Made by a program: the position numbers and the translations under genes. A stretch of 64,000 nt of DNA from Rhodoferax sp. (lineage in GTDB: Bacteria > Pseudomonadota > Gammaproteobacteria > Burkholderiales > Burkholderiaceae_C): positions 1 through 64,000 of the forward strand of contig JAUXOA010000029.1 of the NCBI GenBank assembly GCA_030682475.1. The letters are read 5' to 3'. Under the pieces are notes generated by a model that was not told the origin of the DNA, searched no databases, and saw only the letters and a list, made by a program, of their open reading frames with translations. Below are positions 1 to 64,000 of this stretch, one piece after another. Each line of letters begins with the position of its first letter. Position 1 is the stretch's first letter.

Positions 1-329
1 TTCGGGAAAAACTCGCGGAACTCGCTGTAGAGCTGCGCCGCCAGCGTCTTGTTGGGCGCAAACACGATCGCCGGTCGGCCCAGACGGGCGATCACATGGG
101 CCATGGTGAAGGTCTTGCCCGAGCCGGTCACGCCCAGCAGGGTCTGGAATACCTCGCCGTCAGTGACCCCCGCGACCAGCTTGTCAATGGCTGCGGGCTG
201 ATCCCCGGCTGGCAGGTAGGGTTGGTACAACTCAAACGGCGAGTCGGGAAAGCGCACAAATGTGCCGCTGCGGGCCTGATCGGCAGCGTCAGAAGAAGGT
301 GCGTGTGCAAGGGCGGCGCGGGTGGGCAT
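1..329 (-). CDS. uvrB: UvrABC excinuclease subunit B, N-terminal part (runs off the window)
   Basis: UvrB is the helicase-like damage-verification subunit of cytoplasmic nucleotide excision repair; UvrA loads it and it then recruits UvrC. The 109 visible residues carry the family's opening ([17 protein letters not shown]), the Walker A stretch [10 protein letters not shown] near residues 65-75, and the start of the first helicase domain ([11 protein letters not shown]). The ATG at 329 is chosen because it gives about 25 residues before the conserved F-x-P-Y-x-P region, normal for beta-proteobacterial UvrB. It lies 32 bases after the stop of the small Trp-rich gene on the same strand, so the two may be cotranscribed. 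The C-terminal helicase and UvrC-binding domains lie outside the window. Confidence 0.95.
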
Positions 330-361
330 CACAAGCTTATTAACAGACCCAACGTGTTCCA

Positions 362-607
362 TCAACGCCGTTTCTTTTTTGGCAAGATTCCCAGGGCCTC
401 GCGATTCCTGTCAATTCGAGCCTGCTGGCGCGCAGTTTCACGCTCCATTGCTTTCCTTTTGGTATACCCCGACCCATCAGCCCAGGCCCACCAGAGCACA
501 GCCAAACCCAATGGCGCCAGCACAAGCCACCAATCCCAAGTCGCCACCGGGCCCATTTCAAAATACTTCAGGGTCAACAAAACCAGCCCAAGTCCCAATA
601 AATACAT
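362..607 (-). CDS. Small Trp-rich membrane protein
   Basis: An 81-residue protein with a hydrophobic N-terminal segment (about residues 1-17), a second Trp-rich hydrophobic segment (about 22-45, containing [10 protein letters not shown] and LWWAWADG), then a strongly basic tail ending PKKKRR. This matches the layout of the small Trp-rich protein family seen in Burkholderiales; the function is unknown. The open frame extends upstream to 721, but that part is encoded by the dispersed hairpin repeat. The ATG at 607 has a GGAAATG-type site just before it, so it is taken as the start. It is probably an inner-membrane protein whose basic tail faces the cytoplasm. Confidence 0.7.
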
Positions 608-624
608 CTCACATTTCCTAATCA

Positions 625-672
625 GTTGAGGACAGAGCTGGCTCGCTGCGCGTAGCTGCGGTCTGTCCCGCA
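625..672 (-). repeat. Dispersed hairpin repeat, copy 1
   Basis: Reads on the minus strand as a GGGACAGA arm, an inner stem GCT-A-CGC-GCA-GCG-AGC and a TCTGTCC arm, then CTCAACTGATTAGG just before the ATG of the small Trp-rich gene. It is one of nine sites of the same family in this window. The orientation follows the downstream gene. Confidence 0.85.
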
Positions 673-769
673 AAATTTCATTCGTTTCTGAAATGGCCAA
701 CCTGCGCTGTGTGTCAACCACTTTCGCTACAATAGCGTTAGTTGACTGTAACCCAACCCACGAGGAAAA

Positions 770-1078
770 ATGATGAAACGTGTTCTCTTTGCTTTAGTTG
801 CCGCAGTTTCCATGACTGCTCCCGCATTTGCCGATCTGGCACTTGCCACCTCCAAAAACTGCATGGCTTGCCATGCTGCCGACAAAAAACTGGTTGGCCC
901 GTCTTACCAAGACGTTGCCAAGAAGTACGCCGGACAAAAAGATGCTGCCGACAAACTGGCAGCCAAGATCATCAAAGGTGGTTCTGGAGTTTTTGGTGCC
1001 ATCCCTATGCCTGCGAACCCGCAAGTCAACGAAGCTGAAGCCAAGAAACTGGCGGCCTGGGTGCTGGCCACCAAGTAA
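770..1078 (+). CDS. Periplasmic class I cytochrome c (c-551/c8-like)
   Basis: A 102-residue single-heme electron carrier. A signal peptide covers residues 1-21 (cleavage expected after AFA). The heme-binding motif CMACH is at 31-35 and a probable axial Met ligand is Met80 in the IPMPAN loop. Size and motif spacing fit small periplasmic cytochromes c that pass electrons to terminal oxidases, nitrite reductase or cytochrome c peroxidase. The start has two ATG codons in tandem (770 and 773) behind a CGAGGAAAA ribosome site; either may be used. The gene stands alone, followed by a strong terminator. Confidence 0.9.
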   Translation: MMKRVLFALVAAVSMTAPAFADLALATSKNCMACHAADKKLVGPSYQDVAKKYAGQKDAADKLAAKIIKGGSGVFGAIPMPANPQVNEAEAKKLAAWVLATK

Positions 1079-1121
1079 ATTGCCTGATGGAACCCGGCAT
1101 ATCCTGCTGAATTTGCCTAAT

Positions 1122-1150
1122 AAAAAAGCCCGCTGATGCGGGCTTTTTTA
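1122..1150. terminator. Bidirectional Rho-independent terminator
   Basis: AAAAAAGCCCGC, loop TGAT, GCGGGCTTTTTT. The GC stem is perfect, with an A run on one side and a T run on the other, so it can end both the cytochrome gene (+) and the alpha/beta hydrolase gene (-), which converge here. Confidence 0.9.
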
Positions 1151-1183
1151 TGGTTTTTTGATTGTACTTGTGACGCAATAATA

Positions 1184-2035
1184 CTAAAAACAGATTACCT
1201 TCATGGCAAGCTGGTGCAAGCGGTGCCACGGTGCCGTCAGAGCCTCCAGCGCACTGAAGTGATTGAGACCCGGCAAAGCCTCCTGCACCGGCACTGTTTT
1301 TTTGCCCCACGCTGCCTGCATCAGCGTGTTGTGCCGCAAAAACTCAGCACTCTCGTCGCCACCGACCAGCGTGTACAAAACGCCCTGTTTCGGTCTTGGC
1401 AAGCCGGCCGGACTGACCTTGTTGACCTGCTCCGGCGTGAGCTGGAGCGCGTCCTTGAGGAAGGGCGTGTGCATGATCGGCTCCAGATCGTAGAGGCCCG
1501 AAATCGACATGGCACTTTTCACCAGATCAGCCGGCAATTCTTTGGCATAGGCCGGCCAGTGACACGCCAGCAGCAGGGTGGCCAGGTGCCCGCCCGCCGA
1601 GTGGCCGATCACCGTGATGCGGCTCGGGTCGCCGCCGTACCTGGCAATATGGCGCCAGGTCCACGCCAGCGCCTTGACCATCTGCATGACAATCTGGGGA
1701 ATCGTCACGGCCGGGCACAACGCATAGTTCGGGATCACCACGCACGCCCCCTCGTTGGTGAAGGCCGGGGCGATGAAGGAATGATCGGATTTGTCCAGCG
1801 AACGCCAGTAGCCGCCGTGGATGAACACCACCACCGGGGCACCGGGCTTGGGACTGGGAAAAATATCCAGAACTTCCATTGGCCCTTGGCCGTACCGGAT
1901 GTCGCATTGATGGGGGTGGGCCTCGCGCGCGTCGCTGGACGCCTGCTCCCACTGCATGAAGTGCCGACCATGCTCGGGCACCAGCGCGCGGTTGTTGTAC
2001 ATGCGGTCCAGCCAGTTTTTGTCATGCTTTGTCAT
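1184..2035 (-). CDS. Alpha/beta hydrolase, kynurenine-formamidase/esterase-like
   Basis: A 283-residue cytosolic serine hydrolase. It has an HGGYW oxyanion-hole motif at residues 73-77, the nucleophile elbow GHSAGGH at 144-150 (Ser146) and a late His in LNHFS that could complete the triad. This pattern is typical of the hormone-sensitive-lipase and arylformamidase branch, including small esterases and kynurenine formamidase-like enzymes. No kynurenine-pathway genes are nearby, so the substrate is open. The ATG at 2035 is preferred over an upstream in-frame start because AAGGAG sits about six bases before it. It has its own transcription unit, converging on the cytochrome gene. Confidence 0.8.
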   Translation of the reverse strand: MTKHDKNWLDRMYNNRALVPEHGRHFMQWEQASSDAREAHPHQCDIRYGQGPMEVLDIFPSPKPGAPVVVFIHGGYWRSLDKSDHSFIAPAFTNEGACVVIPNYALCPAVTIPQIVMQMVKALAWTWRHIARYGGDPSRITVIGHSAGGHLATLLLACHWPAYAKELPADLVKSAMSISGLYDLEPIMHTPFLKDALQLTPEQVNKVSPAGLPRPKQGVLYTLVGGDESAEFLRHNTLMQAAWGKKTVPVQEALPGLNHFSALEALTAPWHRLHQLAMKVICF

Positions 2036-2113
2036 GGGTATCTCCTTGTGAGTTCGATGCAGCGCTGTCACGACTCGAGGTGACACTCACATAAGTCAGT
2101 TCATTTTTTAGCA

Positions 2114-4111
2114 TCAATAGGTTTGTCCCAACTGGTCCAGAATCGCCGGGTTCTCCAGCGTTGACGTATCTTGGGTAATGGGCTCGCCCTTGGCCAGCGA
2201 GCGCAGCAGACGACGCATGATCTTGCCGGAGCGGGTTTTGGGCAGATTCTCGCCAAAGCGGATGTCTTTAGGTTTGGCAATCGGACCAATCTCCTTGGCC
2301 ACCCAGTCGCGCAATTCCTTGGCAATCGCTTTCGCCTCGTCGCCCGCAGGGCAAGGGCGCTTGAGAACCACAAACGCGCAAATAGCTTCACCCGTCAAGT
2401 CATCCGGACGCCCCACTACGGCGGCTTCGGCCACCAGGTCAGTCTTGGCCACCAACGCTGACTCGATTTCCATGGTGCCCATGCGGTGCCCTGACACATT
2501 GAGCACGTCGTCGATACGGCCAGTAATGCGGAAGTAGCCGCGGTCGACACTGCGCACCGCGCCGTCACCCGCCAGGTAATAGGTGCCACCCATCTCTTGC
2601 GGAAAGTAGCTTTTCTTGAAACGCTCAGGATCATTCCAGATGGTGCGAATCATGGAAGGCCAGGGACGTTTGATGACCAGCAAGCCGCCAGAGCCGTTGG
2701 GCACATCGTTGCCTGCTTCGTCCACGATGGCCGCCATGATGCCGGGCAACGGCAGGGTGCAGCTACCGGGTACCAGCGGTGTGGCGCCCGGCAGTGGCGT
2801 GATCACGTGGCCACCGGTTTCAGTCTGCCAAAACGTGTCCACAATCGGGCAACGCTCGCCACCCACATGTTTGTAGTACCACATCCAGGCTTCAGGATTG
2901 ATGGGTTCGCCGACCGAACCCAGGATGCGCAAGCTGCGGAGGTCAGAGCGGACGGGATGCACTTTTTCATCGCTCTCAGCCAACTTGATCAGTGAGCGGA
3001 TGGCAGTCGGCGCAGTATAGAAAATGCTGCACTTGTGGCGCTCTATCATCTGCCAGAAACGTCCTGCATTCGGGTAGGTCGGAATGCCTTCAAAAATAAT
3101 CTGGGTGGCGCCTGCCGCCAGCGGGCCGTAGGCCACGTAGGTGTGGCCGGTAACCCAGCCAATGTCCGCCGTGCACCAGAAAACATCGGAGGGCTGCAGG
3201 TCAAATGTCCAATCCATCGTCAGTTTGGCCCACAGCAAAAAGCCTCCGGTTGAATGCTGCACACCCTTGGGTTTGCCGGTGGAACCTGATGTGAAAAGAA
3301 TGAACAACGGATGCTCGGCACCCACAGACACCGGCGCACATTGCGTGCTTTGACCTGCCAACGCGTCGGCAAAGGTCTGATCGCGGCCCGCCACCATGTT
3401 GCAAGTTGAGGCGGTGCGCTGGTACACAAAAACGGTCTTGATAGACGCGCAGCCGCCCAGCGCCAGACCCTCGTCCACAATCGCCTTCAAGGGCAACTCT
3501 TTGCCGCCCCGCATCTGGTAGTTGGCTGTGATCACCGCCACCGCGCCGGCATCAATGATGCGCTCCTGCAGCGCCTTGGCCGAGAAGCCACCAAACACCA
3601 CGCTGTGAGTCGCGCCGATGCGGGCGCAGGCCTGCATCGCGATCACGCCCTCGACCGTCATCGGCATATAGATCAGCACCCGGTCGCCTTTCTGGATGCC
3701 ATGGGCCTTGAGTGCGTTGGCAAATTGGCTCACCTTGGCCAGCAGTTCCTGGTAGCTGGTCTTGGTGACGCTGCCGTCGTCAGCCTCGAAAATAACGGCG
3801 GTCTTGTTCTCGACCGGCGTGCCCATGTGCTTGTCCAGGCAGTTGACCGAAGCGTTGAGTTCGCCGTCGTCAAACCATTTATAAAACGGTGCGTTGGACT
3901 CGTCCAGCGTTCTGGTAAAGGGCTTGGTCCAGACCACGTTCTCGCGCGCAAGGCGGGCCCAAAAACCCTCAAAGTCGTTCTCGGCTTCGGCGCACAGCGC
4001 GTTATAGCCGTCCATGCCGGAAATGCGTGCGGCTTTCACAATCGCTGCACTGGGCGGGAAAACGCGGTTTTCAACCAGGGTTGATTCGACGGCGGACAAT
4101 GCTGCACTCAT
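2114..4111 (-). CDS. acsA: Acetyl-CoA synthetase (AMP-forming)
   Basis: Activates acetate to acetyl-CoA through an acetyl-adenylate in the cytoplasm, scavenging acetate for the TCA cycle. The 665-residue length is normal. It has the P-loop [11 protein letters not shown] at residues 273-283, the core [10 protein letters not shown] motif, the hinge region [11 protein letters not shown], and the C-terminal [10 protein letters not shown] stretch. The last of these holds the lysine that is reversibly acetylated in characterised homologues. The ATG at 4111 follows an AAGGACC ribosome site. An upstream in-frame extension is repeat-derived and is not counted. The leader carries one and a half copies of the dispersed hairpin repeat. 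Confidence 0.95.
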
Positions 4112-4129
4112 GGAATGGTCCTTAATGTG

Positions 4130-4257
4130 TTGAGGACAGAGCTTGCTCTTGAACAGTTGAGGACAGAGCTGGCTCGCTGCGCATAGCTGCGGTCTGTCCC
4201 GCTTGCGCCCGGCATCGGCGATGCCCGGCGGGGTCCCAGGATTTGGTCTGTCCCTCA
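4130..4257 (-). repeat. Dispersed hairpin repeat, copy 2 (full unit plus partial units) in the acsA leader
   Basis: The full unit is at about 4155-4202 on the minus strand (GGGACAGA arm, inner stem GCT-A-TGC-GCA-GCG-AGC, TCTGTCC arm). A half-unit (GAGCAAGCTCTGTCCTCAA) lies at 4130-4149, nearer the acsA start. A further GGGACAGACC fragment lies at about 4244-4257. Between 4203 and 4243 is a separate GC-rich inverted repeat (GCCGGGC / GCCCGGC type). Confidence 0.8.
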
Positions 4258-4337
4258 AATTATCAAATTAATCAAAGCTGCCCGCGACTGTCACAGTTCG
4301 CACTTACAGGCCACTGACTGACTCTCCAAACATTAGC

Positions 4338-4357
4338 AATGTACCGGAATGTACCGG
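4338..4357. repeat. 10-bp tandem direct repeat
   Basis: AATGTACCGG occurs twice head to tail upstream of the YqhA-like gene and may lie in its promoter region. The role is unknown; one turn of spacing would suit a protein bound on one DNA face. Confidence 0.6.
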
Positions 4358-4420
4358 ACCCGGCCAGCCCTTTTGCACCCCCCTACAATGGCCCGACCGA
4401 ATAAAACCTGTAGACCTCAA

Positions 4421-5023
4421 ATGACCACACCCGCTCCCGAAAAAACACCTCGCATGCGCCCCATCCCGCGCTTCATCTTTGCCAGCCGCTGGCTACAGCT
4501 CCCGCTGTATGTGGGCCTGATCGCCGCCCAGGCCGTTTATGTGTTTCATTTCTGGGTTGAGTTGGTGCACCTGATTGAGGCGGCCTTCGGCAGCCAGACC
4601 GCCTTGCAGTCTCTCGTCACGAGCATCGGCTACAAAGCAGGGGTGCCCATCACATCGTTGAACGAGACCATCATCATGCTGGTGGTACTGGCGTTGATTG
4701 ACGTGGTGATGATCTCCAACCTGCTGATCATGGTCATTGTGGGTGGCTATGAAACCTTTGTCAGCCGCATGGATCTGGAGGGCCACCCCGACCAGCCCGA
4801 GTGGCTAAGCCACGTGAATGCCTCAGTGCTCAAGGTCAAGCTGGCGACCGCCATCATCGGCATCAGTTCCATTCACCTGCTCAAAACCTTTATCAATGCC
4901 GACAACTACACGGACCGGGTGCTGATTGCGCAGACCACGATTCACCTCGCCTTTTTGCTCTCAGCCATGGCGATTGCGTACACCGACCGTTTGATGTCGC
5001 GTCCTCAAAACGCGGCGCACTGA
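4421..5023 (+). CDS. YqhA/UPF0114 family inner-membrane protein
   Basis: A 200-residue protein. After a short polar N-terminus it has hydrophobic segments near residues 27-50 (LPLYVGLIAAQAVYVFHFWV), 85-108 (a long aliphatic stretch ending in MVIVGGYE), 135-155 (KLATAIIGISSIHLLKTF) and 170-190. The ISNLLIMVIVGGYETFVSR region and the closing TDR match the TIGR00645/YqhA family. The function is not known. The ATG at 4421 (MTTPAPEKT) gives the family's usual N-terminus; the in-frame extension upstream is not conserved in character. It lies 49 bases before the fumarase gene and could be cotranscribed with it. Confidence 0.8.
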   Translation: MTTPAPEKTPRMRPIPRFIFASRWLQLPLYVGLIAAQAVYVFHFWVELVHLIEAAFGSQTALQSLVTSIGYKAGVPITSLNETIIMLVVLALIDVVMISNLLIMVIVGGYETFVSRMDLEGHPDQPEWLSHVNASVLKVKLATAIIGISSIHLLKTFINADNYTDRVLIAQTTIHLAFLLSAMAIAYTDRLMSRPQNAAH

Positions 5024-5072
5024 TTGTGCGACCAGCAGTCAATCTCCTGAACACCTGAGGTTTCTAACCACC

Positions 5073-6623
5073 ATGACCACCATTTGCCAGGCCGACCTGA
5101 TCGAGTCCATTGCCGCCGCCCTGCAGTACATCAGCTACTACCACCCGGCCGACTACATTGCCCACCTGGCGCGCGCCTATGAGCGGGAACAAAGCCCGGC
5201 GGCCAAAGACGCCATCGCCCAAATTCTGACCAACAGCAAGATGAGCGCCACCGGCCATCGTCCGATTTGCCAGGACACCGGCATCGTTAACGTCTTCCTC
5301 AAGGTCGGCATGGACGTGCGCCTGGAAGGCTTCACCGGCAGTCTGGACGACGCCATCAACGAAGGCGTTCGCCAAGGGTACAAGCACCCTGACAACACAT
5401 TGCGTGCCAGCATCGTGGCCGACCCCGAATTCGACCGCAAGAACACCGGGGACAACACGCCGGCCGTGATCTTTACCGAAATCGTGCCGGGCGACAAATT
5501 CGATGTGACCGTGGCGGCCAAAGGCGGTGGCTCCGAGAACAAAAGCAAGCTGGTCATGCTCAACCCCAGCGATTCGGTGGTGGACTGGGTACTCAAAACC
5601 GTGCCAACCATGGGTGCCGGCTGGTGCCCGCCCGGCATGCTGGGCATCGGCATCGGCGGCACCGCTGAGAAGGCCGTGCTGATGGCCAAGCAAAGCCTGA
5701 TGGAGGACCTGGACATGTACGAGTTACAGGCCAGGGCCGCGCGCGGGGACAAGCTCAGCAAGGTCGAGGTCATGCGCCTGGAACTGTTTGAGAAAGTCAA
5801 CGCCCTGGGTATTGGCGCGCAGGGTCTGGGCGGCCTGACCACGGTGCTCGACATCAAGATCAAGATGTACCCCACCCACGCCGCCGGCAAGCCCGTGGCG
5901 ATGATTCCCAACTGTGCGGCCACGCGCCACGCCCATTTCGTGATGGACGGCAGCGGCCCGGTGTACCTCGATCCGCCCAGCCTGGACCTGTGGCCCGACG
6001 TCAACTGGACGCCCGACTACGTACGCAGCCGAAAAGTCAACCTCAATACCCTGAACAAGGCAGAAGTAGCCAGTTGGAAACCAGGCGACACCCTGCTGTT
6101 GAGCGGCAAGATGCTGACCGGCCGCGACGCCGCCCACCAGCGCATTCAAAACCTGCTGGTCAAGGGCGAGGAGCTTCCAGTGGATTTCACCAACCGCGTG
6201 ATCTATTACGTCGGCCCGGTGGACCCGGTCAAGGGCGAGGCCGTGGGCCCGGCCGGCCCCACCACTGCCACCCGCATGGACAAGTTCACCGAGATGATGC
6301 TGGCACAAACCGGCCTGCTCTCCATGATCGGCAAGGCCGAGCGCGGTCCAGTGGCGATCGAGGCCATTCGCAAGCACAAGAGCGCTTACCTGATGGCCGT
6401 AGGCGGTGCTGCCTACCTGGTGAGCAAGGCCATCAAGACGGCCCGCGTGATCGGCTTTGCCGACCTCGGCATGGAGGCCATTTACGAATTTGACGTGGTC
6501 GACATGCCAGTGACTGTGGCCGTCGATGCTGGCGGCACCAGCGTCCACATCACCGGCCCGGCCGAGTGGCAACAGAAAATCGCCACGGGCGAATTCAAGG
6601 GCATCACAGTCACTGCGGTCTGA
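5073..6623 (+). CDS. fumA: Fumarate hydratase, class I (iron-sulfur)
   Basis: Interconverts fumarate and malate in the TCA cycle. The 516 residues show the single-chain class I layout: an N-terminal alpha domain that includes RPICQDTGIVNVF (first cluster cysteine region, about residues 66-78) and GIGIGGTAEKAVL, and a C-terminal beta domain starting around residue 330 (LNKAEVASWKPGD). The beta domain includes GPTTATRMDKF and the closing D-x-G-G-T-S-V-H-I. Class I enzymes are oxygen-sensitive [4Fe-4S] proteins, in keeping with a facultative anaerobe. The gene runs with only two bases before the dapC start, so translational coupling is likely. No class II fumarase is seen in the window. Confidence 0.93.
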   Translation: MTTICQADLIESIAAALQYISYYHPADYIAHLARAYEREQSPAAKDAIAQILTNSKMSATGHRPICQDTGIVNVFLKVGMDVRLEGFTGSLDDAINEGVRQGYKHPDNTLRASIVADPEFDRKNTGDNTPAVIFTEIVPGDKFDVTVAAKGGGSENKSKLVMLNPSDSVVDWVLKTVPTMGAGWCPPGMLGIGIGGTAEKAVLMAKQSLMEDLDMYELQARAARGDKLSKVEVMRLELFEKVNALGIGAQGLGGLTTVLDIKIKMYPTHAAGKPVAMIPNCAATRHAHFVMDGSGPVYLDPPSLDLWPDVNWTPDYVRSRKVNLNTLNKAEVASWKPGDTLLLSGKMLTGRDAAHQRIQNLLVKGEELPVDFTNRVIYYVGPVDPVKGEAVGPAGPTTATRMDKFTEMMLAQTGLLSMIGKAERGPVAIEAIRKHKSAYLMAVGGAAYLVSKAIKTARVIGFADLGMEAIYEFDVVDMPVTVAVDAGGTSVHITGPAEWQQKIATGEFKGITVTAV

Positions 6624-6625
6624 CC

Positions 6626-7852
6626 ATGAATCCCCTGCTTTCCCTTCTGCAACCCTACCCGTTCGAGCGGCTGCGTCAGCTTCTCGCCAACGTCACCCCT
6701 AACCCGGCCCTGCGGCCGATCAGCTTGGGCATGGGCGAGCCCAAACACGCCACGCCAGCGTTCATTCAACAGGCGATGATCGATGCCATTGTGAGCACGC
6801 CCAGTGGCCTGGCGGCTTACCCGGCGACTGCGGGCGAGGCAGGTCTGCGCGAAGCCTTTGCCCACTGGCTCCGAAAACGCTACGGCCTGGACGTCAATCC
6901 CGCTACCCAGATGCTGCCCGTGAATGGCTCCCGCGAAGCGCTGTTTGCCCTGACGCAAACGATTGTGAGCCCGGGGTCGGGTGGCGGCAACCCCTATGCC
7001 GATCAAGCACCGGTGGTGGTGTGTCCCAATCCGTTTTACCAAATCTACGAAGGCGCCGCCTTGCTGGCCGGTGCCCAGCCCTACTTTGTGCCGACCGACC
7101 CGGCGCGCAATTTCGCGCAGGACTGGGACAGCGTGCCAGAGCAGGTGTGGGCGCGCACCCAGTTGCTGTTTGTCTGTTCACCGGGCAACCCCACCGGCGC
7201 GGTGATGCCGCTCAACGAGTGGAAAAAACTGTTTGACCTGAGCGACCGCCATGGCTTTGTCATCGCTTCGGACGAGTGCTACAGCGAAATTTACTTCCGC
7301 GACGAACCGCCGCTGGGTGGAATGGAGGCTGCGGCCAAACTGGGACGCAGCGATTTCAAAAACCTGGTCTCGTTCACCAGCCTGTCGAAACGCAGCAATG
7401 TACCGGGCATGCGCAGCGGTTTTGTCGCAGGTGATGCCGCCATCATGAAGCAGTTTTTGCTCTATCGCACCTACCACGGCAGCGCCATGAGCCCGGTGGT
7501 GCAGGCCGCCAGCATGGCCGCCTGGCGCGACGAGCAGCACGTCATCGAAAACCGGGCCCTGTACCGCAGCAAGTTTGCCCAGGTCACGCCCCTGTTGGCC
7601 GAGGTGCTGGAGGTGGCGCTGCCGGACGCCGGCTTTTATTTGTGGGCCAAAGTGCAAGGCAATGACACCGATTTCGCCCGTGAACTGTTCAGTCTTTACA
7701 ATGTAACAGTTTTGCCCGGCACTTTTCTGGCCCGCGATGGTCAGGGTGCCAACCCGGGTGCGCAGCGGATCCGCATGGCCCTGGTGACTGAGCCCGCCGA
7801 ATGTGTTGAGGCCGCACAACGCATTGTCCAGTTTGTGAAATGCAGAACCTGA
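6626..7852 (+). CDS. dapC: Succinyldiaminopimelate transaminase
   Basis: A PLP-dependent aminotransferase of fold type I, 408 residues. It converts N-succinyl-2-amino-6-ketopimelate to N-succinyl-LL-diaminopimelate in lysine and peptidoglycan synthesis. The PLP lysine is Lys255 in [17 protein letters not shown]; the CSPGNPTG motif is at 184-191 and [10 protein letters not shown] at about 215-224. The immediately following dapD and the later dapE support the DapC assignment over other class I transaminases. The ATG at 6626 is taken because the longer frame would overlap fumA by 58 bases. Confidence 0.9.
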
Positions 7853-7883
7853 ACTTGAACCCGAATCTGAAAGAAGCTTTTTC

Positions 7884-8708
7884 ATGACCCAGCAACTGCA
7901 AAAAATCATCGATTGCGCGTGGGAAGACCGCGCCAATATTTCCGTCAAATCGGCCTCCAAAGAGGTCACTGAGGCGGTCGAGCACGTCATCTCCCGGCTC
8001 AACTCGGGGCTACTGCGCGTCGCCACCCGTGAGAGCGTGGGCCAATGGACCACGCACCAGTGGATCAAGAAAGCGGTGCTGCTGAGCTTTCGTCTGACCG
8101 ATAACGCCCTCATGCGTGCTGGCGATCTAGCGTTTTATGACAAGGTGCCAACCAAATTTGCGCACATGGACGAAGAAGCCCTCCAGGCCACCGGCGTGCG
8201 CGTGGTGCCGCCCGCGGTGGCGCGCCGTGGCAGCTATCTGGCCAAAGGCGTGATCCTGATGCCCTCCTTCGTCAACATTGGCGCTTACGTGGACGAAGGC
8301 ACCATGGTAGACACCTGGGCCGCCGTCGGGTCCTGCGCGCAGATCGGCAAGAACGTGCATTTGAGCGGCGGCGTCGGCATCGGCGGCGTACTGGAGCCGA
8401 TGCAGGCCAACCCCACCATCATTGAGGACAACTGCTTTATCGGTGCCCGCTCTGAAGTGGTTGAAGGCGTCATTGTGGAAGAAAACTCGGTCATCTCGAT
8501 GGGCGTCTACCTGGGTCAAAGCACCCCTATTTACGACCGCGCCAGCGACACCGTCAGCTACGGTCGAATTCCCGCCGGTTCCGTGGTCATCAGCGGTAGT
8601 TTGCCCAAAAACGGCGGCAAATACAACCTTTACGCAGCGATTATCGTCAAGCAGGTAGACGCGCAAACACGCGCCAAAACCAGCCTGAACGACTTGCTGC
8701 GCGACTGA
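7884..8708 (+). CDS. dapD: 2,3,4,5-tetrahydropyridine-2,6-dicarboxylate N-succinyltransferase
   Basis: Transfers succinyl from succinyl-CoA to tetrahydrodipicolinate, the step before DapC. At 274 residues it has the normal length. The middle carries the left-handed beta-helix hexapeptide pattern ([20 protein letters not shown], then [14 protein letters not shown] and [15 protein letters not shown]) typical of the LbH acyltransferase family. It acts as a cytoplasmic trimer. It starts 31 bases after dapC in the dapC-dapD-pilU-dapE run. Confidence 0.96.
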
Positions 8709-8750
8709 TATTTTTTTCCGGAACACAAGAACGCAAACTGGGGCTGAATC

Positions 8751-9914
8751 ATGACAAGCAAGGGCACATCGGGCACGATGGAGCGAATTCTTCGCTTGAT
8801 GAGCGAAAAAAAAGCCTCCGACGTCTATCTATCGGCCCACTCGCCCGTCCTGATCCGGATCAACGGGCAATGCGTTCCCATCAACACCCAGGTGCTGCCG
8901 CCCGATGCGCCGCTCAATTTGCTGGCCGAGATACTGCCACCCGAGCGCCTCCAGGAACTGAAAGAAACCAATGAACTGAACATGGGCTGGGGACTGGAGG
9001 GTATTGGCCGCTTTCGTATCAGCGCAATGCGCCAGCGCGGCTCTGTTGCAGTGGTGATCCGCTTCATTACCTTCGACATTCCACCGCTGGCCACGCTGCG
9101 CTTGCCCCCGATTCTGGGTCAACTGATCATGGAAAAGCGCGGGCTGTTGCTGATGGTGGGCGCCACCGGGACTGGCAAAAGCACCACGATGGCCTCGATC
9201 CTCGATTACCGCAACGAGAACGCATCCGGTCACATCCTCTCGATTGAAGATCCCATCGAATTCCTGTTCAAGAACAAGCGTTCGGTAGTCAACCAGCGCG
9301 AGGTCGGGACGGATACAAATTCGACCCAACTGGCCCTCAAGAACGCCTTGCGGCAGGCACCGGACGTGATCATGATTGGCGAAATTCGTGACCGCGACAC
9401 CATGTCGGCCGCCATTGCCTACGCCCAGTCCGGTCATTTGTGTGTGGCGACCCTGCACGCCAACAACAGCTACCAGGCGCTCAACCGCGTTCTGAGTTTT
9501 TACCCGGTCGAAGTCCGCCCGACCCTGCTGGACGATCTGGCCGCCGCCATGAAAGCGATTGTGTCGCAGCGTCTTTTGTGCACCAAGACCGGGGAGCGGG
9601 TGCCCGCGGTGGAAGTCATGCTCAACACCAAACTGGTGACCGAGTTGATTGAAAAAGGTAATTTTTCGGGCGTTAAAGAGGCCATGGAAAAATCCATGGC
9701 AGAAGGCAGTCAGACCTTTGAGCAGGACATCGCCCGCCTGATTGTGCAAGGCATTGTGGAGCTCAAAGAGGGCCTGGCCAATGCCGATTCGCCAACCAAT
9801 TTGCTGTGGCGCTTGCAAAACGACTTTAGCGCCCGTGCCAAACCCGAGGAGCAGCTCGAGGACCCGGACGACCAGCCGTCCTTCACCGAAATCACGCTGG
9901 ACGTGAAACACTGA
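8751..9914 (+). CDS. pilU: Type IV pilus retraction-type ATPase, PilU-like
   Basis: A 387-residue member of the PilT/PilU branch of secretion ATPases, which works at the cytoplasmic base of the type IV pilus and assists retraction for twitching motility. Walker [10 protein letters not shown] is at 137-145. The Asp box is around [12 protein letters not shown], Walker B is in [14 protein letters not shown] and the His box in [18 protein letters not shown]. The N-terminal PAS-like region ([17 protein letters not shown]) fits PilU. The acidic C-terminal tail and the length, longer than PilT (about 345), also favour PilU. Its place inside the dap genes is unusual in function, and it overlaps the dapE start by one base. 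Confidence 0.88.
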
Positions 9915-11089
9915 TGACGCCAACCCTCTACCTTGCTGAACAACTGATTGCCCGCGCTTCGCTCACGCCGGATGACGCGGGCTGCCAGCACATCATTGCC
10001 GCGCGCCTCGCCCCGCTCGGCTTTGTCATTGAGACCATCGTCAGCGGGCCGGACAATTTCCGCGTCACCAATTTATGGGCAAAAAGACCTGCCGCCCCCG
10101 CCACACAATCGGCTGCTGCTACTGAATTGATCGTGTTTGCCGGTCACACAGATGTTGTGCCGACCGGCCCGCTGGACCAGTGGCAGAGCGACCCGTTCAC
10201 GCCCTCGCAGCGCGACGGCAAGTTGTATGGCCGGGGGAGTAGCGACATGAAAACCTCGCTGGCGGCGTTTGTCGTCGCCGTCGAAGAGTTTGTGGCAGCC
10301 CAGCCTGACACCGCCTTGTCGATTGGCTTTTTGCTCACCAGCGACGAAGAAGGCCCCGCCACCGATGGCACCGTCATCGTTTGCGATTTGCTAAAACAAC
10401 GGGGTGAACGTCTCGATTACTGCATCGTCGGTGAACCCACCTCGCTGGAGCACAGCGGCGACATGATCAAGAACGGCCGCCGCGGCACCCTAAGCGGACG
10501 GCTCACCGTCAAAGGCGTGCAGGGCCATATCGCCTATCCTCATCTGGCCAAAAATCCGATCCATCGGGTCGCGCCTGCCCTGGCAGAACTCGTGGGCATT
10601 GAGTGGGACCAGGGCAACGAATTTTTTCCTCCCACCTCTTGGCAAATCAGCAACATCCATGGCGGCACCGGCGCCAGCAATGTAATTCCGGGCGCAGTGG
10701 TGATTGACTTCAATTTCCGCTTTTGCACCGAGTCCACGCCCGAAGCCCTGCAAAGCCGGCTGCAAGCGGTATTGCAAGCGCACGCACTTGACTTTGAAGT
10801 GACCTGGACCATTGGCGGCCTGCCCTTTCTCACCACCCCAGGGACGCTGGTCGATGCGGTGCGCGCCGCTATCAAGGGGGAGACCGGCATTGACACCGTG
10901 CTGTCCACCACCGGTGGTACCAGCGACGGCCGCTTCATCGCCAGCATCTGCCCGCAGGTGATCGAGTTGGGACCGCCCAACGCCACCATCCACCAAATTG
11001 ACGAGCACATCGAAATAGCCGACATCGAACCGCTCAAAAACATCTACCGGCGCGTGTTGGAAAATTTGAACGCCCGGCTGCGCGCATGA
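9914..11089 (+). CDS. dapE: Succinyl-diaminopimelate desuccinylase
   Basis: A zinc-dependent M20 metallopeptidase-family enzyme that releases succinate from N-succinyl-LL-diaminopimelate. At 391 residues it is slightly longer than usual because of an Ala/Pro-rich insertion near residues 56-70. Metal-binding motifs are visible: [32 protein letters not shown] and the late [12 protein letters not shown]. The start ATG overlaps the pilU stop (TGATG), and the stop overlaps the prmB start (ATGA), so the three genes are translationally coupled. Confidence 0.95.
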
Positions 11090-11997
11090 GCATTCTGGAA
11101 CTGATCGAAACGGGTGCCCAGCAGCTCAGTGCGGCAGGTGTGGCGTTTGGCCACGGCACCAGCAACGCCTTTGACGAAGCAGCGTGGCTTGTTTTGTGGC
11201 AACTCGGCTTGCCGCTCGATACGGCGCTAGACAACCTCACCTCAGCGGCCCATCGGGCGGTCAGCCCCGAGCAACAGGTGCAAGTGGCGGCAATCATTGC
11301 CCTGCGCATCAAGTCCCGCAAACCCGCCGCCTACCTGACGCACGAAGCCTGGCTGCAGGGCGTCGCATTTTACGTCGACGAGCGCGCCATCGTCCCGCGC
11401 TCACTCATTGCCGAGTTACTGGTCGAAGGCGGCATTGACTACTGGCTCACCGAATCGACCCGGCGCGTGCTCGACCTGTGCACCGGCAACGGCAGTCTGG
11501 CGGTGCTGGCCGCCATGACCTACCCCGAGGTCAACGTGGACGCCTCCGACATTTCAGCCGACGCGCTGGCGGTGGCGCGCATCAACATCAATAAGCACGG
11601 CTTGCAAGAGCGCATCAAGCTGCTGACGGGCGACGCACTGGCGGGCGTCAACGGCCCCTACGACCTGATCTTGTGCAACCCACCCTACGTCAATGCCCAA
11701 AGCATGGTTGCCTTGCCGCCCGAATACCAGGCCGAACCGGCGCTGGCGCTGAATGGGAACGCAAAAGGCGGAAGCGACGGCATGGACTTCATTCGTCAAC
11801 TCCTGAACGATGCGCCGCAGCACATGAGCAAACACGGCGTGCTGGTGCTGGAAGTCGGCAACGAACGCGCGCACTTTGAAGCCGCCTTCCCCGACCTGGA
11901 GGCAGTCTGGCTGGAAACCAGTGCCGGTGAATACCAGGTGCTGCTGCTGACCCGCGAGGCGCTGGCCCAATACACGTCACTTAACCGTTCGCCCTGA
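11086..11997 (+). CDS. prmB: Ribosomal protein L3 N5-glutamine methyltransferase
   Basis: An S-adenosylmethionine-dependent methyltransferase that modifies a glutamine of ribosomal protein L3. The 303 residues include motif [10 protein letters not shown] (129-137) and the diagnostic NPPY motif (198-201) of glutamine N5-methyltransferases. An N-terminal helical domain (residues 1-80) is of PrmB rather than PrmC type, as the [17 protein letters not shown] segment also indicates. It is coupled to dapE by an ATGA overlap. The last few codons and the stop lie inside the left arm of a large inverted repeat, so the extreme C-terminus (NRSP) is repeat-derived. Confidence 0.9.
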
Positions 11998-12053
11998 GCT
12001 TGTCGAAGGGTCATCACAGTGCGAATAGGCTTCGACAAGCTCAGCCCGAACGG
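11985..12053. repeat. Large inverted repeat (GTTCG...GAGCTTGTCGAAG palindrome)
   Basis: The left arm at 11985-12008 (begins CCGTTCGCCCTGAGC) and the right arm at about 12030-12053 (ends GCTCAGCCCGAACGG) pair nearly perfectly around a 21-base loop. The CTTCGACAAGCTCAG core is of a palindromic intergenic type widespread in beta- and gamma-proteobacteria (from general knowledge). It provides the prmB stop codon and could act as its terminator or mRNA end. Confidence 0.85.
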
Positions 12054-12160
12054 TGTGGTAGAGCTTAAATGACCAGCATTGGCGCTAGCCCAGATCACTC
12101 AGGGATAACGGTGTTAAATGAACTGTATTTTTTTAGAAACCTTCAAACAAATCAATTCCC

Positions 12161-14134
12161 GTGATAACTCTTAAAAACGTCACCCTGCGCCGCAGCGCCA
12201 AGCTGCTGCTCGACGGTGCCTCCGTCACCCTCAACCCGGGTGAAAAAGTCGGTCTGGTGGGACGCAACGGGGCCGGCAAGTCCTCGCTTTTTGCCCTGTT
12301 CAACGGCACGCTGCACGAAGACGCGGGCGAGTATTACATCCCGACCCAATGGCGCATGGGCCAAGTGTCACAAGACATGCCGGAGACCGAGCAAAATGCC
12401 ACCGACTTTGTGGTAGACGGCGACACCGCGCTGCTGGCCGCGCAACAGGAAGTGACTGCGTCTGAAGCCACCGACGACTACGACCGCATGGCGCACGCCT
12501 ACATGGCACTACAGGACGCCGGTGCGCACGACGCGCCCGCCCGCGCCCAAGCGCTTATTTTGGGCCTTGGTTTCAAAACCACCGAGTTGAGCAACCCGGT
12601 CAACAGCTTCTCGGGTGGCTGGCGCATGCGCCTGCAACTGGCGCGTGCCTTGATGTGCCCGTCCGACCTGCTGCTGCTGGACGAACCCACCAACCACCTG
12701 GATCTGGACGCGCTGGTGTGGCTCGAAGCCTGGCTCAAAAAGTACGAAGGCACCATCGTCGTCATCAGCCACGACCGCGAGTTTCTGGACGCCGTGACCA
12801 ACGTCACTCTGCACATCGATGCTGCAAAATTAGTGCGCTACGGCGGCAACTACAGCAAGTTCGAGGACATGCGCGCCGAGCAGATGACGCTTCAGCAAAA
12901 CGCCTTTTCCAAGCAACAGGACAAAATTGCCCACCTGCAAAAGTTCATCGCCCGCTTCAAGGCCAAGGCCAGCAAGGCCAAGCAGGCGCAAAGCCGGGTC
13001 AAGGCGCTGGACCGCATGGAAAAAATCGCACCGCTGCTGGCGGACGCTGACTTCACCTTCGAATTCAAAGAGCCCGCCAACCTGCCCAACCCGATGCTGT
13101 CGATGCAGGGCGTGAACTTTGGCTACCCGCCACCTGAAGACGCCGCGCCGGGCACGCCGCCCACCGTGATCGTGCAAAATGTCAGCCGCTCGGTGCTGGC
13201 CGGCCAGCGCATCGGCATTCTGGGCGCCAACGGGCAAGGCAAATCCACCGTGGTAAAGACCATCGCACGCGCCCTCAAACCGATAGGCGGCGAGATCACC
13301 GAGGGCAAGGGCCTGAACATTGGTTACTTCGCCCAGCAGGAGCTCGACGTGCTACGCCCGCTTGATACCCCGCTGGAGCACATGATTCGTCTGGTGAAAG
13401 ATATGACTGCCGCCGGAAAAATTGCCGGCCAGGCCACGCGCGAACAAGACCTGCGCAGTTTTCTGGGCACCTTCAACTTCGGCAGCGACATGGTCAAGCA
13501 GGCCGTCGGCAGCATGAGTGGTGGCGAAAAAGCGCGCCTGGTGCTGTGCATGATTGTGTGGCAACGCCCGAACCTGCTGCTGTTGGACGAACCCACCAAC
13601 CACCTCGATTTGGCCACGCGCGAGGCGCTCTCCATGGCGCTGAACGAGTTTGAAGGCACCGTCATGCTGGTCAGCCACGACCGGGCCTTGCTGCGCGCCG
13701 TGTGCGACGAGTTCTGGATGGTCTCGCGCGGCGGCGTAGCCCCGTTTGACGGCGACCTGGACGACTACCAGCGCTACCTGCTTGACGAAGCCAAACGCCA
13801 GCGCGAAGCCATCAAGGAGGCCAGCAGCAACTCCGCCAAAGCCGAACGAAAAGCTCAGCAGGCCGAGGCCACAACGGCTGCGCAAGCTGCATCGACCTCG
13901 AAGCACAAGCCGAAGTCCGCACCATCGGGTGCAGCCCGCTCGCTCAAACGCACGCTGGAAGAGGTAGAGGCGCGCATGGCCGTGCTCAACCTGGAGGGCG
14001 CGGCACTGGAAGCCCACCTGTGCAAGTCCCCGCCCCCGGCAGAAATTGCCGAACTCGGAAAGCGCCTGAAAATCGTCAACGATGAACTGCAAACCCTGGA
14101 AGACCAGTGGTTGACCGTATCAGAAGAAACTTGA
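12161..14134 (+). CDS. ABC-F family ATPase, YheS-like
   Basis: A 657-residue soluble protein with two ATP-binding cassettes and no membrane segments, the ABC-F layout; family members act on the ribosome. The first Walker A GRNGAGKSS is at 34-42, the first signature at FSGGWRMRLQLA, the inter-domain linker near residues 240-290 is basic and helical, the second Walker A is GANGQGKST and the second signature MSGGEKARL. The C-terminus, about 110 residues, is Ala/Lys-rich and coiled-coil-like. Opening and length resemble YheS more than EttA or Uup. The start is GTG at 12161 with only a weak ribosome site. Confidence 0.9.
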   Translation: MITLKNVTLRRSAKLLLDGASVTLNPGEKVGLVGRNGAGKSSLFALFNGTLHEDAGEYYIPTQWRMGQVSQDMPETEQNATDFVVDGDTALLAAQQEVTASEATDDYDRMAHAYMALQDAGAHDAPARAQALILGLGFKTTELSNPVNSFSGGWRMRLQLARALMCPSDLLLLDEPTNHLDLDALVWLEAWLKKYEGTIVVISHDREFLDAVTNVTLHIDAAKLVRYGGNYSKFEDMRAEQMTLQQNAFSKQQDKIAHLQKFIARFKAKASKAKQAQSRVKALDRMEKIAPLLADADFTFEFKEPANLPNPMLSMQGVNFGYPPPEDAAPGTPPTVIVQNVSRSVLAGQRIGILGANGQGKSTVVKTIARALKPIGGEITEGKGLNIGYFAQQELDVLRPLDTPLEHMIRLVKDMTAAGKIAGQATREQDLRSFLGTFNFGSDMVKQAVGSMSGGEKARLVLCMIVWQRPNLLLLDEPTNHLDLATREALSMALNEFEGTVMLVSHDRALLRAVCDEFWMVSRGGVAPFDGDLDDYQRYLLDEAKRQREAIKEASSNSAKAERKAQQAEATTAAQAASTSKHKPKSAPSGAARSLKRTLEEVEARMAVLNLEGAALEAHLCKSPPPAEIAELGKRLKIVNDELQTLEDQWLTVSEET

Positions 14135-14203
14135 ACAGCTCGCGCTTGAACAATTTCCAGAATCCGTGATTCAAGTCATTCTGGCGTGCTCCCCTGGGGC
14201 TCG

Positions 14204-16813
14204 TCAGGCCGCGACGCTGTCCTTGACGCCAGCCGCAGCGTCTGTGTAGTCCTGGACCTGGTCGAAATTCAGGTACTGGTAGATTTTGTCACTGGCCGCC
14301 GTCAGCACGCCCATATCAACCATGTATTCTGCTTTAGTGGGGATGCGCCCCAGTTTGGAACAGATGGCTGCCAGTTCGGCGCTGCCCAGGTACACGTTGG
14401 CGTTTTTACCCAGGCGATTGGGAAAATTTCGCGTCGAGGTCGAGAACACAGTGGCACCCTCTTTGACCTGCGCCTGGTTGCCCATGCACAGGCTGCAGCC
14501 GGGCATTTCCATGCGCGCACCGGCGGCGCCCAAGACACCGTAATGGCCTTCTTCTGTCAGTTGCCTGGCGTCCATCTTGGTCGGTGGCGCCATCCACAGC
14601 TTGACCGGGATATCGCGCTTATTCTCCAACAGCTTGCTGGCGGCGCGGAAGTGGCCGATGTTGGTCATGCAGCTGCCGATAAAGACTTCATCGATCTTGG
14701 CACCGGCGACTTCAGACAGTGTTTTCACATCGTCCGGATCGTTCGGGCAGGCGACGATGGGTTCATGAATGTCCGCCAGATCGATCTCGATCACGGCCGC
14801 ATAGTCGGCATCGGCGTCGCGTTCCAGCAACTGCGGATCGGCCAGCCAGGCCTGCATCGCCTTGATGCGGCGTTGGATGGTGCGCACGTCGGAATAACCG
14901 GTGGCAATCATCCATTTCAGCATCGTGATGTTGCTGGTGATGTACTCTTGAACAGGTTCTTTGTTCAGGTGCACGGTGCAGCCACCGGCGCTGCGCTCGG
15001 CTGACGCGTCGCTCAGCTCGAACGCCTGTTCCACCTTGAGATCAGGCAGGCCTTCAATTTCCAGAATACGGCCCGAGAAAATGTTTTTCTTGCCTTGTTT
15101 GGCCACGGTCAGCAAGCCCGCTTTGATGGCATACAGAGGAATGGCGTTGACCAGATCGCGCAGCGTCACACCGGGCTGCAACTTGCCTTTGAACCGCACC
15201 AGCACGCTCTCTGGCATGTCCAGCGGCATGACGCCGGTGGCGGCACCAAAGGCCACCAGGCCGGAACCGGCGGGGAAGCTGATGCCGATCGGGAAGCGGG
15301 TGTGGCTGTCGCCGCCGGTGCCCACGGTATCGGGCAGCAACATGCGGTTGAGCCATGAATGAATGATGCCGTCACCCGGGCGCAGCGAGATACCACCCCG
15401 GTTGTTGATGAACTCAGGCAGTTCATGGTGCATCTTCACATCCACCAGCTTCGGATAGGCGGCGGTGTGGCAGAATGACTGCATCACCAGATCGGCACTG
15501 AAGCCCAGGCAGGCCAGATCTTTGAGCTCGTCGCGGGTCATCGGGCCGGTGGTGTCCTGCGAACCCACGCTGCTCATCCGGGGCTCACAGTAGGTACCGG
15601 GGCGAACGCCCTGCTGCTGGCCGGCGACCAGCGGCAAACCACAAGCACGGCCGACCATTTTTTGCGCCAGCGTGAAACCTTTTTTGGTATCCACCGGGCT
15701 CTGCGGCAGACGGAACAGTGTGCTCACGGGTAGCCCCAAGGCCTCGCGCGCCTTGGCGGTCAGGCCACGGCCAATAATCAGCGGAATGCGACCACCGGCG
15801 CGCACTTCGTCAAACAGCACCTCACTCTTGACTTTGAACTCGGCAATGACCTTGCCGTCTTTGAGCGCTTGGCCGTCATAGGGACGCAGTTCCACCACGT
15901 CGCCCATGTTCATCTGGCTGACGTCCAGTTCGATCGGCAAGGCGCCAGAGTCTTCCATGGTGTTGTAGAAAATCGGCGCAATTTTTCCGCCCAGGCAGAC
16001 GCCACCAAAACGCTTGTTCGGCACATAGGGAATGTCTTGGCCCGTGAACCACAGCACCGAGTTGGTGGCGGACTTACGCGAGGAACCGGTACCCACCACA
16101 TCGCCGACGTAGGCCACGAGGTAGCCCTTGGCTTTGAGCTTGTCAATGAATTTGACAGGTCCGCGCTTGCCGTCTTCCTCGGGTGTGACACCGGGACGTG
16201 CATTTTTGTGCATCGCCAGCGCATGCAAGGGGATGTCGGGGCGGCTGAAGGCGTCAGGCGCCGGGGACAGGTCATCGGTATTGATCTCACCTTCGACTTT
16301 GAAAACGGTGAGCGTGATCGACTGCGGCACCTCAGAGCGGCTGGTAAACCACTCGGCATCGGCCCAGCTTTGCAGCACCGCTTTGGCTTGCGCGTTTCCC
16401 CTGTCGGCTTTTTCCTTGACATCATGGAACTGATCGAACATCAACAAGGTCTTCTTCAGCCCATTTGCCGCCACCTGCGCGACCACGGCGTCGTCGAGCA
16501 AATCCACCAGTGGGCTGATGTTGTAGCCACCCAGCATGGTGCCCAGCAGTTGCGTGGCTTTTTCGCGCGAGATCAGCGCGCACTTCTGCGTGCCATGCGC
16601 CACCGCCGCCAGGTAACTGGCCTTGACCTTGGCGGCATCGTCCACACCGGCGGGCACGCGGTAGGTGATCAGGTCCACCAGTGTGGTTTCTTCACCTGGG
16701 GGTGGATTTTTCAGCAGCTCGATGAGTTCGCCGGTCTGCTTGGCAGACAGGGGTAAGGGGGGAATGCCGAGGATGGCGCGCTCGGCGACGTGGGCACGGT
16801 AAGTTTGCAACAT
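14204..16813 (-). CDS. acnB: Aconitate hydratase B
   Basis: Isomerises citrate to isocitrate through cis-aconitate; a cytoplasmic [4Fe-4S] enzyme. The 869 residues follow the AcnB order. It begins with an N-terminal HEAT-like helical domain ([13 protein letters not shown]...), then the swivelling domain, then the catalytic domains with [12 protein letters not shown] and a CSLCMGNQ motif carrying cluster cysteines. The ATG at 16813 follows AAAAGGAATTC, a good ribosome site; the longer frame upstream is rejected. It is the last gene of the minus-strand arm mdh, CoA-ester lyase, exported protein, acnB, and converges on the ABC-F gene. Confidence 0.97.
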
Positions 16814-16877
16814 GGTGAATTCCTTTTCAATTAATAAAAATGGCTCCAGTCCTGATGAAATGAACTCAATAGGCTGT

Positions 16878-17411
16878 CTATTTCGGAGCAAGCTCAGGGG
16901 GCGCATCGAGCAGGCTGGGAGCTGGATTCCTGATCAGCATCTCGGCCACCACGGCCTGTTCCGGACTCATGCACTCATCCGCCAGCCGCTGCCCGAGCTT
17001 CTGATTCATCAGCATCGACTTGTTGGCCAATTGAAGCCATACAGCCCCGGCCCGACGGTCTTCCAGCCGAATCGCGCCAGTGCTGGTTTCAACCGGGAAC
17101 ACGCGGTATTTCTGCTGTCTGATCTGCAAATCGAAATAACCCGGCGCTTTGGCGTCTGCCATCAGGGTGACAAAAGCGCCCAGCTCGCATGGCAACTTGC
17201 CCTGGTACACCCGCTCTGCAATGGCCAGTTCGGCCGGCGTCAAGGCGGCTTCCGCGGCCATGATGCCGGACGCCATTTGACTGGCCGTGGTTTTGATTTC
17301 GATCCGGCTGGCGCTCGGGCGTTTGGCCTTGCTGCCCACTTTGGCAGGCGTCTGCGCCAGCAATGCAACGGGCAGCGTGAACAGGAAGACAGCTACAAGA
17401 AGTTCTTTCAT
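16878..17411 (-). CDS. Exported protein of unknown function
   Basis: A 177-residue protein with a clear signal peptide (residues 1 to about 19, [20 protein letters not shown]). The mature part is soluble and slightly basic, with a region [20 protein letters not shown] and a single Cys in each half (LPCELG and DECMSP) that could form a disulfide in the periplasm. I do not recognise the family. The ATG at 17411 is preferred over the one at 17420 because GAGG lies just before it. It sits between the CoA-ester lyase gene (16-base gap) and acnB. Confidence 0.6.
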
Positions 17412-17426
17412 TACTCTCATCCTCAG

Positions 17427-18479
17427 TCAGTGGCGTTGCGGAAAAAAATAAGCCCGGGCTTGCGCGGGAAGATGCCGACCAGTCTGGTGTGCCCGCTCCA
17501 GCACCTGCCAAAAATAACGGTAACTGGCACGGTCATGCAATTTTCCGGCAAAAGAAATCGGCGCCCAGTCGGCCTCCCCGGCAGCGATCATGATATTCGT
17601 CGCCAGCTCAATCTCGTGAGCCCCGGGTGCGAAGGCCTCCAAAATGGGCCTGATCTGACCCGGGTGAATACTCCACATTCGGGTATAGCCCAAGGTACGG
17701 GAAGCCCATGTAGCAGCGGCCAGCACCGTAGCCATGTTGCCGATTTCAGTAACCACACAATGGGCGGGCACTTTGCCATGCGCATGACAGGCCGACGCGA
17801 TTTCCAGCTTGGCCCGAAGCACCAGCGGATGGGTAAATTGGTCCAGTCCATCGCTATCCTGGCCGACATGGACAGCCATCGCGCTGGCGGGAATCGCGCC
17901 ACCGTGGCTTGATACAAAGTCCATCAGCCCAAAGCTGATTGACTGCACCCGGGGGTGCGCCGCAATCTCGAAGGCGCGGTGAACAGAGGCCGGCGACTCA
18001 ATCAGCACATGCAGGGGCAAAGTGTGCGTTCGCCCGGACCTGGACGCCGCCTGGTCCACCAGCCGCGCCGCCCGATCGACGTCTGCCACCGTTTCTACTT
18101 TCGGGATCATCAGGTGGCACAAGGCAGTTGCCGCGCCACCGACGATGATGTCCACGTCCTGCTCGAACGCCGGATGGTCCACCGGATGCACCCGCACCGC
18201 GACCCGGGGCGCACTGCCAAATACTACACTTTTAATAGATTTTTGCGATTGATTGGCGAGGGCTGCAACCATATTGGCATGGTCTTTTTCAGCGCCAACC
18301 GGGGCCCCGTCCTCACAGTCGAGTGTGACGTCGAAGACACAGGCACCGAACTCTTGCGACATTTCAGCCTGCAGCGCCAGGCTCTTAATCATCCGCGCCT
18401 CCACGCCGCTATAGTGGTCGCACACCGGCAAAAGCGCCGTGCCCTTGGCACCAACGAGAACTTCGCGCGGATGTTTCAT
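17427..18479 (-). CDS. HpcH/HpaI-CitE family CoA-ester lyase (malyl-CoA-lyase-like)
   Basis: A 350-residue TIM-barrel lyase that would cleave or form a beta-hydroxyacyl-CoA such as malyl-CoA or citramalyl-CoA. Visible motifs are LDCEDGAP (metal/substrate carboxylate region, about residues 53-60), AVRVHPVDHP (active-site Arg), VLIESPASV (metal-binding Glu), FGLMDFVSSHGG (Asp) and the C-terminal WSIHPGQIRPI. It lies between mdh and acnB, so malyl-CoA or a related C4/C5 ester is a reasonable substrate, but the substrate cannot be fixed from sequence. It differs clearly from the shorter CitE-like protein at 39682-40491. Confidence 0.82.
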   Translation of the reverse strand: MKHPREVLVGAKGTALLPVCDHYSGVEARMIKSLALQAEMSQEFGACVFDVTLDCEDGAPVGAEKDHANMVAALANQSQKSIKSVVFGSAPRVAVRVHPVDHPAFEQDVDIIVGGAATALCHLMIPKVETVADVDRAARLVDQAASRSGRTHTLPLHVLIESPASVHRAFEIAAHPRVQSISFGLMDFVSSHGGAIPASAMAVHVGQDSDGLDQFTHPLVLRAKLEIASACHAHGKVPAHCVVTEIGNMATVLAAATWASRTLGYTRMWSIHPGQIRPILEAFAPGAHEIELATNIMIAAGEADWAPISFAGKLHDRASYRYFWQVLERAHQTGRHLPAQARAYFFPQRH

Positions 18480-18615
18480 AAAGTAGCAATCGCAATCAGG
18501 CCGTAGCGAGCGGCTCGCGGGCTAGGTGCAGATGGTGGGCAACCGTGATGCACTTGCGGTGCATGCGGATTGGCCGACAGGCCCCGCAACAACGCCCCCG
18601 AGTCGCGCAGTAGGT

Positions 18616-19602
18616 TCACAGGAGGTGGGCGACGCCGGCCTGTTCGTCCAGCAACTCCTTCAAGGTCTTGTTGATGCAAGCTTGGCTGAACTCGTCAATC
18701 GCCAGACCTTCGACCAGCTTGTACTCGCCGTCTGCGCAGGTAACGGGGACGCCGAACATCAGGTCCTTCGGAATGCCATACTGGCCATTCGACGGAATGC
18801 CCATGGTGACCCATTTGCCCTGCGTGCCCAGGGCCCAGTCACGCATGTGGTCAATGGCGGCATTGGCGGCCGAGGCAGCGGAGGACAGGCCCCGCGCCTC
18901 AATGATGGCGGCACCGCGCTTGCCCACGGTGGGCAGGAACACATTGGCGTTCCAATCCTGGTCGTTGATCCTCTTGGCCACGCTTTCGCCCTTGATTGTG
19001 GCAAAGCGGTAGTCGGCGTACATGGTGGGTGAATGGTTGCCCCACACGCACAGTTTCTCAATGTCAGCCACGGCCTTGCCGGTCTTGGCCGCGATCTGGG
19101 ACAGGGCGCGATTGTGGTCCAGGCGCAGCATGGCGGTGAAGTTCTTGCGCGGCAGGTCGGGCGCGCTCTTCATGGCGATGTAGGCATTGGTATTGGCGGG
19201 GTTGCCGACCACCAGCACCTTGACCTTGCGGCTGGCAACTGCATTAAGTGCTTTGCCCTGGGCCGTGAAGATGGCGCCGTTGACGGCCAGCAACTCGGCA
19301 CGTTCCATGCCGGGGCCGCGCGGACGGGAGCCCACGAGCAGCGCATAGTCGGTGTCCTTGAATGCGGTCATCGGGTCACCATGGGCTTCCATGCCGACGA
19401 GGAGCGGGAAAGCGCAGTCCTGGAGTTCCATCATCACGCCCTTGAGCGCCTTCTGGGCTTTCTCGTCGGGGATTTCCAACAGTTGAAGAATGACGGGCTG
19501 GTCCTTACCCAGCATCTCGCCGGAGGCGATGCGAAACAGCAGGGCGTAACCGATTTGACCTGCGGCGCCGGTAACGGCTACGCGAACGGGTTTTTTGCTC
19601 AT
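18616..19602 (-). CDS. mdh: Malate dehydrogenase
   Basis: NAD-dependent oxidation of malate to oxaloacetate in the TCA cycle. The 328 residues match the cytosolic-type MDH common in beta-proteobacteria. It has the nucleotide-binding [12 protein letters not shown] motif at about 11-22, the substrate loop with ARGPGMER-like arginines ([13 protein letters not shown]), GNPANTNAY, the RLDHNRA segment and the catalytic His in WGNHSPTMY. The ATG at 19602 is used; the longer upstream frame runs into the promoter region. It is first in the minus-strand TCA arm and divergent from the GntR regulator, about 227 bases apart. Confidence 0.97.
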
Positions 19603-19773
19603 GGTGAGAACTCCAGAAATGTTGTGAAACGAGTGCGGGGGTTGCTCAAACGGCTTGCCTGAGCTCCACAAAACGAAGTTTCAGAGGAGACTAACTTGTA
19701 CTCAAGTTATGTCGTAACTAAAATGCACCTCAAGTTTACTCTGGAAAACCCTGAATCGTCAATTTGTCTTATG

Positions 19774-19785
19774 TCTTATATAAGA
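19774..19785. promoter_or_regulatory. Perfect 12-bp palindrome, candidate GntR operator
   Basis: TCTTATATAAGA is its own reverse complement and lies in the mdh/GntR divergent region, 45 bases before the GntR start. GntR-family regulators of the HutC branch bind short AT-rich palindromes, so autoregulation and control of mdh are plausible. An additional GTCTTAT lies a few bases upstream. Confidence 0.55.
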
Positions 19786-19829
19786 TATAATCAGGCTTGT
19801 TCCCGACACTTGCGTGGGAGCCATCATCT

Positions 19830-20621
19830 ATGGCACAAATACCCGTCCCTTCAACCGAAAACGCCTCCACAAGCATCGACAGCGGTACGTCTATGACAGC
19901 CGCGTTCAGCCCCCTGTACCTGCAGATCAAGGGTCTTATATTGAACAGCCTGCGTTTGAGCGAGTGGAAACCGGGTGAGGCGATTCCCAGTGAAATAGAG
20001 CTGGCCACACGCTTTCATGTCAGTCAGGGCACGGTCCGCAAGGCCATCGATGAACTCGCCGCCGAGAATCTGCTGGTGCGTCGGCAAGGCAAGGGCACCT
20101 TTGTCGCCACCCATGCCGCGCAGCATGTGCAGTTTCGCTTCTTGAAGCTGGTACCCGACAGCGGTACTCCGGGCAGCGAAGGCCCGGCCCAGCGCGACAT
20201 TGTGGCGTGCCGCCGCGCCCGCGCCAGCGCCGACGTTGCACGCGCGCTGGCCTTGCGCACCGGCGACGCCGTGCTGCAAGCGCGCCGCGTGTTGAGTTTT
20301 GCCGGCACACCCACCATTCTGGAGGACATCTGGCTACCCGCCGCCCCGTTCAAAGGCCTGACCGCTGAACGACTGGCCAACTACCACGGCCCGACGTACG
20401 CATTATTTGAGACCGAGTTTAATGTGCGCATGGTGCGTGCCGAGGAAAAAATACGCGCAGAACCAGCCACCGACGGGCGTGAAATTCTATTAAAAGTAGC
20501 ACATGGCACACCTTTGCTGAGCGTGGAGCGCATCGCCTACACCTACAAAGACATCCCCATGGAGCTGCGTCGCGGCTACTACCGCACCGACACGCACCAT
20601 TACCACAACACCTTGAGCTAA
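19830..20621 (+). CDS. GntR-family transcriptional regulator (HutC/UTRA type)
   Basis: A 263-residue regulator. Its N-terminal winged helix-turn-helix (about residues 25-95) includes PLYLQIKGLILNSL, PSEIELATRFHVSQGTVRKA and RRQGKGTFV. The UTRA ligand domain spans about residues 110-260 (VLQARRVLSFAGTPTILEDI, RAEEKIRAEPA, SVERIAYTYKDIPME). It sits between the two TCA arms, so regulation of mdh, acnB, sdh or gltA in response to a metabolite is likely. The start is uncertain: ATG at 19830 is chosen, but TTG at 19797 and ATG at 19893 are also in frame and no strong ribosome site decides. Confidence 0.85.
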   Translation: MAQIPVPSTENASTSIDSGTSMTAAFSPLYLQIKGLILNSLRLSEWKPGEAIPSEIELATRFHVSQGTVRKAIDELAAENLLVRRQGKGTFVATHAAQHVQFRFLKLVPDSGTPGSEGPAQRDIVACRRARASADVARALALRTGDAVLQARRVLSFAGTPTILEDIWLPAAPFKGLTAERLANYHGPTYALFETEFNVRMVRAEEKIRAEPATDGREILLKVAHGTPLLSVERIAYTYKDIPMELRRGYYRTDTHHYHNTLS

Positions 20622-20652
20622 AGCGATGGCTTACAAAGGCAACAAGTCATCA

Positions 20653-21438
20653 CTAGGTCGAGGCTTTTTGCGCCGCGTGAAACCCCACCATCCCGCCCCA
20701 GATGCTTTTCTTGCAGCTTACATTCGAAAACCCGATGAGTTGCAGCACGCCGGACAATTCTTCCGGGGTATAGAAATGCTGGATTGCATCGCTGAAATAT
20801 CCACTGCATCCTCGGGATGCCTCGGTCGATCCGAAGATCAGCGATGTCATGAAAACGGAAACGCGCAAGAAACGCAGATAGAACCATTCGACAATAGGGT
20901 TGGTCGGCTTGAGCATGTCACAGTGATAGAAGGATCCGCCCGGCTTGAGCACGCGAAGAATCTCGGGCAGCACTTTGTCCAGTTGCAGATGACGCGATGC
21001 GGCCTGCAGCGTGATCACATCGAATGAGCTGTCCGGAAAGGGCAGTTCGTGAACATCGTGAATGATGCTGGCTATGTGCAGACCGTTTCTTTCCGCCCTG
21101 CGCTGCCCCTCTTCCTGCATTTCCTTGCTGCGGTCAATGGCGGTAACGGAAATGCCTGACTCTTTTTTCAGCAGCCTGACCCCCACATCATTGGTTCCCG
21201 CGCAGACATCGAGAACCTGGTAGTGCGGACGCAGTGCTATCGTTCTCACGAACTGCCAGACCCATAGCTCCCACAAACCCAAACTCGCGACGATGTTTCC
21301 CGGACGATAATAGCGCGGAACATCCTTAAAAACCTTGGGTACCAGATGCGACCACACATTCGAAAAAAGCGTGCGACGATATTCTTCTCTTTGTTCGAAT
21401 GTCCCCCAGGTCACCGAAGAAGCTACATCGTCTTCCAT
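20653..21438 (-). CDS. Class I SAM-dependent methyltransferase, UbiE/MenG-like
   Basis: A 261-residue Rossmann-fold methyltransferase. Motif I is VLDVCAGTNDVG (about residues 76-87), followed by the acidic residue in VTAIDRSKEM, motif post-II HDVHELPFPDSSFDVITL and the late LKPGGSFYHCDM. These motifs place it with the UbiE/COQ5-like quinone methyltransferases, but it is not ubiE in any typical context, so the substrate is unknown. The ATG at 21438 follows AAGGAG with eight bases of spacing. It converges on the GntR gene and is divergent from sdhC. Confidence 0.75.
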   Translation of the reverse strand: MEDDVASSVTWGTFEQREEYRRTLFSNVWSHLVPKVFKDVPRYYRPGNIVASLGLWELWVWQFVRTIALRPHYQVLDVCAGTNDVGVRLLKKESGISVTAIDRSKEMQEEGQRRAERNGLHIASIIHDVHELPFPDSSFDVITLQAASRHLQLDKVLPEILRVLKPGGSFYHCDMLKPTNPIVEWFYLRFLRVSVFMTSLIFGSTEASRGCSGYFSDAIQHFYTPEELSGVLQLIGFSNVSCKKSIWGGMVGFHAAQKAST

Positions 21439-21500
21439 TGGCAATACTCCTTAATTGATGCGGCATTCTAATAGATAGGTTATGTCATTTTTACGTGTTG

Positions 21501-21529
21501 TTGACATCGCCAAAGATGGATGCTGCATT
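21501..21529 (+). promoter_or_regulatory. Possible sigma-70 promoter for the sdh operon
   Basis: TTGACA at 21501-21506, 17 bases of spacer, then a weak -10-like TGCATT at 21524-21529, about 70 bases before the sdhC start. The -35 is perfect but the -10 is poor, so this is tentative. Confidence 0.3.
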
Positions 21530-21596
21530 GCAATAGAATGGGGCAACCTGCTTTTGCTGGTTTCGAAGCAGTTACTTAAAACACAGGAAGCCAAGC

Positions 21597-22040
21597 ATGT
21601 CAGAATTAGCAAAAACCGTAGCAAAAAAGCGTCCCGAGTTCCGCAACATCAACGCGTTCAAAGATCTTCCAAGCTACCGGTGGCCGCTTGCCTCCATGGT
21701 ATCGGGGATGCACCGCGCCAGCGGTGCAATCATGGTTTTACTGATGCCCTTCATTATCTGGATGTTTGACACCTCGGTCAGTTCGGAAATTTCCTTTTCA
21801 CGCTTCACATCAGCGTTCAGTGCGGGTCTGGGTTTTGTGCCGGGATGGTTCGTGAAGCTGGTCGCATTGGGACTGATTTGGGCCTACTTGCACCACTTTA
21901 TTGCGGGTCTGCGCCACGTCTGGATGGAGACCACCCACACGGTGAGCAAAGAATCGGGATTCAAGTCGGCCTTGCTGACCCTGGTGCTGAGCCTGAGCCT
22001 GAGCGCTGTACTTGGCGCCAAGCTGTTCGGCTTTTATTGA
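21597..22040 (+). CDS. sdhC: Succinate dehydrogenase cytochrome b556 subunit
   Basis: A membrane anchor and heme/quinone-site subunit of complex II. Of 147 residues, the N-terminus (RPEFRNINAFKDLPSYRWPLA) precedes the family motif SGMHRASGAIM, then hydrophobic helices near 44-60, 80-105 and 120-145. The HHFIAGLRHVWME segment carries the probable heme ligand His. It is first in sdhC-sdhD-sdhA-sdhB-sdhE-gltA. An ACAGGAAG ribosome site precedes the ATG. Confidence 0.95.
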   Translation: MSELAKTVAKKRPEFRNINAFKDLPSYRWPLASMVSGMHRASGAIMVLLMPFIIWMFDTSVSSEISFSRFTSAFSAGLGFVPGWFVKLVALGLIWAYLHHFIAGLRHVWMETTHTVSKESGFKSALLTLVLSLSLSAVLGAKLFGFY

Positions 22041-22091
22041 ACCCAAAGCGGGTTGCGGATCAACAAGTCTTCACTTCATTAGGGATTAACC

Positions 22092-22457
22092 ATGCCTGTT
22101 AACTATGGCTCCAAGCGTCTGGTCGTTGGCGCTCACTATGGACTTCGCGATTGGCTCAGCCAACTCGTTACCGGCGTTCTGATGGCCCTGTTTACGCTGA
22201 TCGTACTGGCCCAACTGATTTTCACCAAAGGCACTATTGGCTACGACCAGTGGGCTGGCATTTTTTCAACTCAGTGGATGAAGGTGCTGACCTTCACCGT
22301 CATCATCGCCCTGCTCTACCACGCCTGGGTGGGCATTCGCGAAATCTTGATGGACTACGCAAAACCGATGTCGATTCGCCTGTCCTTGCAGGTCTTCTTC
22401 ATCGTATGGCTGGTCGGATGTGCCGGCTGGGCTGTTCAAGTCTTGTGGCGTCTTTGA
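22092..22457 (+). CDS. sdhD: Succinate dehydrogenase membrane anchor subunit
   Basis: The second membrane anchor of complex II, 121 residues with three hydrophobic helices (about 28-50, 64-80 and 95-118). The conserved stretch LLYHAWVGIREILMDY carries the heme-ligand His and a quinone-site Tyr/Asp region. Together with SdhC it binds heme b and ubiquinone. It starts 51 bases after sdhC and 29 bases before sdhA. Confidence 0.94.
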   Translation: MPVNYGSKRLVVGAHYGLRDWLSQLVTGVLMALFTLIVLAQLIFTKGTIGYDQWAGIFSTQWMKVLTFTVIIALLYHAWVGIREILMDYAKPMSIRLSLQVFFIVWLVGCAGWAVQVLWRL

Positions 22458-22486
22458 ACCCACTTCACTTCCGAGGCTGAAATTTC

Positions 22487-24277
22487 ATGACATATTCTGT
22501 ACCCAAACGAAAATTTGACGTGGTCATTGTGGGGGCCGGTGGCTCTGGCATGCGCGCCTCCCTGCAGTTGGCGAATGCAGGACTCAACGTCGCAGTGCTC
22601 TCCAAGGTGTTTCCCACCCGTTCGCACACGGTGGCGGCGCAAGGCGGCATTGGCGCTTCATTGGGCAATATGTCCGAAGACAACTGGCACTATCACTTCT
22701 ACGACACGGTCAAAGGTTCCGACTGGCTTGGCGACCAGGATGCGATTGAATTCATGTGCCGCGAAGCGCCCAATGTCGTGTACGACCTGGAACACATGGG
22801 CATGCCCTTTGACCGCAACCCCGACGGTACGATTTACCAGCGCCCCTTCGGCGGTCACACCGCCAACTACGGCGAAAAACCGGTGCAGCGCGCCTGCGCC
22901 GCCGCCGACCGCACCGGCCACGCCATGCTGCACACGCTGTACCAGCAAAACGTCAAAGAAAAGACCAGCTTCTTTGTCGAGTGGCTGGCGCTGGACCTGA
23001 TCCGTGATGCCGCTGGCGACGTGGTCGGCGTGACCGCACTGGAAATGGAAACCGGTGAGGTGCATATTTTTGAGGCCAAAACCACGCTGCTCGCCACTGG
23101 CGGCGCCGGCCGCATTTATGCGGCATCGACCAACGCCTTCATCAACACCGGCGACGGCCTGGGCATGGCGGCACGCGCCGGCATTCCACTGGAAGACATG
23201 GAGTTCTGGCAGTTCCACCCCACTGGCGTGCATGGCGCTGGCGTGCTGCTGACCGAGGGCTGCCGTGGCGAAGGCGCCATTTTGCGCAACAGCCATGGCG
23301 AGCGTTTCATGGAGCGCTATGCACCGGCCTACAAGGATCTGGCCCCGCGTGACTATGTGTCGCGCTGTATGGACCAGGAAATCAAGGAAGGCCGCGGCTG
23401 TGGACCCAACAAGGACTACATCAACCTCGACATGACCCACCTCGGTGCTGACACCATCATGAAGCGCCTGCCGTCGGTGTTCGAGATCGCTCATAACTTT
23501 GCCAACGTCGACATCACCAAAGAGCCGATTCCCGTCGTGCCCACTATTCATTACCAGATGGGCGGCATCCCGACCAATATCCACGGCCAGGTGGTGACGC
23601 AGAACGCCGACAACCAGAGCGAGGTCGTCAATGGCCTGTATGCGGTGGGTGAATGCGCCTGTGTCAGCGTGCACGGGGCGAACCGGTTAGGCACCAATTC
23701 ATTGCTGGACCTGCTGGTGTTTGGCCGCGCTGCCGGCAAGCACATTGTTGAATTCAACAAAACCAGTACCCCACACAAACCCCTGCCGGATGATGCCGCC
23801 GATGCCACCCTGGCCCGCATTGCCCGCTTGGACAGCGCCACTGACGGCGCCTATGCACAAGATGTAGCCGACGAGATCCGCGCCGCGATGCAGCAATATG
23901 CGGGCGTGTTCCGCACCCAGGCGCTCATGGATGTCGGCGTCACGAAAATTGCCGAATTGCGCGAACGTGTCAAAACCATCAACCTGAAAGACAAATCCAA
24001 AATCTTCAACACAGCACGTATCGAGGCGCTGGAAGTTGAAAACCTGATTGAAGTTGCACAGGCCACGATGGTGTCTGCCGCTGCCCGCCATGAAAGTCGC
24101 GGTGCGCATTCGGTCAATGACTACGCCGACAGCGCCGAGCATCCCAATGGCCGCAACGACACCGATTGGCACAAGCACACGCTGTGGTACAGCGACGGCA
24201 ACCGTCTGGCCTACAAGCCGGTGCAGATGAAGCCGCTGACGGTGGCGTCGGTGCCGCTGACAGTGCGCACTTTCTGA
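22487..24277 (+). CDS. sdhA: Succinate dehydrogenase flavoprotein subunit
   Basis: Oxidises succinate to fumarate with a covalently bound FAD. The 596 residues show the FAD-binding VVIVGAGGSGMRASLQL near the start, the covalent-flavin His in SHTVAAQGGI (about residue 45) and the substrate region HPTGVHGAGVLLTEGCRGEGA. The active-site Arg lies in the RDYVSRCMDQEI section, and the second FAD region is GANRLGTNSLLDLLVFGR. At 596 residues the length is normal. A degenerate copy of the dispersed hairpin repeat lies between it and sdhB. Confidence 0.97.
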   Translation: MTYSVPKRKFDVVIVGAGGSGMRASLQLANAGLNVAVLSKVFPTRSHTVAAQGGIGASLGNMSEDNWHYHFYDTVKGSDWLGDQDAIEFMCREAPNVVYDLEHMGMPFDRNPDGTIYQRPFGGHTANYGEKPVQRACAAADRTGHAMLHTLYQQNVKEKTSFFVEWLALDLIRDAAGDVVGVTALEMETGEVHIFEAKTTLLATGGAGRIYAASTNAFINTGDGLGMAARAGIPLEDMEFWQFHPTGVHGAGVLLTEGCRGEGAILRNSHGERFMERYAPAYKDLAPRDYVSRCMDQEIKEGRGCGPNKDYINLDMTHLGADTIMKRLPSVFEIAHNFANVDITKEPIPVVPTIHYQMGGIPTNIHGQVVTQNADNQSEVVNGLYAVGECACVSVHGANRLGTNSLLDLLVFGRAAGKHIVEFNKTSTPHKPLPDDAADATLARIARLDSATDGAYAQDVADEIRAAMQQYAGVFRTQALMDVGVTKIAELRERVKTINLKDKSKIFNTARIEALEVENLIEVAQATMVSAAARHESRGAHSVNDYADSAEHPNGRNDTDWHKHTLWYSDGNRLAYKPVQMKPLTVASVPLTVRTF

Positions 24278-24280
24278 TAA

Positions 24281-24320
24281 CTTGCGGGATAGATCTTCAG
24301 ATCTGTCCCCAACTGATTAA
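24281..24320 (+). repeat. Dispersed hairpin repeat, copy 3 (short form) between sdhA and sdhB
   Basis: Keeps the outer arms (GGGATAGATC / GATCTGTCCC) around a four-base TTCA loop and the tail CCCAACTGATTAA, but has lost the inner GCT..AGC stem. It begins right after the sdhA stop and ends 17 bases before the sdhB start. Confidence 0.7.
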
Positions 24321-24337
24321 GTCCCTGAGAGCCCAAC

Positions 24338-25042
24338 ATGTCAAAACGTACATTCAAGATCTACCGCTACGACCCTGATACCGACGCCAAGCCCTACATG
24401 CAGACCATCCAAGCTGAACTCGACGGCAGCGAGCGCATGTTGCTGGACGCGTTGATGAAGCTCAAGGCGCACGACCCCAGCATTAGTTTTCGTCGTTCAT
24501 GCCGCGAAGGGGTTTGCGGCTCGGACGCGATGAACATCAATGGCAAAAACGGCCTGGCCTGCGTGACCAACATGCGCACACTGAAGGACCCGATCGTTCT
24601 GAAGCCACTGCCGGGCCTGCCAGTGGTGCGGGATCTGATCGTCGACATGACGCAGTTCTTCAAGCAGTACAACTCGATCAAACCGTATTTGATCAACGAC
24701 ACCATGCCGCCCGAGAAGGAGCGCTTGCAAAGCCCTGAAGAACGAGATGAGCTCAACGGCCTGTACGAGTGCATCCTGTGCGCAGCCTGCTCCACAAGCT
24801 GCCCCAGCTTCTGGTGGAATCCGGACAAGTTCGTCGGCCCGGCGGGTCTGTTGCAGGCGTATCGCTTTCTCGCGGACAGCCGCGATCAAGCCACCGCCGA
24901 ACGCCTGGATAACCTGGAAGACCCTTACCGCCTGTTCCGTTGCCACTCCATCATGAATTGTGTGGACGTATGTCCCAAGAGTCTCAATCCGACCAAGGCG
25001 ATTGGCAAAATCAAGGAAATGATGGTTCGGCGAACAGTTTGA
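24338..25042 (+). CDS. sdhB: Succinate dehydrogenase iron-sulfur subunit
   Basis: Carries electrons from the flavin to ubiquinone through [2Fe-2S], [4Fe-4S] and [3Fe-4S] clusters. In 234 residues the [2Fe-2S] motif is SCREGVCGSDAMNINGKNGLAC (shown split: SCREGVCGSD, then NGLAC). The [4Fe-4S] motif is CILCAACSTSCP and the last cysteines are in CHSIMNCVDVCPK. The length is normal. The stop overlaps the proposed sdhE start (TGATG). Confidence 0.97.
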   Translation: MSKRTFKIYRYDPDTDAKPYMQTIQAELDGSERMLLDALMKLKAHDPSISFRRSCREGVCGSDAMNINGKNGLACVTNMRTLKDPIVLKPLPGLPVVRDLIVDMTQFFKQYNSIKPYLINDTMPPEKERLQSPEERDELNGLYECILCAACSTSCPSFWWNPDKFVGPAGLLQAYRFLADSRDQATAERLDNLEDPYRLFRCHSIMNCVDVCPKSLNPTKAIGKIKEMMVRRTV

Positions 25043-25365
25043 TGAAATCCGTGACCAAGCAAATGAGTGACCGGCTGGTTAATGATCGTGAACTGAGCAA
25101 ACTTAAGTGGCGTTGTCGAAGGGGTTTGCTGGAGAACGATCTTTTCATCGAGCGCTTTTTCAAGCGCTTCGAGGCCCGCCTGACGCTCAGACAATCCCAG
25201 GCGCTTTCGGTATTGATGGATCTCGGGGACAACGACTTGCTGGATCTGCACCTGGCAAGAAAATCTCTTGCGCAACTGAATCCCGAACTCGACCGTGATG
25301 ATATCCGGGAAGTATTGAGTATGTTAAAAGAAACCGTCAAAGGACCAGAAAATGAAATTAGCTGA
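25042..25365 (+). CDS. sdhE: Succinate dehydrogenase flavinylation factor SdhE
   Basis: A small cytoplasmic assembly factor (107 residues from this start) that helps attach FAD covalently to SdhA. It has the helical-bundle motif [21 protein letters not shown], matching the R-x-R-R-G-x-x-E/L-x-D signature of the SdhE/YgfY family, followed by the [12 protein letters not shown] segment. Family members are usually 80-100 residues, so the internal ATG at 25063 (MSDRLVND) is an equally good start. It overlaps gltA by 14 bases. Confidence 0.9.
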
Positions 25366-26662
25366 CAACAAAGCCACCCTGTCATTCAGTAACGGCAGCC
25401 CCAGCATCGACCTGCCGGTGTACCAAGGCAGCGTTGGCCCGGATGTCGTGGACATCCGCAAGCTGTACGCACAAACCGGCATGTTCACTTACGATCCGGG
25501 CTTTATGTCCACGGCGTCCTGCCAGTCAGCCATCACTTACATTGATGGCGACAAAGGCGAGTTGTTGTACCGCGGCTACCCGATCGAGCAGTTGGCGACC
25601 CAATGCGACTTCATGGAAACCTGTCATCTGCTGCTGTACGGCAATCTGCCGGATGCCAGCGCCAAGGCCAAATTCACCTCGCGCGTGACCCACCACACCA
25701 TGGTGAACGAGCAGATGCAGTTTTTCCTGCGTGGCTTTCGCCGTGATGCTCATCCGATGGCCATCCTGACCGGCCTGGTGGGCGCCCTGTCCGCTTTTTA
25801 TCACGACAGTACCGACATCAGCAACCCGGAACACCGCGACATCTCGGCCATCCGGCTGATTGCCAAAATGCCGACCCTGGTCGCCATGGCGTACAAGTAC
25901 AGCGCTGGCCAGCCTTACATGTACCCCAAGAACCACCTCAGCTACGCGGGCAACTTCCTGCACATGATGTTTGCCACACCGTGCGAAGACTATGTGGTGA
26001 ACCCGGTGATTGAGCACGCCCTGGACCGCATCTTCGTGCTGCACGCTGACCACGAGCAGAACGCTTCAACCTCTACCGTGCGCCTGTGCGGATCGTCTGG
26101 CACTAACCCGTTTGCCGCCATTGCGGCCGGTGTGGCTTGCCTGTGGGGTCCGGCTCATGGCGGCGCCAACGAGGCCTGTCTGACCATGCTCGAAGACATT
26201 CAGAAAATGGGTGGCATTGCCAAGGTTGGCCATTTCATGGAGCAGGTCAAGGACAAAAATTCCGGCGTCAAGCTGATGGGTTTTGGACACCGCGTGTACA
26301 AAAACTACGATCCACGCGCCAAGCTGATGCAGGAAACCTGCAAGGAAGTTCTGGCCGCGCTCGGACTGGAAAATGACCCCTTGTTCAAGCTGGCGATGGC
26401 GCTGGAAAAAATCGCACTGGAAGACGACTATTTTGTGTCGCGCAAGCTCTACCCGAACGTCGATTTCTACTCCGGCATTGTGCAGCGCGCCATTGGCATT
26501 CCGGTCAGCCTGTTCACGGCCATTTTCGCGCTGGCGCGCACCGTGGGCTGGATTGCGCAACTCAACGAAATGATTGGTGACCCGGAGTACAAGATTGGCC
26601 GTCCGCGCCAACTGTTCACCGGTTCTGTCGAACGCGATGTGCTGCCAATTTCCCAACGCTGA
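25352..26662 (+). CDS. gltA: Citrate synthase (type II)
   Basis: Condenses acetyl-CoA and oxaloacetate to citrate. The 436 residues match the hexameric, NADH-sensitive gram-negative type. It has the N-terminal beta domain up to about residue 50, then [19 protein letters not shown], the active-site regions [13 protein letters not shown] (His), [14 protein letters not shown] (His) and the Asp/Arg near [11 protein letters not shown]. It is the last gene of the sdh operon, starting inside sdhE. Confidence 0.97.
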
Positions 26663-26701
26663 TACCGTGGCATTTGAAGCGCATTACCAAGGAAAACCGA
26701 T

Positions 26702-28177
26702 ATGGGCCGCATAAACACGCAAGCGCACGCACGCACGCTGTACGACAAACTCTGGGACGAACACGTCGTCCACACGGAAGAAGACGGCACGGCCATCCTG
26801 TACATAGACCGCCATCTGGTGCACGAAGTCACCAGTCCGCAAGCCTTTGAGGGCCTGCGCCAGGCGGGCCGCAAGGTCTGGCGCATCAGCTCCATCGTCG
26901 CCACCGCCGACCACAACACGCCGACGACCGGCTGGGAACTCGGCTACGACGGCATCACCGACCTGGTAAGCAAGGAACAGATCACGACGCTGGACAGCAA
27001 TATCCAGGAGTTCGGCGCAGCGGCCTACTTCCCCTTCCTGTCCAGGCGCCAGGGCATTGTGCATGTGATCGGTCCCGAGACTGGCGCCACGCTGCCCGGC
27101 ATGACGGTGGTTTGCGGCGACTCGCACACTTCGACCCACGGCGCCTTTGGCGCGCTGGCCCACGGTATTGGGACCAGCGAAGTCGAGCACGTGCTGGCCA
27201 CCCAGACCTTGCTGGCCAAAAAAGCCAAGAACATGCTCGTCGAGGTTGACGGCGCGCTGGCACCGGGTCTGACCGGCAAGGACATCGTGCTGGCCATCAT
27301 CGGCAAGATCGGCACGGCAGGAGGCTCCGGCTACACGATTGAATTCGGCGGCTCGGCGATCCGCGCGCTCAGCATGGAAGCGCGCATGACAGTCTGCAAC
27401 ATGGCGATCGAAGCCGGCGCCCGCGCCGGCCTGGTGGCGGTGGATCAGAAGACCATAGCCTACGTCAAGGGTCGCCTGCTGGCACCAGGAACCGACCCCC
27501 AAACCGGCCGCTTTGTGGGGGGCGCCGAATGGGACCAGGCGGTCCAGTACTGGCAAACACTGCAGTCCGACGCCGATGCGAAGTTTGATACCGTCGTTCA
27601 GCTCGATGCCAGCCGGATCGCTCCGCAAGTCACCTGGGGCACCTCGCCCGAGATGGTGCTGACTATCAATGATGTGGTGCCCGATCCAGACAAGGAAAAA
27701 GACGCAGGCAAACGCGACGCCATCGAGCGTGCGCTCATCTACATGGGCCTGCAGCCGGGCAAGGCGATCAAGGACATCATGATCGACAAGGTCTTCATCG
27801 GCTCCTGCACCAACAGCCGCATCGAGGACATGCGCGAAGCGGCTGCCATCATCCAGAAAATCGGGAAAAAAGTTGCCCGCAACGTCAAGCTCGCGCTGGT
27901 CGTGCCCGGTTCGGGCCTGGTCAAGGAACAGGCCGAGCGCGAAGGTCTGGACAAGATTTTCACGGCGGCAGGCTTTGAATGGCGCGAGCCTGGCTGCTCG
28001 ATGTGCCTGGCCATGAACGCCGACCGGCTGGAGCCGGGCGAACGCTGCGCTTCCACCAGCAACCGCAACTTTGAAGGCCGACAGGGCGCCGGAGGCCGCA
28101 CCCATCTGGTGAGTCCGGCCATGGCGGCCGCGGCGGCCGTGCACGGTCATTTCGTCGATATTTGCAAGTTTTCCTAA
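26702..28177 (+). CDS. leuC: 3-isopropylmalate dehydratase large subunit
   Basis: Isomerises 2-isopropylmalate to 3-isopropylmalate with LeuD in leucine synthesis. The 491 residues contain the aconitase-superfamily signature [14 protein letters not shown] and cluster cysteines in [13 protein letters not shown] and CSMCLAMN. Its opening [13 protein letters not shown] is typical. A segment near residues 250-280 ([20 protein letters not shown]) makes it a little longer than the usual 470. A small lipoprotein gene separates it from leuD. Confidence 0.96.
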
Positions 28178-28201
28178 ACCCACTCCTCAGGAGAAAAACC
28201 C

Positions 28202-28345
28202 ATGAAAAAGAACACCACCCTGCTCGCACTGTCACTTGTTTCAATTGCTTTTTTCCTGGCCGGATGCGCCACAGCCAAGGGATTTGGACAGGACTTGCAA
28301 AAGGTAGGCGAGAAGATCGAAGAAAAAGTGAATCAAAAACAATGA
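28202..28345 (+). CDS. Entericidin A/B-family small lipoprotein
   Basis: A 47-residue protein with a basic start (MKKNTT), a hydrophobic stretch and the lipobox LAGC at about residues 19-22, so mature lipoprotein begins at Cys22. The tail is charged and amphipathic ([17 protein letters not shown]), as in the entericidin/EcnAB family of cell-envelope lipoproteins. It has its own ribosome site (CTCAGGAGAAAAACC) 24 bases after leuC, and its stop overlaps the leuD start (ATGA). In this window it is embedded in the leucine operon. The toxin-antidote role known in enterobacteria cannot be assumed. Confidence 0.85.
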
Positions 28346-28992
28346 AACCATTCACCTCGCACCAAGGCCTCGTGGCGCCGATGGACCGCGAGAACGTCGA
28401 CACCGACGCGATCGTCCCCAAGCAGTTCCTCAAGTCCATCCACAAGACCGGCTTTGGCCCCAACCTGTTTGACGCCTGGCGCTACCTCGATCCCGGCTTT
28501 CCCGGCCAGGACCCGGCGACGCGTCGGCCCAACCCGGACTTCGTGCTGAACCAGCCGCGCTACAAGGGCGCGTCCATCCTGCTGGCGCGCAAGAACTTCG
28601 GATGCGGTTCCTCGCGCGAGCATGCACCCTGGGCGCTGGACCAATACGGTTTTCGCGCCATCATCGCGCCGAGCTACGCCGACATCTTTTTCAACAACAG
28701 CTTCAAGAACGGCCTGCTTCCCATCGTACTGAGCGAAGCTCAGGTTGGCCATCTGTTTGACGAGGCGCTGGCCTTCCCGGGCTACCAGCTCACGATTGAC
28801 CTTGAGCGACAGATCATCATCAAGCCGCAGGGCGAAGAAATTGCGTTCGGTGTACAGGCCTTCAAAAAATTCTGCCTGCTCGGCGGTTATGACGACATCA
28901 GCCTGACCTTGCAACAGGCGGACAAGATCAAGAGCTTTGAAGCCGAACGTCTGGTGCAGAAGCCCTGGCTGGCCCACACCCAGCTCGGTTAA
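28342..28992 (+). CDS. leuD: 3-isopropylmalate dehydratase small subunit
   Basis: The swivelling subunit of isopropylmalate isomerase, 216 residues. It has the opening [20 protein letters not shown], the conserved [13 protein letters not shown] stretch and the following [15 protein letters not shown]. The length is normal. The ATG at 28342 overlaps the stop of the lipoprotein gene, so its translation is coupled to that small gene rather than directly to leuC. The longer upstream frame is a shadow over the lipoprotein gene. Confidence 0.96.
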
Positions 28993-29045
28993 TCGGATTT
29001 TTTTGTTAGTTGCGGCCCAGCCGCATTGTCCACGGATGCTTTGTC

Positions 29046-30113
<1,068 letters not shown>

Positions 30114-30153
30114 GGGCCGCCACCCCTTCCTCTGAACTATCTAAAATGGCAAC

Positions 30154-31293
30154 ATGATGAAAATTGGCAACCTCGTAGGACTCGTGGGCTGGCGCGGCAT
30201 GGTGGGTTCCGTGTTGATGGATCGCATGCAGTCCGAAGGCGATTTCGACCTGATCGAACCCGTCTTCTTCTCCACCTCCAACGCGGGCGGCAAGGCTCCG
30301 GCCCAGGCCAGGAACGAAACCACCCTGAAAGACGCGTTCGACATTAACGCGCTCAAAAAGTGCGATGTCATCATCACCGCTCAAGGCGGCGACTACACCT
30401 CGGAAGTCTTCCCCAAGCTTCGCGCGGCCGGATGGGCGGGCTATTGGATCGACGCCGCGAAGACGCTGCGCATGCACGACGACGCGGTCATCATCCTCGA
30501 CCCGGTCAATCTGCCGGTGATCAAGGCCGCGCTGGCCCGCGGCGCGAAGGACTACATCGGCGGCAACTGCACCGTGAGTTGCATGCTGATGGGCGTGGGG
30601 GCGCTGTTCAAGGCCGACCTCGTCGAGTGGCTGACCTGCACCACCTACCAGGCGGCCAGCGGTGGCGGTGCGCAGCACATGCGCGAGTTGCTGGCGCAGT
30701 ACGGCACGCTGCATGAATCAGTCCGTGTCTTGCTCGATGATCCGAACAGCGCGATCCTCGAAATCGACCGGCAGATTGCCGCAACGCAACGAGCGATGCC
30801 GGCCGAGGCGAGCGCGAATTTCGGTGTGCCGCTGGGCGGCAGCCTGATCCCCTGGATCGACAGCGACCGTGGCGACGGCACCAGCCTCGAAGAGTGGAAG
30901 GGCGGCGCCGAAACGAACAAGATCCTCGGTCGCGGCCCAGCCTTCGGTTCGCTCGCCACACCGATTGACTCGATCTGCGTGCGCGTCGGCGCGATGCGCT
31001 GCCACAGCCAGGCGCTGACCTTCAAGCTCAAGCGTGACGTGCCGCTGGCCGACATCGAGGCCCTGATCGCGGCCGACAACGCCTGGGTCAAGGTGGTGCC
31101 GAACACGCGCGACGCGACGGTGCGAGACCTGACGCCGGTGGCCGTGACCGGCACGATGAACATCCCCGTCGGCCGCCTGCGCAAGCTGGCCATGGGCCCG
31201 GAATACGTCGGTGCGTTCACCATCGGTGACCAGCTTTTGTGGGGTGCCGCAGAGCCGCTGCGCCGCATGTTGCGCATTTTGCTGGCTGCCTGA
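30154..31293 (+). CDS. asd: Aspartate-semialdehyde dehydrogenase
   Basis: Reduces aspartyl phosphate to aspartate semialdehyde, feeding lysine/diaminopimelate, threonine and methionine. The 379 residues have the NADP-binding [15 protein letters not shown] start, the active-site Cys in GGNCTVSCM (about residue 136), the second motif [11 protein letters not shown] and the catalytic His in [10 protein letters not shown]. This is the proteobacterial Asd type. Two Met codons in tandem begin the frame; either may be the start. It supplies the same pathway as dapC, dapD and dapE upstream. Confidence 0.96.
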
Positions 31294-31466
31294 ACCGGGC
31301 GTCCACCAGGTCGAAACATGCATGCCAACGATTCAAAGTTAAAAGCGCTCTTAGCTTGTCGGCCTAAATCATTGATGTTATGGTACTTTTCAAGTTTTGA
31401 GTGCCGCAACATTTGTTCGCATAATAAGACCTATTTTCCAGCCGTCCGAACATCGGAGTCCACAAA

Positions 31467-33905
31467 TTGATTGCTAAGTCACATCGCTGGCAAAAAACCG
31501 CCATGGCCGCTGCGGCTGCCGCGCTCTTCAGCCTTTGGGGAGCGAATGCGGTGGCGCTTTCGCTGGGTCGCATCACGGTCCAGTCCGCCCTCGGAGAGCC
31601 TTTGCGTGCGGAAATAGACGTTCCAGATATCAATGTTGAAGAGGCCTCCTCGCTGAAGGCGTCAGTTGCTTTGCCGGAAGCATTCCGGGCCGCTGGACTG
31701 GAATACAACCCAGCGATGTCAGGCCTGCAAGCCACCCTTCAGAGACGCGTAGACGGCCGTGCCTATATCCGCTTAAGGAGCGACCGGGCCATCAACGATC
31801 CGTTCGTTGACATGATTATCGAGGTCAGTTGGGCATCGGGTCGCATTGTTCGCGACTACACCCTATTGTTTGACCCGCCAAGCCTGCGACCAGCGGCACC
31901 CGCCGCACCAAGCCCTGCGCAGGTCCCGGCCCCTTCATCCGTCAGCCGTACTGCTGCGCCCGCGTCGGTCCCGTCAGCAGCGCCAGCGCTGACAGTGACG
32001 CAACCTGCAGAGCCCCGCAAGAGTACCGCTAAAACTGCCACCCGCCCCGCCGTGACCAAGGCACCCCGTAATGGAACCGGGCAAGTGAGCGTCAAGTCCG
32101 GCGACACGGCCAGCAAAATAGCTGCTGCGACAAAACCAGCCAATGTGTCCCTGGACCAGATGCTGGTGGCCTTGCTGCGCGCCAACCCGGCTGCGTTCAT
32201 GGGCGATAACGTCAACCGCGTCAAGGCCGGTTCGGTCATGAACGTCCCCACGGCGGAGCAAGCCGGGGCCACCCCAGCGGAGGAGGCAACTCAGATCATT
32301 GTTGCGCAAAGCAAGGATTTCAATGATTTCCGCAGAAAACTTGCCGGCAGCGCGCCAAGCAGTCCGGTTGCAGCAGCCGAACGCCAAGCCAGCGGGCGTG
32401 TGCAAGCCACGGTTGAAGACAAGAAACCCGCCACGACGGCGCCCGACAAACTGACCCTGTCCAAAGGGGCCATCCAGGGCATACCTGCTGAAGACCAGTT
32501 AGCCAAAGAGCGCAGTGCAAAAGAGGCTGACAGCCGGGCTGCTGAAATCGCCAAAAACATCAGTGATCTTGGTAAGTTGGGGGCAGCATCGAGCGCCGTT
32601 GCACCTGGCCCGGCGCCCTCACCACCGGCAAGTGCGGCAACAGCCGCACCCAACCCCGCCGCATCAGCGGTGGCGAAACGTCCAGTAGCTGTTCCGGTAC
32701 CGCCACCCGAGCCCGGTCTGGTCGATGAAATGATCGAGAATCCCTTGGTCCCAGCGGGCGCCATCGGCTTGATCGCCCTCTTAGCGGGTTTTGGACTCTA
32801 TCGAATCAGGCAACGCAGGAACGCCTCCCAAGGCGACAGTGTCTTCCTGGAAAGCCGTTTGCGGCCCGACTCCTTCTTGGCTGCCAGTAGTGGGCAGCGT
32901 GTCGATACCAATGACAGTGTCACCGGTTTCTTCATGGCAGACACACCCAGCCAGCTTGACGCTGTAGACGACGTCGACCCAGTCGCCGAAGCCGATGTCT
33001 ACCTCGTCCATGGCCGTGATTTGCAGGCTGAGGAAATCCTGAAGGAGGCCCTGCGTAGCAACCCCGGACGTGTCGCGATCCATCAAAAGTTGCTTGAGAT
33101 TTTCGCCAAGCGGCGTGACGCCCAGGGCTTTGAGGCTATTGCCACACTGGCCTTCAAAGTGACCCACGGCGATGGGTTGGACTGGGACCGCATTTGCGAA
33201 CTTGGCCTGAGCATTGAGCCAGGCAATGCTTTGTACCAGCCAGGCGGGCAACCCAACAATCCGGATGGCACGCCATCACTTCCGGCCCCCCTGGCAACCC
33301 AAGCCATTGCGCCCCAGTCCAGCGGGTCGGTGGACCTGGATATGGATCTCAACTTTTCGCTCGATGAAGAGCCCACTAGCGTCATCACAAAGACAAGCGC
33401 CAGCAACCCAGAATCAGCACCCTCTGTCATCGCCATGGACGTCGGATTGGTCACTGAAGCGATTGAGCCTTTTGAGACACCCCAGCCAGCAGTCATGACA
33501 GATGCGGTCGAATTCTCCTTGCCCAAGCTGGAAGTCGCAGGCGACGACCTGACCTCGCCTTCTGTCGGCAGCGAGGACCTCAAGCAGCCGGTGGCCACCC
33601 GTATTGGCGCTACGAATCCGGCACTTTTGGACATTTCGGAGCCCAAGGCACTGCCAGCGCTAGATTTTGGCATGCTCGAGTTTGACCTTGGATCCCTGTC
33701 GCTTGATTTGGGGGACGAACCCAAGGCGGACACCACTGCCTCCCCAAGCGCGCACGAAGATCCGCTGGCAACCAAGCTGGCACTGGCGCAAGAGTTCAGT
33801 GCCATTGGTGACAACGATGGTGCGCGGGCACTGATAGAAGAAGTCATCGCGGAAGCGTCGGGCGACATGAAAATCAAGGCGCAACGTGCCCTGAGCAATC
33901 TTTGA
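31467..33905 (+). CDS. fimV: FimV-family pilus/polar assembly protein
   Basis: An 812-residue inner-membrane protein of the FimV family, which organises polar complexes and type IV pilus function. It has an N-terminal signal/hydrophobic segment (residues about 10-30), a conserved FimV N-domain (LSLGRITVQSALGEPLRAEI), and a LysM-like stretch SVKSGDTASKIAAATKP around residues 208-260. A long Ala/Pro-rich region follows, then one transmembrane helix near 430-447 (AGAIGLIALLAGFGLYRI), an acidic cytoplasmic region and a C-terminal helical FimV domain (KLALAQEFSAIGDNDGARALIEE). The start is TTG at 31467; ATG at 31503 would remove part of the signal. It is directly followed by truA, as often in beta-proteobacteria. 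Confidence 0.88.
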   Translation: MIAKSHRWQKTAMAAAAAALFSLWGANAVALSLGRITVQSALGEPLRAEIDVPDINVEEASSLKASVALPEAFRAAGLEYNPAMSGLQATLQRRVDGRAYIRLRSDRAINDPFVDMIIEVSWASGRIVRDYTLLFDPPSLRPAAPAAPSPAQVPAPSSVSRTAAPASVPSAAPALTVTQPAEPRKSTAKTATRPAVTKAPRNGTGQVSVKSGDTASKIAAATKPANVSLDQMLVALLRANPAAFMGDNVNRVKAGSVMNVPTAEQAGATPAEEATQIIVAQSKDFNDFRRKLAGSAPSSPVAAAERQASGRVQATVEDKKPATTAPDKLTLSKGAIQGIPAEDQLAKERSAKEADSRAAEIAKNISDLGKLGAASSAVAPGPAPSPPASAATAAPNPAASAVAKRPVAVPVPPPEPGLVDEMIENPLVPAGAIGLIALLAGFGLYRIRQRRNASQGDSVFLESRLRPDSFLAASSGQRVDTNDSVTGFFMADTPSQLDAVDDVDPVAEADVYLVHGRDLQAEEILKEALRSNPGRVAIHQKLLEIFAKRRDAQGFEAIATLAFKVTHGDGLDWDRICELGLSIEPGNALYQPGGQPNNPDGTPSLPAPLATQAIAPQSSGSVDLDMDLNFSLDEEPTSVITKTSASNPESAPSVIAMDVGLVTEAIEPFETPQPAVMTDAVEFSLPKLEVAGDDLTSPSVGSEDLKQPVATRIGATNPALLDISEPKALPALDFGMLEFDLGSLSLDLGDEPKADTTASPSAHEDPLATKLALAQEFSAIGDNDGARALIEEVIAEASGDMKIKAQRALSNL

Positions 33906-33926
33906 CGACAGCGATATGAACTCACC

Positions 33927-34709
33927 GTGAGATTGGCACTCGGAATCAGCTACAACGGGCAAGCCTACCAAGGTTGGCAAAGCCAGTTATCCGGCCAGAC
34001 CGTGCAGGACCAACTCGAATTGGCGTTGCGCCAGTTCACCGCGCAAAGGGTTTCAACCCTGTGCGCAGGCCGAACCGATTCAGGCGTGCACGGCCTGATG
34101 CAGGTGGTCCATTTCGACACCCGGCTTGAGCGCACCCCTTCTTCCTGGGTACGTGGCACCAACTCCTTTTTGCCGCGCGACATTGCGGTGGAATGGGCGC
34201 AGGCGGTACCGGATGAATTTCATTGCCGCGCCAGCGCGCTGTCACGCCGCTACGCCTACATTTTGCTGGAGTCACCGGTGCGCCCGAGTGTGGACGCTGG
34301 CCGTGTCGGCTGGGCCTTCCGGCCGCTCGACATGGACGCGATGCAGCAGGCCGCGCAGCACCTCCTCGGCGAGCACGACTTCAGCTCATTTCGGGCCTCC
34401 GCCTGCCAGGCCTTGTCACCGGTCAAGATACTTCAGCGCGTGGCTATTTCGCGGCGCGGCGCTTACTGGCGGTTTGAGTTTGAGGCCACCGCGTTTCTGC
34501 ACCATATGATTCGCAACATCATGGGCTGCCTGATTGCGGTGGGCCAAGGCAAACACCCGCCCGACTGGGTGCGGGGCGTGCTACTTGAGCGCAACCGGGA
34601 CGCCGCAGCGCCGACGTTTTCACCCCACGGGCTTTATTTTCTGGGTCCTCGCTACGCCCCTCATTGGGGCTTGCCGGATCGCACGCCTGCGTATGATGGG
34701 CTGCCATGA
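33927..34709 (+). CDS. truA: tRNA pseudouridine(38-40) synthase
   Basis: Makes pseudouridine at positions 38-40 of the tRNA anticodon arm. The 260 residues start MRLALGISYNGQAYQGWQSQ and carry the catalytic Asp in CAGRTDSGVHG (about residues 48-58), followed by NSFLPRDIAV, FHCRASALSRRYAYIL and FLHHMIRNIMG motifs. The start is GTG at 33927. The stop overlaps the trpF start (ATGA). Confidence 0.95.
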   Translation: MRLALGISYNGQAYQGWQSQLSGQTVQDQLELALRQFTAQRVSTLCAGRTDSGVHGLMQVVHFDTRLERTPSSWVRGTNSFLPRDIAVEWAQAVPDEFHCRASALSRRYAYILLESPVRPSVDAGRVGWAFRPLDMDAMQQAAQHLLGEHDFSSFRASACQALSPVKILQRVAISRRGAYWRFEFEATAFLHHMIRNIMGCLIAVGQGKHPPDWVRGVLLERNRDAAAPTFSPHGLYFLGPRYAPHWGLPDRTPAYDGLP

Positions 34710-35485
34710 ACCAGAAATCTCGTCAATCGCCAACGTTCGGCACCACCAGCGTCGCGCCAAGCGCGGGGACCATCAGAACCCGCATCAAGATTTGCGGCCT
34801 GACGCGTGAAGCGGATGTGGATGCTGCCGTAACCGCCGGCGCCGACGCCGTGGGCTTTGTGCTGTACCAAAAGAGTCCGCGCTATGTCTCTCCCGAAAGG
34901 GCCGCTGAGCTGGCTCGGAGATTGCCACCTTTTGTCACGCCGGTGCTGCTGTTCGTCAATGAGACCGCTACTAAAATAATGGCTGCCTGCGAAGGTATTG
35001 CGGGGGCTGCCGTCCAATTTCATGGTGAAGAAACGCCTGAGCAATGCCTGATTGCCACGCACCAGGGTGCGCGGCCATTTTTGCGGGCGGCACGCATCCC
35101 GCTGGGTGACGCTGGTCGCCACTTCGATCTCGTAAAATACGCGCAAGATTATTCAAAGGCCCAAGCCATTTTGCTCGACGCGCATGTTGACGGCTATGGT
35201 GGCGGTGGGCAAGCATTCAATTGGTCACTGCTTCCTCCCAACGTCAACGCTCACCTCGTCTTGAGTGGTGGGCTGAACGCTGCCAACGTAACTGAGGCCA
35301 TCTTGCAGCTACGGCCACGCTGTAGAACACTGGCCGTTGATGTCAGCTCGGGGGTGGAGCTGTCCGGACCAGGAACCCAAGGCATCAAGGACCCCAAAAA
35401 AATCAATCAATTTGTTGCCGCCGTTCGCGCTGCTGACAAGCTCTGTCCTCAACTGATCCATCATGAATCAATACCAACAACCTGA
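34706..35485 (+). CDS. trpF: Phosphoribosylanthranilate isomerase with repeat-derived C-terminal tail
   Basis: Isomerises phosphoribosylanthranilate in tryptophan synthesis; a TIM barrel. In 259 residues the usual family start [10 protein letters not shown] (catalytic Cys) comes after a 25-residue Ser/Thr-rich extension, and the general-acid Asp is in [26 protein letters not shown] and [18 protein letters not shown] follow. Normal TrpF proteins end shortly after the last helix ([11 protein letters not shown]). Here the frame continues [16 protein letters not shown], which is encoded by a half-copy of the dispersed repeat and by the trpB start region, so the gene overlaps trpB by 23 bases. Confidence 0.93.
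35437..35458 (+). repeat. Dispersed hairpin repeat, copy 4 (half-unit) at the trpF/trpB junction
   Basis: CAAGCTCTGTCCTCAACTG matches the right half of the repeat. It lies inside the trpF reading frame and just before the trpB start, so it is translated in frame as KLCPQL. Confidence 0.7.
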
Positions 35486-36725
35486 CCCGACCGGTCACTT
35501 TGGCATTTATGGCGGCAGCTTCGTCTCCGAAACGCTGACGCACGCCATCAACGAGCTCAAAGCCGCCTATGCCCGGTACCAGTTTGACCCGGCGTTCGTC
35601 ACCGAATTCAACTACGAGTTGACCCATTTCGTTGGCCGCCCTTCTCCCATCTACCATGCCGATCGCATCAGCCGTGAGCAGGGTGGCGCGCAGATTTTTC
35701 TCAAACGCGAAGATCTGAACCACACCGGCGCCCACAAAATCAACAACACCATCGGCCAGGCCATGCTGGCCAAACGCATGGGCAAGCCGCGCGTGATTGC
35801 CGAGACCGGCGCCGGTCAGCACGGCGTGGCCACCGCCACTATCTGCGCACGTTACGGACTGGAATGTGTGGTCTACATGGGCAGCGAAGACGTCAAACGC
35901 CAAAGCCCCAATGTTTACCGCATGAAGCTGCTGGGCGCCACCGTGGTACCGGTAGAGAGCGGCAGCAAGACGCTGAAAGACGCGCTGAACGAGGCCATGC
36001 GCGACTGGGTCGCCAACGTGGACAACACCTTCTACATCATCGGCACGGTGGCGGGGCCGCACCCCTACCCGATGATGGTGCGCGACTTCCAGAGCGTCAT
36101 CGGCACCGAGTGCCTGCAGCAGATGCCCGAGATGCTGCAACGCCAGGGCTGCAAGACCTCGCAGCCCGATGCCGTCGTCGCCTGCGTCGGAGGCGGCAGC
36201 AACGCGATGGGTATTTTTTACCCTTACATCCAACATGAAAACACACGCCTGATTGGTGTCGAAGCAGCAGGCGAAGGCATGGACAGTGGCCGCCATTCGG
36301 CTTCTTTACAGCGCGGCAGCCCGGGCGTGCTGCACGGCAACCGCACCTATGTGCTACAGGACGACAATGGGCAGGTCACAGAAACGCACAGCATCAGCGC
36401 CGGGCTGGACTACCCCGGCGTCGGCCCGGAGCACGCCTTTCTCAAGGACATCGGCCGCGCCGAATACGTGGGTATCACCGATAAAGAAGCGCTTGAGGCG
36501 TTTCACTACCTGTGCCGTACCGAAGGCATCATTCCCGCATTGGAATCAAGTCACGCTGTGGCCTACGCCATCAAGCTGGCCAAAACCATGCAGCCCGAGC
36601 AGTCGATTCTGGTCAATCTGTCAGGCCGGGGCGACAAGGACATTGGCACGGTGGCGGACCTGAGCCACGCCGATTTTTATTGCCGCCCCAGTTGCAAAGG
36701 CCAAACCGTGAAGGGGGCGCAATGA
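35463..36725 (+). CDS. trpB: Tryptophan synthase beta subunit
   Basis: PLP enzyme that joins indole (from TrpA) to serine. The 420 residues start with the family's [15 protein letters not shown]. The PLP lysine is in HTGAHKINN (about residue 95), and the [20 protein letters not shown] and SGRGDKDI motifs are intact. The last 20 residues ([14 protein letters not shown]) are an extra tail. The stop overlaps the trpA start (ATGA), which fits the stable alpha2-beta2 complex. Confidence 0.96.
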
Positions 36726-37543
36726 GCCGCATCGCCGCCACTTTCGCCAACCTGAAAGCCCAAGGCCGCAAGGCGCTGATTCCCTACGTGACAGCCGGTT
36801 TTCCGTTTGCCGACATCACGCCCGAGTTGATGCACGCTTTTGTTGCGGGGGGCGCCGATGTGATTGAGTTGGGCGTGCCCTTTTCTGACCCCAGCGCCGA
36901 CGGCCCGGTCATTCAAAAGGCCGGTGACAAGGCGCTCGCCCTGGGCATCGGCATGGTCCAGGTGCTGGACATGGTGCGCGCCTTTCGCACCCAGGATACA
37001 AGCACACCGGTGGTGCTGATGGGCTACGCCAACCCGGTGGAACGCTACAACCAGAAGCATGAGCGCCGCCATGGCAAGAGCGCCTTTGTGGCGGATGCCG
37101 CCGCCGCTGGCGTGGACGGCGTATTGATCGTCGATTACCCGCCAGAGGAGTGCGAAGGCTTTGCCGCCGAACTCAAAAGTCAGGGCCTGGACCTGATTTT
37201 TTTACTGGCACCGACCAGTACCGACGAGCGAATGCAGCAGGTGTCCGCTGTGGCCAGCGGCTATGTCTATTACGTCTCGCTCAAGGGCGTCACGGGTGCA
37301 GGCACGCTGGACACCGCAGCCGTCGAGGCCATGCTGCCACGCATTCGCCGCCATGTGAGCGTGCCGGTCGGCGTCGGTTTTGGCATCCGGGACGCTGCCA
37401 CCGCACGCACCCTCGGCAAAGTGGCCGATGCGGTGGTGATTGGCAGCAAAATCATCCAGTTGATCGACGAACAGCCCAGAGACCAAGCGGCCCCGGTCGC
37501 CCAGAATTTCCTGCGGGAAATCCGGACCGCTTTGGATTCATAA
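36722..37543 (+). CDS. trpA: Tryptophan synthase alpha subunit
   Basis: A TIM-barrel lyase that releases indole from indole-3-glycerol phosphate and channels it to TrpB. The 273 residues carry the catalytic Glu in [19 protein letters not shown] (about residues 48-66), the loop-2 Asp, [10 protein letters not shown] and the phosphate-binding [12 protein letters not shown]. The start at 36722 overlaps the trpB stop. It is followed by a tandem of two repeat units before accD. Confidence 0.96.
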
Positions 37544-37583
37544 TCTAAACCGAATGATTTGTGGGAAAGACCGCATCCTGAAG

Positions 37584-37695
37584 GCTTGCGGGACAGACCG
37601 TAGTTACACGAAGTGAACAAGCTCTGTCCTCAACTAAACTGCAACCTTGCGGGACAGACCGCAGCTACGCGAAGCGAGCCAGCTCTGTCCCCAAC
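37584..37695 (+). repeat. Dispersed hairpin repeat, copy 5 (two full units in tandem) between trpA and accD
   Basis: Unit a (37584-37634) has inner stem GTT-A-CAC-GAA-GTG-AAC. Unit b (37645-37695) has GCT-A-CGC-GAA-GCG-AGC. Both have GGGACAGA / TCTGTCC outer arms. The paired changes between the two units keep both stems intact. A further degenerate GTGGGAAAGACCGCA fragment precedes unit a at about 37561. Unit b ends 15 bases before the accD start. Confidence 0.9.
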
Positions 37696-37710
37696 CATTT
37701 AGGAATCCCC

Positions 37711-38583
37711 ATGAGCTGGCTCGAAAAACTGCTTCCCCCCAAAATTCAACAAACCAACCCGACCGACCGGCGCAGCGTGCCGGGGGGGCTGTGGATCAAA
37801 TGTCCCAGTTGCGAAACCGTGCTCTACAAAACGGATCTGGAGCAAAACCAGAACGTCTGCCCTACCTGCAGCCACCACCATCGGATCGGTGCTCGGGCGC
37901 GGCTCAATGTGTTTCTGGACAACGAGGGGCGCTTCGAGATCGGGCAGGAGGTGCTGCCGGTTGACGCGCTCAAGTTCAAGGACAGCCGCAAGTACCCCGA
38001 GCGTTTAAAAGAAGCACTGGAAAATACCGGCGAGACGGACGCACTGGTGGTGATGGGTGGCACGGTGCACGGCATCGGCCTCGTGGCCGCCTGCTTTGAA
38101 TTTGAGTTCATGGGTGGCAGCATGGGCTCGGTGGTGGGTGAGCGTTTTGTGCGCGGGGTGCATACCGCGATCGAACAGAAAGTGCCTTTTGTCTGCTTCA
38201 CCTCCACCGGCGGCGCGCGCATGCAGGAGGGCCTGCTGAGCCTGATGCAAATGGCCAAAACCAATGCCTCGCTCACCCGTCTGGCAAAGAAGGGCTTGCC
38301 TTACATCAGCGTGTTGACTGACCCCACCATGGGGGGGGTGAGCGCCGGCTTTGCGTTTTTGGGCGACGTGGTGATTGCCGAGCCCAAGGCACTCATTGGT
38401 TTTGCCGGCCCGCGGGTGATTGAATCCACCGTGCGGGTGACCTTGCCTGAAGGCTTTCAACGCGCCGAGTTTTTGCAAACGAAAGGCGCCATCGATTTTA
38501 TTTGCGACCGCCGGGAACTGCGCAAAACCGTGGCCCATACGCTGGCCATGCTACAGCGCCAACCGGCTGACGCGGTGATCTGA
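37711..38583 (+). CDS. accD: Acetyl-CoA carboxylase carboxyltransferase subunit beta
   Basis: The beta subunit of the carboxyltransferase that makes malonyl-CoA for fatty acid synthesis. The 290 residues show the N-terminal zinc ribbon with Cys31, Cys34, Cys50 and Cys53, then the crotonase-fold carboxyltransferase domain with [29 protein letters not shown] and [10 protein letters not shown]. This copy is full length and is taken as the functional one. The last 248 bases recur with about 96% identity at 49061-49308, beyond the neighbouring catabolic island. Confidence 0.95.
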
Positions 38584-38910
38584 GTGGCGCGATTGACTGA
38601 GCATGCTGGTCAATTCAGACTTTTTCTGACCTTGACCCATGCAGTCGGTGATTTGACCCAAGTCCATGGTGTCCAATGTTCGCAGGGGTTTGGACATTAT
38701 TCTTGCAACTGCACCACAGTTGACCAAACGAGAGCGGTGGACAGCGCTGGTGCGCTATATTGTCGAAAAAATCATCGCAACAAAACCAAAAAATTACGTT
38801 CAGCCAGCGCTGATGCCGTCAAACTTCTCGCAACCGCTCATCCCGGCAATGGGGTAATTGAGGAATTTAGGATGATCGGACTTCCCTCAAGATTCAGTGG
38901 AAATCAACAA
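38584..38910. other. 327-base stretch without a recognised gene
   Basis: Lies between accD and the island's regulator. Several overlapping short frames cross it, but none has a convincing ribosome site or recognisable protein. Base composition (long A runs around 38765-38800) differs from the flanking genes, so it may be the scar of the event that placed the island here. No inverted repeats or transposase remnants were recognised. Confidence 0.5.
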
Positions 38911-39537
38911 CTAGGTCGACTTCAGGACCGACCATCCCGATTCAATGTGCTTGCGCATCGCGAGCATGGTTGCCGACGCATCACCCGTCGTAAGTGTACG
39001 CAGAATTTCGTCATGCTCCATAATGGCATCCTTGCCGCGGCCTTCTGCGGCATTGATCAGGTCGAAGGGATAGCGCGCCCAAAGGATCTGCACGAAATGC
39101 AAGGTCTGCGGCATCCCCGCGATGTCGTACATCCGGCGATGGAAGCGGTAGTTGACACCGCGCGCGGTTGCTTTTTCGCCGGTCTCGAACGCTGTTGCGA
39201 ATTCTTCCGCCAGTGATCGAAGCTCGGAGATGTCTTGCGAAGTGGCCTTCTCCACCGCCCCACGCACCAGTTGTACCTCGAGCAGCAGGCGCAGAGTCAG
39301 AATCTCTCCGGAGGCGGACGCGTCGAATGGAACCACGCGAGCACCACGGTACGAGTCTCCGCTGACATAGCCCTCGGCCGCCAGCAGTTTCAATGCTTCA
39401 CGCACCGGCGTGATGCTCAAATGCAGATGCTCGGCGATCTCCGCCTGCTTCAGACGGGACCCGCGCGGGTACACCCCGGAGATAATTCGCTCGCGCAGAT
39501 AGTCAGCGACCTGCTCTTCTTTTGTTCGATAGTCCAT
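38911..39537 (-). CDS. GntR-family transcriptional regulator with FCD domain (FadR subfamily)
   Basis: A 208-residue regulator with a winged helix-turn-helix at about residues 5-70 (VADYLRERIISGVYPRGSRL, QAEIAEHLHLSITPVREALK). An all-helical FCD ligand domain follows (LRLLLEVQLVRGAVEKA, FHRRMYDIAG, EHDEILRTL), whose Asp/His residues normally bind a metal and a carboxylate ligand. It is the last gene on the minus-strand side of the island. The ATGCAT-centred sites upstream of the hydratase and CoA-transferase genes are its probable operators. Confidence 0.85.
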   Translation of the reverse strand: MDYRTKEEQVADYLRERIISGVYPRGSRLKQAEIAEHLHLSITPVREALKLLAAEGYVSGDSYRGARVVPFDASASGEILTLRLLLEVQLVRGAVEKATSQDISELRSLAEEFATAFETGEKATARGVNYRFHRRMYDIAGMPQTLHFVQILWARYPFDLINAAEGRGKDAIMEHDEILRTLTTGDASATMLAMRKHIESGWSVLKST

Positions 39538-39557
39538 CTGCTAGGTAGTCCATCTGC
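39530..39557. repeat. Short direct duplication at the GntR start codon
   Basis: TAGTCCATCTGC occurs at 39530-39541 and again at 39546-39557, duplicating the GntR start codon with a 16-base period. The outer ATG is out of frame and would open a competing frame, so the duplication may lower or complicate initiation. Confidence 0.6.
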
Positions 39558-39681
39558 GGCAGCCTGACTGGCCGTGCCGGGCCGTTAGTAATTCCCGGGT
39601 TGATCTCGAAATCAACTGGCCGCCCTGTTATGCCTCCTCGTTGGCGATCACCGATCAAACAAGTCAGCCCCCTGCCGGATT

Positions 39682-40491
39682 CTAAGCGATGCCATCTACC
39701 ACGGCAATGATGTGTCGCGCCCGATCCACGACTGGTTTGTCGATCATTTTGCCATCAACCGCGGTCGCGGCACCACCGCTGGCCTCGAACGCAGCGAGTA
39801 CGCGATGCGCCCATTCCACCTCTTCAGGCGAAGGCAGAAAAGCGGCGTTGACCGCGGCCACCTGGCTCGGATGAATACAAAGCTTGCCGCCGTACCCGAG
39901 CTGGCGTGAACGCAAACCGTCCGCGCGCATCTGATCCGCGTCACTGAAGTTCACACTCACGCCGTCGATAGGTGCTACCAGCCCGGCATGACAGGACTCC
40001 AGCACGATCTGCGTGCGGATGGCCGTCATCGCCTCGCCCTCATCCACGATCCCGCTTTCAGCAGCAAAGTCCACGCTGCCGAAGGCGATGCGTTCTAGGC
40101 CGCGCACGGCGGCCATCTGCCGCACCCCGATGTAGCCGCCTACCGTCTCCAGCAGCGCGATGATTCTGCGTCCGGGCAGTGCTGCGTGGGTCGTGCGTGC
40201 CAGCGACTCCTCATCAGCCTTCGGGAGCATCACGCCCGCGCCCGGCGCCGACTGGAGCATCCTCATGTCGTCCTCGTACCACTCGGTCTGTGCTGCGTTG
40301 ATACGCACAAAGGCTTGGCGGCCGCTTGCAAGCCATGCCGCGACCGCATCGCGCGCCTGCGCCTTGGCAGCAGGCGCGACGGCGTCCTCCAGGTCCAGAA
40401 TCACTTCATGGGTGCCGCTGGCCACCGCCTTGTCGAAACGATCCGGCCGGTGGCCCGGTACAAAAAGGAAACTGCGTGCGATGCGGCTCAT
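39682..40491 (-). CDS. CitE-like CoA-ester lyase (candidate citramalyl-CoA lyase)
   Basis: A 269-residue HpcH/HpaI-fold lyase with the short CitE layout. It has SFLFVPGHRPDRFDKAV at the start, VILDLEDAVAP (metal-site carboxylates), FVRINAAQT (substrate Arg), IALLETVGG (metal Glu), FGSVDFAAESG and the late CIHPSQVAAVNAAF. Proteins of this branch include (S)-citramalyl-CoA lyase, which splits its substrate into acetyl-CoA and pyruvate, and citryl-CoA lyase-like enzymes. With CoA-transferases and hydratases in the same operon, a lyase step at the end of a C5 or branched dicarboxylate route is likely. Exact substrate unknown. Confidence 0.8.
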   Translation of the reverse strand: MSRIARSFLFVPGHRPDRFDKAVASGTHEVILDLEDAVAPAAKAQARDAVAAWLASGRQAFVRINAAQTEWYEDDMRMLQSAPGAGVMLPKADEESLARTTHAALPGRRIIALLETVGGYIGVRQMAAVRGLERIAFGSVDFAAESGIVDEGEAMTAIRTQIVLESCHAGLVAPIDGVSVNFSDADQMRADGLRSRQLGYGGKLCIHPSQVAAVNAAFLPSPEEVEWAHRVLAAFEASGGAATAVDGKMIDKPVVDRARHIIAVVDGIA

Positions 40492-40498
40492 ACGTGCC

Positions 40499-41080
40499 TC
40501 ACTCGAAAACGACTTCTTCCGACGTGGTGATGCGGCAAAAACGCTGCAGTCCCTTGACCGCGTTCTCGTGTTCCTCGGTCGACAACCCGCAGCAGGCGTC
40601 TTCCAGCACCACCATCTCATAGTCACGGTCGTGGCCTTCGCGCACGGTGGCCTGCACCACCGCGTTGGTGGAAATGCCGGAGCAGTAGATCCGGCGGATA
40701 CCGTGGGCGCGCAGGATGGCCTCCAGGCTGGTGCTGTAAAACGGGCTCACGCGATGCTTGACGATGTCGAAGTCACCCGGCTGCTGGCCCAGGTCCGGAT
40801 GCACCTCCGTGCCCCAGGTGTCGAGCTTGAAAATCCCATTCTTGCGGGCGCCGGAGAAGATCGGCGAATTGGGCGGGCATTCGCGATAGTCCGGCGAGAA
40901 GCCGACCCGCACGTAGCCGATGTGCAGGCCGGCGGCACGTGCCTTGTCCACGGCCCGGCGTGTGTTCTCCAGAACGCGACGGGTGCGCACCTGCTCACCG
41001 TAAGCCGCCTTGCCGTTCGGTCCGTCTACATGGACCAGGTCGTTCATCATGTCCAGCACCAGGTAGATGGCATCCTTCAT
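40499..41080 (-). CDS. Isochorismatase-fold hydrolase lacking the catalytic Cys
   Basis: A 193-residue protein of the isochorismatase/cysteine-hydrolase superfamily. Asp10 (LVLDMMND) and Lys108 (DIVKHRVS) fit the first two members of the usual Asp-Lys-Cys set. At the third position, in SGISTNAVVQATVRE, the residue is Ala140 rather than Cys. Family members with Cys are amidases; those without it, such as isochorismatase itself, hydrolyse other bonds. Amide hydrolysis is therefore doubtful and the reaction is open. It lies seven bases before the CitE-like gene and downstream of two CoA-transferase genes in one operon. Confidence 0.75.
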   Translation of the reverse strand: MKDAIYLVLDMMNDLVHVDGPNGKAAYGEQVRTRRVLENTRRAVDKARAAGLHIGYVRVGFSPDYRECPPNSPIFSGARKNGIFKLDTWGTEVHPDLGQQPGDFDIVKHRVSPFYSTSLEAILRAHGIRRIYCSGISTNAVVQATVREGHDRDYEMVVLEDACCGLSTEEHENAVKGLQRFCRITTSEEVVFE

Positions 41081-41126
41081 GAAACATTCCTTTCGTTCGT
41101 TCGATGGGTGCGCGCTTGCCGCTCGC

Positions 41127-42326
41127 TCACAGTATGATTTCTCGGGCTTCGAGGTCTGCGCGCTGCGCCGAGCTCAGGCCCAGTAACTCGCCAAAAACGT
41201 AGTTCTCGTCTTCGCCAAGCGCCGGGGTCAGCCTGCGAATGCCGACGTCCTTGGTGCGACCGAACCGCGCCGGAGCACCCACGGCCAGCCGTTGCGGGAT
41301 GCCGGGTGCGCTCACCTTGGTCAATACCTCACGGGCATGCAGATGCTCATCCGAGGCAATGTCCTGCATGTTCCATGAGACGTGGGCACTAATGCCTGCC
41401 TGCTGCAGACGTGTGGCCGTGGCATCCGCCTCGCTGTGCGCAAGCCATTGCGTCACCAACTGATCCAGGTCCTGGCTGTGGCGCAGCCGCCCTTGTGTCG
41501 TGGCAAAGCGCGAATCCTCGCAGACCTCCCCCAATACCCGCGCCAGCGTCTGCCATTCGGCATCGTTGCGGATGGCCAGTGTGAGCCAACGGTCGGCTTG
41601 GGACGTCGCGTACACACCGTGCGGCGCCATGCCGAGGTCGCCATTGCCGGGTCGCACCGGCGTGATGCCGACGCTGGCCTGGACCAAAGCCTCGCCGATC
41701 ATGGCCGAGGCGACTTCTCGCGCGGCCAGATCGACGTGCTGCGCCTGCCCGGTGCGTCGGCGCTGATGCAAGGCAGCCATCGTGGCCACTGCAGCGTGCA
41801 AGCCCGCGGTGTGGTCCATCACATGGCGTATCTCCACCGGCGGGCCGTCGCTGTAGCCTGTCATCCAGCCCAGGCCGCCCCATGCGCCAAACAGGGGCGC
41901 GTAGCCGGAGAAGTGCGAATCAGGGCCGGTCTGGCCACATGACGACAGGGATAGCATGACGATATCCGGCTTGCTTTCGCGCAGTTCGTCGAAACCCAGG
42001 CCTAGGCGTTTCATCACCCCAGCCCTGAAGCTCTCGGCAGCGATGTCCGAGATGGACACCAGCCGCTTGGCCAGCGCAACCGCCTCGGGCTGCTTGAGGT
42101 TTAGCCTGACAGACAACTTGTTGGCTGACACCTGATCAAATGTCGCCGCTGACATGCGGCCATAGACGGCATGCGGCTTGCGAAACGCGTCGGGCCGCGT
42201 CTTGCTTTCGATCTTGATGCACTCCGCACCCAGCTGCGACAGCAGGTGCGTGCAGAAGGGACCGGCGGCATGGATGGTGAAGTCGGCGATGCGCACGCCG
42301 GCCAGCGGGGCTTGGGCGCGGCTCAT
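41127..42326 (-). CDS. Family III CoA-transferase (CaiB/BaiF), catalytic-Asp subunit
   Basis: A 399-residue enzyme of the formyl-CoA transferase family, which moves CoA between carboxylic acids through an aspartyl-CoA intermediate. It opens with LAGVRIADFTIHAAGPFCTHLLSQLGAECIKIE (given here as the family's start region). The catalytic aspartate matches Asp171 in IRHVMDHTAGLHAA. The ATG at 42326 overlaps the stop of the next CoA-transferase gene upstream (ATGA). That gene lacks the Asp, so the two look like paired subunits of one enzyme. Confidence 0.85.
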   Translation of the reverse strand: MSRAQAPLAGVRIADFTIHAAGPFCTHLLSQLGAECIKIESKTRPDAFRKPHAVYGRMSAATFDQVSANKLSVRLNLKQPEAVALAKRLVSISDIAAESFRAGVMKRLGLGFDELRESKPDIVMLSLSSCGQTGPDSHFSGYAPLFGAWGGLGWMTGYSDGPPVEIRHVMDHTAGLHAAVATMAALHQRRRTGQAQHVDLAAREVASAMIGEALVQASVGITPVRPGNGDLGMAPHGVYATSQADRWLTLAIRNDAEWQTLARVLGEVCEDSRFATTQGRLRHSQDLDQLVTQWLAHSEADATATRLQQAGISAHVSWNMQDIASDEHLHAREVLTKVSAPGIPQRLAVGAPARFGRTKDVGIRRLTPALGEDENYVFGELLGLSSAQRADLEAREIIL

Positions 42327-43489
42327 GCTTGCACCTCCTTCGCCAACTCGTTCAGCGCTGGCACCCGAGCGCCGCCTTGCAGCGGCGTGCAGCGGAACTG
42401 GAACGGCGCCAGCAACATATCGACCTGTTTGCCACTCTCGAGCGTAACCGGGGCAAACAGCCCGCGCGCGCGCTCGTGCTCGCCCTGCACCACCTCGACC
42501 GGCGTGCGGTACTTGCCCGCCGGCACACCCAGCTCCTGTGCACGTGTCACGATTTCCTCCACCGGGTGTTTTGCCATCCACTCGCGGATGTGGCGATTGA
42601 TCTCGTCGCCGCGGCGACTGCGCTCCAGCGGGTCGCGCAGCGCCTCGTCTTGGGCCCACTCAGGGTGACCCAGCACCTCCACCAGCGAATTCCACTGGCG
42701 ATCCTCCAGCGTGAGCAGCTCGATAAAGCCGTCGCTCGTCTCAAACACACCGCCGTAGCGGAAACTTCGTGTCGTGCGATGTTCGAGCGAGCCGTCACCC
42801 AGGCGCTGCAAGGCGAAGGCGCCGACTGCGAGCACCGCGTCCTGTACCGAAACGTCCACATACTGGCCACCCGATACAGGCGCCGTCCACCACGCGGTGA
42901 GCGCGCTCAGCGCCGCCATGGTGCCGCCCTGATAGCCGGAAAAGTGACCGTAAATTTTCAGCGGGGGTCGGTCCGGAAAGAGCTCGTTGGACAGCCCGTT
43001 GGGCAACAGGAAGCCTTCGCCGCCTGCATGCAAAAGGTTGACTTCTTCGCCGTCCCAGTCGGCCTTCGGGCCGCTGGCACCAAAGGGCAGCACGCTCACG
43101 TGCACCAGCTTCGGGAAGCGCTCAGCGAGCGCCTGCGGCTCCACGCCCTGCACCGCACGTTGCCGCACCGGCGTGTCGTCAATGAAGATGTCGGTGCCCG
43201 CCAACTCTCGCTCCAGCACGGCACGCCCCGTTGGTGACTCCGGGTCACAAACGAGGCTGCGTTTGCCGACAGCGAGGTACGCGAAGAGCGCGCTTTCACC
43301 CGTGTCGTCCAGCAGCGGTGCCGCCTTGCGTAGCGGCGAGCCCGCGCCGGGCTCCAGCATCACGACGTGCGCACCCATGGCGGCCAGCAGCCGGCCCGCG
43401 TAAGCGGCTGCCACCGTGCGCGAACGCTCGATGACACGGCAGCCAGACAGTGGCAGCGATAGAGATTGCGACACATCGTTGGAAAGCAT
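42323..43489 (-). CDS. Family III CoA-transferase homologue lacking the catalytic Asp
   Basis: A 388-residue CaiB/BaiF-family protein. It keeps the fold landmarks (SGCRVIERSRTVAAAYAGRL, MGAHVVMLEP, FGASGPKADW, VSGGQYVDVSVQDAVL). At the position of the catalytic Asp the local alignment gives Ser184 (GHFSGYQGG). It probably forms a heteromer with the product of 41127-42326, with which it overlaps by four bases. Heteromeric family III enzymes such as benzylsuccinate CoA-transferase BbsEF are a precedent. On its own it is unlikely to be an active transferase. Confidence 0.8.
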   Translation of the reverse strand: MLSNDVSQSLSLPLSGCRVIERSRTVAAAYAGRLLAAMGAHVVMLEPGAGSPLRKAAPLLDDTGESALFAYLAVGKRSLVCDPESPTGRAVLERELAGTDIFIDDTPVRQRAVQGVEPQALAERFPKLVHVSVLPFGASGPKADWDGEEVNLLHAGGEGFLLPNGLSNELFPDRPPLKIYGHFSGYQGGTMAALSALTAWWTAPVSGGQYVDVSVQDAVLAVGAFALQRLGDGSLEHRTTRSFRYGGVFETSDGFIELLTLEDRQWNSLVEVLGHPEWAQDEALRDPLERSRRGDEINRHIREWMAKHPVEEIVTRAQELGVPAGKYRTPVEVVQGEHERARGLFAPVTLESGKQVDMLLAPFQFRCTPLQGGARVPALNELAKEVQA

Positions 43490-43524
43490 TTGAACTCTCT
43501 TGCCGAATTACTGATGCCTGCCGT

Positions 43525-44733
43525 TCAGCGGGTCACAGGGAGCTCGAGATCAATGGCGGAGCCATCGATGAAGGCGGGCAGCTTGACGTCGCGCGAGGGC
43601 AGCGCCACGGTCGCGATGCCCGGCGTGGTCACCTCCCCACGCTGGTTCTCTGCGGCGATTTCGATGTCCACGAGCCCGACATTGTCCTTGACATATGTGC
43701 GCACGACCTTGCCCTTGCAGAACGTCGTGTCGCCCATGATGTTGAAGCGACGCATTTCGGTACGCACCCGCTTGAGCACGCCTGCGTCGCCCATCCAGTT
43801 GGTGATGAGCGAGCACATCCAGGAGGAGCGCTGCGGACCGTAGTCATAGGTGCCGGGCACGCCCACTTCCTTGGCGACCGACTCGCGATGGTGGCCGATA
43901 CCGGTGTATTCCACGCCGCCGCCTGCTTCCGGGTTGCGGAAGAAGTGACCCGGGTGCTTGACCGCCGCCTGCAGCACCACGCCGTGGGTGTGACCGCGAC
44001 CGCAGCCGACCAGGAAACCCATGGTGTCCATCAGCGACAGCGGGCCGCGGGCAATGGTCGGCAGTTCTTCGCCGACTTGCACTTCTTCCCAGTAGCGCAC
44101 ATTGGCGCCGCGGATGTTCTTGGGCTCGTCCAGCACGATCTGGTCGATGCGGTCGTGCTCTTCATTGGTGTACCCGTGCTGCTCGATTTCCTTGTACTTG
44201 CCGGCGTCGCGGGCGGCCTTGCGTTCGTGGCGGGTGCAGGTACCCAGACCGCGTGCCACCAGCTCGCTGCGCTGGTTGTAATAGCTCGCTTCCACGTACT
44301 GCAGCACCAGACGACCGGAGAACTTGCTTTCCTTCTCTTGGACGCCAACCACGCGCTCAATGGCGGTGATGCGGTCACCCGGACGAATGTGGCGGAAGAT
44401 TTCCCAGTCGTTACCGGCATAGAAGCCGTGTACGCCCGGCAGGCCCCAGCGGGTGCGACCCAGCCAGCCGAAGGCCATGGGGAACATCGGGTGGCCGACC
44501 ATGCTGCCGTAACGGGTGGCGGCGCCGTAGCCGATGTCCCTGTACAGGGGGTTCAGGTCGCCGATGCCGTTGCACCAATTGCGCAGCGTGTCTGCAGTGG
44601 CGTCCTGCAGGTAGGGGCCTTCCGGTCGCAGATGCAGACCTATCATCGCCCGTGCGTCGGCAATCGCCTGATCGGTAATGAGGCCTTCCGCAGGCGCATT
44701 GCCCACGTCGCTCTGGGTGCTGGTGTTACTCAT
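43525..44733 (-). CDS. Double hot-dog MaoC-like hydratase/dehydratase
   Basis: A 402-residue protein with two hot-dog folds. The N-terminal one (about residues 20-180) carries WCNGIGDLNPLYRD, a hydratase-like substrate region. The C-terminal one (about 210-400) carries VQVGEELPTIARGPL, GHTHGVVLQAAVKHPGHFF and a late DNVGLVDIEIAAENQRGE strand. Such proteins hydrate or dehydrate acyl-CoA thioesters. It is the first gene of the long minus-strand operon (hydratase, two CoA-transferases, isochorismatase-like, CitE-like, regulator). A candidate operator with two ATGCAT boxes lies 31 bases upstream. The ATG at 44733 follows AGGAG; the longer frame is rejected. Confidence 0.75.
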   Translation of the reverse strand: MSNTSTQSDVGNAPAEGLITDQAIADARAMIGLHLRPEGPYLQDATADTLRNWCNGIGDLNPLYRDIGYGAATRYGSMVGHPMFPMAFGWLGRTRWGLPGVHGFYAGNDWEIFRHIRPGDRITAIERVVGVQEKESKFSGRLVLQYVEASYYNQRSELVARGLGTCTRHERKAARDAGKYKEIEQHGYTNEEHDRIDQIVLDEPKNIRGANVRYWEEVQVGEELPTIARGPLSLMDTMGFLVGCGRGHTHGVVLQAAVKHPGHFFRNPEAGGGVEYTGIGHHRESVAKEVGVPGTYDYGPQRSSWMCSLITNWMGDAGVLKRVRTEMRRFNIMGDTTFCKGKVVRTYVKDNVGLVDIEIAAENQRGEVTTPGIATVALPSRDVKLPAFIDGSAIDLELPVTR

Positions 44734-44763
44734 GTTTAAACTCCTGTTGATAAATTTAATGTG

Positions 44764-44780
44764 GAATGCATGATGCATTC
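44764..44780. promoter_or_regulatory. Candidate GntR operator upstream of the hydratase-CoA-transferase operon
   Basis: GAATGCAT-G-ATGCATTC, an inverted repeat with 8-base arms and one central base. It shares the ATGCAT core with two sites in the 45.9-46.1 kb divergent promoter, so one island regulator probably binds all three. Confidence 0.6.
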
Positions 44781-44833
44781 TTTTTGGAGAAAAGTCAACG
44801 CTTGGGACGTAACTTCTTCCGTTTTGATGCTTC

Positions 44834-45057
44834 TTATTCGATGCGGATGTCAGCCGCCTTGATGATGCCACCCCACTTCAGCCGTTCTTCTTTCACAAAC
44901 GCGCTGAGTTGGGCCGGCCCCATGAACAGTGGTTCGACGCCAATGTCCAGCATCCTGCGGCGTGTTTCGGGGTGCTGCAGTGCACGCTGGATGTGTTCGC
45001 TCATCGTCTGAACAGCCTCCGACGGCGTGCCGCGCGGGGCAAACAAGCCGTCTCATT
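44834..45057 (-). pseudogene. C-terminal remnant of a Bug-family solute receptor
   Basis: About 74 codons ending in a proper stop read GLFAPRGTPSEAV, then a helix HIQRALQHPETRRRMLD, IGVEPLFMGPAQLSAFV and KEERLKWGGIIKAADI. This is the last quarter of a tripartite tricarboxylate transporter periplasmic receptor (Bug family), where G-x-F-A-P-x-G-T-P is conserved. No N-terminal part, signal peptide or ribosome site is present, so the gene is broken. An intact Bug receptor lies at 48048-49031. Confidence 0.8.
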
Positions 45058-45087
45058 GGGGTTGATCTTTGTGCGCAGCGCGCGCTG

Positions 45088-45930
45088 TCAGCGGAATGCC
45101 GCCGTTGCGGACATCGCCAGTTCGCCATCGGGACCGCGCGCCCACAGTGCGAGCGTACCGTCTTCCGCTTCGCGGCCTTCCAGGCGGAAGGCGCGATCCA
45201 CGAACAGCGGGCTGACACCGCGGAAATCAAAGCGCGCCAGCGGCCGACCACCGCCATGCTCCATGGCGAACTGCTGCAACAGCGTGGCTGTCAGTGGGCC
45301 ATGGACCACCAGGTTGGGGTAGCCTTCTTCTTCACGCGCATACGACTGGTCGTAATGAATTCGGTGACCGTTGAAAGTCAGTGCGGAATAGCGAAACAGC
45401 AGGGTCGTGTCGGGCTCGACACTGCGGCTCCATTGCGCCTGACCATCATACGGTTCAGGCGCCGGTGCGGGCGTTGCACCAGCGGGTGTGGCCTCGCGAT
45501 AGACAATGTCCTGCTCCTCCGCGATACACTGCTTGCCCTCGCAACTGATGATGTGCTCCACAGTCACAAACCATAGCGAGCCACGCTTGCCGACCTTGTT
45601 CTCCACTTTCTGGATCCGGCTGCGTCGTGTGGCCTTGGCATCGACCGGCAGGTCGGCCAGGTAGCGCACCCGACTACCGGCCCACATACGCTTGGGCAAC
45701 TCGATCGGCGGCAGGAAGCCGCCGCGTTTCGGATGCCCATCTACACCCAGGCCGCTGCGGCGAACGGCAGGGTTGAAAAAGAGCCACTGCCATCCGGGCG
45801 GCAGGGGCTGGCCCGGTTCCGGCGCGGTGTTGAGGTCGAAAGTGGCGGCCATGGCCTGCACCACAAGCGCGAGCACGCGCTCCGTGCGCTTCTCCTCGCG
45901 GCCAACCCAAGCATCGTAGGTAGCGGTCAC
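45088..45930 (-). CDS. MaoC/HTD2-like hydratase (candidate mesaconyl- or itaconyl-CoA hydratase)
   Basis: A 280-residue protein with two hot-dog halves. The N-terminal half includes PPGWQWLFFNPAVRRSGLG and GGFLPPIELPKRMWAGSRV. The C-terminal half includes FRYSALTFNGHRIHYDQSYA, with the hydratase-like Asn/His pair, and LVVHGPLTATLLQQF. This layout matches the HTD2-like group that contains mesaconyl-C4-CoA hydratase and itaconyl-CoA hydratase, which form citramalyl-CoA. With a CitE-like lyase and CoA-transferases in the island, a C5-dicarboxylate route is a reasonable but unproven reading. It is divergent from the CoA-transferase at 46140. Confidence 0.78.
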   Translation of the reverse strand: MTATYDAWVGREEKRTERVLALVVQAMAATFDLNTAPEPGQPLPPGWQWLFFNPAVRRSGLGVDGHPKRGGFLPPIELPKRMWAGSRVRYLADLPVDAKATRRSRIQKVENKVGKRGSLWFVTVEHIISCEGKQCIAEEQDIVYREATPAGATPAPAPEPYDGQAQWSRSVEPDTTLLFRYSALTFNGHRIHYDQSYAREEEGYPNLVVHGPLTATLLQQFAMEHGGGRPLARFDFRGVSPLFVDRAFRLEGREAEDGTLALWARGPDGELAMSATAAFR

Positions 45931-45953
45931 GTTTTCTCCTTGATTTGCGATTT

Positions 45954-45983
45954 TTTAGTGTCAAACACTTTAGTGTCAAACAC
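45954..45983. promoter_or_regulatory. 15-bp tandem repeat containing GTGTCAAACAC, candidate operator
   Basis: TTTAGTGTCAAACAC occurs twice head to tail. Each copy holds the inverted repeat GTGT-CAA-ACAC. It lies 24 bases before the hydratase start (minus strand) in the divergent promoter region and is distinct from the ATGCAT sites nearby. Confidence 0.55.
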
Positions 45984-46020
45984 GACAGTAATCAAAATTA
46001 GCATTTACCGGGCTTGATAC

Positions 46021-46032
46021 ACAATGCATTGT
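46021..46032. promoter_or_regulatory. Candidate GntR operator, divergent promoter, site 1
   Basis: ACAATGCATTGT is a perfect 12-base palindrome between the divergent hydratase (-) and CoA-transferase (+) genes. It shares the AATGCATT core with the site at 46105-46119 and ATGCAT with the site at 44764-44780. Confidence 0.6.
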
Positions 46033-46104
46033 ATAGAATTTAAAAACCGCCAAAAATCAGGGTTTTCCCTGACAAAAAATGGTTGTTTTCAAGTTTTCGG
46101 TAGA

Positions 46105-46119
46105 TATACAATGCATTCG
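46105..46119. promoter_or_regulatory. Candidate GntR operator, divergent promoter, site 2
   Basis: TATACAATGCATTCG repeats the ACAATGCATT of site 1, 87 bases further on and about 21 bases before the CoA-transferase start, where a bound repressor would block initiation. Confidence 0.55.
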
Positions 46120-46139
46120 TTTAATAGATATTAGTCATC

Positions 46140-47369
46140 ATGCAACACCCTCCCCTTGCTGGAAAACGCGTCATTGAACTGGGCACCATGCTGGCGGCGC
46201 CCTTTGCCACCCACATCCTTTCCCAGCTTGGCGCGGAGGTGATCAAGGTGGAACCTCCCTCCGGCGACCCCACACGCAGTCTGGTGCGAGGCGGCCCCAG
46301 TGGCACCTTCATCGCCTACAGTCACGGCAAGAAAAGCGTGTGCATCGACCTGGGCAAGCCCGAGGGACGGGCAACCTTCCTGAAGTTGCTCGCCAGTGCC
46401 GATGCCATGGTGCACAACCTCGCGCCTAAGGCCGCGCGCAAGCTCGGCGTCACGCGCGAAAACTGCGCAGCGGTCAACCCCAATCTGATCTACTGCCACA
46501 TCCGCGGCTACGCGGACGGCCCGCAGGAAGACGACCTGGCCTCCAATCCGGTGGCCGAAGCGGCCACCGGCGTGATGGAAGCCAACCGCGTCAATGGTCG
46601 GCCCAGCCGCCTTGGCCCCTCCTACCATGACCAGTTCGCCGGCGCCTATGCGGTCATCGGCATCCTCGCCTCGATGCTGCAACCCAAGGCGGGGCCAGGT
46701 GAGCGCCAGGTTGAAATCGGACTCTTCGAAACCGGCCTGCATGTGGCATCGCGCGACCTGGTGGGCGTGCAGCTCAAGACCAAATTGCTGGGCCGACCCG
46801 AGCGCGAGCCCCATGGCGAGTTCAGCATGCCCGGCTACGGCGCCTATCTCACGGCCGATGAGCGTTGGATCTATCTGCTGATCCTTAATGACGCACACTG
46901 GCTGAAATTCTGTGAAGCCATGCAGCTGCCGCAAGCGAACGACGAATCCCTAGCCACGCTGCGCCAGCGCAAGAAGGCGCGCGAACAGGTGGAGGAAATT
47001 GTGAAAGCCGCTGTTGCCGCGCACACCTTAGATGATGCCGAAGCCCGACTGAAGGCAGCCGGGGTGGGCTGCACGGAGGTGCTGCCCCTCGAGCGCGTGC
47101 TGGAGGCGCCGCAAGCGCACCAGCCCGGCAAGCTGCGAGCTGTGCGTTTCCGCGGCATGGACTTCGATGTGCCAGAATTCCCTCGGCTTGGTGCGGCAAA
47201 TGACGGTATTGAGACCCTCCCGCCGGCCGTCCTGGGCGAACACACCCTGGAGGTGCTGCAGTCTGCAGGGATCAAGCCGCAGGACTGCGAAGCGCTAATC
47301 TCTTCGGGCGCGGTGGCTGTTGCAAAGCCGGACAGCTTTGCATGGGCTGCGGTTCGTGCCGGGACCTGA
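46140..47369 (+). CDS. Family III CoA-transferase (CaiB/BaiF)
   Basis: A 409-residue CoA-transferase with the family opening LAGKRVIELGTMLAAPFATH, QLGAEVIKVEPP and the catalytic Asp at about residue 164 (GPSYHDQFAGAYAV). It is first in a plus-strand operon with a DUF2889 gene and a Bug receptor. It probably activates the imported acid using succinyl-CoA or acetyl-CoA as donor; itaconate and mesaconate transferases belong to this family. Unlike the 42-kb pair it has the Asp and no overlapping partner, so it may act alone as a homodimer. Operator-like ATGCAT sites sit in its promoter. Confidence 0.85.
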   Translation: MQHPPLAGKRVIELGTMLAAPFATHILSQLGAEVIKVEPPSGDPTRSLVRGGPSGTFIAYSHGKKSVCIDLGKPEGRATFLKLLASADAMVHNLAPKAARKLGVTRENCAAVNPNLIYCHIRGYADGPQEDDLASNPVAEAATGVMEANRVNGRPSRLGPSYHDQFAGAYAVIGILASMLQPKAGPGERQVEIGLFETGLHVASRDLVGVQLKTKLLGRPEREPHGEFSMPGYGAYLTADERWIYLLILNDAHWLKFCEAMQLPQANDESLATLRQRKKAREQVEEIVKAAVAAHTLDDAEARLKAAGVGCTEVLPLERVLEAPQAHQPGKLRAVRFRGMDFDVPEFPRLGAANDGIETLPPAVLGEHTLEVLQSAGIKPQDCEALISSGAVAVAKPDSFAWAAVRAGT

Positions 47370-47391
47370 GTGCACATACCCTGGAGCATCC

Positions 47392-47955
47392 ATGACCTGC
47401 AGCGTTCAGCTCGAAAAGCTCCATCATCGCCAAATCGACCTGCGGTTCTTTCGGCGCTCTGACGGGCTCTACGAGATGGAAGGTCGTCTCGTGGATAAAA
47501 AGAGCCACCCCTTCCGACGGGCGTTGGCAGGCGACGACCTGCCACCCGGCGTGCCAGTCCACGACATCGTTGTGCGCCTCGTCATAGACGAGTCCCTGCT
47601 GGTGCATGACGCGCTTGCCTTGATGCAGGCAACGCCATTCGCAACATGCCGCGGCGCGGTGAACACATTGGCCCCCCTCAAGGGGCTACGTATTGGCGCA
47701 GGCTGGAACAAACGGGTGCGCGAACTCCTCGGAGGAGCCGCATCTTGCACACACATCGTCGAGCTGCTCGGGCCGATGGCCACCACCGCTATCCAGGGAC
47801 TGGCGCCCCAGCGGCTCGCTCAGAGGGATGACCCAGCGAACGAGGAGGAACGGCGGGCCAAGGTGGACAGCTGCTACGCATACGCAGCCGAACGCGAAGT
47901 CGTGGCGCAGCTTTGGCCTCACCTGCACCGGCCGAAGCGAAACAGCTCAAGCTAG
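47392..47955 (+). CDS. DUF2889-family protein
   Basis: A 187-residue soluble protein. The opening MTCSVQLEKLHHRQIDLRFF is followed by YEMEGRLVDKKSHPF, VPVHDIVVRLVIDESLLV and CRGAVNTLAPLKGLRIGAGW, then a helical C-terminus with TTAIQGLAPQR. This matches the DUF2889 family, which I recall as often located next to acyl-CoA catabolic genes; its function is not known. The ATG at 47392 lies 22 bases after the CoA-transferase stop, so the two are cotranscribed. Confidence 0.75.
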   Translation: MTCSVQLEKLHHRQIDLRFFRRSDGLYEMEGRLVDKKSHPFRRALAGDDLPPGVPVHDIVVRLVIDESLLVHDALALMQATPFATCRGAVNTLAPLKGLRIGAGWNKRVRELLGGAASCTHIVELLGPMATTAIQGLAPQRLAQRDDPANEEERRAKVDSCYAYAAEREVVAQLWPHLHRPKRNSSS

Positions 47956-48047
47956 AGCAATGTCGACTTGCGCACCTGGCACAGATTTCTATGGACTTTC
48001 AGTGGCCGAAATTTAATATTTGACGTACTATTTTTGGAAGGTAAAAA

Positions 48048-49031
48048 ATGGAGATAAACATGTATGCTTCCCGCAAGTTGTTGAACTGGTTCTGCGTTAC
48101 CGCTCTGTGGCTATCGATGGCAGGCCACGCAAGCGCGAATTACCCTGATCGGCCGATCAAAATGGTGGTGCCTGTAGCGGCCGGCGGGGGCACCGACTTC
48201 ACTGCCCGTGTATTGGCCGAGAAATTGTCGGCTGCGCTCGCCCAGCCGGTGGTGGTGGAAAACCGCCCTGGTGCTTCGGGCAATATAGGCGTTCAGCAGG
48301 TGGCGCTGGCTGCCCCTGATGGCTACACGCTCGTCATGCCGATCACCTCGTTCCCGATCAATCCCAGCCTTCAGAAGCTGCCATTTGATACGGTCAAGGA
48401 CTTCTCGCCTGTGGTGCTTGCCGGTACCTTGCCGCTGGTCCTGGTTGTTCACCCCAACCTGCCAGCCCGCACCGTCAGCGAGCTGATTACCTTGGTGAAG
48501 AACAAGAAAGAGTCGATCAATTTCGCGAACTCCGGTAACGGGACGACCGCGCACCTGGCGGGGGAGTTATTCAATCGCATGGCCGGCATCAGGATGGTCA
48601 GCGTGAATTACAAAGGCGGTGGCCCTGCGGTCACCGACCTGCTGGGGGGCCATGTCCAGGTGTATTTCTCCACCATTGCCGCTGTCTCGCAACACATCGA
48701 GGCAGGCCGCTTGCGTGCCTTGGCCGTGACGGGCACAACGCGAAGCCCCGAATTGCCCAACGTGCCCACGGTGGCCGAATCCGGCTTGCCCGGCTTTGAT
48801 GTGACGGCCTGGTTCGGCATCTTTGCGCCAGCCCGTACGCCGCCTTCCGTGATCCAGCGCCTCAACGCCGAGCTCGTCAAGATCCTGGCGATGCCAGATG
48901 TGCGGCAAAAGCTTGCCAACCATGGCGTACAGCCTGGCGGAGGAACGTCCGAGGCGCTGGGCTCGTTCTTGATCAGCGAGATAGACAAGTGGGGCAAAGT
49001 CATTCGCGAGAGCGGCATCCGAGCTGAATAA
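48048..49031 (+). CDS. Bug-family periplasmic solute receptor (tripartite tricarboxylate transporter type)
   Basis: A 327-residue exported binding protein. After a signal peptide (residues about 1-30, ending in ASA) come the conserved [72 protein letters not shown] and [12 protein letters not shown] segments. Bug proteins bind carboxylates such as citrate, glutamate or aromatic acids in the periplasm. The membrane partners (TctA/TctB-like) are not in the window, so uptake must rely on partners elsewhere or the protein is an orphan sensor. ATG at 48048 or 48060 can start it; each has a GGAG-type site. Confidence 0.9.
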
Positions 49032-49054
49032 GTTGTTAACTCTTGAGCCCCATT

Positions 49055-49305
49055 GGGGGGTGAGCGCCGGCTTTGCGTTTTTGGGCGACGTGGTGATTGC
49101 CGAGCCCAAGGCACTCATTGGTTTTGCCGGCCCGCGGGTGATTGAATCCACCGTGCGGGTGACCTTGCCCGAAGGCTTTCAACGCGCCGAGTTTTTGCAA
49201 ATCAAAGGCGCCATCGATTTTATTTGCGACCGCCGGGAACTGCGCAAAACCGTGGCCAGCACGCTGGCCATGTTACTTCGTCAACCCGCTGACGCGGTGA
49301 TCTGA
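49055..49305 (+). pseudogene. Truncated second copy of the accD 3' end
   Basis: The last ~83 codons and the stop of accD recur here. Bases 49061-49308 match 38339-38586 without gaps, with 11 differences by my count, all in the last ~145 bases. It lacks the zinc ribbon and most of the carboxyltransferase domain and has no credible start, so it is not functional. It ends the catabolic island that began after the intact accD. The break point falls in a CCCCA...TGGGGGG stretch also present, in slightly different form, in the intact gene. Confidence 0.93.
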
Positions 49306-49426
49306 GTGTCCAGAACCTCCAAGCCGTGACTCTCCGCTTGTCTCAAAGAGGGCGGGAACCGGCACACCAGTGCCACGGAAGACCCAAGCGATAGTCTTGA
49401 GCCTGGAGACGATAAAACACACAGAC

Positions 49427-49440
49427 TTGCGGTAGATCAA
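49427..49440. promoter_or_regulatory. FNR/ANR-like box upstream of the hemerythrin gene
   Basis: TTGCG-GTAG-ATCAA fits the TTGAT-N4-ATCAA consensus with one strong half-site. It is centred about 45 bases before the hemerythrin start and about 32 bases before a TATTAT -10-like hexamer at 49464-49469, so anaerobic activation is plausible. Confidence 0.5.
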
Positions 49441-49447
49441 GTAATTT

Positions 49448-49466
49448 GGTACCCTGATACCGTTAT
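49448..49466. promoter_or_regulatory. GGTA-N6-TACCGTTAT element, copy a
   Basis: GGTACCCTGATACCGTTAT. The same framework (GGTA, six bases, TACCGTTAT) appears upstream of had at 56394-56412. Its 3' part overlaps a possible -10 region. A shared operator is proposed but unproven. Confidence 0.4.
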
Positions 49467-49478
49467 TATTCCAGAATC

Positions 49479-49973
49479 ATGAATTTTTCAAGCAAAACCA
49501 GCCACACGCTTCACGAGGAGCATCGCGCCAACCTGGATCTGTTGGGCCGTGCCGAGCAGACGCTGGCGCGTGCGCCGCGTGGCGAAGGTGCACGCGCGCC
49601 CGACCTCATCAAGCTCATCGCTGCGTTGACGCGCAACCTCGAACAAGACATCGAGCGGCACTTCGGATTTGAAGAGCGCGAGCTGTTCCCGCGCATGAGC
49701 GAGGCCGGCGACGGTGCGATCGCCATGCTGCTGACCGAGGAGCACGAGGCCATTCGCGCGGTGGCCGAAGAGCTGCTGCCGCTGACGCGCGCCGCTGCCA
49801 GTGGAACGCTGGATGGGGTCGGCTGGGACGCGCTCAAACGCGGCACGCTGGAACTGGTGGAGCGCCAGGTGGCCCACATTCAGAAGGAAGAAATGGCCTT
49901 GCTGCCCATGCTGGACGATTTGCTTGATGACGAAACCGACGCCCGGCTGGCCTTCGACTACGCGGCGGGTTGA
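49479..49973 (+). CDS. Hemerythrin HHE-domain protein
   Basis: A 164-residue four-helix protein of the hemerythrin-like HHE family. The di-iron ligand pattern is visible as HEEH (about residues 13-16), HFGFEERELFPRM (His/Glu pair, about 63-75), EEHEAIRAV and the late VAHIQKEEMALLPML. Such proteins bind O2 or NO, or repair iron-sulfur centres damaged by them. The gene has an FNR-like box upstream and leads a run with GNAT, DUF59 and NnrS-like genes. No ribosome site is obvious before the ATG. Confidence 0.85.
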   Translation: MNFSSKTSHTLHEEHRANLDLLGRAEQTLARAPRGEGARAPDLIKLIAALTRNLEQDIERHFGFEERELFPRMSEAGDGAIAMLLTEEHEAIRAVAEELLPLTRAAASGTLDGVGWDALKRGTLELVERQVAHIQKEEMALLPMLDDLLDDETDARLAFDYAAG

Positions 49974-50000
49974 CGCCGTATCTCTACAAGGAAACACTTC

Positions 50001-51017
50001 ATGGAAACCATCGCCTTGCGAAAAATCACCATCCGCGCGCTTGCCAAAGACGATCTTGATGCCGTGGTGGCGATCGACACCGCGATTGAAGGGCACTCCC
50101 GGCGCGACTACATCGAACGCCGACTTGCCGCCGCTTTGCGTGAGCCCAGCTTGCATGCGCAGTTCGCGGCGATGCGAGGTGAGGTGCTGGTGGGCTATGT
50201 GCTGGCCCGGATACTGGTCGGCGAATTTGGTCGTCCGCAGCCGGGGCTCAGACTTGAGATGGTCGGCGTCCACGCCGATGCACGCGGCTTGGGGGTTGGT
50301 GCGCAGTTGATGCAAGTCTTGATGGCCCATGCCCGCAAGCGCGGACTGACGGAAGCGAACACGTCCGCCGCATGGAACGATCACAGCCTGTTGCGCTGGT
50401 TTGATGCCATGGGGTTCACTCTCTCTGCCGACCGCTGGCTGGATTGTCCGGTCGAAGGCGGCGCCTACCGTCCTGCTCGTGATGACGCGGTCAGTGTCCC
50501 GCCCGGCCATGGTCCGGGTCGCGAAATCGATTACGGTGCGCCTGGCAACAATGACTTCGAAAAGCTGGCACGTGACATGGCCGACGTGCAGTCCATGAAG
50601 CAGCAGGATCTACAGCAAATTGCGCGCATCGACCGCGCCATCACCGGGCGCGACCGCAGCGACTATATCCAGGGCCAACTGGCCGAGGCCATGAACGACT
50701 CGGCCATTCGCGTTTCCCTGAGCGCCCGACTGGATGGCACGATTGTGGGCTATCTCATGGCCAGGGCCGATCTGGGTGACTTTGGGCGCACCGAGCCCGC
50801 CGCCGTGATCGACACCATCGGCGTCGATCCGGAGTACGCGCACCGGGGTGTCGGCCGGGCGCTGCTGTCGCAACTGTTTGCCAACCTGGGCGCTCTGCGG
50901 GTGGAACGGGTGGAGACCATCACCGCGCCACGGGATCAGGCCTTGCTTGGTTTTCTGCTTGATGCCGGTTTCAAGCCTTCGCAGCGACTTGCCTTCACGC
51001 GACAACTCTCACCATGA
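50001..51017 (+). CDS. Tandem GNAT-family N-acetyltransferase
   Basis: A 338-residue protein made of two GNAT domains in a row. Domain 1 (about 1-145) has the acetyl-CoA loop VHADARGLGVGAQLM; domain 2 (about 200-335) has VDPEYAHRGVGRALL. Each domain opens with a similar stretch (LDAVVAIDTAIEGHSRRDYIE versus LQQIARIDRAITGRDRSDYIQ), showing internal duplication. The substrate is unknown. It is 27 bases after hemerythrin and overlaps the DUF59 gene by four bases, so it belongs to this putative operon. Confidence 0.8.
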   Translation: METIALRKITIRALAKDDLDAVVAIDTAIEGHSRRDYIERRLAAALREPSLHAQFAAMRGEVLVGYVLARILVGEFGRPQPGLRLEMVGVHADARGLGVGAQLMQVLMAHARKRGLTEANTSAAWNDHSLLRWFDAMGFTLSADRWLDCPVEGGAYRPARDDAVSVPPGHGPGREIDYGAPGNNDFEKLARDMADVQSMKQQDLQQIARIDRAITGRDRSDYIQGQLAEAMNDSAIRVSLSARLDGTIVGYLMARADLGDFGRTEPAAVIDTIGVDPEYAHRGVGRALLSQLFANLGALRVERVETITAPRDQALLGFLLDAGFKPSQRLAFTRQLSP

Positions 51018-51325
51018 ACATGCCCGACGAAAGTGCGGTGCGCGATGCCCTCTGCACGGTGGATGACCCCGAGGCCGGCATGAGCATCGTCGCGTTGGGT
51101 TTGGTCTACAACGTTGCCGTATCGGGTGACGAGATCAACGTGGAGATGACGATGACCACCCCGGCCTGTCCGGTGGCTGACTCGCTGGTGGAGCAGTCCA
51201 GGGCTGCTATCGCTGCCATATCGCCACCCGAGACCAAGGTGCAGATCACCCTGGTCTGGGAGCCGATCTGGAGCCCGTCCATGATGAGCGGCGTGGCCAA
51301 AGACTTTTTTGGCTGGCCGGGCTAG
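51014..51325 (+). CDS. DUF59/MIP18-family iron-sulfur assembly protein
   Basis: A 103-residue small protein with the fold of PaaD, SufT and the MIP18 family, which help build or deliver iron-sulfur clusters. It opens with VRDALCTVDDPEAGMSIVALGLV, followed by the characteristic MTMTTPACPVADSL with its conserved Cys (about residue 54) and a final VWEPIWSPSMMS. Translation is coupled to the GNAT gene (ATGA). In a neighbourhood of FeS-rich benzoyl-CoA reductase and hemerythrin, a role in maintaining FeS enzymes is plausible. Confidence 0.85.
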   Translation: MNMPDESAVRDALCTVDDPEAGMSIVALGLVYNVAVSGDEINVEMTMTTPACPVADSLVEQSRAAIAAISPPETKVQITLVWEPIWSPSMMSGVAKDFFGWPG

Positions 51326-51326
51326 C

Positions 51327-52448
51327 GTGGCACTCCCTGTAGCAGCATCGGACCAAGGATTGCGGCCACTGCAACGTGTGCCGCTGCTGATTCTTGGCTT
51401 TGTCGCCCTGTTTGCAGGCGCTGCCGCCGGGCTGGTTCGGATGGCCTGGCCGATGCCCGCGCTGGCCGAGTCGGTCGCAAGCCTGCATGGCCCCCTGATG
51501 GTGTGCGGTTTTTTCGGTGTAGTCATCGCGCTGGAGCGGGCGGTGGCATTGTCGCGTCTGTGGGCCTACTTGGGGCCACTGGCAGCCGGGCTGGGCACGC
51601 TACTGGCGCTGGCCGGTGCGCTGCAATGGGCAGCCTGGTTTTATGTGCTGGGGGGCTTGGTGCTGCTGGGCGCGTCGCTCGACGTGTTTCGTCGCCAAAG
51701 CGCCTTGTTCACCCTGACCCTGGTACTCGGTGCACTGACATGGACGGTGGGCAGCGTCTTGTGGGCTGTCGGCATGGCGGTGCATCAGGTGGTGCCGTGG
51801 TGGATCGCCTTTCTGGTCTTGACGATTGCGGGTGAGCGTCTGGAACTCTCACGGTTCATGCCCCCTTCTGCGGTCGCCACGCGGGTCTTCGCCGGTATTT
51901 TGGGCGCCATCGTGCTCGGGCTGCTGGCGGCTCAGACGAGTTGGGGTATCACGGTGCTGGCCGCAGCGCTACTGGGGCTGTCCATCTGGCTGGTCAAGCA
52001 GGACATTGCCCGGCGCACGGTGCGCACCAAAGGGCTCACCCGATTTGTCGCCGTCTGCCTCCTGTCTGGCTACCTGTGGCTGGCCGTGGGTGGCGCCGTG
52101 CTGCTGTCGGCTGGCAGCCTGATTCCAGGCACTGCCGCCTATGATGCAGCACTGCACGCCATCATGCTCGGATTCGTGTTCGCCATGGTGTTTGGTCATG
52201 CACCGATTATTTTTCCAGCCGTGCTGCGCGTGCCGGTGCCGTACCATGCCTGGTTCTACGGACCGCTGGCCTTGCTGCATGTCTCGCTGCTGGTGCGTCT
52301 GGCAGGTGATGCCTCAGGCCAGTTCGCCCTGACGCGGCTGGGCGGCGCACTCAATGCCCTGGCACTTATTGCATTCATCCTGAGCACTGTTACCGCAGTG
52401 CTACTGGGAAACCCCGCCCCATCAAGGGCTGCTAACCTCAAGAGGTAG
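51327..52448 (+). CDS. NnrS-like multi-spanning membrane protein
   Basis: A 373-residue inner-membrane protein with about ten to twelve hydrophobic helices. Histidines sit in or near helices (SLHGPLMVCGFFGV, HAIMLGFVFAMVFGHAPIIFP, YHAWFYGPLALLHVSLLVR), as in the NnrS/heme-copper membrane protein group linked to nitric-oxide tolerance. A GTG at 51327, two bases after the DUF59 stop, is taken as the start; a TTG at 51309 is the alternative. The context supports a role under NO or low-oxygen stress. Confidence 0.75.
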   Translation: MALPVAASDQGLRPLQRVPLLILGFVALFAGAAAGLVRMAWPMPALAESVASLHGPLMVCGFFGVVIALERAVALSRLWAYLGPLAAGLGTLLALAGALQWAAWFYVLGGLVLLGASLDVFRRQSALFTLTLVLGALTWTVGSVLWAVGMAVHQVVPWWIAFLVLTIAGERLELSRFMPPSAVATRVFAGILGAIVLGLLAAQTSWGITVLAAALLGLSIWLVKQDIARRTVRTKGLTRFVAVCLLSGYLWLAVGGAVLLSAGSLIPGTAAYDAALHAIMLGFVFAMVFGHAPIIFPAVLRVPVPYHAWFYGPLALLHVSLLVRLAGDASGQFALTRLGGALNALALIAFILSTVTAVLLGNPAPSRAANLKR

Positions 52449-52453
52449 ACCGC

Positions 52454-52642
52454 ATGGAAACATCCGATCAAAAGTTGGATCGTTCAGCGCAGAAGACCGC
52501 CACAGACCAAGGCACCGACAGGCTGCTGGACTACCGGCTGGACGACAATTTGACCGCCGAGAACGGTCGCATCCTGATTTCTGGCACGCAGGCGCTGGTG
52601 CGCCTGACGCTGATGGCCGATCTGGCTCACTTCGACGCCGGT
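52454..52642 (+). pseudogene. N-terminal fragment of indolepyruvate-type ferredoxin oxidoreductase
   Basis: Sixty-odd codons, starting with ATG at 52454 just after the NnrS-like gene, read LLDYRLDDNLTAENGRILIS followed by GTQALVRLTLMADLAHFDAG. This matches the opening of indolepyruvate:ferredoxin oxidoreductase-type fusion proteins, where GLNTAGFVSGYRGSPLG-like sequence normally follows. Instead the frame runs into the 3' end of ridA on the other strand and stops at 52723. The full enzyme is over 1000 residues, so this is a broken gene. Confidence 0.7.
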
Positions 52643-53028
52643 ATCACCGCCGTCGCCTCCAGCTCAATCTTGCCGGGGTTGTCCAGCAGGTCGGACACAA
52701 AAATCAGGCTCATGGCCGGGTAGTGCTTGCCCATGCGCCGGCGCCAGATCGCGCCGAGCTCACGCCGGGCGGCCATGTAGGCGGGCTTGTCGCAACAATA
52801 GGCCGTCAGGCGACAGATCTGTTCACCCTTGGCGCCGGCCACCGCCAGCACGTCCAGGATATTGGCCAATGCCTGGTCGAACTGCGGCGCGATGTCTTCC
52901 GACTGGAAGCGCTGTTGCGCATCCCAACCCACCTGGCCCGCCACAAAAATAATGCGCCCGGCGTCCACCGCGATGCCGTTGGAATAGCCAATGGGTGGCG
53001 CCCAGCCTTCGGGAAGCAGTGCTTGCAT
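52627..53028 (-). CDS. RidA/YjgF-family protein
   Basis: A 133-residue protein of the RidA family, whose founding members remove reactive enamine/imine intermediates; others act in degradation pathways. It has GRIIFVAGQVGWDAQQRF, QFDQALANILDVLAVAGA and the late KIELEATAVIP region that carries the family Glu. The C-terminal codons overlap the end of the oxidoreductase fragment on the other strand. It lies 27 bases downstream of the ferritin-like gene and is probably cotranscribed with korAB. Confidence 0.85.
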   Translation of the reverse strand: MQALLPEGWAPPIGYSNGIAVDAGRIIFVAGQVGWDAQQRFQSEDIAPQFDQALANILDVLAVAGAKGEQICRLTAYCCDKPAYMAARRELGAIWRRRMGKHYPAMSLIFVSDLLDNPGKIELEATAVIPASK

Positions 53029-53055
53029 GAGAGCTCTCCTGTTATTGGAATCGAA

Positions 53056-53592
53056 CTATTCGTCGTTGCGCGGTGGATCGGGGTCGTGGTCCCAGTTGCT
53101 GTCGGGCTGAGGCACCTTGAGCATCCAGGCCTTGACCAGTGCCACGTGCTCGCGTTCTTCCTCTTGCAACGCCAGTGCTGCCTTGCGCACCGATTCGACT
53201 GTGGCCACACTGGCCAGGTGCGCGAAAAAGCGCTCGGCACGTTCTTCATTGGCCAGCGCCAGTTGCAGCACATGCCAGGGCTGCATCAGGTAGTGCACGT
53301 CGTCGATCGGGGCGCTCTCGGGCGCTTCAAAGCCTTCAAACACCGGCGTGGTGACGTGCGCGGGGGCTTCTTTCCAGCCCATCTCGGCCATGATCTGGGT
53401 CGCGTGCTTGCCTTCGATGACGGCCATCTTGCGAAACCACTCGGCCACTTCGGGGTTGTTGTGGGTTTCCATCATGTCGGCGAACTCGTTGTAGCGTTGC
53501 GCCGCATCGAGCTCCATGACCAGGGCTTGCGCCATGAAGTCGTCGAGCGTGGCAGGCAACGGCGCGCTGCCGGGTGAGGTGGGCTGGTTCAT
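53056..53592 (-). CDS. Ferritin-like di-iron protein
   Basis: A 178-residue four-helix protein with two Glu/His sets typical of ferritin-like or rubrerythrin-like proteins: MELDAAQRYNEFADMM and EGKHATQIM in the first half, NEERAERFFAHLA and EEEREHVALVKAW in the second. It could detoxify oxygen or peroxide or store iron for the oxygen-sensitive enzymes next door. The start overlaps the korB stop (ATGA), so it is translationally coupled to KorB. Confidence 0.78.
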   Translation of the reverse strand: MNQPTSPGSAPLPATLDDFMAQALVMELDAAQRYNEFADMMETHNNPEVAEWFRKMAVIEGKHATQIMAEMGWKEAPAHVTTPVFEGFEAPESAPIDDVHYLMQPWHVLQLALANEERAERFFAHLASVATVESVRKAALALQEEEREHVALVKAWMLKVPQPDSNWDHDPDPPRNDE

Positions 53593-54455
53593 AGCGCAAA
53601 CTCCGATTCGAGGTCGCTCACACTACAGCGCGCCTGGCGCACCGAGGCCGTATACGGTACGCGGTCGCCGGCGTAGAGCACACCGATGTTGAAGCCGTCG
53701 TCCGTCATCAGACGGCGTGCGGCGAGAGCGGCGTCGTCCGTGGCATCGACTGCTGCCGGTCGCACCAGCTTGCGCCATTCGCGCTGCTCGGGCCGGAAAG
53801 TGACACAGGGGCTCAGAATCTCGACAAACGAGAAGCCTGGATGCTTCATGGCCTGCGCAATGATGGCCGCCGTGCCATGGAGGTCGCCGGCAAAGGCACG
53901 CGCCACGAAGTTGGCGCCCGACGCCAGCGCCACCACCAGCGGGTGGAATACGCGCAAGCCGGTGCCGCCGGGCGACAGCTTGGAATCCCAATCCGGTTCG
54001 GTCGTCGGTGAGGGTTGCCCTTTGGTCATGCCATACACGTGGTTGTCCATCACCAGGTAGGTCATGTCCACGTTGCGTCGGCAGGCGTGCAGAAAGTGGT
54101 TGCCACCGATCGAGTAGCCATCACCATCGCCACCGGCGACCAGCACCTGCAAGTCCGGCCGGGCCACTTTGAGGCCGGTGGCTGCGGCCAGCGAACGGCC
54201 ATGCACGCCGTGAAAGCCGTAGCATGTGGTGTAGGCGGGAATGCGCGACGAGCAGCCAATTCCCGAGACCACCGCGCAGTCCTTGGGCGGCACGCCCAGG
54301 GTGGCCAGCGCCTTGGTGACCGCGCTCAGCACGGTGAAGTCACCGCAACCCGGGCACCAGATCGGTTTGTAAGCAGACTTGAAGCTCGCAGCGCTCAGGC
54401 CGACTGATGCGGGCGCGAGTGCCGGTGCAGCTTCTTCATTCATGACGTCGTTCAT
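53589..54455 (-). CDS. korB: 2-oxoglutarate:ferredoxin oxidoreductase, beta subunit
   Basis: The TPP-binding subunit of the enzyme that oxidises 2-oxoglutarate to succinyl-CoA and reduces ferredoxin. The 288 residues show WCPGCGDFTVLSAVTKAL, the TPP motif GDGDGYSIGGNHFLHACRRN and MDNHVYGMTKGQPSPTT. The ATG at 54455 overlaps the korA stop (ATGA) and has GGAGG before it; the ATG at 54470 gives a five-residue extension and is less likely. In Thauera-type benzoate metabolism, KorAB feeds low-potential electrons to benzoyl-CoA reductase, and the bcr genes lie just beyond. Confidence 0.92.
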   Translation of the reverse strand: MNDVMNEEAAPALAPASVGLSAASFKSAYKPIWCPGCGDFTVLSAVTKALATLGVPPKDCAVVSGIGCSSRIPAYTTCYGFHGVHGRSLAAATGLKVARPDLQVLVAGGDGDGYSIGGNHFLHACRRNVDMTYLVMDNHVYGMTKGQPSPTTEPDWDSKLSPGGTGLRVFHPLVVALASGANFVARAFAGDLHGTAAIIAQAMKHPGFSFVEILSPCVTFRPEQREWRKLVRPAAVDATDDAALAARRLMTDDGFNIGVLYAGDRVPYTASVRQARCSVSDLESEFAL

Positions 54456-56212
54456 TTTCCATTCCTCCACTCAAGCAGGGCAGTCAAAAGTTCTCCGGGG
54501 CGCAGCGGTAGCGGTCCGGGGCGGTGGTAAGTCGAAGGCGGGACCGGGAAATCGTAGTAGCCCCGCAAGTAGCGATAGAGCTGGGCGCCGTGGTTCTGCT
54601 CCACCACGATGATGCGCTTGGCGCCTTGCAGTGTTTGCGCCATTTGCCCGGGTCGGGTCGGTGCCAGCAGGCGCAGCGCGATCAGGCGCATGTCCACGCC
54701 GGTGGCCTTGGCGCGTGCAATCGCCTCGCGCACCGGGCCGGATGCCGAGCCAAAGGTGATGACCACCGCGTCCGCGTCGCCTTCGATGTCGGCCCAATAG
54801 GGACCATAGTCATGCAGATCGAGCTTGCGTTGGCGCTTGTCGAGCTGTAGCACATGGTCGCGTGACTGGCTGCTGGGAATGCCCGCTTCCGAATGCTCCA
54901 GGCCATCGGCGGTGTAGGTCACACCTTCGGTGCCGGGGATCGCCATGGGCGACACGCCCGAGGCCGTATTGCGGTAGCGTTTGTAGTCCGGGGTGTTGGC
55001 TTCAACAGTGAGTCGCTGGGCGCTAAACTCGGAATCCACCGGGCGGTCGATGATGGCGCGCGATTGACCCATGAACTGATCCGACAGCACAATGGCGGGC
55101 GCTTGCAAGGCCTCGGCCAGATGCACCGCCCACTGCGTGGCGCCCAGGCAATCGCCAATCGAGGTCGGGGCTACCACCAGACGCGGTGCGTCGCCATGCA
55201 GGCCGCTCACCGCAAAGGACAGGTCGCTTTGTTCACTCTTGGCCGGAATGCCGGTTGAAGGCCCGCCGCGCATCACGTCCACAATCACAATGGGCACCTC
55301 GGAAGCCACCGCCAGGCCAATCGCTTCGGTCATCAGCGCCAGACCTGGCCCCGAGGTGGCGGTCAGCGAGGGCACGCCGCCATAAGATGCGCCGATGATC
55401 ATGTTGATGGAGGCCAGCTCGTCTTCGGCCTGCAGCAAGGTGCCGCCCACCTCGATCAGCTTGGCCGCCATCCACTCCAGCACTTCGGTAGCGGGTGTGA
55501 TCGGGTAGGCCGCCACAAAGCGCACGCCACCCCGAATGGCACCAAAACCCGCCGCCTCGTTGCCGCTGATCATCCAGCGCGGATTGACGTTGAGCGCGCC
55601 CACTTGCAGTTGCGCCATGGGGCCACCGTCTTGTGCCAGCTTGGCCGCAATACCGGCCGCCGCCGCGGCGCCAGCCGCCACCGCTTTCAAATTGGCCTCC
55701 AGCGTGGCAGGTTTTTTCCATGACTCCCGAACCGCATCCAGCAAGGCCTGCAGCGGCAGCCCGGCCAGCGTCCCCGACAGGCCCAATGCAATCATGTTGA
55801 CCCAACTGCCGGGAATGGCCTTGGCCATTTTCTTCATGCTCAAGGGGGCGTAGCGCGCGCCGGTGGCCTTGAATACTTCCGGCGCCTCGCCTTCATCGGG
55901 GTCGCCAATCAGCACGCTGCGCGGCCCCAGCACGATCTCATCGGCAAAGCGGTTCACGTTCTGCCAGTCAATGGCCAGCAGCAGATCAAAGCCGTCGTCC
56001 AGCGAACTCATGGGTTGAGGCCCCAGGCGCAACAGGGCAGCTGCCTCGCCGCCGCGAATTTGCGGCCCGCTGGTGCGCACCATCAATCCATAGGCCCCCG
56101 CCTTGGCGGCGGCGGCCAGCAAGACGGTGCCGGCTGTCATCACGCCGCTGCCACCGCTGCCCGCCAGTGCGATCGACACACTGGTGGGGGCTGTTGTGGT
56201 TTGTGTTTGCAT
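54452..56212 (-). CDS. korA: 2-oxoglutarate:ferredoxin oxidoreductase, fused gamma-alpha subunit
   Basis: A 586-residue fusion of the gamma domain (about residues 1-190, SIALAGSGGSGVMTAGTVL, RTSGPQIRGGEAAALL) and the pyrimidine-binding alpha domain (about 205-580). Visible landmarks in the latter are ISGNEAAGFGAIRGGVRFV, AYPITPATEVLEWM and ATSGPGLALMTEAIG. The YPITPST-like segment is diagnostic of 2-oxoacid:acceptor oxidoreductases. It is the first gene of the minus-strand unit korA-korB-ferritin-like-ridA, with AAGGAG before the ATG. It is divergent from had across a 288-base region holding a repeat unit, an FNR-like box and a GGTA element. Confidence 0.92.
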   Translation of the reverse strand: MQTQTTTAPTSVSIALAGSGGSGVMTAGTVLLAAAAKAGAYGLMVRTSGPQIRGGEAAALLRLGPQPMSSLDDGFDLLLAIDWQNVNRFADEIVLGPRSVLIGDPDEGEAPEVFKATGARYAPLSMKKMAKAIPGSWVNMIALGLSGTLAGLPLQALLDAVRESWKKPATLEANLKAVAAGAAAAAGIAAKLAQDGGPMAQLQVGALNVNPRWMISGNEAAGFGAIRGGVRFVAAYPITPATEVLEWMAAKLIEVGGTLLQAEDELASINMIIGASYGGVPSLTATSGPGLALMTEAIGLAVASEVPIVIVDVMRGGPSTGIPAKSEQSDLSFAVSGLHGDAPRLVVAPTSIGDCLGATQWAVHLAEALQAPAIVLSDQFMGQSRAIIDRPVDSEFSAQRLTVEANTPDYKRYRNTASGVSPMAIPGTEGVTYTADGLEHSEAGIPSSQSRDHVLQLDKRQRKLDLHDYGPYWADIEGDADAVVITFGSASGPVREAIARAKATGVDMRLIALRLLAPTRPGQMAQTLQGAKRIIVVEQNHGAQLYRYLRGYYDFPVPPSTYHRPGPLPLRPGELLTALLEWRNGK

Positions 56213-56233
56213 TTGTTCTCCTTATTTCTAAAA

Positions 56234-56325
56234 CCTTGTGGGACAGACCGCAGCTACGCGCAGCGAGCCAGCTCTGTCCCCAACCGTTCGTCGGATGTTG
56301 GATGTTCGCAAGCTCCGTCCCCAAC
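56234..56325 (+). repeat. Dispersed hairpin repeat, copy 6 (full unit plus half-unit) in the kor/had divergent region
   Basis: The full unit at 56234-56284 has inner stem GCT-A-CGC-GCA-GCG-AGC. A half-unit with a GTCGGATGTTGGATGTTCG spacer ends at 56325 (AAGCTCCGTCCCCAAC). Oriented toward had but lying next to the korA start. Confidence 0.88.
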
Positions 56326-56348
56326 TGGTTAAATTTCCCGAGCTAAGT

Positions 56349-56362
56349 TTGACCTAGATCAG
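56349..56362. promoter_or_regulatory. FNR/ANR-like box in the kor/had divergent region
   Basis: TTGAC-CTAG-ATCAG, close to TTGAT-N4-ATCAA, centred 145 bases before had and 143 bases before korA. It could serve either or both promoters. Anaerobic activation would fit oxygen-sensitive benzoyl-CoA metabolism. Confidence 0.55.
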
Positions 56363-56393
56363 TAACTGCGCATTTTACTTCCAAAAGAATGCT

Positions 56394-56412
56394 GGTATTT
56401 CAGTACCGTTAT
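56394..56412. promoter_or_regulatory. GGTA-N6-TACCGTTAT element, copy b
   Basis: GGTATTTCAGTACCGTTAT, matching the framework at 49448-49466. It is followed by GATAAT (56415-56420), a possible -10 hexamer for had. Confidence 0.4.
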
Positions 56413-56500
56413 ACGATAATAGCTTCAGCAAGCGTTGCGGTCAAGCCTGAAATCGATCAAAACGCAACTCTGTTGAAACAAAAATCAGGAGACAGAAAAC

Positions 56501-57571
56501 ATGAGCATTGATGCCTACCGTTGGCAGATGAACCAACCCGGTGCGCCGTTCGAGCGGGTGGCGTTTTCCGCCCAGCCCACAGTGGATGAAGTTGTGGTGG
56601 CCATCGCCGGTTGCGGTGTCTGCCACACCGATCTGGGCTACTACTACGATGGCGTTCGCACCAACTCCGTGCTGCCGCTCACGCTGGGGCACGAGATCAG
56701 CGGCCATGTGGTGGCTGCCGGTGCGGGCGCCGAGGGCTGGATCGGCAAAGCAGTGATCGTGCCGGCCGTGCTGCCATGCGGCGAGTGCGACTTGTGTCAG
56801 CGCGGTCTGCAACCGATCTGCCGCGCGCAAAAGATGCCGGGCAACGACATTCAGGGCGGCTTTGCCTCGCATATTGTGGTGCCCGGTCGCGGCCTGTGCG
56901 AAGTCGATGAGCGCCGCCTTGCCGCCGTTGGGTTAACACTGGCGCAGGTCTCGATCGTGGCCGATGCACTGACCACGCCCTACCAGGCGGTGCGCCGCGC
57001 CGGTGTCACGCCCGGCAGCCTGGCCATTGTGATTGGTGCCGGTGGCGTCGGCGGCTACTGTGTGCAGGTGGCGCGCGCCTTTGGCGCCCAGGTGGTGGCG
57101 GTCGATGTCGATGATGACAAGTTGGCGGCGATCGCCCAGCACGGCGCCGCGCTCACCCTCAATGCCCGCAACCATGACACCAAGGCGTTGAAGGCAGCCA
57201 TCAATGCATTTGCCAAACAACAAGGCCTGCGCAGCACCGAGTGGCAGATCTTTGAGTGCTCCGGCAGCGCTGCCGGGCAGCTCTCGGCCTTTGGCCTGCT
57301 GGTGCATGGCGCCACGCTGTCGGTGGTCGGTTTCACCATGGACAAGGTCGAAGTGAGATTGTCCAACCTGATGGCCTTCGATGCACGCGCCCTGGGTAAC
57401 TGGGGTTGCCCGCCCGAGTACTACCCGGCGGCGCTGGAGCTGGTGCTCGACGGCAAGGTGCTGCTCGCCCCCTTTGTCGAGCAGCATCCGCTGGACAGCA
57501 TCAATGAAGTATTTCCCGCCGTACACCACCGCACCATCAAAAAGCGTGCGGTGCTGACCCCCACCGTTTGA
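56501..57571 (+). CDS. had: 6-hydroxycyclohex-1-ene-1-carbonyl-CoA dehydrogenase
   Basis: A zinc-type alcohol dehydrogenase-family enzyme that oxidises 6-hydroxycyclohexenoyl-CoA to the 6-oxo compound with NAD in anaerobic benzoate breakdown. The 356 residues carry the catalytic-zinc motif [10 protein letters not shown] (Cys41) and the GHEISGHV His64-Glu65. The structural zinc set is Cys93, Cys96, Cys99 and Cys107 (CGECDLCQ), and the nucleotide loop is [15 protein letters not shown]. The had-oah-dch-bcr order makes the assignment firm. AGGAGACAG precedes the ATG. Confidence 0.94.
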
Positions 57572-57603
57572 AGATTACTTTGCTACTAACAGGAGCCCAT
57601 GCC

Positions 57604-58725
57604 ATGACTGCCTCTCCCGCCACGCGCGACTTCAAGAACCATGATCTGGTCGCTGACATTTCCAAGCCCGGCGTGCGCTTTGAGAAGCGCCCGGCACGCC
57701 TGCCCGACGGCAGTGTCGTGCCCGGCCTTTACAACGCCTGGATCACGCTGGACAACCCCAGCCAGTACAACTCTTACACCACCGACATGGTCAAGGGCGT
57801 TATCCTGGCCATGCGCGCAGCAAGCAACTCGCGCGATGTGAACTGTGTGGTTTTCACCGGTGCCGGTGACAAGGCTTTTTGCACCGGCGGCAACACCAAG
57901 GAATACGCCGAGTACTACGCCGGTCACCCGCAGGAATACCGCCAGTACATGCGCTTGTTCAACGACATGGTGAGCGCCATTCTGGCCTGCGACAAGCCGG
58001 TGATCTGCCGCGTCAACGGCATGCGCATCGGCGGTGGCCAGGAGATCGGCATGGCGTGCGATTTCTCGGTGGCGCAGGATTTGGCGCGTTTCGGCCAGGC
58101 CGGCCCCAAACATGGCTCCGCACCGATTGGCGGCGCCACCGACTTCCTGCCTGTCATTGTGGGGGCCGAGCGTGCGATGGCGGCCTGCGTGTTGTGCGAG
58201 CCTTTCTCGGCCCACAAAGCGAGCTGGATGGGCATCCTGACCGATGTTGTGCCGGCACTCAAGGTGGATGGCAAGTTTGTCGCCAACCCACTGGTGGAAA
58301 CCAAACAGATGGTGGACGACTATGGTCGCTTCAGCTTCGGCGAGCCCAAGACCGGTGAGGCACTCAAGGAAGGCAAGGCCCTGATGGCACGCGGCACCGT
58401 GGACCTCTCGCTGCTGGATGCCAAGGTAGAAGAGCTCTGCGCCAAAATGCTGCTGACCTTCCCCGATTGCACCACCAAGACAATTGAAGAACTGCGCAAG
58501 CCCAAGCTCGAAGCCTGGGACAAGAACAAGGAAAACTCGCGCGCCTGGCTGGCCCTGAACATGATGACCGAGGCCCGTGCCGGTTTTACCGCCTTCAACG
58601 AAGGCACCAAAGAAGACCGCGAAGCTGACTTCGTTTTATTGCGCCAGAAGCTCGCTGCCGGTGAGAGCTGGGTTGGACCCCTGCACGACTCGATCCAGCC
58701 GCGCAACAAGCGCAAGGCTTCATGA
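57604..58725 (+). CDS. oah: 6-oxocyclohex-1-ene-1-carbonyl-CoA hydrolase
   Basis: A crotonase-superfamily enzyme that adds water and cleaves the alicyclic ring, giving 3-hydroxypimelyl-CoA. The 373 residues open with FKNHDLVADISKPGVRFEKR. The oxyanion/crotonase segments are FTGAGDKAFCTGGNTKEY, VNGMRIGGGQEIGMACDF and GQAGPKHGSAPIGGATDFL. The length is close to known Oah proteins and longer than typical crotonases. The ATG at 57604 has AGGAG upstream; the longer frame overlapping had is rejected. It is followed by a repeat unit before dch. Confidence 0.94.
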   Translation: MTASPATRDFKNHDLVADISKPGVRFEKRPARLPDGSVVPGLYNAWITLDNPSQYNSYTTDMVKGVILAMRAASNSRDVNCVVFTGAGDKAFCTGGNTKEYAEYYAGHPQEYRQYMRLFNDMVSAILACDKPVICRVNGMRIGGGQEIGMACDFSVAQDLARFGQAGPKHGSAPIGGATDFLPVIVGAERAMAACVLCEPFSAHKASWMGILTDVVPALKVDGKFVANPLVETKQMVDDYGRFSFGEPKTGEALKEGKALMARGTVDLSLLDAKVEELCAKMLLTFPDCTTKTIEELRKPKLEAWDKNKENSRAWLALNMMTEARAGFTAFNEGTKEDREADFVLLRQKLAAGESWVGPLHDSIQPRNKRKAS

Positions 58726-58727
58726 AA

Positions 58728-58778
58728 CTTTGTGGAACAGACAGCAGTTACGCGAAGCGAACAAGCTCTGTCCCCAAC
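58728..58778 (+). repeat. Dispersed hairpin repeat, copy 7 between oah and dch
   Basis: A slightly diverged unit (GTGGAACAGACAGCA left arm) with inner stem GTT-A-CGC-GAA-GCG-AAC and a TCTGTCC right arm. The GTT/AAC pair combined with CGC/GCG is another stem-preserving variant. It ends 13 bases before the dch start. Confidence 0.85.
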
Positions 58779-58791
58779 ATTTTGAGTCAAC

Positions 58792-59571
58792 ATGACTGAT
58801 ACAAGCACCTCCCCCCTCAAAGTCTGGCTCGAACGCGACGGCGCGCTGCTGCGTCTGCGCCTGGCGCGGCCCAAGGCCAACATCGTCGACGCTGCCATGA
58901 TCGCCGCGCTGCATGCGGCGCTCGATGCGCACCGCGCCGATCATGGCCTGCGCGGCGTCTTGCTGGATGCCGAAGGGTCGCACTTCAGTTTCGGTGCCAG
59001 TGTGGAAGAGCATGTGGCCGAGCGTTGCGCCGCCATGCTGGCCGCGCTGCATGCACTGATCATCGCCATGGTCGAGTTTCCGGTGCCAATTCTGACTGCC
59101 GTGCGCGGCCAGTGCCTTGGCGGCGGGCTCGAAGTGGTGCTGGCCGGTGGGCCGATCTTTGCCACCCCGGAAGCCAAGCTCGGCCAGCCAGAAATGACCC
59201 TGGGCGTATTTGCCCCGGCTGCGTCCGTCCTGTTGCCCTACCGCGTGAACCAGCCCAACGCCGAGGACCTGCTGTTTTCGGGCCGCTCAGTGAGTGGCGA
59301 AGAAGCGCGCACCATGGGTCTGGTGCAAGTAGTGGCCGACGACCCCGAAGCGGCCGCTCTGGCTTATTTTGATACGTACCTGGCGCCCAAGAGTGCCGCC
59401 GCCCTGGCCTGTGCGGTGGCCGCGGCGCGCGGACCCCTGCTGCGCGAGCTGCGTGCCCGGTTCAACGAGGTGGAGGCCCTGTACCTCGACCGTCTTATGA
59501 AAACCCGCGATGCCAATGAAGGGCTTGCTGCCTTTCTTGCCCAGCGCGCACCTGCCTGGGAGCATGTTTGA
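58792..59571 (+). CDS. dch: Cyclohexa-1,5-diene-1-carbonyl-CoA hydratase
   Basis: A crotonase-family hydratase that adds water to the dienoyl-CoA made by benzoyl-CoA reductase, producing 6-hydroxycyclohex-1-ene-1-carbonyl-CoA. In 259 residues the crotonase signals are LDAEGSHFSFGASVEEH, RGQCLGGGLEVVLAGG and PEAKLGQPEMTLGVF. The stop overlaps the bcrC start (TGATG). Placement between oah and bcrC supports Dch over a generic enoyl-CoA hydratase. Confidence 0.93.
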   Translation: MTDTSTSPLKVWLERDGALLRLRLARPKANIVDAAMIAALHAALDAHRADHGLRGVLLDAEGSHFSFGASVEEHVAERCAAMLAALHALIIAMVEFPVPILTAVRGQCLGGGLEVVLAGGPIFATPEAKLGQPEMTLGVFAPAASVLLPYRVNQPNAEDLLFSGRSVSGEEARTMGLVQVVADDPEAAALAYFDTYLAPKSAAALACAVAAARGPLLRELRARFNEVEALYLDRLMKTRDANEGLAAFLAQRAPAWEHV

Positions 59572-60749
59572 TGTCAACAACTTCACCCGTTCAACCCATC
59601 GTGGAGCGTTGCCAGGCGCTGTTCGACGATTTGCATTTCAATGCCGTCAAGGAGTGGAAGGCCGCCGTGCCGGGGCGCAAGGCCATCGGCTACATGCCGG
59701 TTTACGTGCCGCGCGAACTCATCCACGCTGCGGGCATGCTGCCGGTGGGTATTCTGGGCGGCGGTGACCAGCTCGAAGTGATTCAGGGCGACGCCTACTA
59801 CCAGAGTTACATCTGCCGCATTCCGCGCTCTACCGTCGAGCTGGGCCTGACCGGGCGCCTGGACTGCCTCGACGGCATGCTGTTTCCCTCCATTTGCGAC
59901 GTCATCCGCAACCTCTCCGGTATGTGGCAGATCCTGTTCAAGGACAAGTACGTCCGCTACGTCGATCTGCCGCAAAACTACGACGACGAAGCGGGCGGGA
60001 AGTTCTATATAGATGAGATGGAAGTACTGCGCGAAGACTTCGGCAAGCTGATGGGCAAACCCATCACCGACGAAGCGCTCAATGCCTCCATCGCGGTCTA
60101 CAACGAGAATCGCGCCGCCATTCGTGAGCTGTACGCCTACCGCGCCGCCAAACCCTGGCAGGCTCCCACCTCCGAGGTCTATCTGGTGCAGCGCGCGGGC
60201 ATGATTTTGCCGCCCGAGGAGCACACCCAGCTGGTGCGCGACTACATCGTCGCCACCGACGCGGTGGTCCGCCCGAAGCGCGACAACGCCCGCGTCGTCA
60301 TCAACGGCACCTTCTGCGAGCAGCCCCCGTTGACGCTCATCAAGTCGATCGAGATGGCTGGCTGCTACATCGTTGATGACGACTTCATGCTTGTGAGTCG
60401 CTGGCTACTCGACCACGTGCCCACTGATGGCAACCCGCTGCAAGAACTGTCCAAAGCCTTCCTGCACCGCTCCGCCGTGACCGCTGCCAAATACGACGCG
60501 CGGCGTGAAGACAAGGGTCAGTACCTGCTTAAACAAGTCAAGACCATGGGCGCCGAAGGGGTGGTGTTTGCCGCCCCCTCGTTCTGCGACCCGGCGCTGC
60601 TGGAGCGTCCGATGCTGCAGGACGTTCTGACGCAACACAAGATTCCGCACACCGCGTTCAAGTACGCCGAGAACACAGGTCAGATGGCCCCCATCCGGGA
60701 GCAGGCCGGCACCTTCGCCGATTCAATCAAGCTTTGGAACGCATCATGA
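59571..60749 (+). CDS. bcrC: Benzoyl-CoA reductase subunit C
   Basis: One of the two subunits (BcrB, BcrC) that form the benzoyl-CoA-binding and FeS module of the ATP-dependent reductase. The 392 residues belong to the 2-hydroxyacyl-CoA dehydratase/HgdB-like family. The GYMPVYVPRELIHAAGMLPV motif is near residues 39-58, QSYICRIPRSTVELGL follows with a conserved Cys, and the FCEQPPLTLIKSIEMAGCYI segment is in the C-terminal half. The enzyme reduces the aromatic ring to a diene at the cost of ATP. Starts one base inside dch and overlaps bcrB by four. Confidence 0.94.
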   Translation: MSTTSPVQPIVERCQALFDDLHFNAVKEWKAAVPGRKAIGYMPVYVPRELIHAAGMLPVGILGGGDQLEVIQGDAYYQSYICRIPRSTVELGLTGRLDCLDGMLFPSICDVIRNLSGMWQILFKDKYVRYVDLPQNYDDEAGGKFYIDEMEVLREDFGKLMGKPITDEALNASIAVYNENRAAIRELYAYRAAKPWQAPTSEVYLVQRAGMILPPEEHTQLVRDYIVATDAVVRPKRDNARVVINGTFCEQPPLTLIKSIEMAGCYIVDDDFMLVSRWLLDHVPTDGNPLQELSKAFLHRSAVTAAKYDARREDKGQYLLKQVKTMGAEGVVFAAPSFCDPALLERPMLQDVLTQHKIPHTAFKYAENTGQMAPIREQAGTFADSIKLWNAS

Positions 60750-62065
60750 ATACCACTGTTGCCATGCCCACTTCCGTCAAGAAGCCGCAAAACGTCCAGA
60801 AAGAGGACGCGATGTGGCTGCAAAAGGAGCTCCTCTCGAAAAACTACACGGAGTTGGCCACCGCCCGTGCCAATAACCGCAAAGTGTCCGCCACCTTTGT
60901 GCCGGGCAACCTCAACGAGTTGTTGATGTGCTTTGACTTTGCGCGCAGCTTGCCCGAGACCAACGCCCTGCAAAACGGCATGCGCAAGAAGTCGGGCAAG
61001 ATGATCATGGACGCCGAGCGCGACGGCCATTCCGAAGACGTCTGCACCTATGTCAAGGCGGACCTCGGGATGATGCTGGGTGGCGAGATTGGCCCCACCG
61101 GTGAAGCGCTGCCCAAGCCGGACATCCTGCTGCTTTCGTATACCGGCTGCTTTACCTTCATGAAATGGTTTGAACTGATCCGTCACAAGTACGGATGCGA
61201 AACCGTCATGCTGCATGTGCCCTACCAGGGCGAGGGAAAAATCTCGCCCAGCATGCGCGACTACGTGGTCAAGCAGCTCAAGGAAACTATCATTCCGACG
61301 CTGGAGCGCATCTCCGGCGTCAAGTTCGACATCGACCGCCTGCGCCAGTACATGCGCGAATCGGCCAAGGCTGAAGACGATCTGGTGGCGGTGCTGGAGT
61401 CGGCCAAGAGCCGACCCTCGCCGATCGATGGCTACTTTGGCGCTGTGTACTACATCGGCCCGATGTTCACCGCTTTTCGTGGCACGCCCGAGGCCACGCA
61501 GTACTACCAGACGCTGCGCGCCGAGATCGAGCAGCGTGTGCGTGAAGGCAAGGGCCCGATCACGCCAGAGGGTGAAATGGGCGAAGAAAAATACCGCCTG
61601 GTGGTAGAGGGCCCGCCCAACTGGACCAGCTTTCGCGAGTTCTGGAAGATGTTTTATGACGAAGGTGCGGTGGTGGTCTCCAGTACCTATGCCAAGGTTG
61701 GCGGCTTGTACGATCTGGGCTTCCGCCACGACCCGGACCATCCGCTTGAGTCGCTGGCCGAGTACTGCCTGGGTTGCTACACCAACCTGAACCTGCCTTC
61801 CCGCATTGACCTGATCTGCAGGTACATCGACGAGTACCAGGCCGACGGTTTGCTGATCAACTCGATCAAGAGCTGCAACAGCTTCTCTGCCGGTCAGCTG
61901 TTGATCATGCGTGAGGTCGAGAAGCGCACCGGCAAGCCGGCCGCTTTTATCGAGACCGATCTGGTGGACCCACGTTACTTCTCCGGGGCCAACGTGAAGA
62001 ACCGGCTGGAGAGCTATTTCCAGATGGTCAAGGCCAAGCGCGCCGCCCTGACTGGCGTGCACTAG
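60746..62065 (+). CDS. bcrB: Benzoyl-CoA reductase subunit B
   Basis: The partner of BcrC in the ring-reducing module, 439 residues, same dehydratase-type family. Visible regions are FVPGNLNELLMCFDFARSLP near the start, then SYTGCFTFMKWFELIRHKYG with a conserved Cys. A long helical middle leads to the late EYCLGCYTNLNLPSRIDL, which has two more cysteines, and NSIKSCNSFSAGQ. The cysteines are probable cluster ligands. The start overlaps the bcrC stop (ATGA). A 149-base gap holding repeat units separates it from bcrA. Confidence 0.94.
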   Translation: MNTTVAMPTSVKKPQNVQKEDAMWLQKELLSKNYTELATARANNRKVSATFVPGNLNELLMCFDFARSLPETNALQNGMRKKSGKMIMDAERDGHSEDVCTYVKADLGMMLGGEIGPTGEALPKPDILLLSYTGCFTFMKWFELIRHKYGCETVMLHVPYQGEGKISPSMRDYVVKQLKETIIPTLERISGVKFDIDRLRQYMRESAKAEDDLVAVLESAKSRPSPIDGYFGAVYYIGPMFTAFRGTPEATQYYQTLRAEIEQRVREGKGPITPEGEMGEEKYRLVVEGPPNWTSFREFWKMFYDEGAVVVSSTYAKVGGLYDLGFRHDPDHPLESLAEYCLGCYTNLNLPSRIDLICRYIDEYQADGLLINSIKSCNSFSAGQLLIMREVEKRTGKPAAFIETDLVDPRYFSGANVKNRLESYFQMVKAKRAALTGVH

Positions 62066-62069
62066 TGAA

Positions 62070-62197
62070 ACCTTGTGGGACAGACCGCAGTTACCAACCG
62101 AAAACCTTGTGGGACAGCCCGCAGTTACACGAAGTGAACAAGCTCTGTCCCCAACTGATCGTCAGATGCTGGATGTTCACAAGCTCTGTCCCCAACT
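62070..62197 (+). repeat. Dispersed hairpin repeat, copy 8 (partial, full and half units) between bcrB and bcrA
   Basis: A 5' fragment at 62070-62095, a full unit at 62104-62156 (inner stem GTT-A-CAC-GAA-GTG-AAC) and a half-unit with a GTCAGATGCTGGATGTTCAC spacer ending at 62197. The composite resembles the one in the kor/had region. It ends 18 bases before the bcrA start. Confidence 0.9.
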
Positions 62198-62214
62198 AAT
62201 TAGAAAGACCCATC

Positions 62215-63558
62215 ATGCGTTGCTTCATCGGCATTGACCTCGGATCGACCACCACCAAAGCGGTGGTCATGGACGAGAACCAGAACATCATCGGGCGCGG
62301 CATCACCAACTCGCGCTCCAACTACGACACCGCCGCCACCATTGCCAAACAGGAGGCGATGGTCAACGGCCGCTTCTACCTGTTCCGCCAGGCCTTGGGC
62401 ACGACCCATGCGCTCAATGGCGCGCTGGACGGTTTTCTTGGCCAACTGGAACGTGATTTCCGTCTGGAACAGTACCTGGAACAGTTGGGTGACCTGGAAG
62501 AAACCTGCCACCGCAGCCTGGCCACCGCCAAGTTCGGTGACGCTACCCGGGCGGTGGAGGTGGCGCTGACCGAGGTGTTCCGCCGTCTGCAAAGCGAAGC
62601 CGGCGAACTCTTCAAGCCCGGTGCCAAGCGCAAGTCTGACTTCTTCCGCGACATCGCGGGCAGCCAGTACCTCGCCATCGGCGAGGCGGTGGCCAAAGAG
62701 GCGGGTACCCGTTACGACTTTTTACTCAACGTGTTCGACCGCTCCATCATCGAGGTGGAAAACCGCGTTTATGCCGACTCCATTCGCCGCCACCTGCTGG
62801 CAGCGCTGGAGCGCACCTTTGTCGCCATGCCTGAAACGGCAGCGCGACGCAGCCAGGTGGAAGCCCCGATCAAGGGCATTCTGGACACCGAGATGGAAGA
62901 AACCTACGTGGTGGGAACCGGCTATGGCCGCGCCCGCCTGCCGTTTTCCAAGGAGCACATCCGGTCTGAGATTTTGTGCCACGGTCTGGGCGCGCATGTG
63001 ATGTACCCCCACACCGCCACCGTGCTTGACATTGGCGGGCAGGACACCAAGGCGATCCAGATCGACCCCCACGGCATTGTCGAAAGCTTCCAGATGAACG
63101 ACCGCTGCGCGGCCGGCTGCGGGCGCTACCTGGGCTACATAGCGGATGAGATGAACATGGGTCTGCATGAACTCGGGCCCCTGGCCATGAAGTCCACCAA
63201 GACCATCCGCATCAACTCCACCTGCACCGTGTTTGCCGGCGCCGAGCTGCGCGACCGCCTTTCGCTGGGCGACAAGCGCGAGGACATCATGGCTGGCCTG
63301 CACCGCGCCATCATCCTGCGCGCCATGTCGATCCTGGCGCGCTCCGGCGGCATTCGCGACCAGTTCACCTTCACCGGGGGCGTGGCCAAGAACGAAGCGG
63401 CAGTGAAGTCGTTGCGCGATCTGATTTACGAGAACTACGGCCAGCTCACCATCAACATCGACCCAGACTCCATCTACACCGGTGCACTGGGTGGCGCCAC
63501 CTTCGCCTGGCGCGCCGTGCTGGACGATGGCAAAGTGGCCGAAAGCCGCCCTAACTGA
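62215..63558 (+). CDS. bcrA: Benzoyl-CoA reductase ATPase subunit A
   Basis: One of the two ATP-hydrolysing activator subunits (BcrA, BcrD) that share a bridging [4Fe-4S] cluster and drive electrons to BcrBC. The 447 residues have the ASKHA-fold phosphate motifs [15 protein letters not shown] (about 3-17) and [13 protein letters not shown]. The cluster-cysteine regions are [19 protein letters not shown] and [17 protein letters not shown], and the late [12 protein letters not shown] is present. The domain between residues 40 and 250 is larger than in HgdC activators, as expected for BcrA. Confidence 0.94.
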
Positions 63559-63669
63559 AACCTTTCCGGACAGACTGCAACCTGAAAACTTGCGGGACAG
63601 ACCGCAGCTACGCGTAGCGAGCAAGCTCTGTCCTCAACCGTTCAAGGCGAGCAAGCTCTGTCCCCAACT
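63559..63669 (+). repeat. Dispersed hairpin repeat, copy 9 (partial, full and half units) between bcrA and bcrD
   Basis: A 5' fragment follows the bcrA stop. The full unit at 63589-63638 has inner stem GCT-A-CGC-GTA-GCG-AGC, and a half-unit (GAGCAAGCTCTGTCCCCAAC) ends at 63669. The bcrD ribosome site AAAAGGAG follows directly. Confidence 0.9.
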
Positions 63670-63688
63670 GATTAAAAGGAGAACAATC

Positions 63689-64000
63689 ATGAGCATCACG
63701 ACCATCGGTATTGACATCGGTTCGGGCGCGGTCAAGTCCGTGCTCTTTCGTACGCACAAAGGCACGGACGACGATAAACACGAGTGGCTGTCCAAGCGCT
63801 GCGAGCGCATTCGCAACCGCGACATCATGACACTGGCGCAGGAGGGTTTTGACGGCGTCATGGCTGACGCCGGGCTCAGCCGCGACGACATCGACTACAT
63901 CGCCACCACCGGCGAAGGCGAAAACGTCAAGTTTGCCACCGGACACTTCTACTCCATGACCACGCACGCCCGCGGCGGCATCTTTCTGGACCCCACAGCA
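63689..64000 (+). CDS. bcrD: Benzoyl-CoA reductase ATPase subunit D, N-terminal part (runs off the window)
   Basis: The first 104 residues of the second activator subunit of benzoyl-CoA reductase. It starts with the ASKHA phosphate-1 motif ITTIGIDIGSGAVKSVLF and continues with IRNRDIMTLAQEGFDGVM and the YIATTGEGENVKFATGHFYS region that is conserved in the HgdC/BadG/BcrD group. It follows bcrA after a 130-base gap occupied by repeat units; AAAAGGAG precedes the ATG. The cluster cysteines lie past the window's end. Confidence 0.92.
   Translation, partial: MSITTIGIDIGSGAVKSVLFRTHKGTDDDKHEWLSKRCERIRNRDIMTLAQEGFDGVMADAGLSRDDIDYIATTGEGENVKFATGHFYSMTTHARGGIFLDPTA

Follow-up and report, generated by a model that had tools for sequence, protein, structure and literature searches.

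A conserved proteobacterial gene cluster with two hydratases and three family III CoA-transferases in Rhodoferax sp.: a candidate CoA-dependent dicarboxylate pathway

Gene Content of the Locus

Within the window, the stretch of 64,000 nt of Rhodoferax sp. DNA analysed here, we studied the gene set at 38911-49031. All parts named in a preliminary description made from the sequence alone are present there as open reading frames. On the reverse strand, a GntR-family (FCD) regulator (38911..39537; Pfam GntR 4.8e-15, FCD 3.4e-22), presumably that of the cluster, is followed by a CitE-like, citramalyl-CoA-lyase-like C-C lyase (39682..40491; HpcH_HpaI 3.4e-28), an isochorismatase-fold protein without nucleophilic Cys (ICH, 40499..41080; Pfam 8.7e-43), the family III CoA-transferase CT1 as presumed catalytic subunit (Asp171; 41127..42326; CoA_transf_3 9.4e-91), its family III-like partner CT2 without the catalytic Asp (42323..43489; CoA_transf_3 3.4e-64), and MaoL, a 402-aa double hot-dog (de)hydratase (43525..44733; FAS1_DH 8.7e-18). 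The same strand further encodes a full-length, 280-aa HTD2-like hydratase (45088..45930), which solved relatives, an orthologue alignment and a tree mark as itaconyl/mesaconyl-CoA hydratase-like. Divergent from this block, the forward strand carries CT3, a family III CoA-transferase with catalytic Asp and a presumed role in entry activation (46140..47369; CoA_transf_3 3.8e-84), an accessory DUF2889 protein (47392..47955; Pfam 1.1e-34), and a Bug/TctC-type extracytoplasmic receptor (48048..49031). The receptor had no NCBIfam match; it was assigned by 35% identity over 331 residues to a Bug2 protein of a related locus (L063) that itself matches Pfam TctC, and such receptors turn up repeatedly among the related loci. 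No acyl-CoA dehydrogenase was found among the window genes scanned with Pfam.

Between MaoL and HTD2 lies a remnant of a further TctC/Bug receptor gene (44837..45052, reverse strand), which retains the last 72 codons and shows 76% identity to residues 262-333 of a Hydrogenophaga Bug2 (tblastn, E 9e-34). This remnant between the two hydratase genes identifies the window copy as a deletion derivative.

Conservation in Related Loci

Of 200 encoding loci, we took the best 80 as relatives. Every one of them was retrieved via MaoL, which is 75-94% identical across these 80, in hosts as different as Variovorax, Paraburkholderia, roseobacters, Bradyrhizobium and Novosphingobium. Co-occurrence was counted in the 61 of the 80 loci that are at least 20 kb long, from alpha-, beta- and gammaproteobacteria, leaving out 19 shorter ones and using per-gene identity thresholds of our own choice (at least 45% for CitE). 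MaoL, CT2 and CT1 occurred together in all 61 loci, MaoL itself being present by selection, and were accompanied by HTD2 in 60, ICH in 59 and GntR in 58. Linkage is thus far above chance, and the gene set is genuine rather than a chance assembly. These counts bear out a neighbourhood conserved in other genomes, and the full retention of MaoL-CT2-CT1 agrees with the earlier suggestion of a pathway longer than the three-step itaconate route. CT3 was found in 51 loci and a SucC-like ligase subunit in eight, with both in one, so that 58 of the 61 have either; the replacement of CT3 by a SucC-like subunit in seven loci suggests a small diacid.

Beyond these genes, an ABC importer, a pair of dehydrogenases and a lactonase belong to most of the related loci (HIBADH-like protein in 51 of the 61, SDR in 50, binding protein in 50). 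The HIBADH-like protein resembles 3-hydroxyisobutyrate dehydrogenase and tartronate-semialdehyde reductase. The lactonase comes in two unrelated folds, SMP-30 (30/61; best solved relatives 8djf and 7ris) and MBL (22/61), never both; of the nine loci without either fold, three had their flanks extended, and SMP-30 appeared in all three. CitE was detected in 47 loci and missing near 14 clusters at the 45% threshold, while CitE-family proteins of 32-45% identity are encoded in all 14 of those genomes, and some of these are possibly cluster members below the threshold. In the flanks, a partly annotated family listing, one merged family of which comprises 571 ORFs, revealed neither further recurrent families nor a recurrent oxygenase or aromatic-ring gene.

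Among cousin loci with a MaoL of 70-72% identity (L041-L045), HTD2, CitE and ICH were present only in L043; L041, L042, L044 and L045 had none of the three in the 11-20 kb covered, indicating that MaoL and the transferase pair can exist without the presumed lower half nearby. Conversely, four loci with MaoL at 54-56% (L048, L049, L051, L052) have MaoL and ICH, with no CT1/CT2 in the stretch.

Measured against relatives that mostly contain importer, SDR, HIBADH-like protein and lactonase, the window copy is abridged. The genes of its core are all open and full length. In our reading, the region is what deletion of the import and entry module has left of a widespread catabolic cluster, its CoA-dependent part. 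In L090, one of the relatives, the set is reduced in a similar way and ICH is missing. Searches for three entry-module proteins gave no close orthologue elsewhere in the window's own genome, estimated to be 94% complete; among them, the empty SMP-30 search had no positive control alongside it.

Regulator and Operator-like Motif

The palindrome AATGCATT occurs within 300 bp upstream of MaoL in 44 of the 61 loci, compared with at most two loci for any of 63 control palindromes. In the window, exact AATGCATT is found only ahead of CT3/HTD2, where both operator-like sites are kept between the two genes: one at 46023..46030 within ATACACAATGCATTGTATAG, the other, AATGCATT upstream of CT3, at 46110..46117. 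Upstream of the window MaoL there is no exact copy, just overlapping half-sites GAATGCATGATGCATTC. The shared motif makes it likely that the cluster is a single regulon, as had been proposed for the GntR regulator, which would act by binding the putative AATGCATT operator.

HTD2-like Hydratase and CitE-like Lyase

The best solved relatives of HTD2 are the itaconyl-CoA hydratase structures 8huc and 8khg (E about 4e-68), and the motif FRYSxLTxNGHRIHYD is conserved in HTD2. For CitE they are 8khl (E 5e-48) and 9nzb, named "(probable) acyl-CoA lyase beta chain". Both sets of relatives fit the preliminary view of a CoA-dependent carboxylate pathway built on the transferase-hydratase-lyase logic of itaconate and mesaconate degradation. 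We then compared group-conserved positions with itaconate-type neighbours, leaving out the sphingomonad HTD2 rows and the loci L043, L058, L201 and L210. For HTD2, 67 positions were alike and 2 different with 14 comparison hydratases, just 7 of them accompanied by a CitE-like gene in the stretch covered; for CitE, 41 were alike and none different (56 versus 7 sequences). This near-complete sharing suggests that the lower half probably yields acetyl-CoA and pyruvate. Against the NCBIfam model RipC, CitE scored 154 bits; the cut-off of 375 was not reached by the genome's own itaconate-type lyases either (155 and 162).

Trees were calculated from every second HTD2 and CitE orthologue. The window-type HTD2 formed its own group of 33 rows, at a support of 90/98 that lies under the tool's mark for strong support, and the HTD2 proteins of the sphingomonad clusters came from a different lineage. 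The CitE group separated from itaconate-type lyases only weakly (57/56), and this split was therefore not taken as evidence for a different substrate. Two more loci in the same genome (C23 and C13) carry HTD2, a CoA-transferase and CitE.

CoA-transferases, MaoL and Accessory Proteins

The catalytic Asp is present in 79/79 CT1, 0/79 CT2 and 46/46 CT3 sequences. The CT1 and CT2 genes are adjacent with a 4-base overlap, and the closest solved chain to CT1 is 9fn0_B, a benzylsuccinate CoA-transferase subunit (E 4e-56). The benzylsuccinate enzyme BbsEF is likewise encoded by a pair of neighbouring family III genes, and in transferases of this type one of the two lacks the catalytic Asp; CT1 and CT2 match this pattern, while benzylsuccinate pathway partners were not recognised here. 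We infer that CT1 and CT2 form a heteromer in which CT1 is catalytic. All three transferases fell below the 725-bit cut-off of TIGR04253 (2-methylfumaryl-CoA isomerase, mesaconyl-CoA C1-C4 transferase), with 76.8 bits for CT1, 45.4 for CT3 and 44.8 for CT2.

The predicted MaoL model (pLDDT 89) adopts a double hot-dog fold like that of MeaC and a Chloroflexus MaoC dehydratase. It aligned with 5i7n (Z 27.5, 3.3 A, 278 aligned), MeaC 8hgn (Z 23.0, 3.4 A, 285 aligned, 14% identity) and 4e3e (Z 21.8, 3.5 A, 290 aligned, 16% identity), fold matches that at 8-18% identity denote a broad fold class. Where His usually follows GDxNP, 76 of the 77 motif-bearing sequences among 80 close MaoL proteins have Tyr.

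In ICH, D10, K108 and V141 are present in 72/72 sequences. An Asp-Lys-Cys triad is typical of isochorismatase-fold cysteine amidohydrolases such as RutB and biuret hydrolase; ICH shares their fold, Asp and Lys, whereas Val141 occupies the position of the nucleophilic Cys (RutB: TNVCV). The isochorismatase-like protein is thus present as described earlier, but it is not an ordinary amidohydrolase, and any part it may play in the pathway is conjectural. DUF2889 accompanies the cluster only in part: its gene adjoins CT3 in five of eight betaproteobacterial stretches (L177, L178, L179, L183, L184) and CitE in L182, yet only 17 of 32 cluster-bearing genomes encode it, counted genome-wide. Its predicted model (pLDDT 92) gave no Foldseek match at E <= 0.001. 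Similarity to IscU-type scaffolds was borderline (VIA-align Z about 6-8), hence we claim no function.

Proposed Route

Itaconate degradation (Ict-Ich-Ccl) has in common with the cluster a family III CoA-transferase, judged by gene type, an HTD2-like hydratase and a CitE-like lyase. It is a compact three-gene set without the MaoL block, whereas the window adds MaoL, the CT1/CT2 pair and the Cys-less ICH, and most relatives add the importer, SDR, HIBADH-like protein and an SMP-30 or MBL lactonase. The second half of the 3-hydroxypropionate bicycle proceeds through mesaconyl-C1-CoA hydratase, mesaconyl-CoA C1-C4 transferase, mesaconyl-C4-CoA hydratase and a lyase, and the series of enzyme types proposed here is alike (double hot-dog protein, family III transferase, hydratase, CitE-like lyase). 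The two differ in that our transferases lie far under the cut-off for the C1-C4 enzyme and include a catalytic/non-catalytic pair, and in that the bicycle belongs to filamentous anoxygenic phototrophs and the present cluster to Proteobacteria.

By analogy with this bicycle, MaoL and CT1/CT2 may dehydrate a hydroxy-dicarboxylyl-CoA and shift CoA between its carboxyls. Our tentatively preferred explanation, in which substrate and order of steps are deduced from the gene set, is that a branched hydroxy-dicarboxylate derived from a lactone is converted through CoA steps to acetyl-CoA and pyruvate. In the relatives, the lactone would be imported and opened and its alcohols oxidised by lactonase, SDR and HIBADH-like protein. 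The resulting small hydroxy-dicarboxylate, of itamalate or beta-methylmalate type, would receive CoA through CT3 or, in some relatives, through a SucCD-like ligase; MaoL would dehydrate the ester to itaconyl- or mesaconyl-C1-CoA; the CT1/CT2 heteromer would move CoA onto the other carboxyl; HTD2 would hydrate the product to citramalyl-CoA, and the CitE-like lyase would split it into acetyl-CoA and pyruvate, all under control of GntR through AATGCATT-centred palindromes. Such a CoA shift would account for the need of a dicarboxylate pathway for a second hydratase and a second kind of CoA-transferase.

The conserved linkage, the lactonases of two unrelated folds, the Asp pattern of the transferases, the positions that HTD2 and CitE share with itaconate-type neighbours, the MaoL fold and the operator-like motif count for this explanation, as do the survival of the core in a window copy that lost its entry module and the similar reduction in L090. 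Counted against it are the four cousin loci without HTD2/CitE, MaoL with ICH but without CT1/CT2 in four more distant loci, the low-identity MaoL fold matches, Tyr after GDxNP, the missed equivalog cut-offs, the absence of CitE near 14 clusters and the different sphingomonad HTD2 lineage. The more specific proposition, an undescribed proteobacterial pathway in which an environmental lactone, once opened and oxidised, furnishes a C5 hydroxy-dicarboxylate, MaoL dehydrates the C1-CoA ester, CT1/CT2 transfers CoA from C1 to C4 and citramalyl-CoA is cleaved, is rather doubtful. The one open-access collection searched yielded no description of this gene combination and no itamalate/paraconate-type, 2-methylerythritol or mesaconyl-C1-CoA hydratase/family III links. 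Pantoyl lactone, mevalonolactone, 2-C-methylerythritol products, the strigolactone D-ring and vitamin B6 intermediates were dropped as substrates, on reasoning only, because no evidence spoke for them.

Alternative Explanations

A larger or substituted dicarboxylate, as envisaged in the preliminary description, could for instance be an aryl- or alkyl-substituted succinate or itaconate, with the BbsEF-like pair handling the bulky acid and the lyase releasing a substituted 2-oxoacid. The kinship of CT1 with a benzylsuccinate CoA-transferase subunit, its partner without catalytic Asp, and the cousin loci holding MaoL and the transferase pair without HTD2/CitE nearby all speak for such a substrate; nevertheless, we consider it unlikely, as the conserved positions that HTD2 and CitE share with itaconate-type enzymes favour a C5, citramalyl-CoA lower half, SucC-like subunits can substitute for CT3, and no other recurrent family was recognised in the partly annotated flanks. 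That the locus is instead an ordinary itaconate, mesaconate or methylsuccinate cluster with redundant transferases and hydratases would suit the closeness of HTD2 and CitE to solved itaconate-pathway enzymes, and two articles report extensions of the known pathway, including a lactonase (PMC9875883, PMC12290011). This is quite improbable given C23 and C13 in the same genome, the separate HTD2 group (below the strong-support mark) and the MaoL/CT1/CT2 block, kept mostly alongside the importer and lactonase set.

The lactonase and HIBADH-like dehydrogenase of most loci could also serve an entry lactone of the 2-hydroxyparaconate/itatartarate type, which the lactonase would open and a transferase activate, CitE then forming acetyl-CoA and hydroxypyruvate, the latter being reduced by the HIBADH-like protein. 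For the itaconate cluster already known, itatartarate is reported to be a dead end (PMC9875883), but MaoL, HTD2 and the second transferase, the most conserved parts, would then be unneeded, which renders this route very unlikely. We regard it as equally far-fetched that the window copy has been decaying and non-functional since the deletion: the receptor scar, the entry-module proteins without close orthologues elsewhere in the genome and the mere half-sites upstream of MaoL are what decay would leave, whereas the core genes are open over their full length, the window retains both operator-like sites between HTD2 and CT3, and L090 carries a similar reduced set.

A block this conserved points to a natural substrate for which no assigned route was found, and the operator-like motif offers a handle for finding the regulon in other genomes. 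If the lactone-derived C5 route is true, chemistry of the 3-hydroxypropionate bicycle would serve heterotrophic degradation in these Proteobacteria, and CT1/CT2 would be a new heteromeric CoA-transferase of the intramolecular type.

Results

All ten genes named in the preliminary description were found in the window with open reading frames. After we trimmed the start sites, the CitE-like lyase (CitE) spans 39682-40491, the family III CoA-transferase CT1 41127-42326, the double hot-dog (de)hydratase MaoL 43525-44733 and DUF2889 47392-47955. Relatives were identified by a scan with a MaoL alignment, and in the best 80 of 200 loci, hosted by beta-, gamma- and alphaproteobacteria, MaoL occurs at 75-94% identity. 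Of these best 80 of 200, the 61 loci that span 20 kb or more were used to count co-occurrence. MaoL, CT1 and its neighbouring transferase CT2 are present in 61/61, and the gene set thus recurs as a conserved neighbourhood. The itaconyl/mesaconyl-CoA hydratase-like HTD2 is found in 60, the isochorismatase-fold protein ICH in 59, the GntR regulator in 58, CitE at no less than 45% identity in 47, the divergent transferase CT3 and a HIBADH-like protein in 51 each, an SDR and a Liv-type binding protein in 50 each, and LivH/M/G/F in 40-41. A lactonase is encoded in 52/61 loci, of SMP-30 type in 30 and of metallo-beta-lactamase type in 22, and never both; three of the nine remaining loci had their flanks extended (L185, L186 and L196), and all show an SMP-30 gene. 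Similarly, a SucC-like ligase subunit takes the place of CT3 in seven of the 61 loci and accompanies it in one, and its SucD-like partner was confirmed in L113. Because unrelated enzymes replace one another at these points, gene content suggests that the pathway does include the opening of a lactone and the thioesterification of a small diacid.

Two copies of the palindrome AATGCATT separate the divergently transcribed HTD2 and CT3, at 46023 and 46110, and a third copy lies beyond the island, at 57203. Within the window alone these three matches are unremarkable (shuffled mean 1.31, with 9 of 100 shuffles reaching three), so the evidence for a regulon lies in the position shared among loci: AATGCATT is located within 300 bp before MaoL in 44 and anywhere in 58 of the 61 loci, while each of 63 control palindromes of equal base composition precedes MaoL in at most two. 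Before the window's MaoL, only overlapping half-sites are present. We infer that AATGCATT is a candidate binding site of the GntR protein.

The window cluster itself is without the binding protein, SDR, HIBADH-like, Liv and lactonase genes. In the genome, estimated to be 94% complete, no close orthologue was found of the HIBADH-like protein (best 32-33%) or the binding protein (best 27%), and a search run without a positive control returned no SMP-30 protein. The 355-bp gap between MaoL and the full-length HTD2 contains the last 72-codon stretch of a TctC-type receptor gene (76%, E 9e-34), the gene that precedes MaoL in relatives such as L063. A similarly reduced set, but without ICH, is seen in L090. 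The survival of the CoA-dependent core in the window suggests a set of genes able to function as a unit.

To the left of the island, trpB, trpA and accD were recognized by eye. The accD gene shows up to 97% identity to those of other genomes of the genus, and trpB precedes accD in 7/7 relatives examined; in the same seven, 17-18 kb around accD gave no match to the proteins encoded to the right of the island. The contig is thus the host's own, and the site that the island occupies is rearranged. A close MaoL was found in 1 of 89 genomes of the genus, the window's own, with 36% relatives in three others, and in 1 of 398 genomes of a phylum sample, a patchy distribution consistent with horizontal acquisition. 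Two adjoining minus-strand frames at 53589-56212 resemble, by eye from their translated starts, 2-oxoacid:ferredoxin oxidoreductase subunits. Elsewhere in this genome, two loci (L054 on G000:C23 and L059 on G000:C13) resemble canonical itaconate clusters: each has HTD2, CitE and a family III CoA-transferase next to Bug (TctC-type) receptors.

Five genomes of the order (L041-L045) encode MaoL at 70-72%. CT2 is kept in 5/5 and CT1 was seen in 4/5, the contig ending in L041. In L043, MaoL and CT2 are separated by an SDR, and the locus also encodes a two-domain family III transferase, ICH, CitE, HTD2, a SucC-like gene, an MmgE/PrpD protein and an isocitrate-lyase-family protein; in the 11-20 kb examined of the other four, no HTD2, CitE or ICH was found. 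In L048, L049, L051 and L052, MaoL at 54-56% adjoins an ICH relative (52-56%), and CT1/CT2 were not found in the stretches examined. The MaoL-transferase unit and the MaoL-ICH link can therefore exist without the presumed lower half (HTD2 and CitE) nearby, and the latter adjacency is a hint that ICH and MaoL act together. The two transferase domains of L043 lie in one 872-aa open frame (12578-15193), and similarly long frames cover two transferase matches in L042, L044 and L045. Two cousin clusters (L043:1022-3396, L047:2961-4403) gain MmgE/PrpD proteins, and L043 an isocitrate-lyase/PEP-mutase family protein as well, pointing to a related pathway with another entry acid. One genome (G293:C11; L046, L047) has the MaoL-CT2-CT1 block in duplicate, with about 14 kb between the copies; a CT3-like gene (61%) follows the second.

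The catalytic Asp of type III CoA-transferases, described together with an intramolecular CoA-transferase in PMC9196870, is present in 79/79 CT1, 46/46 CT3 and 0/79 CT2 aligned sequences. The closest solved chain to CT1 is a benzylsuccinate CoA-transferase subunit. The predicted structure of MaoL is confident (pLDDT 89) and has a double hot-dog fold; it aligns with 5i7n, 4v12, MeaC (8hgn), 4e3e and PaIch (8huc) over 235-290 of 402 residues. The residue usually following the GDxNP motif is His; in MaoL it is Tyr in 76 of the 77 sequences where the motif was found (80 examined), and the putative (de)hydratase role should hence not be assumed. ICH keeps Asp10 and Lys108 and has Val at the nucleophile position (72/72); isochorismatases proper are likewise not known to have the Cys. 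In DUF2889, C86, C119-T-H121, H57 and D35 are invariant in 25 sequences. Its model matches IscU/SufU-type scaffolds at Z ~6-8 (6uxe_D 7.8, 2.9 A, 97 aligned) and, at nearby values of 8.3-8.6, RnfG and aldehyde-oxidase domains, making it a borderline, possible metal-binding protein.

HTD2 (64 sequences) was compared with 14 itaconate-type neighbours, assigned by gene content and similarity rather than by assay, and group-conserved positions were alike at 67 and different at two. For CitE (56 versus seven), 41 were alike and none different. A CitE-like gene was present in the examined stretch for only 7/14 comparison hydratases. In a tree, window-type HTD2 forms its own group of 33 apart from the itaconate-type enzymes (90/98, not strong support), but sphingomonad clusters use HTD2 from another lineage. 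The CitE tree gave no resolution.

Discussion

If the entry acid were a hydroxy-dicarboxylate, CoA would have to sit on the carboxyl adjacent to the reacting carbons for water to be removed, but on the other carboxyl for rehydration and cleavage, so that a second CoA-transferase step would be required between the two hot-dog enzymes. This order would resemble the 3-hydroxypropionate bicycle, in which a CoA-transferase step likewise lies between two hot-dog enzymes. A paraconate- or itamalate-type lactone would fit the lactonase as candidate substrate. Itaconate degradation ends, according to PMC12290011, with hydration/isomerisation of itaconyl-CoA to citramalyl-CoA, which a lyase converts to acetyl-CoA and pyruvate; the known itaconate cluster described in PMC9875883 encodes a lactonase acting on 2-hydroxyparaconate, and the itatartarate that it forms built up as a dead-end product. 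The cluster is real and conserved, abridged in the window, and a variation on the citramalyl-CoA theme, in which a CoA shift between carboxyls would account for the genes beyond the three-step itaconate route.
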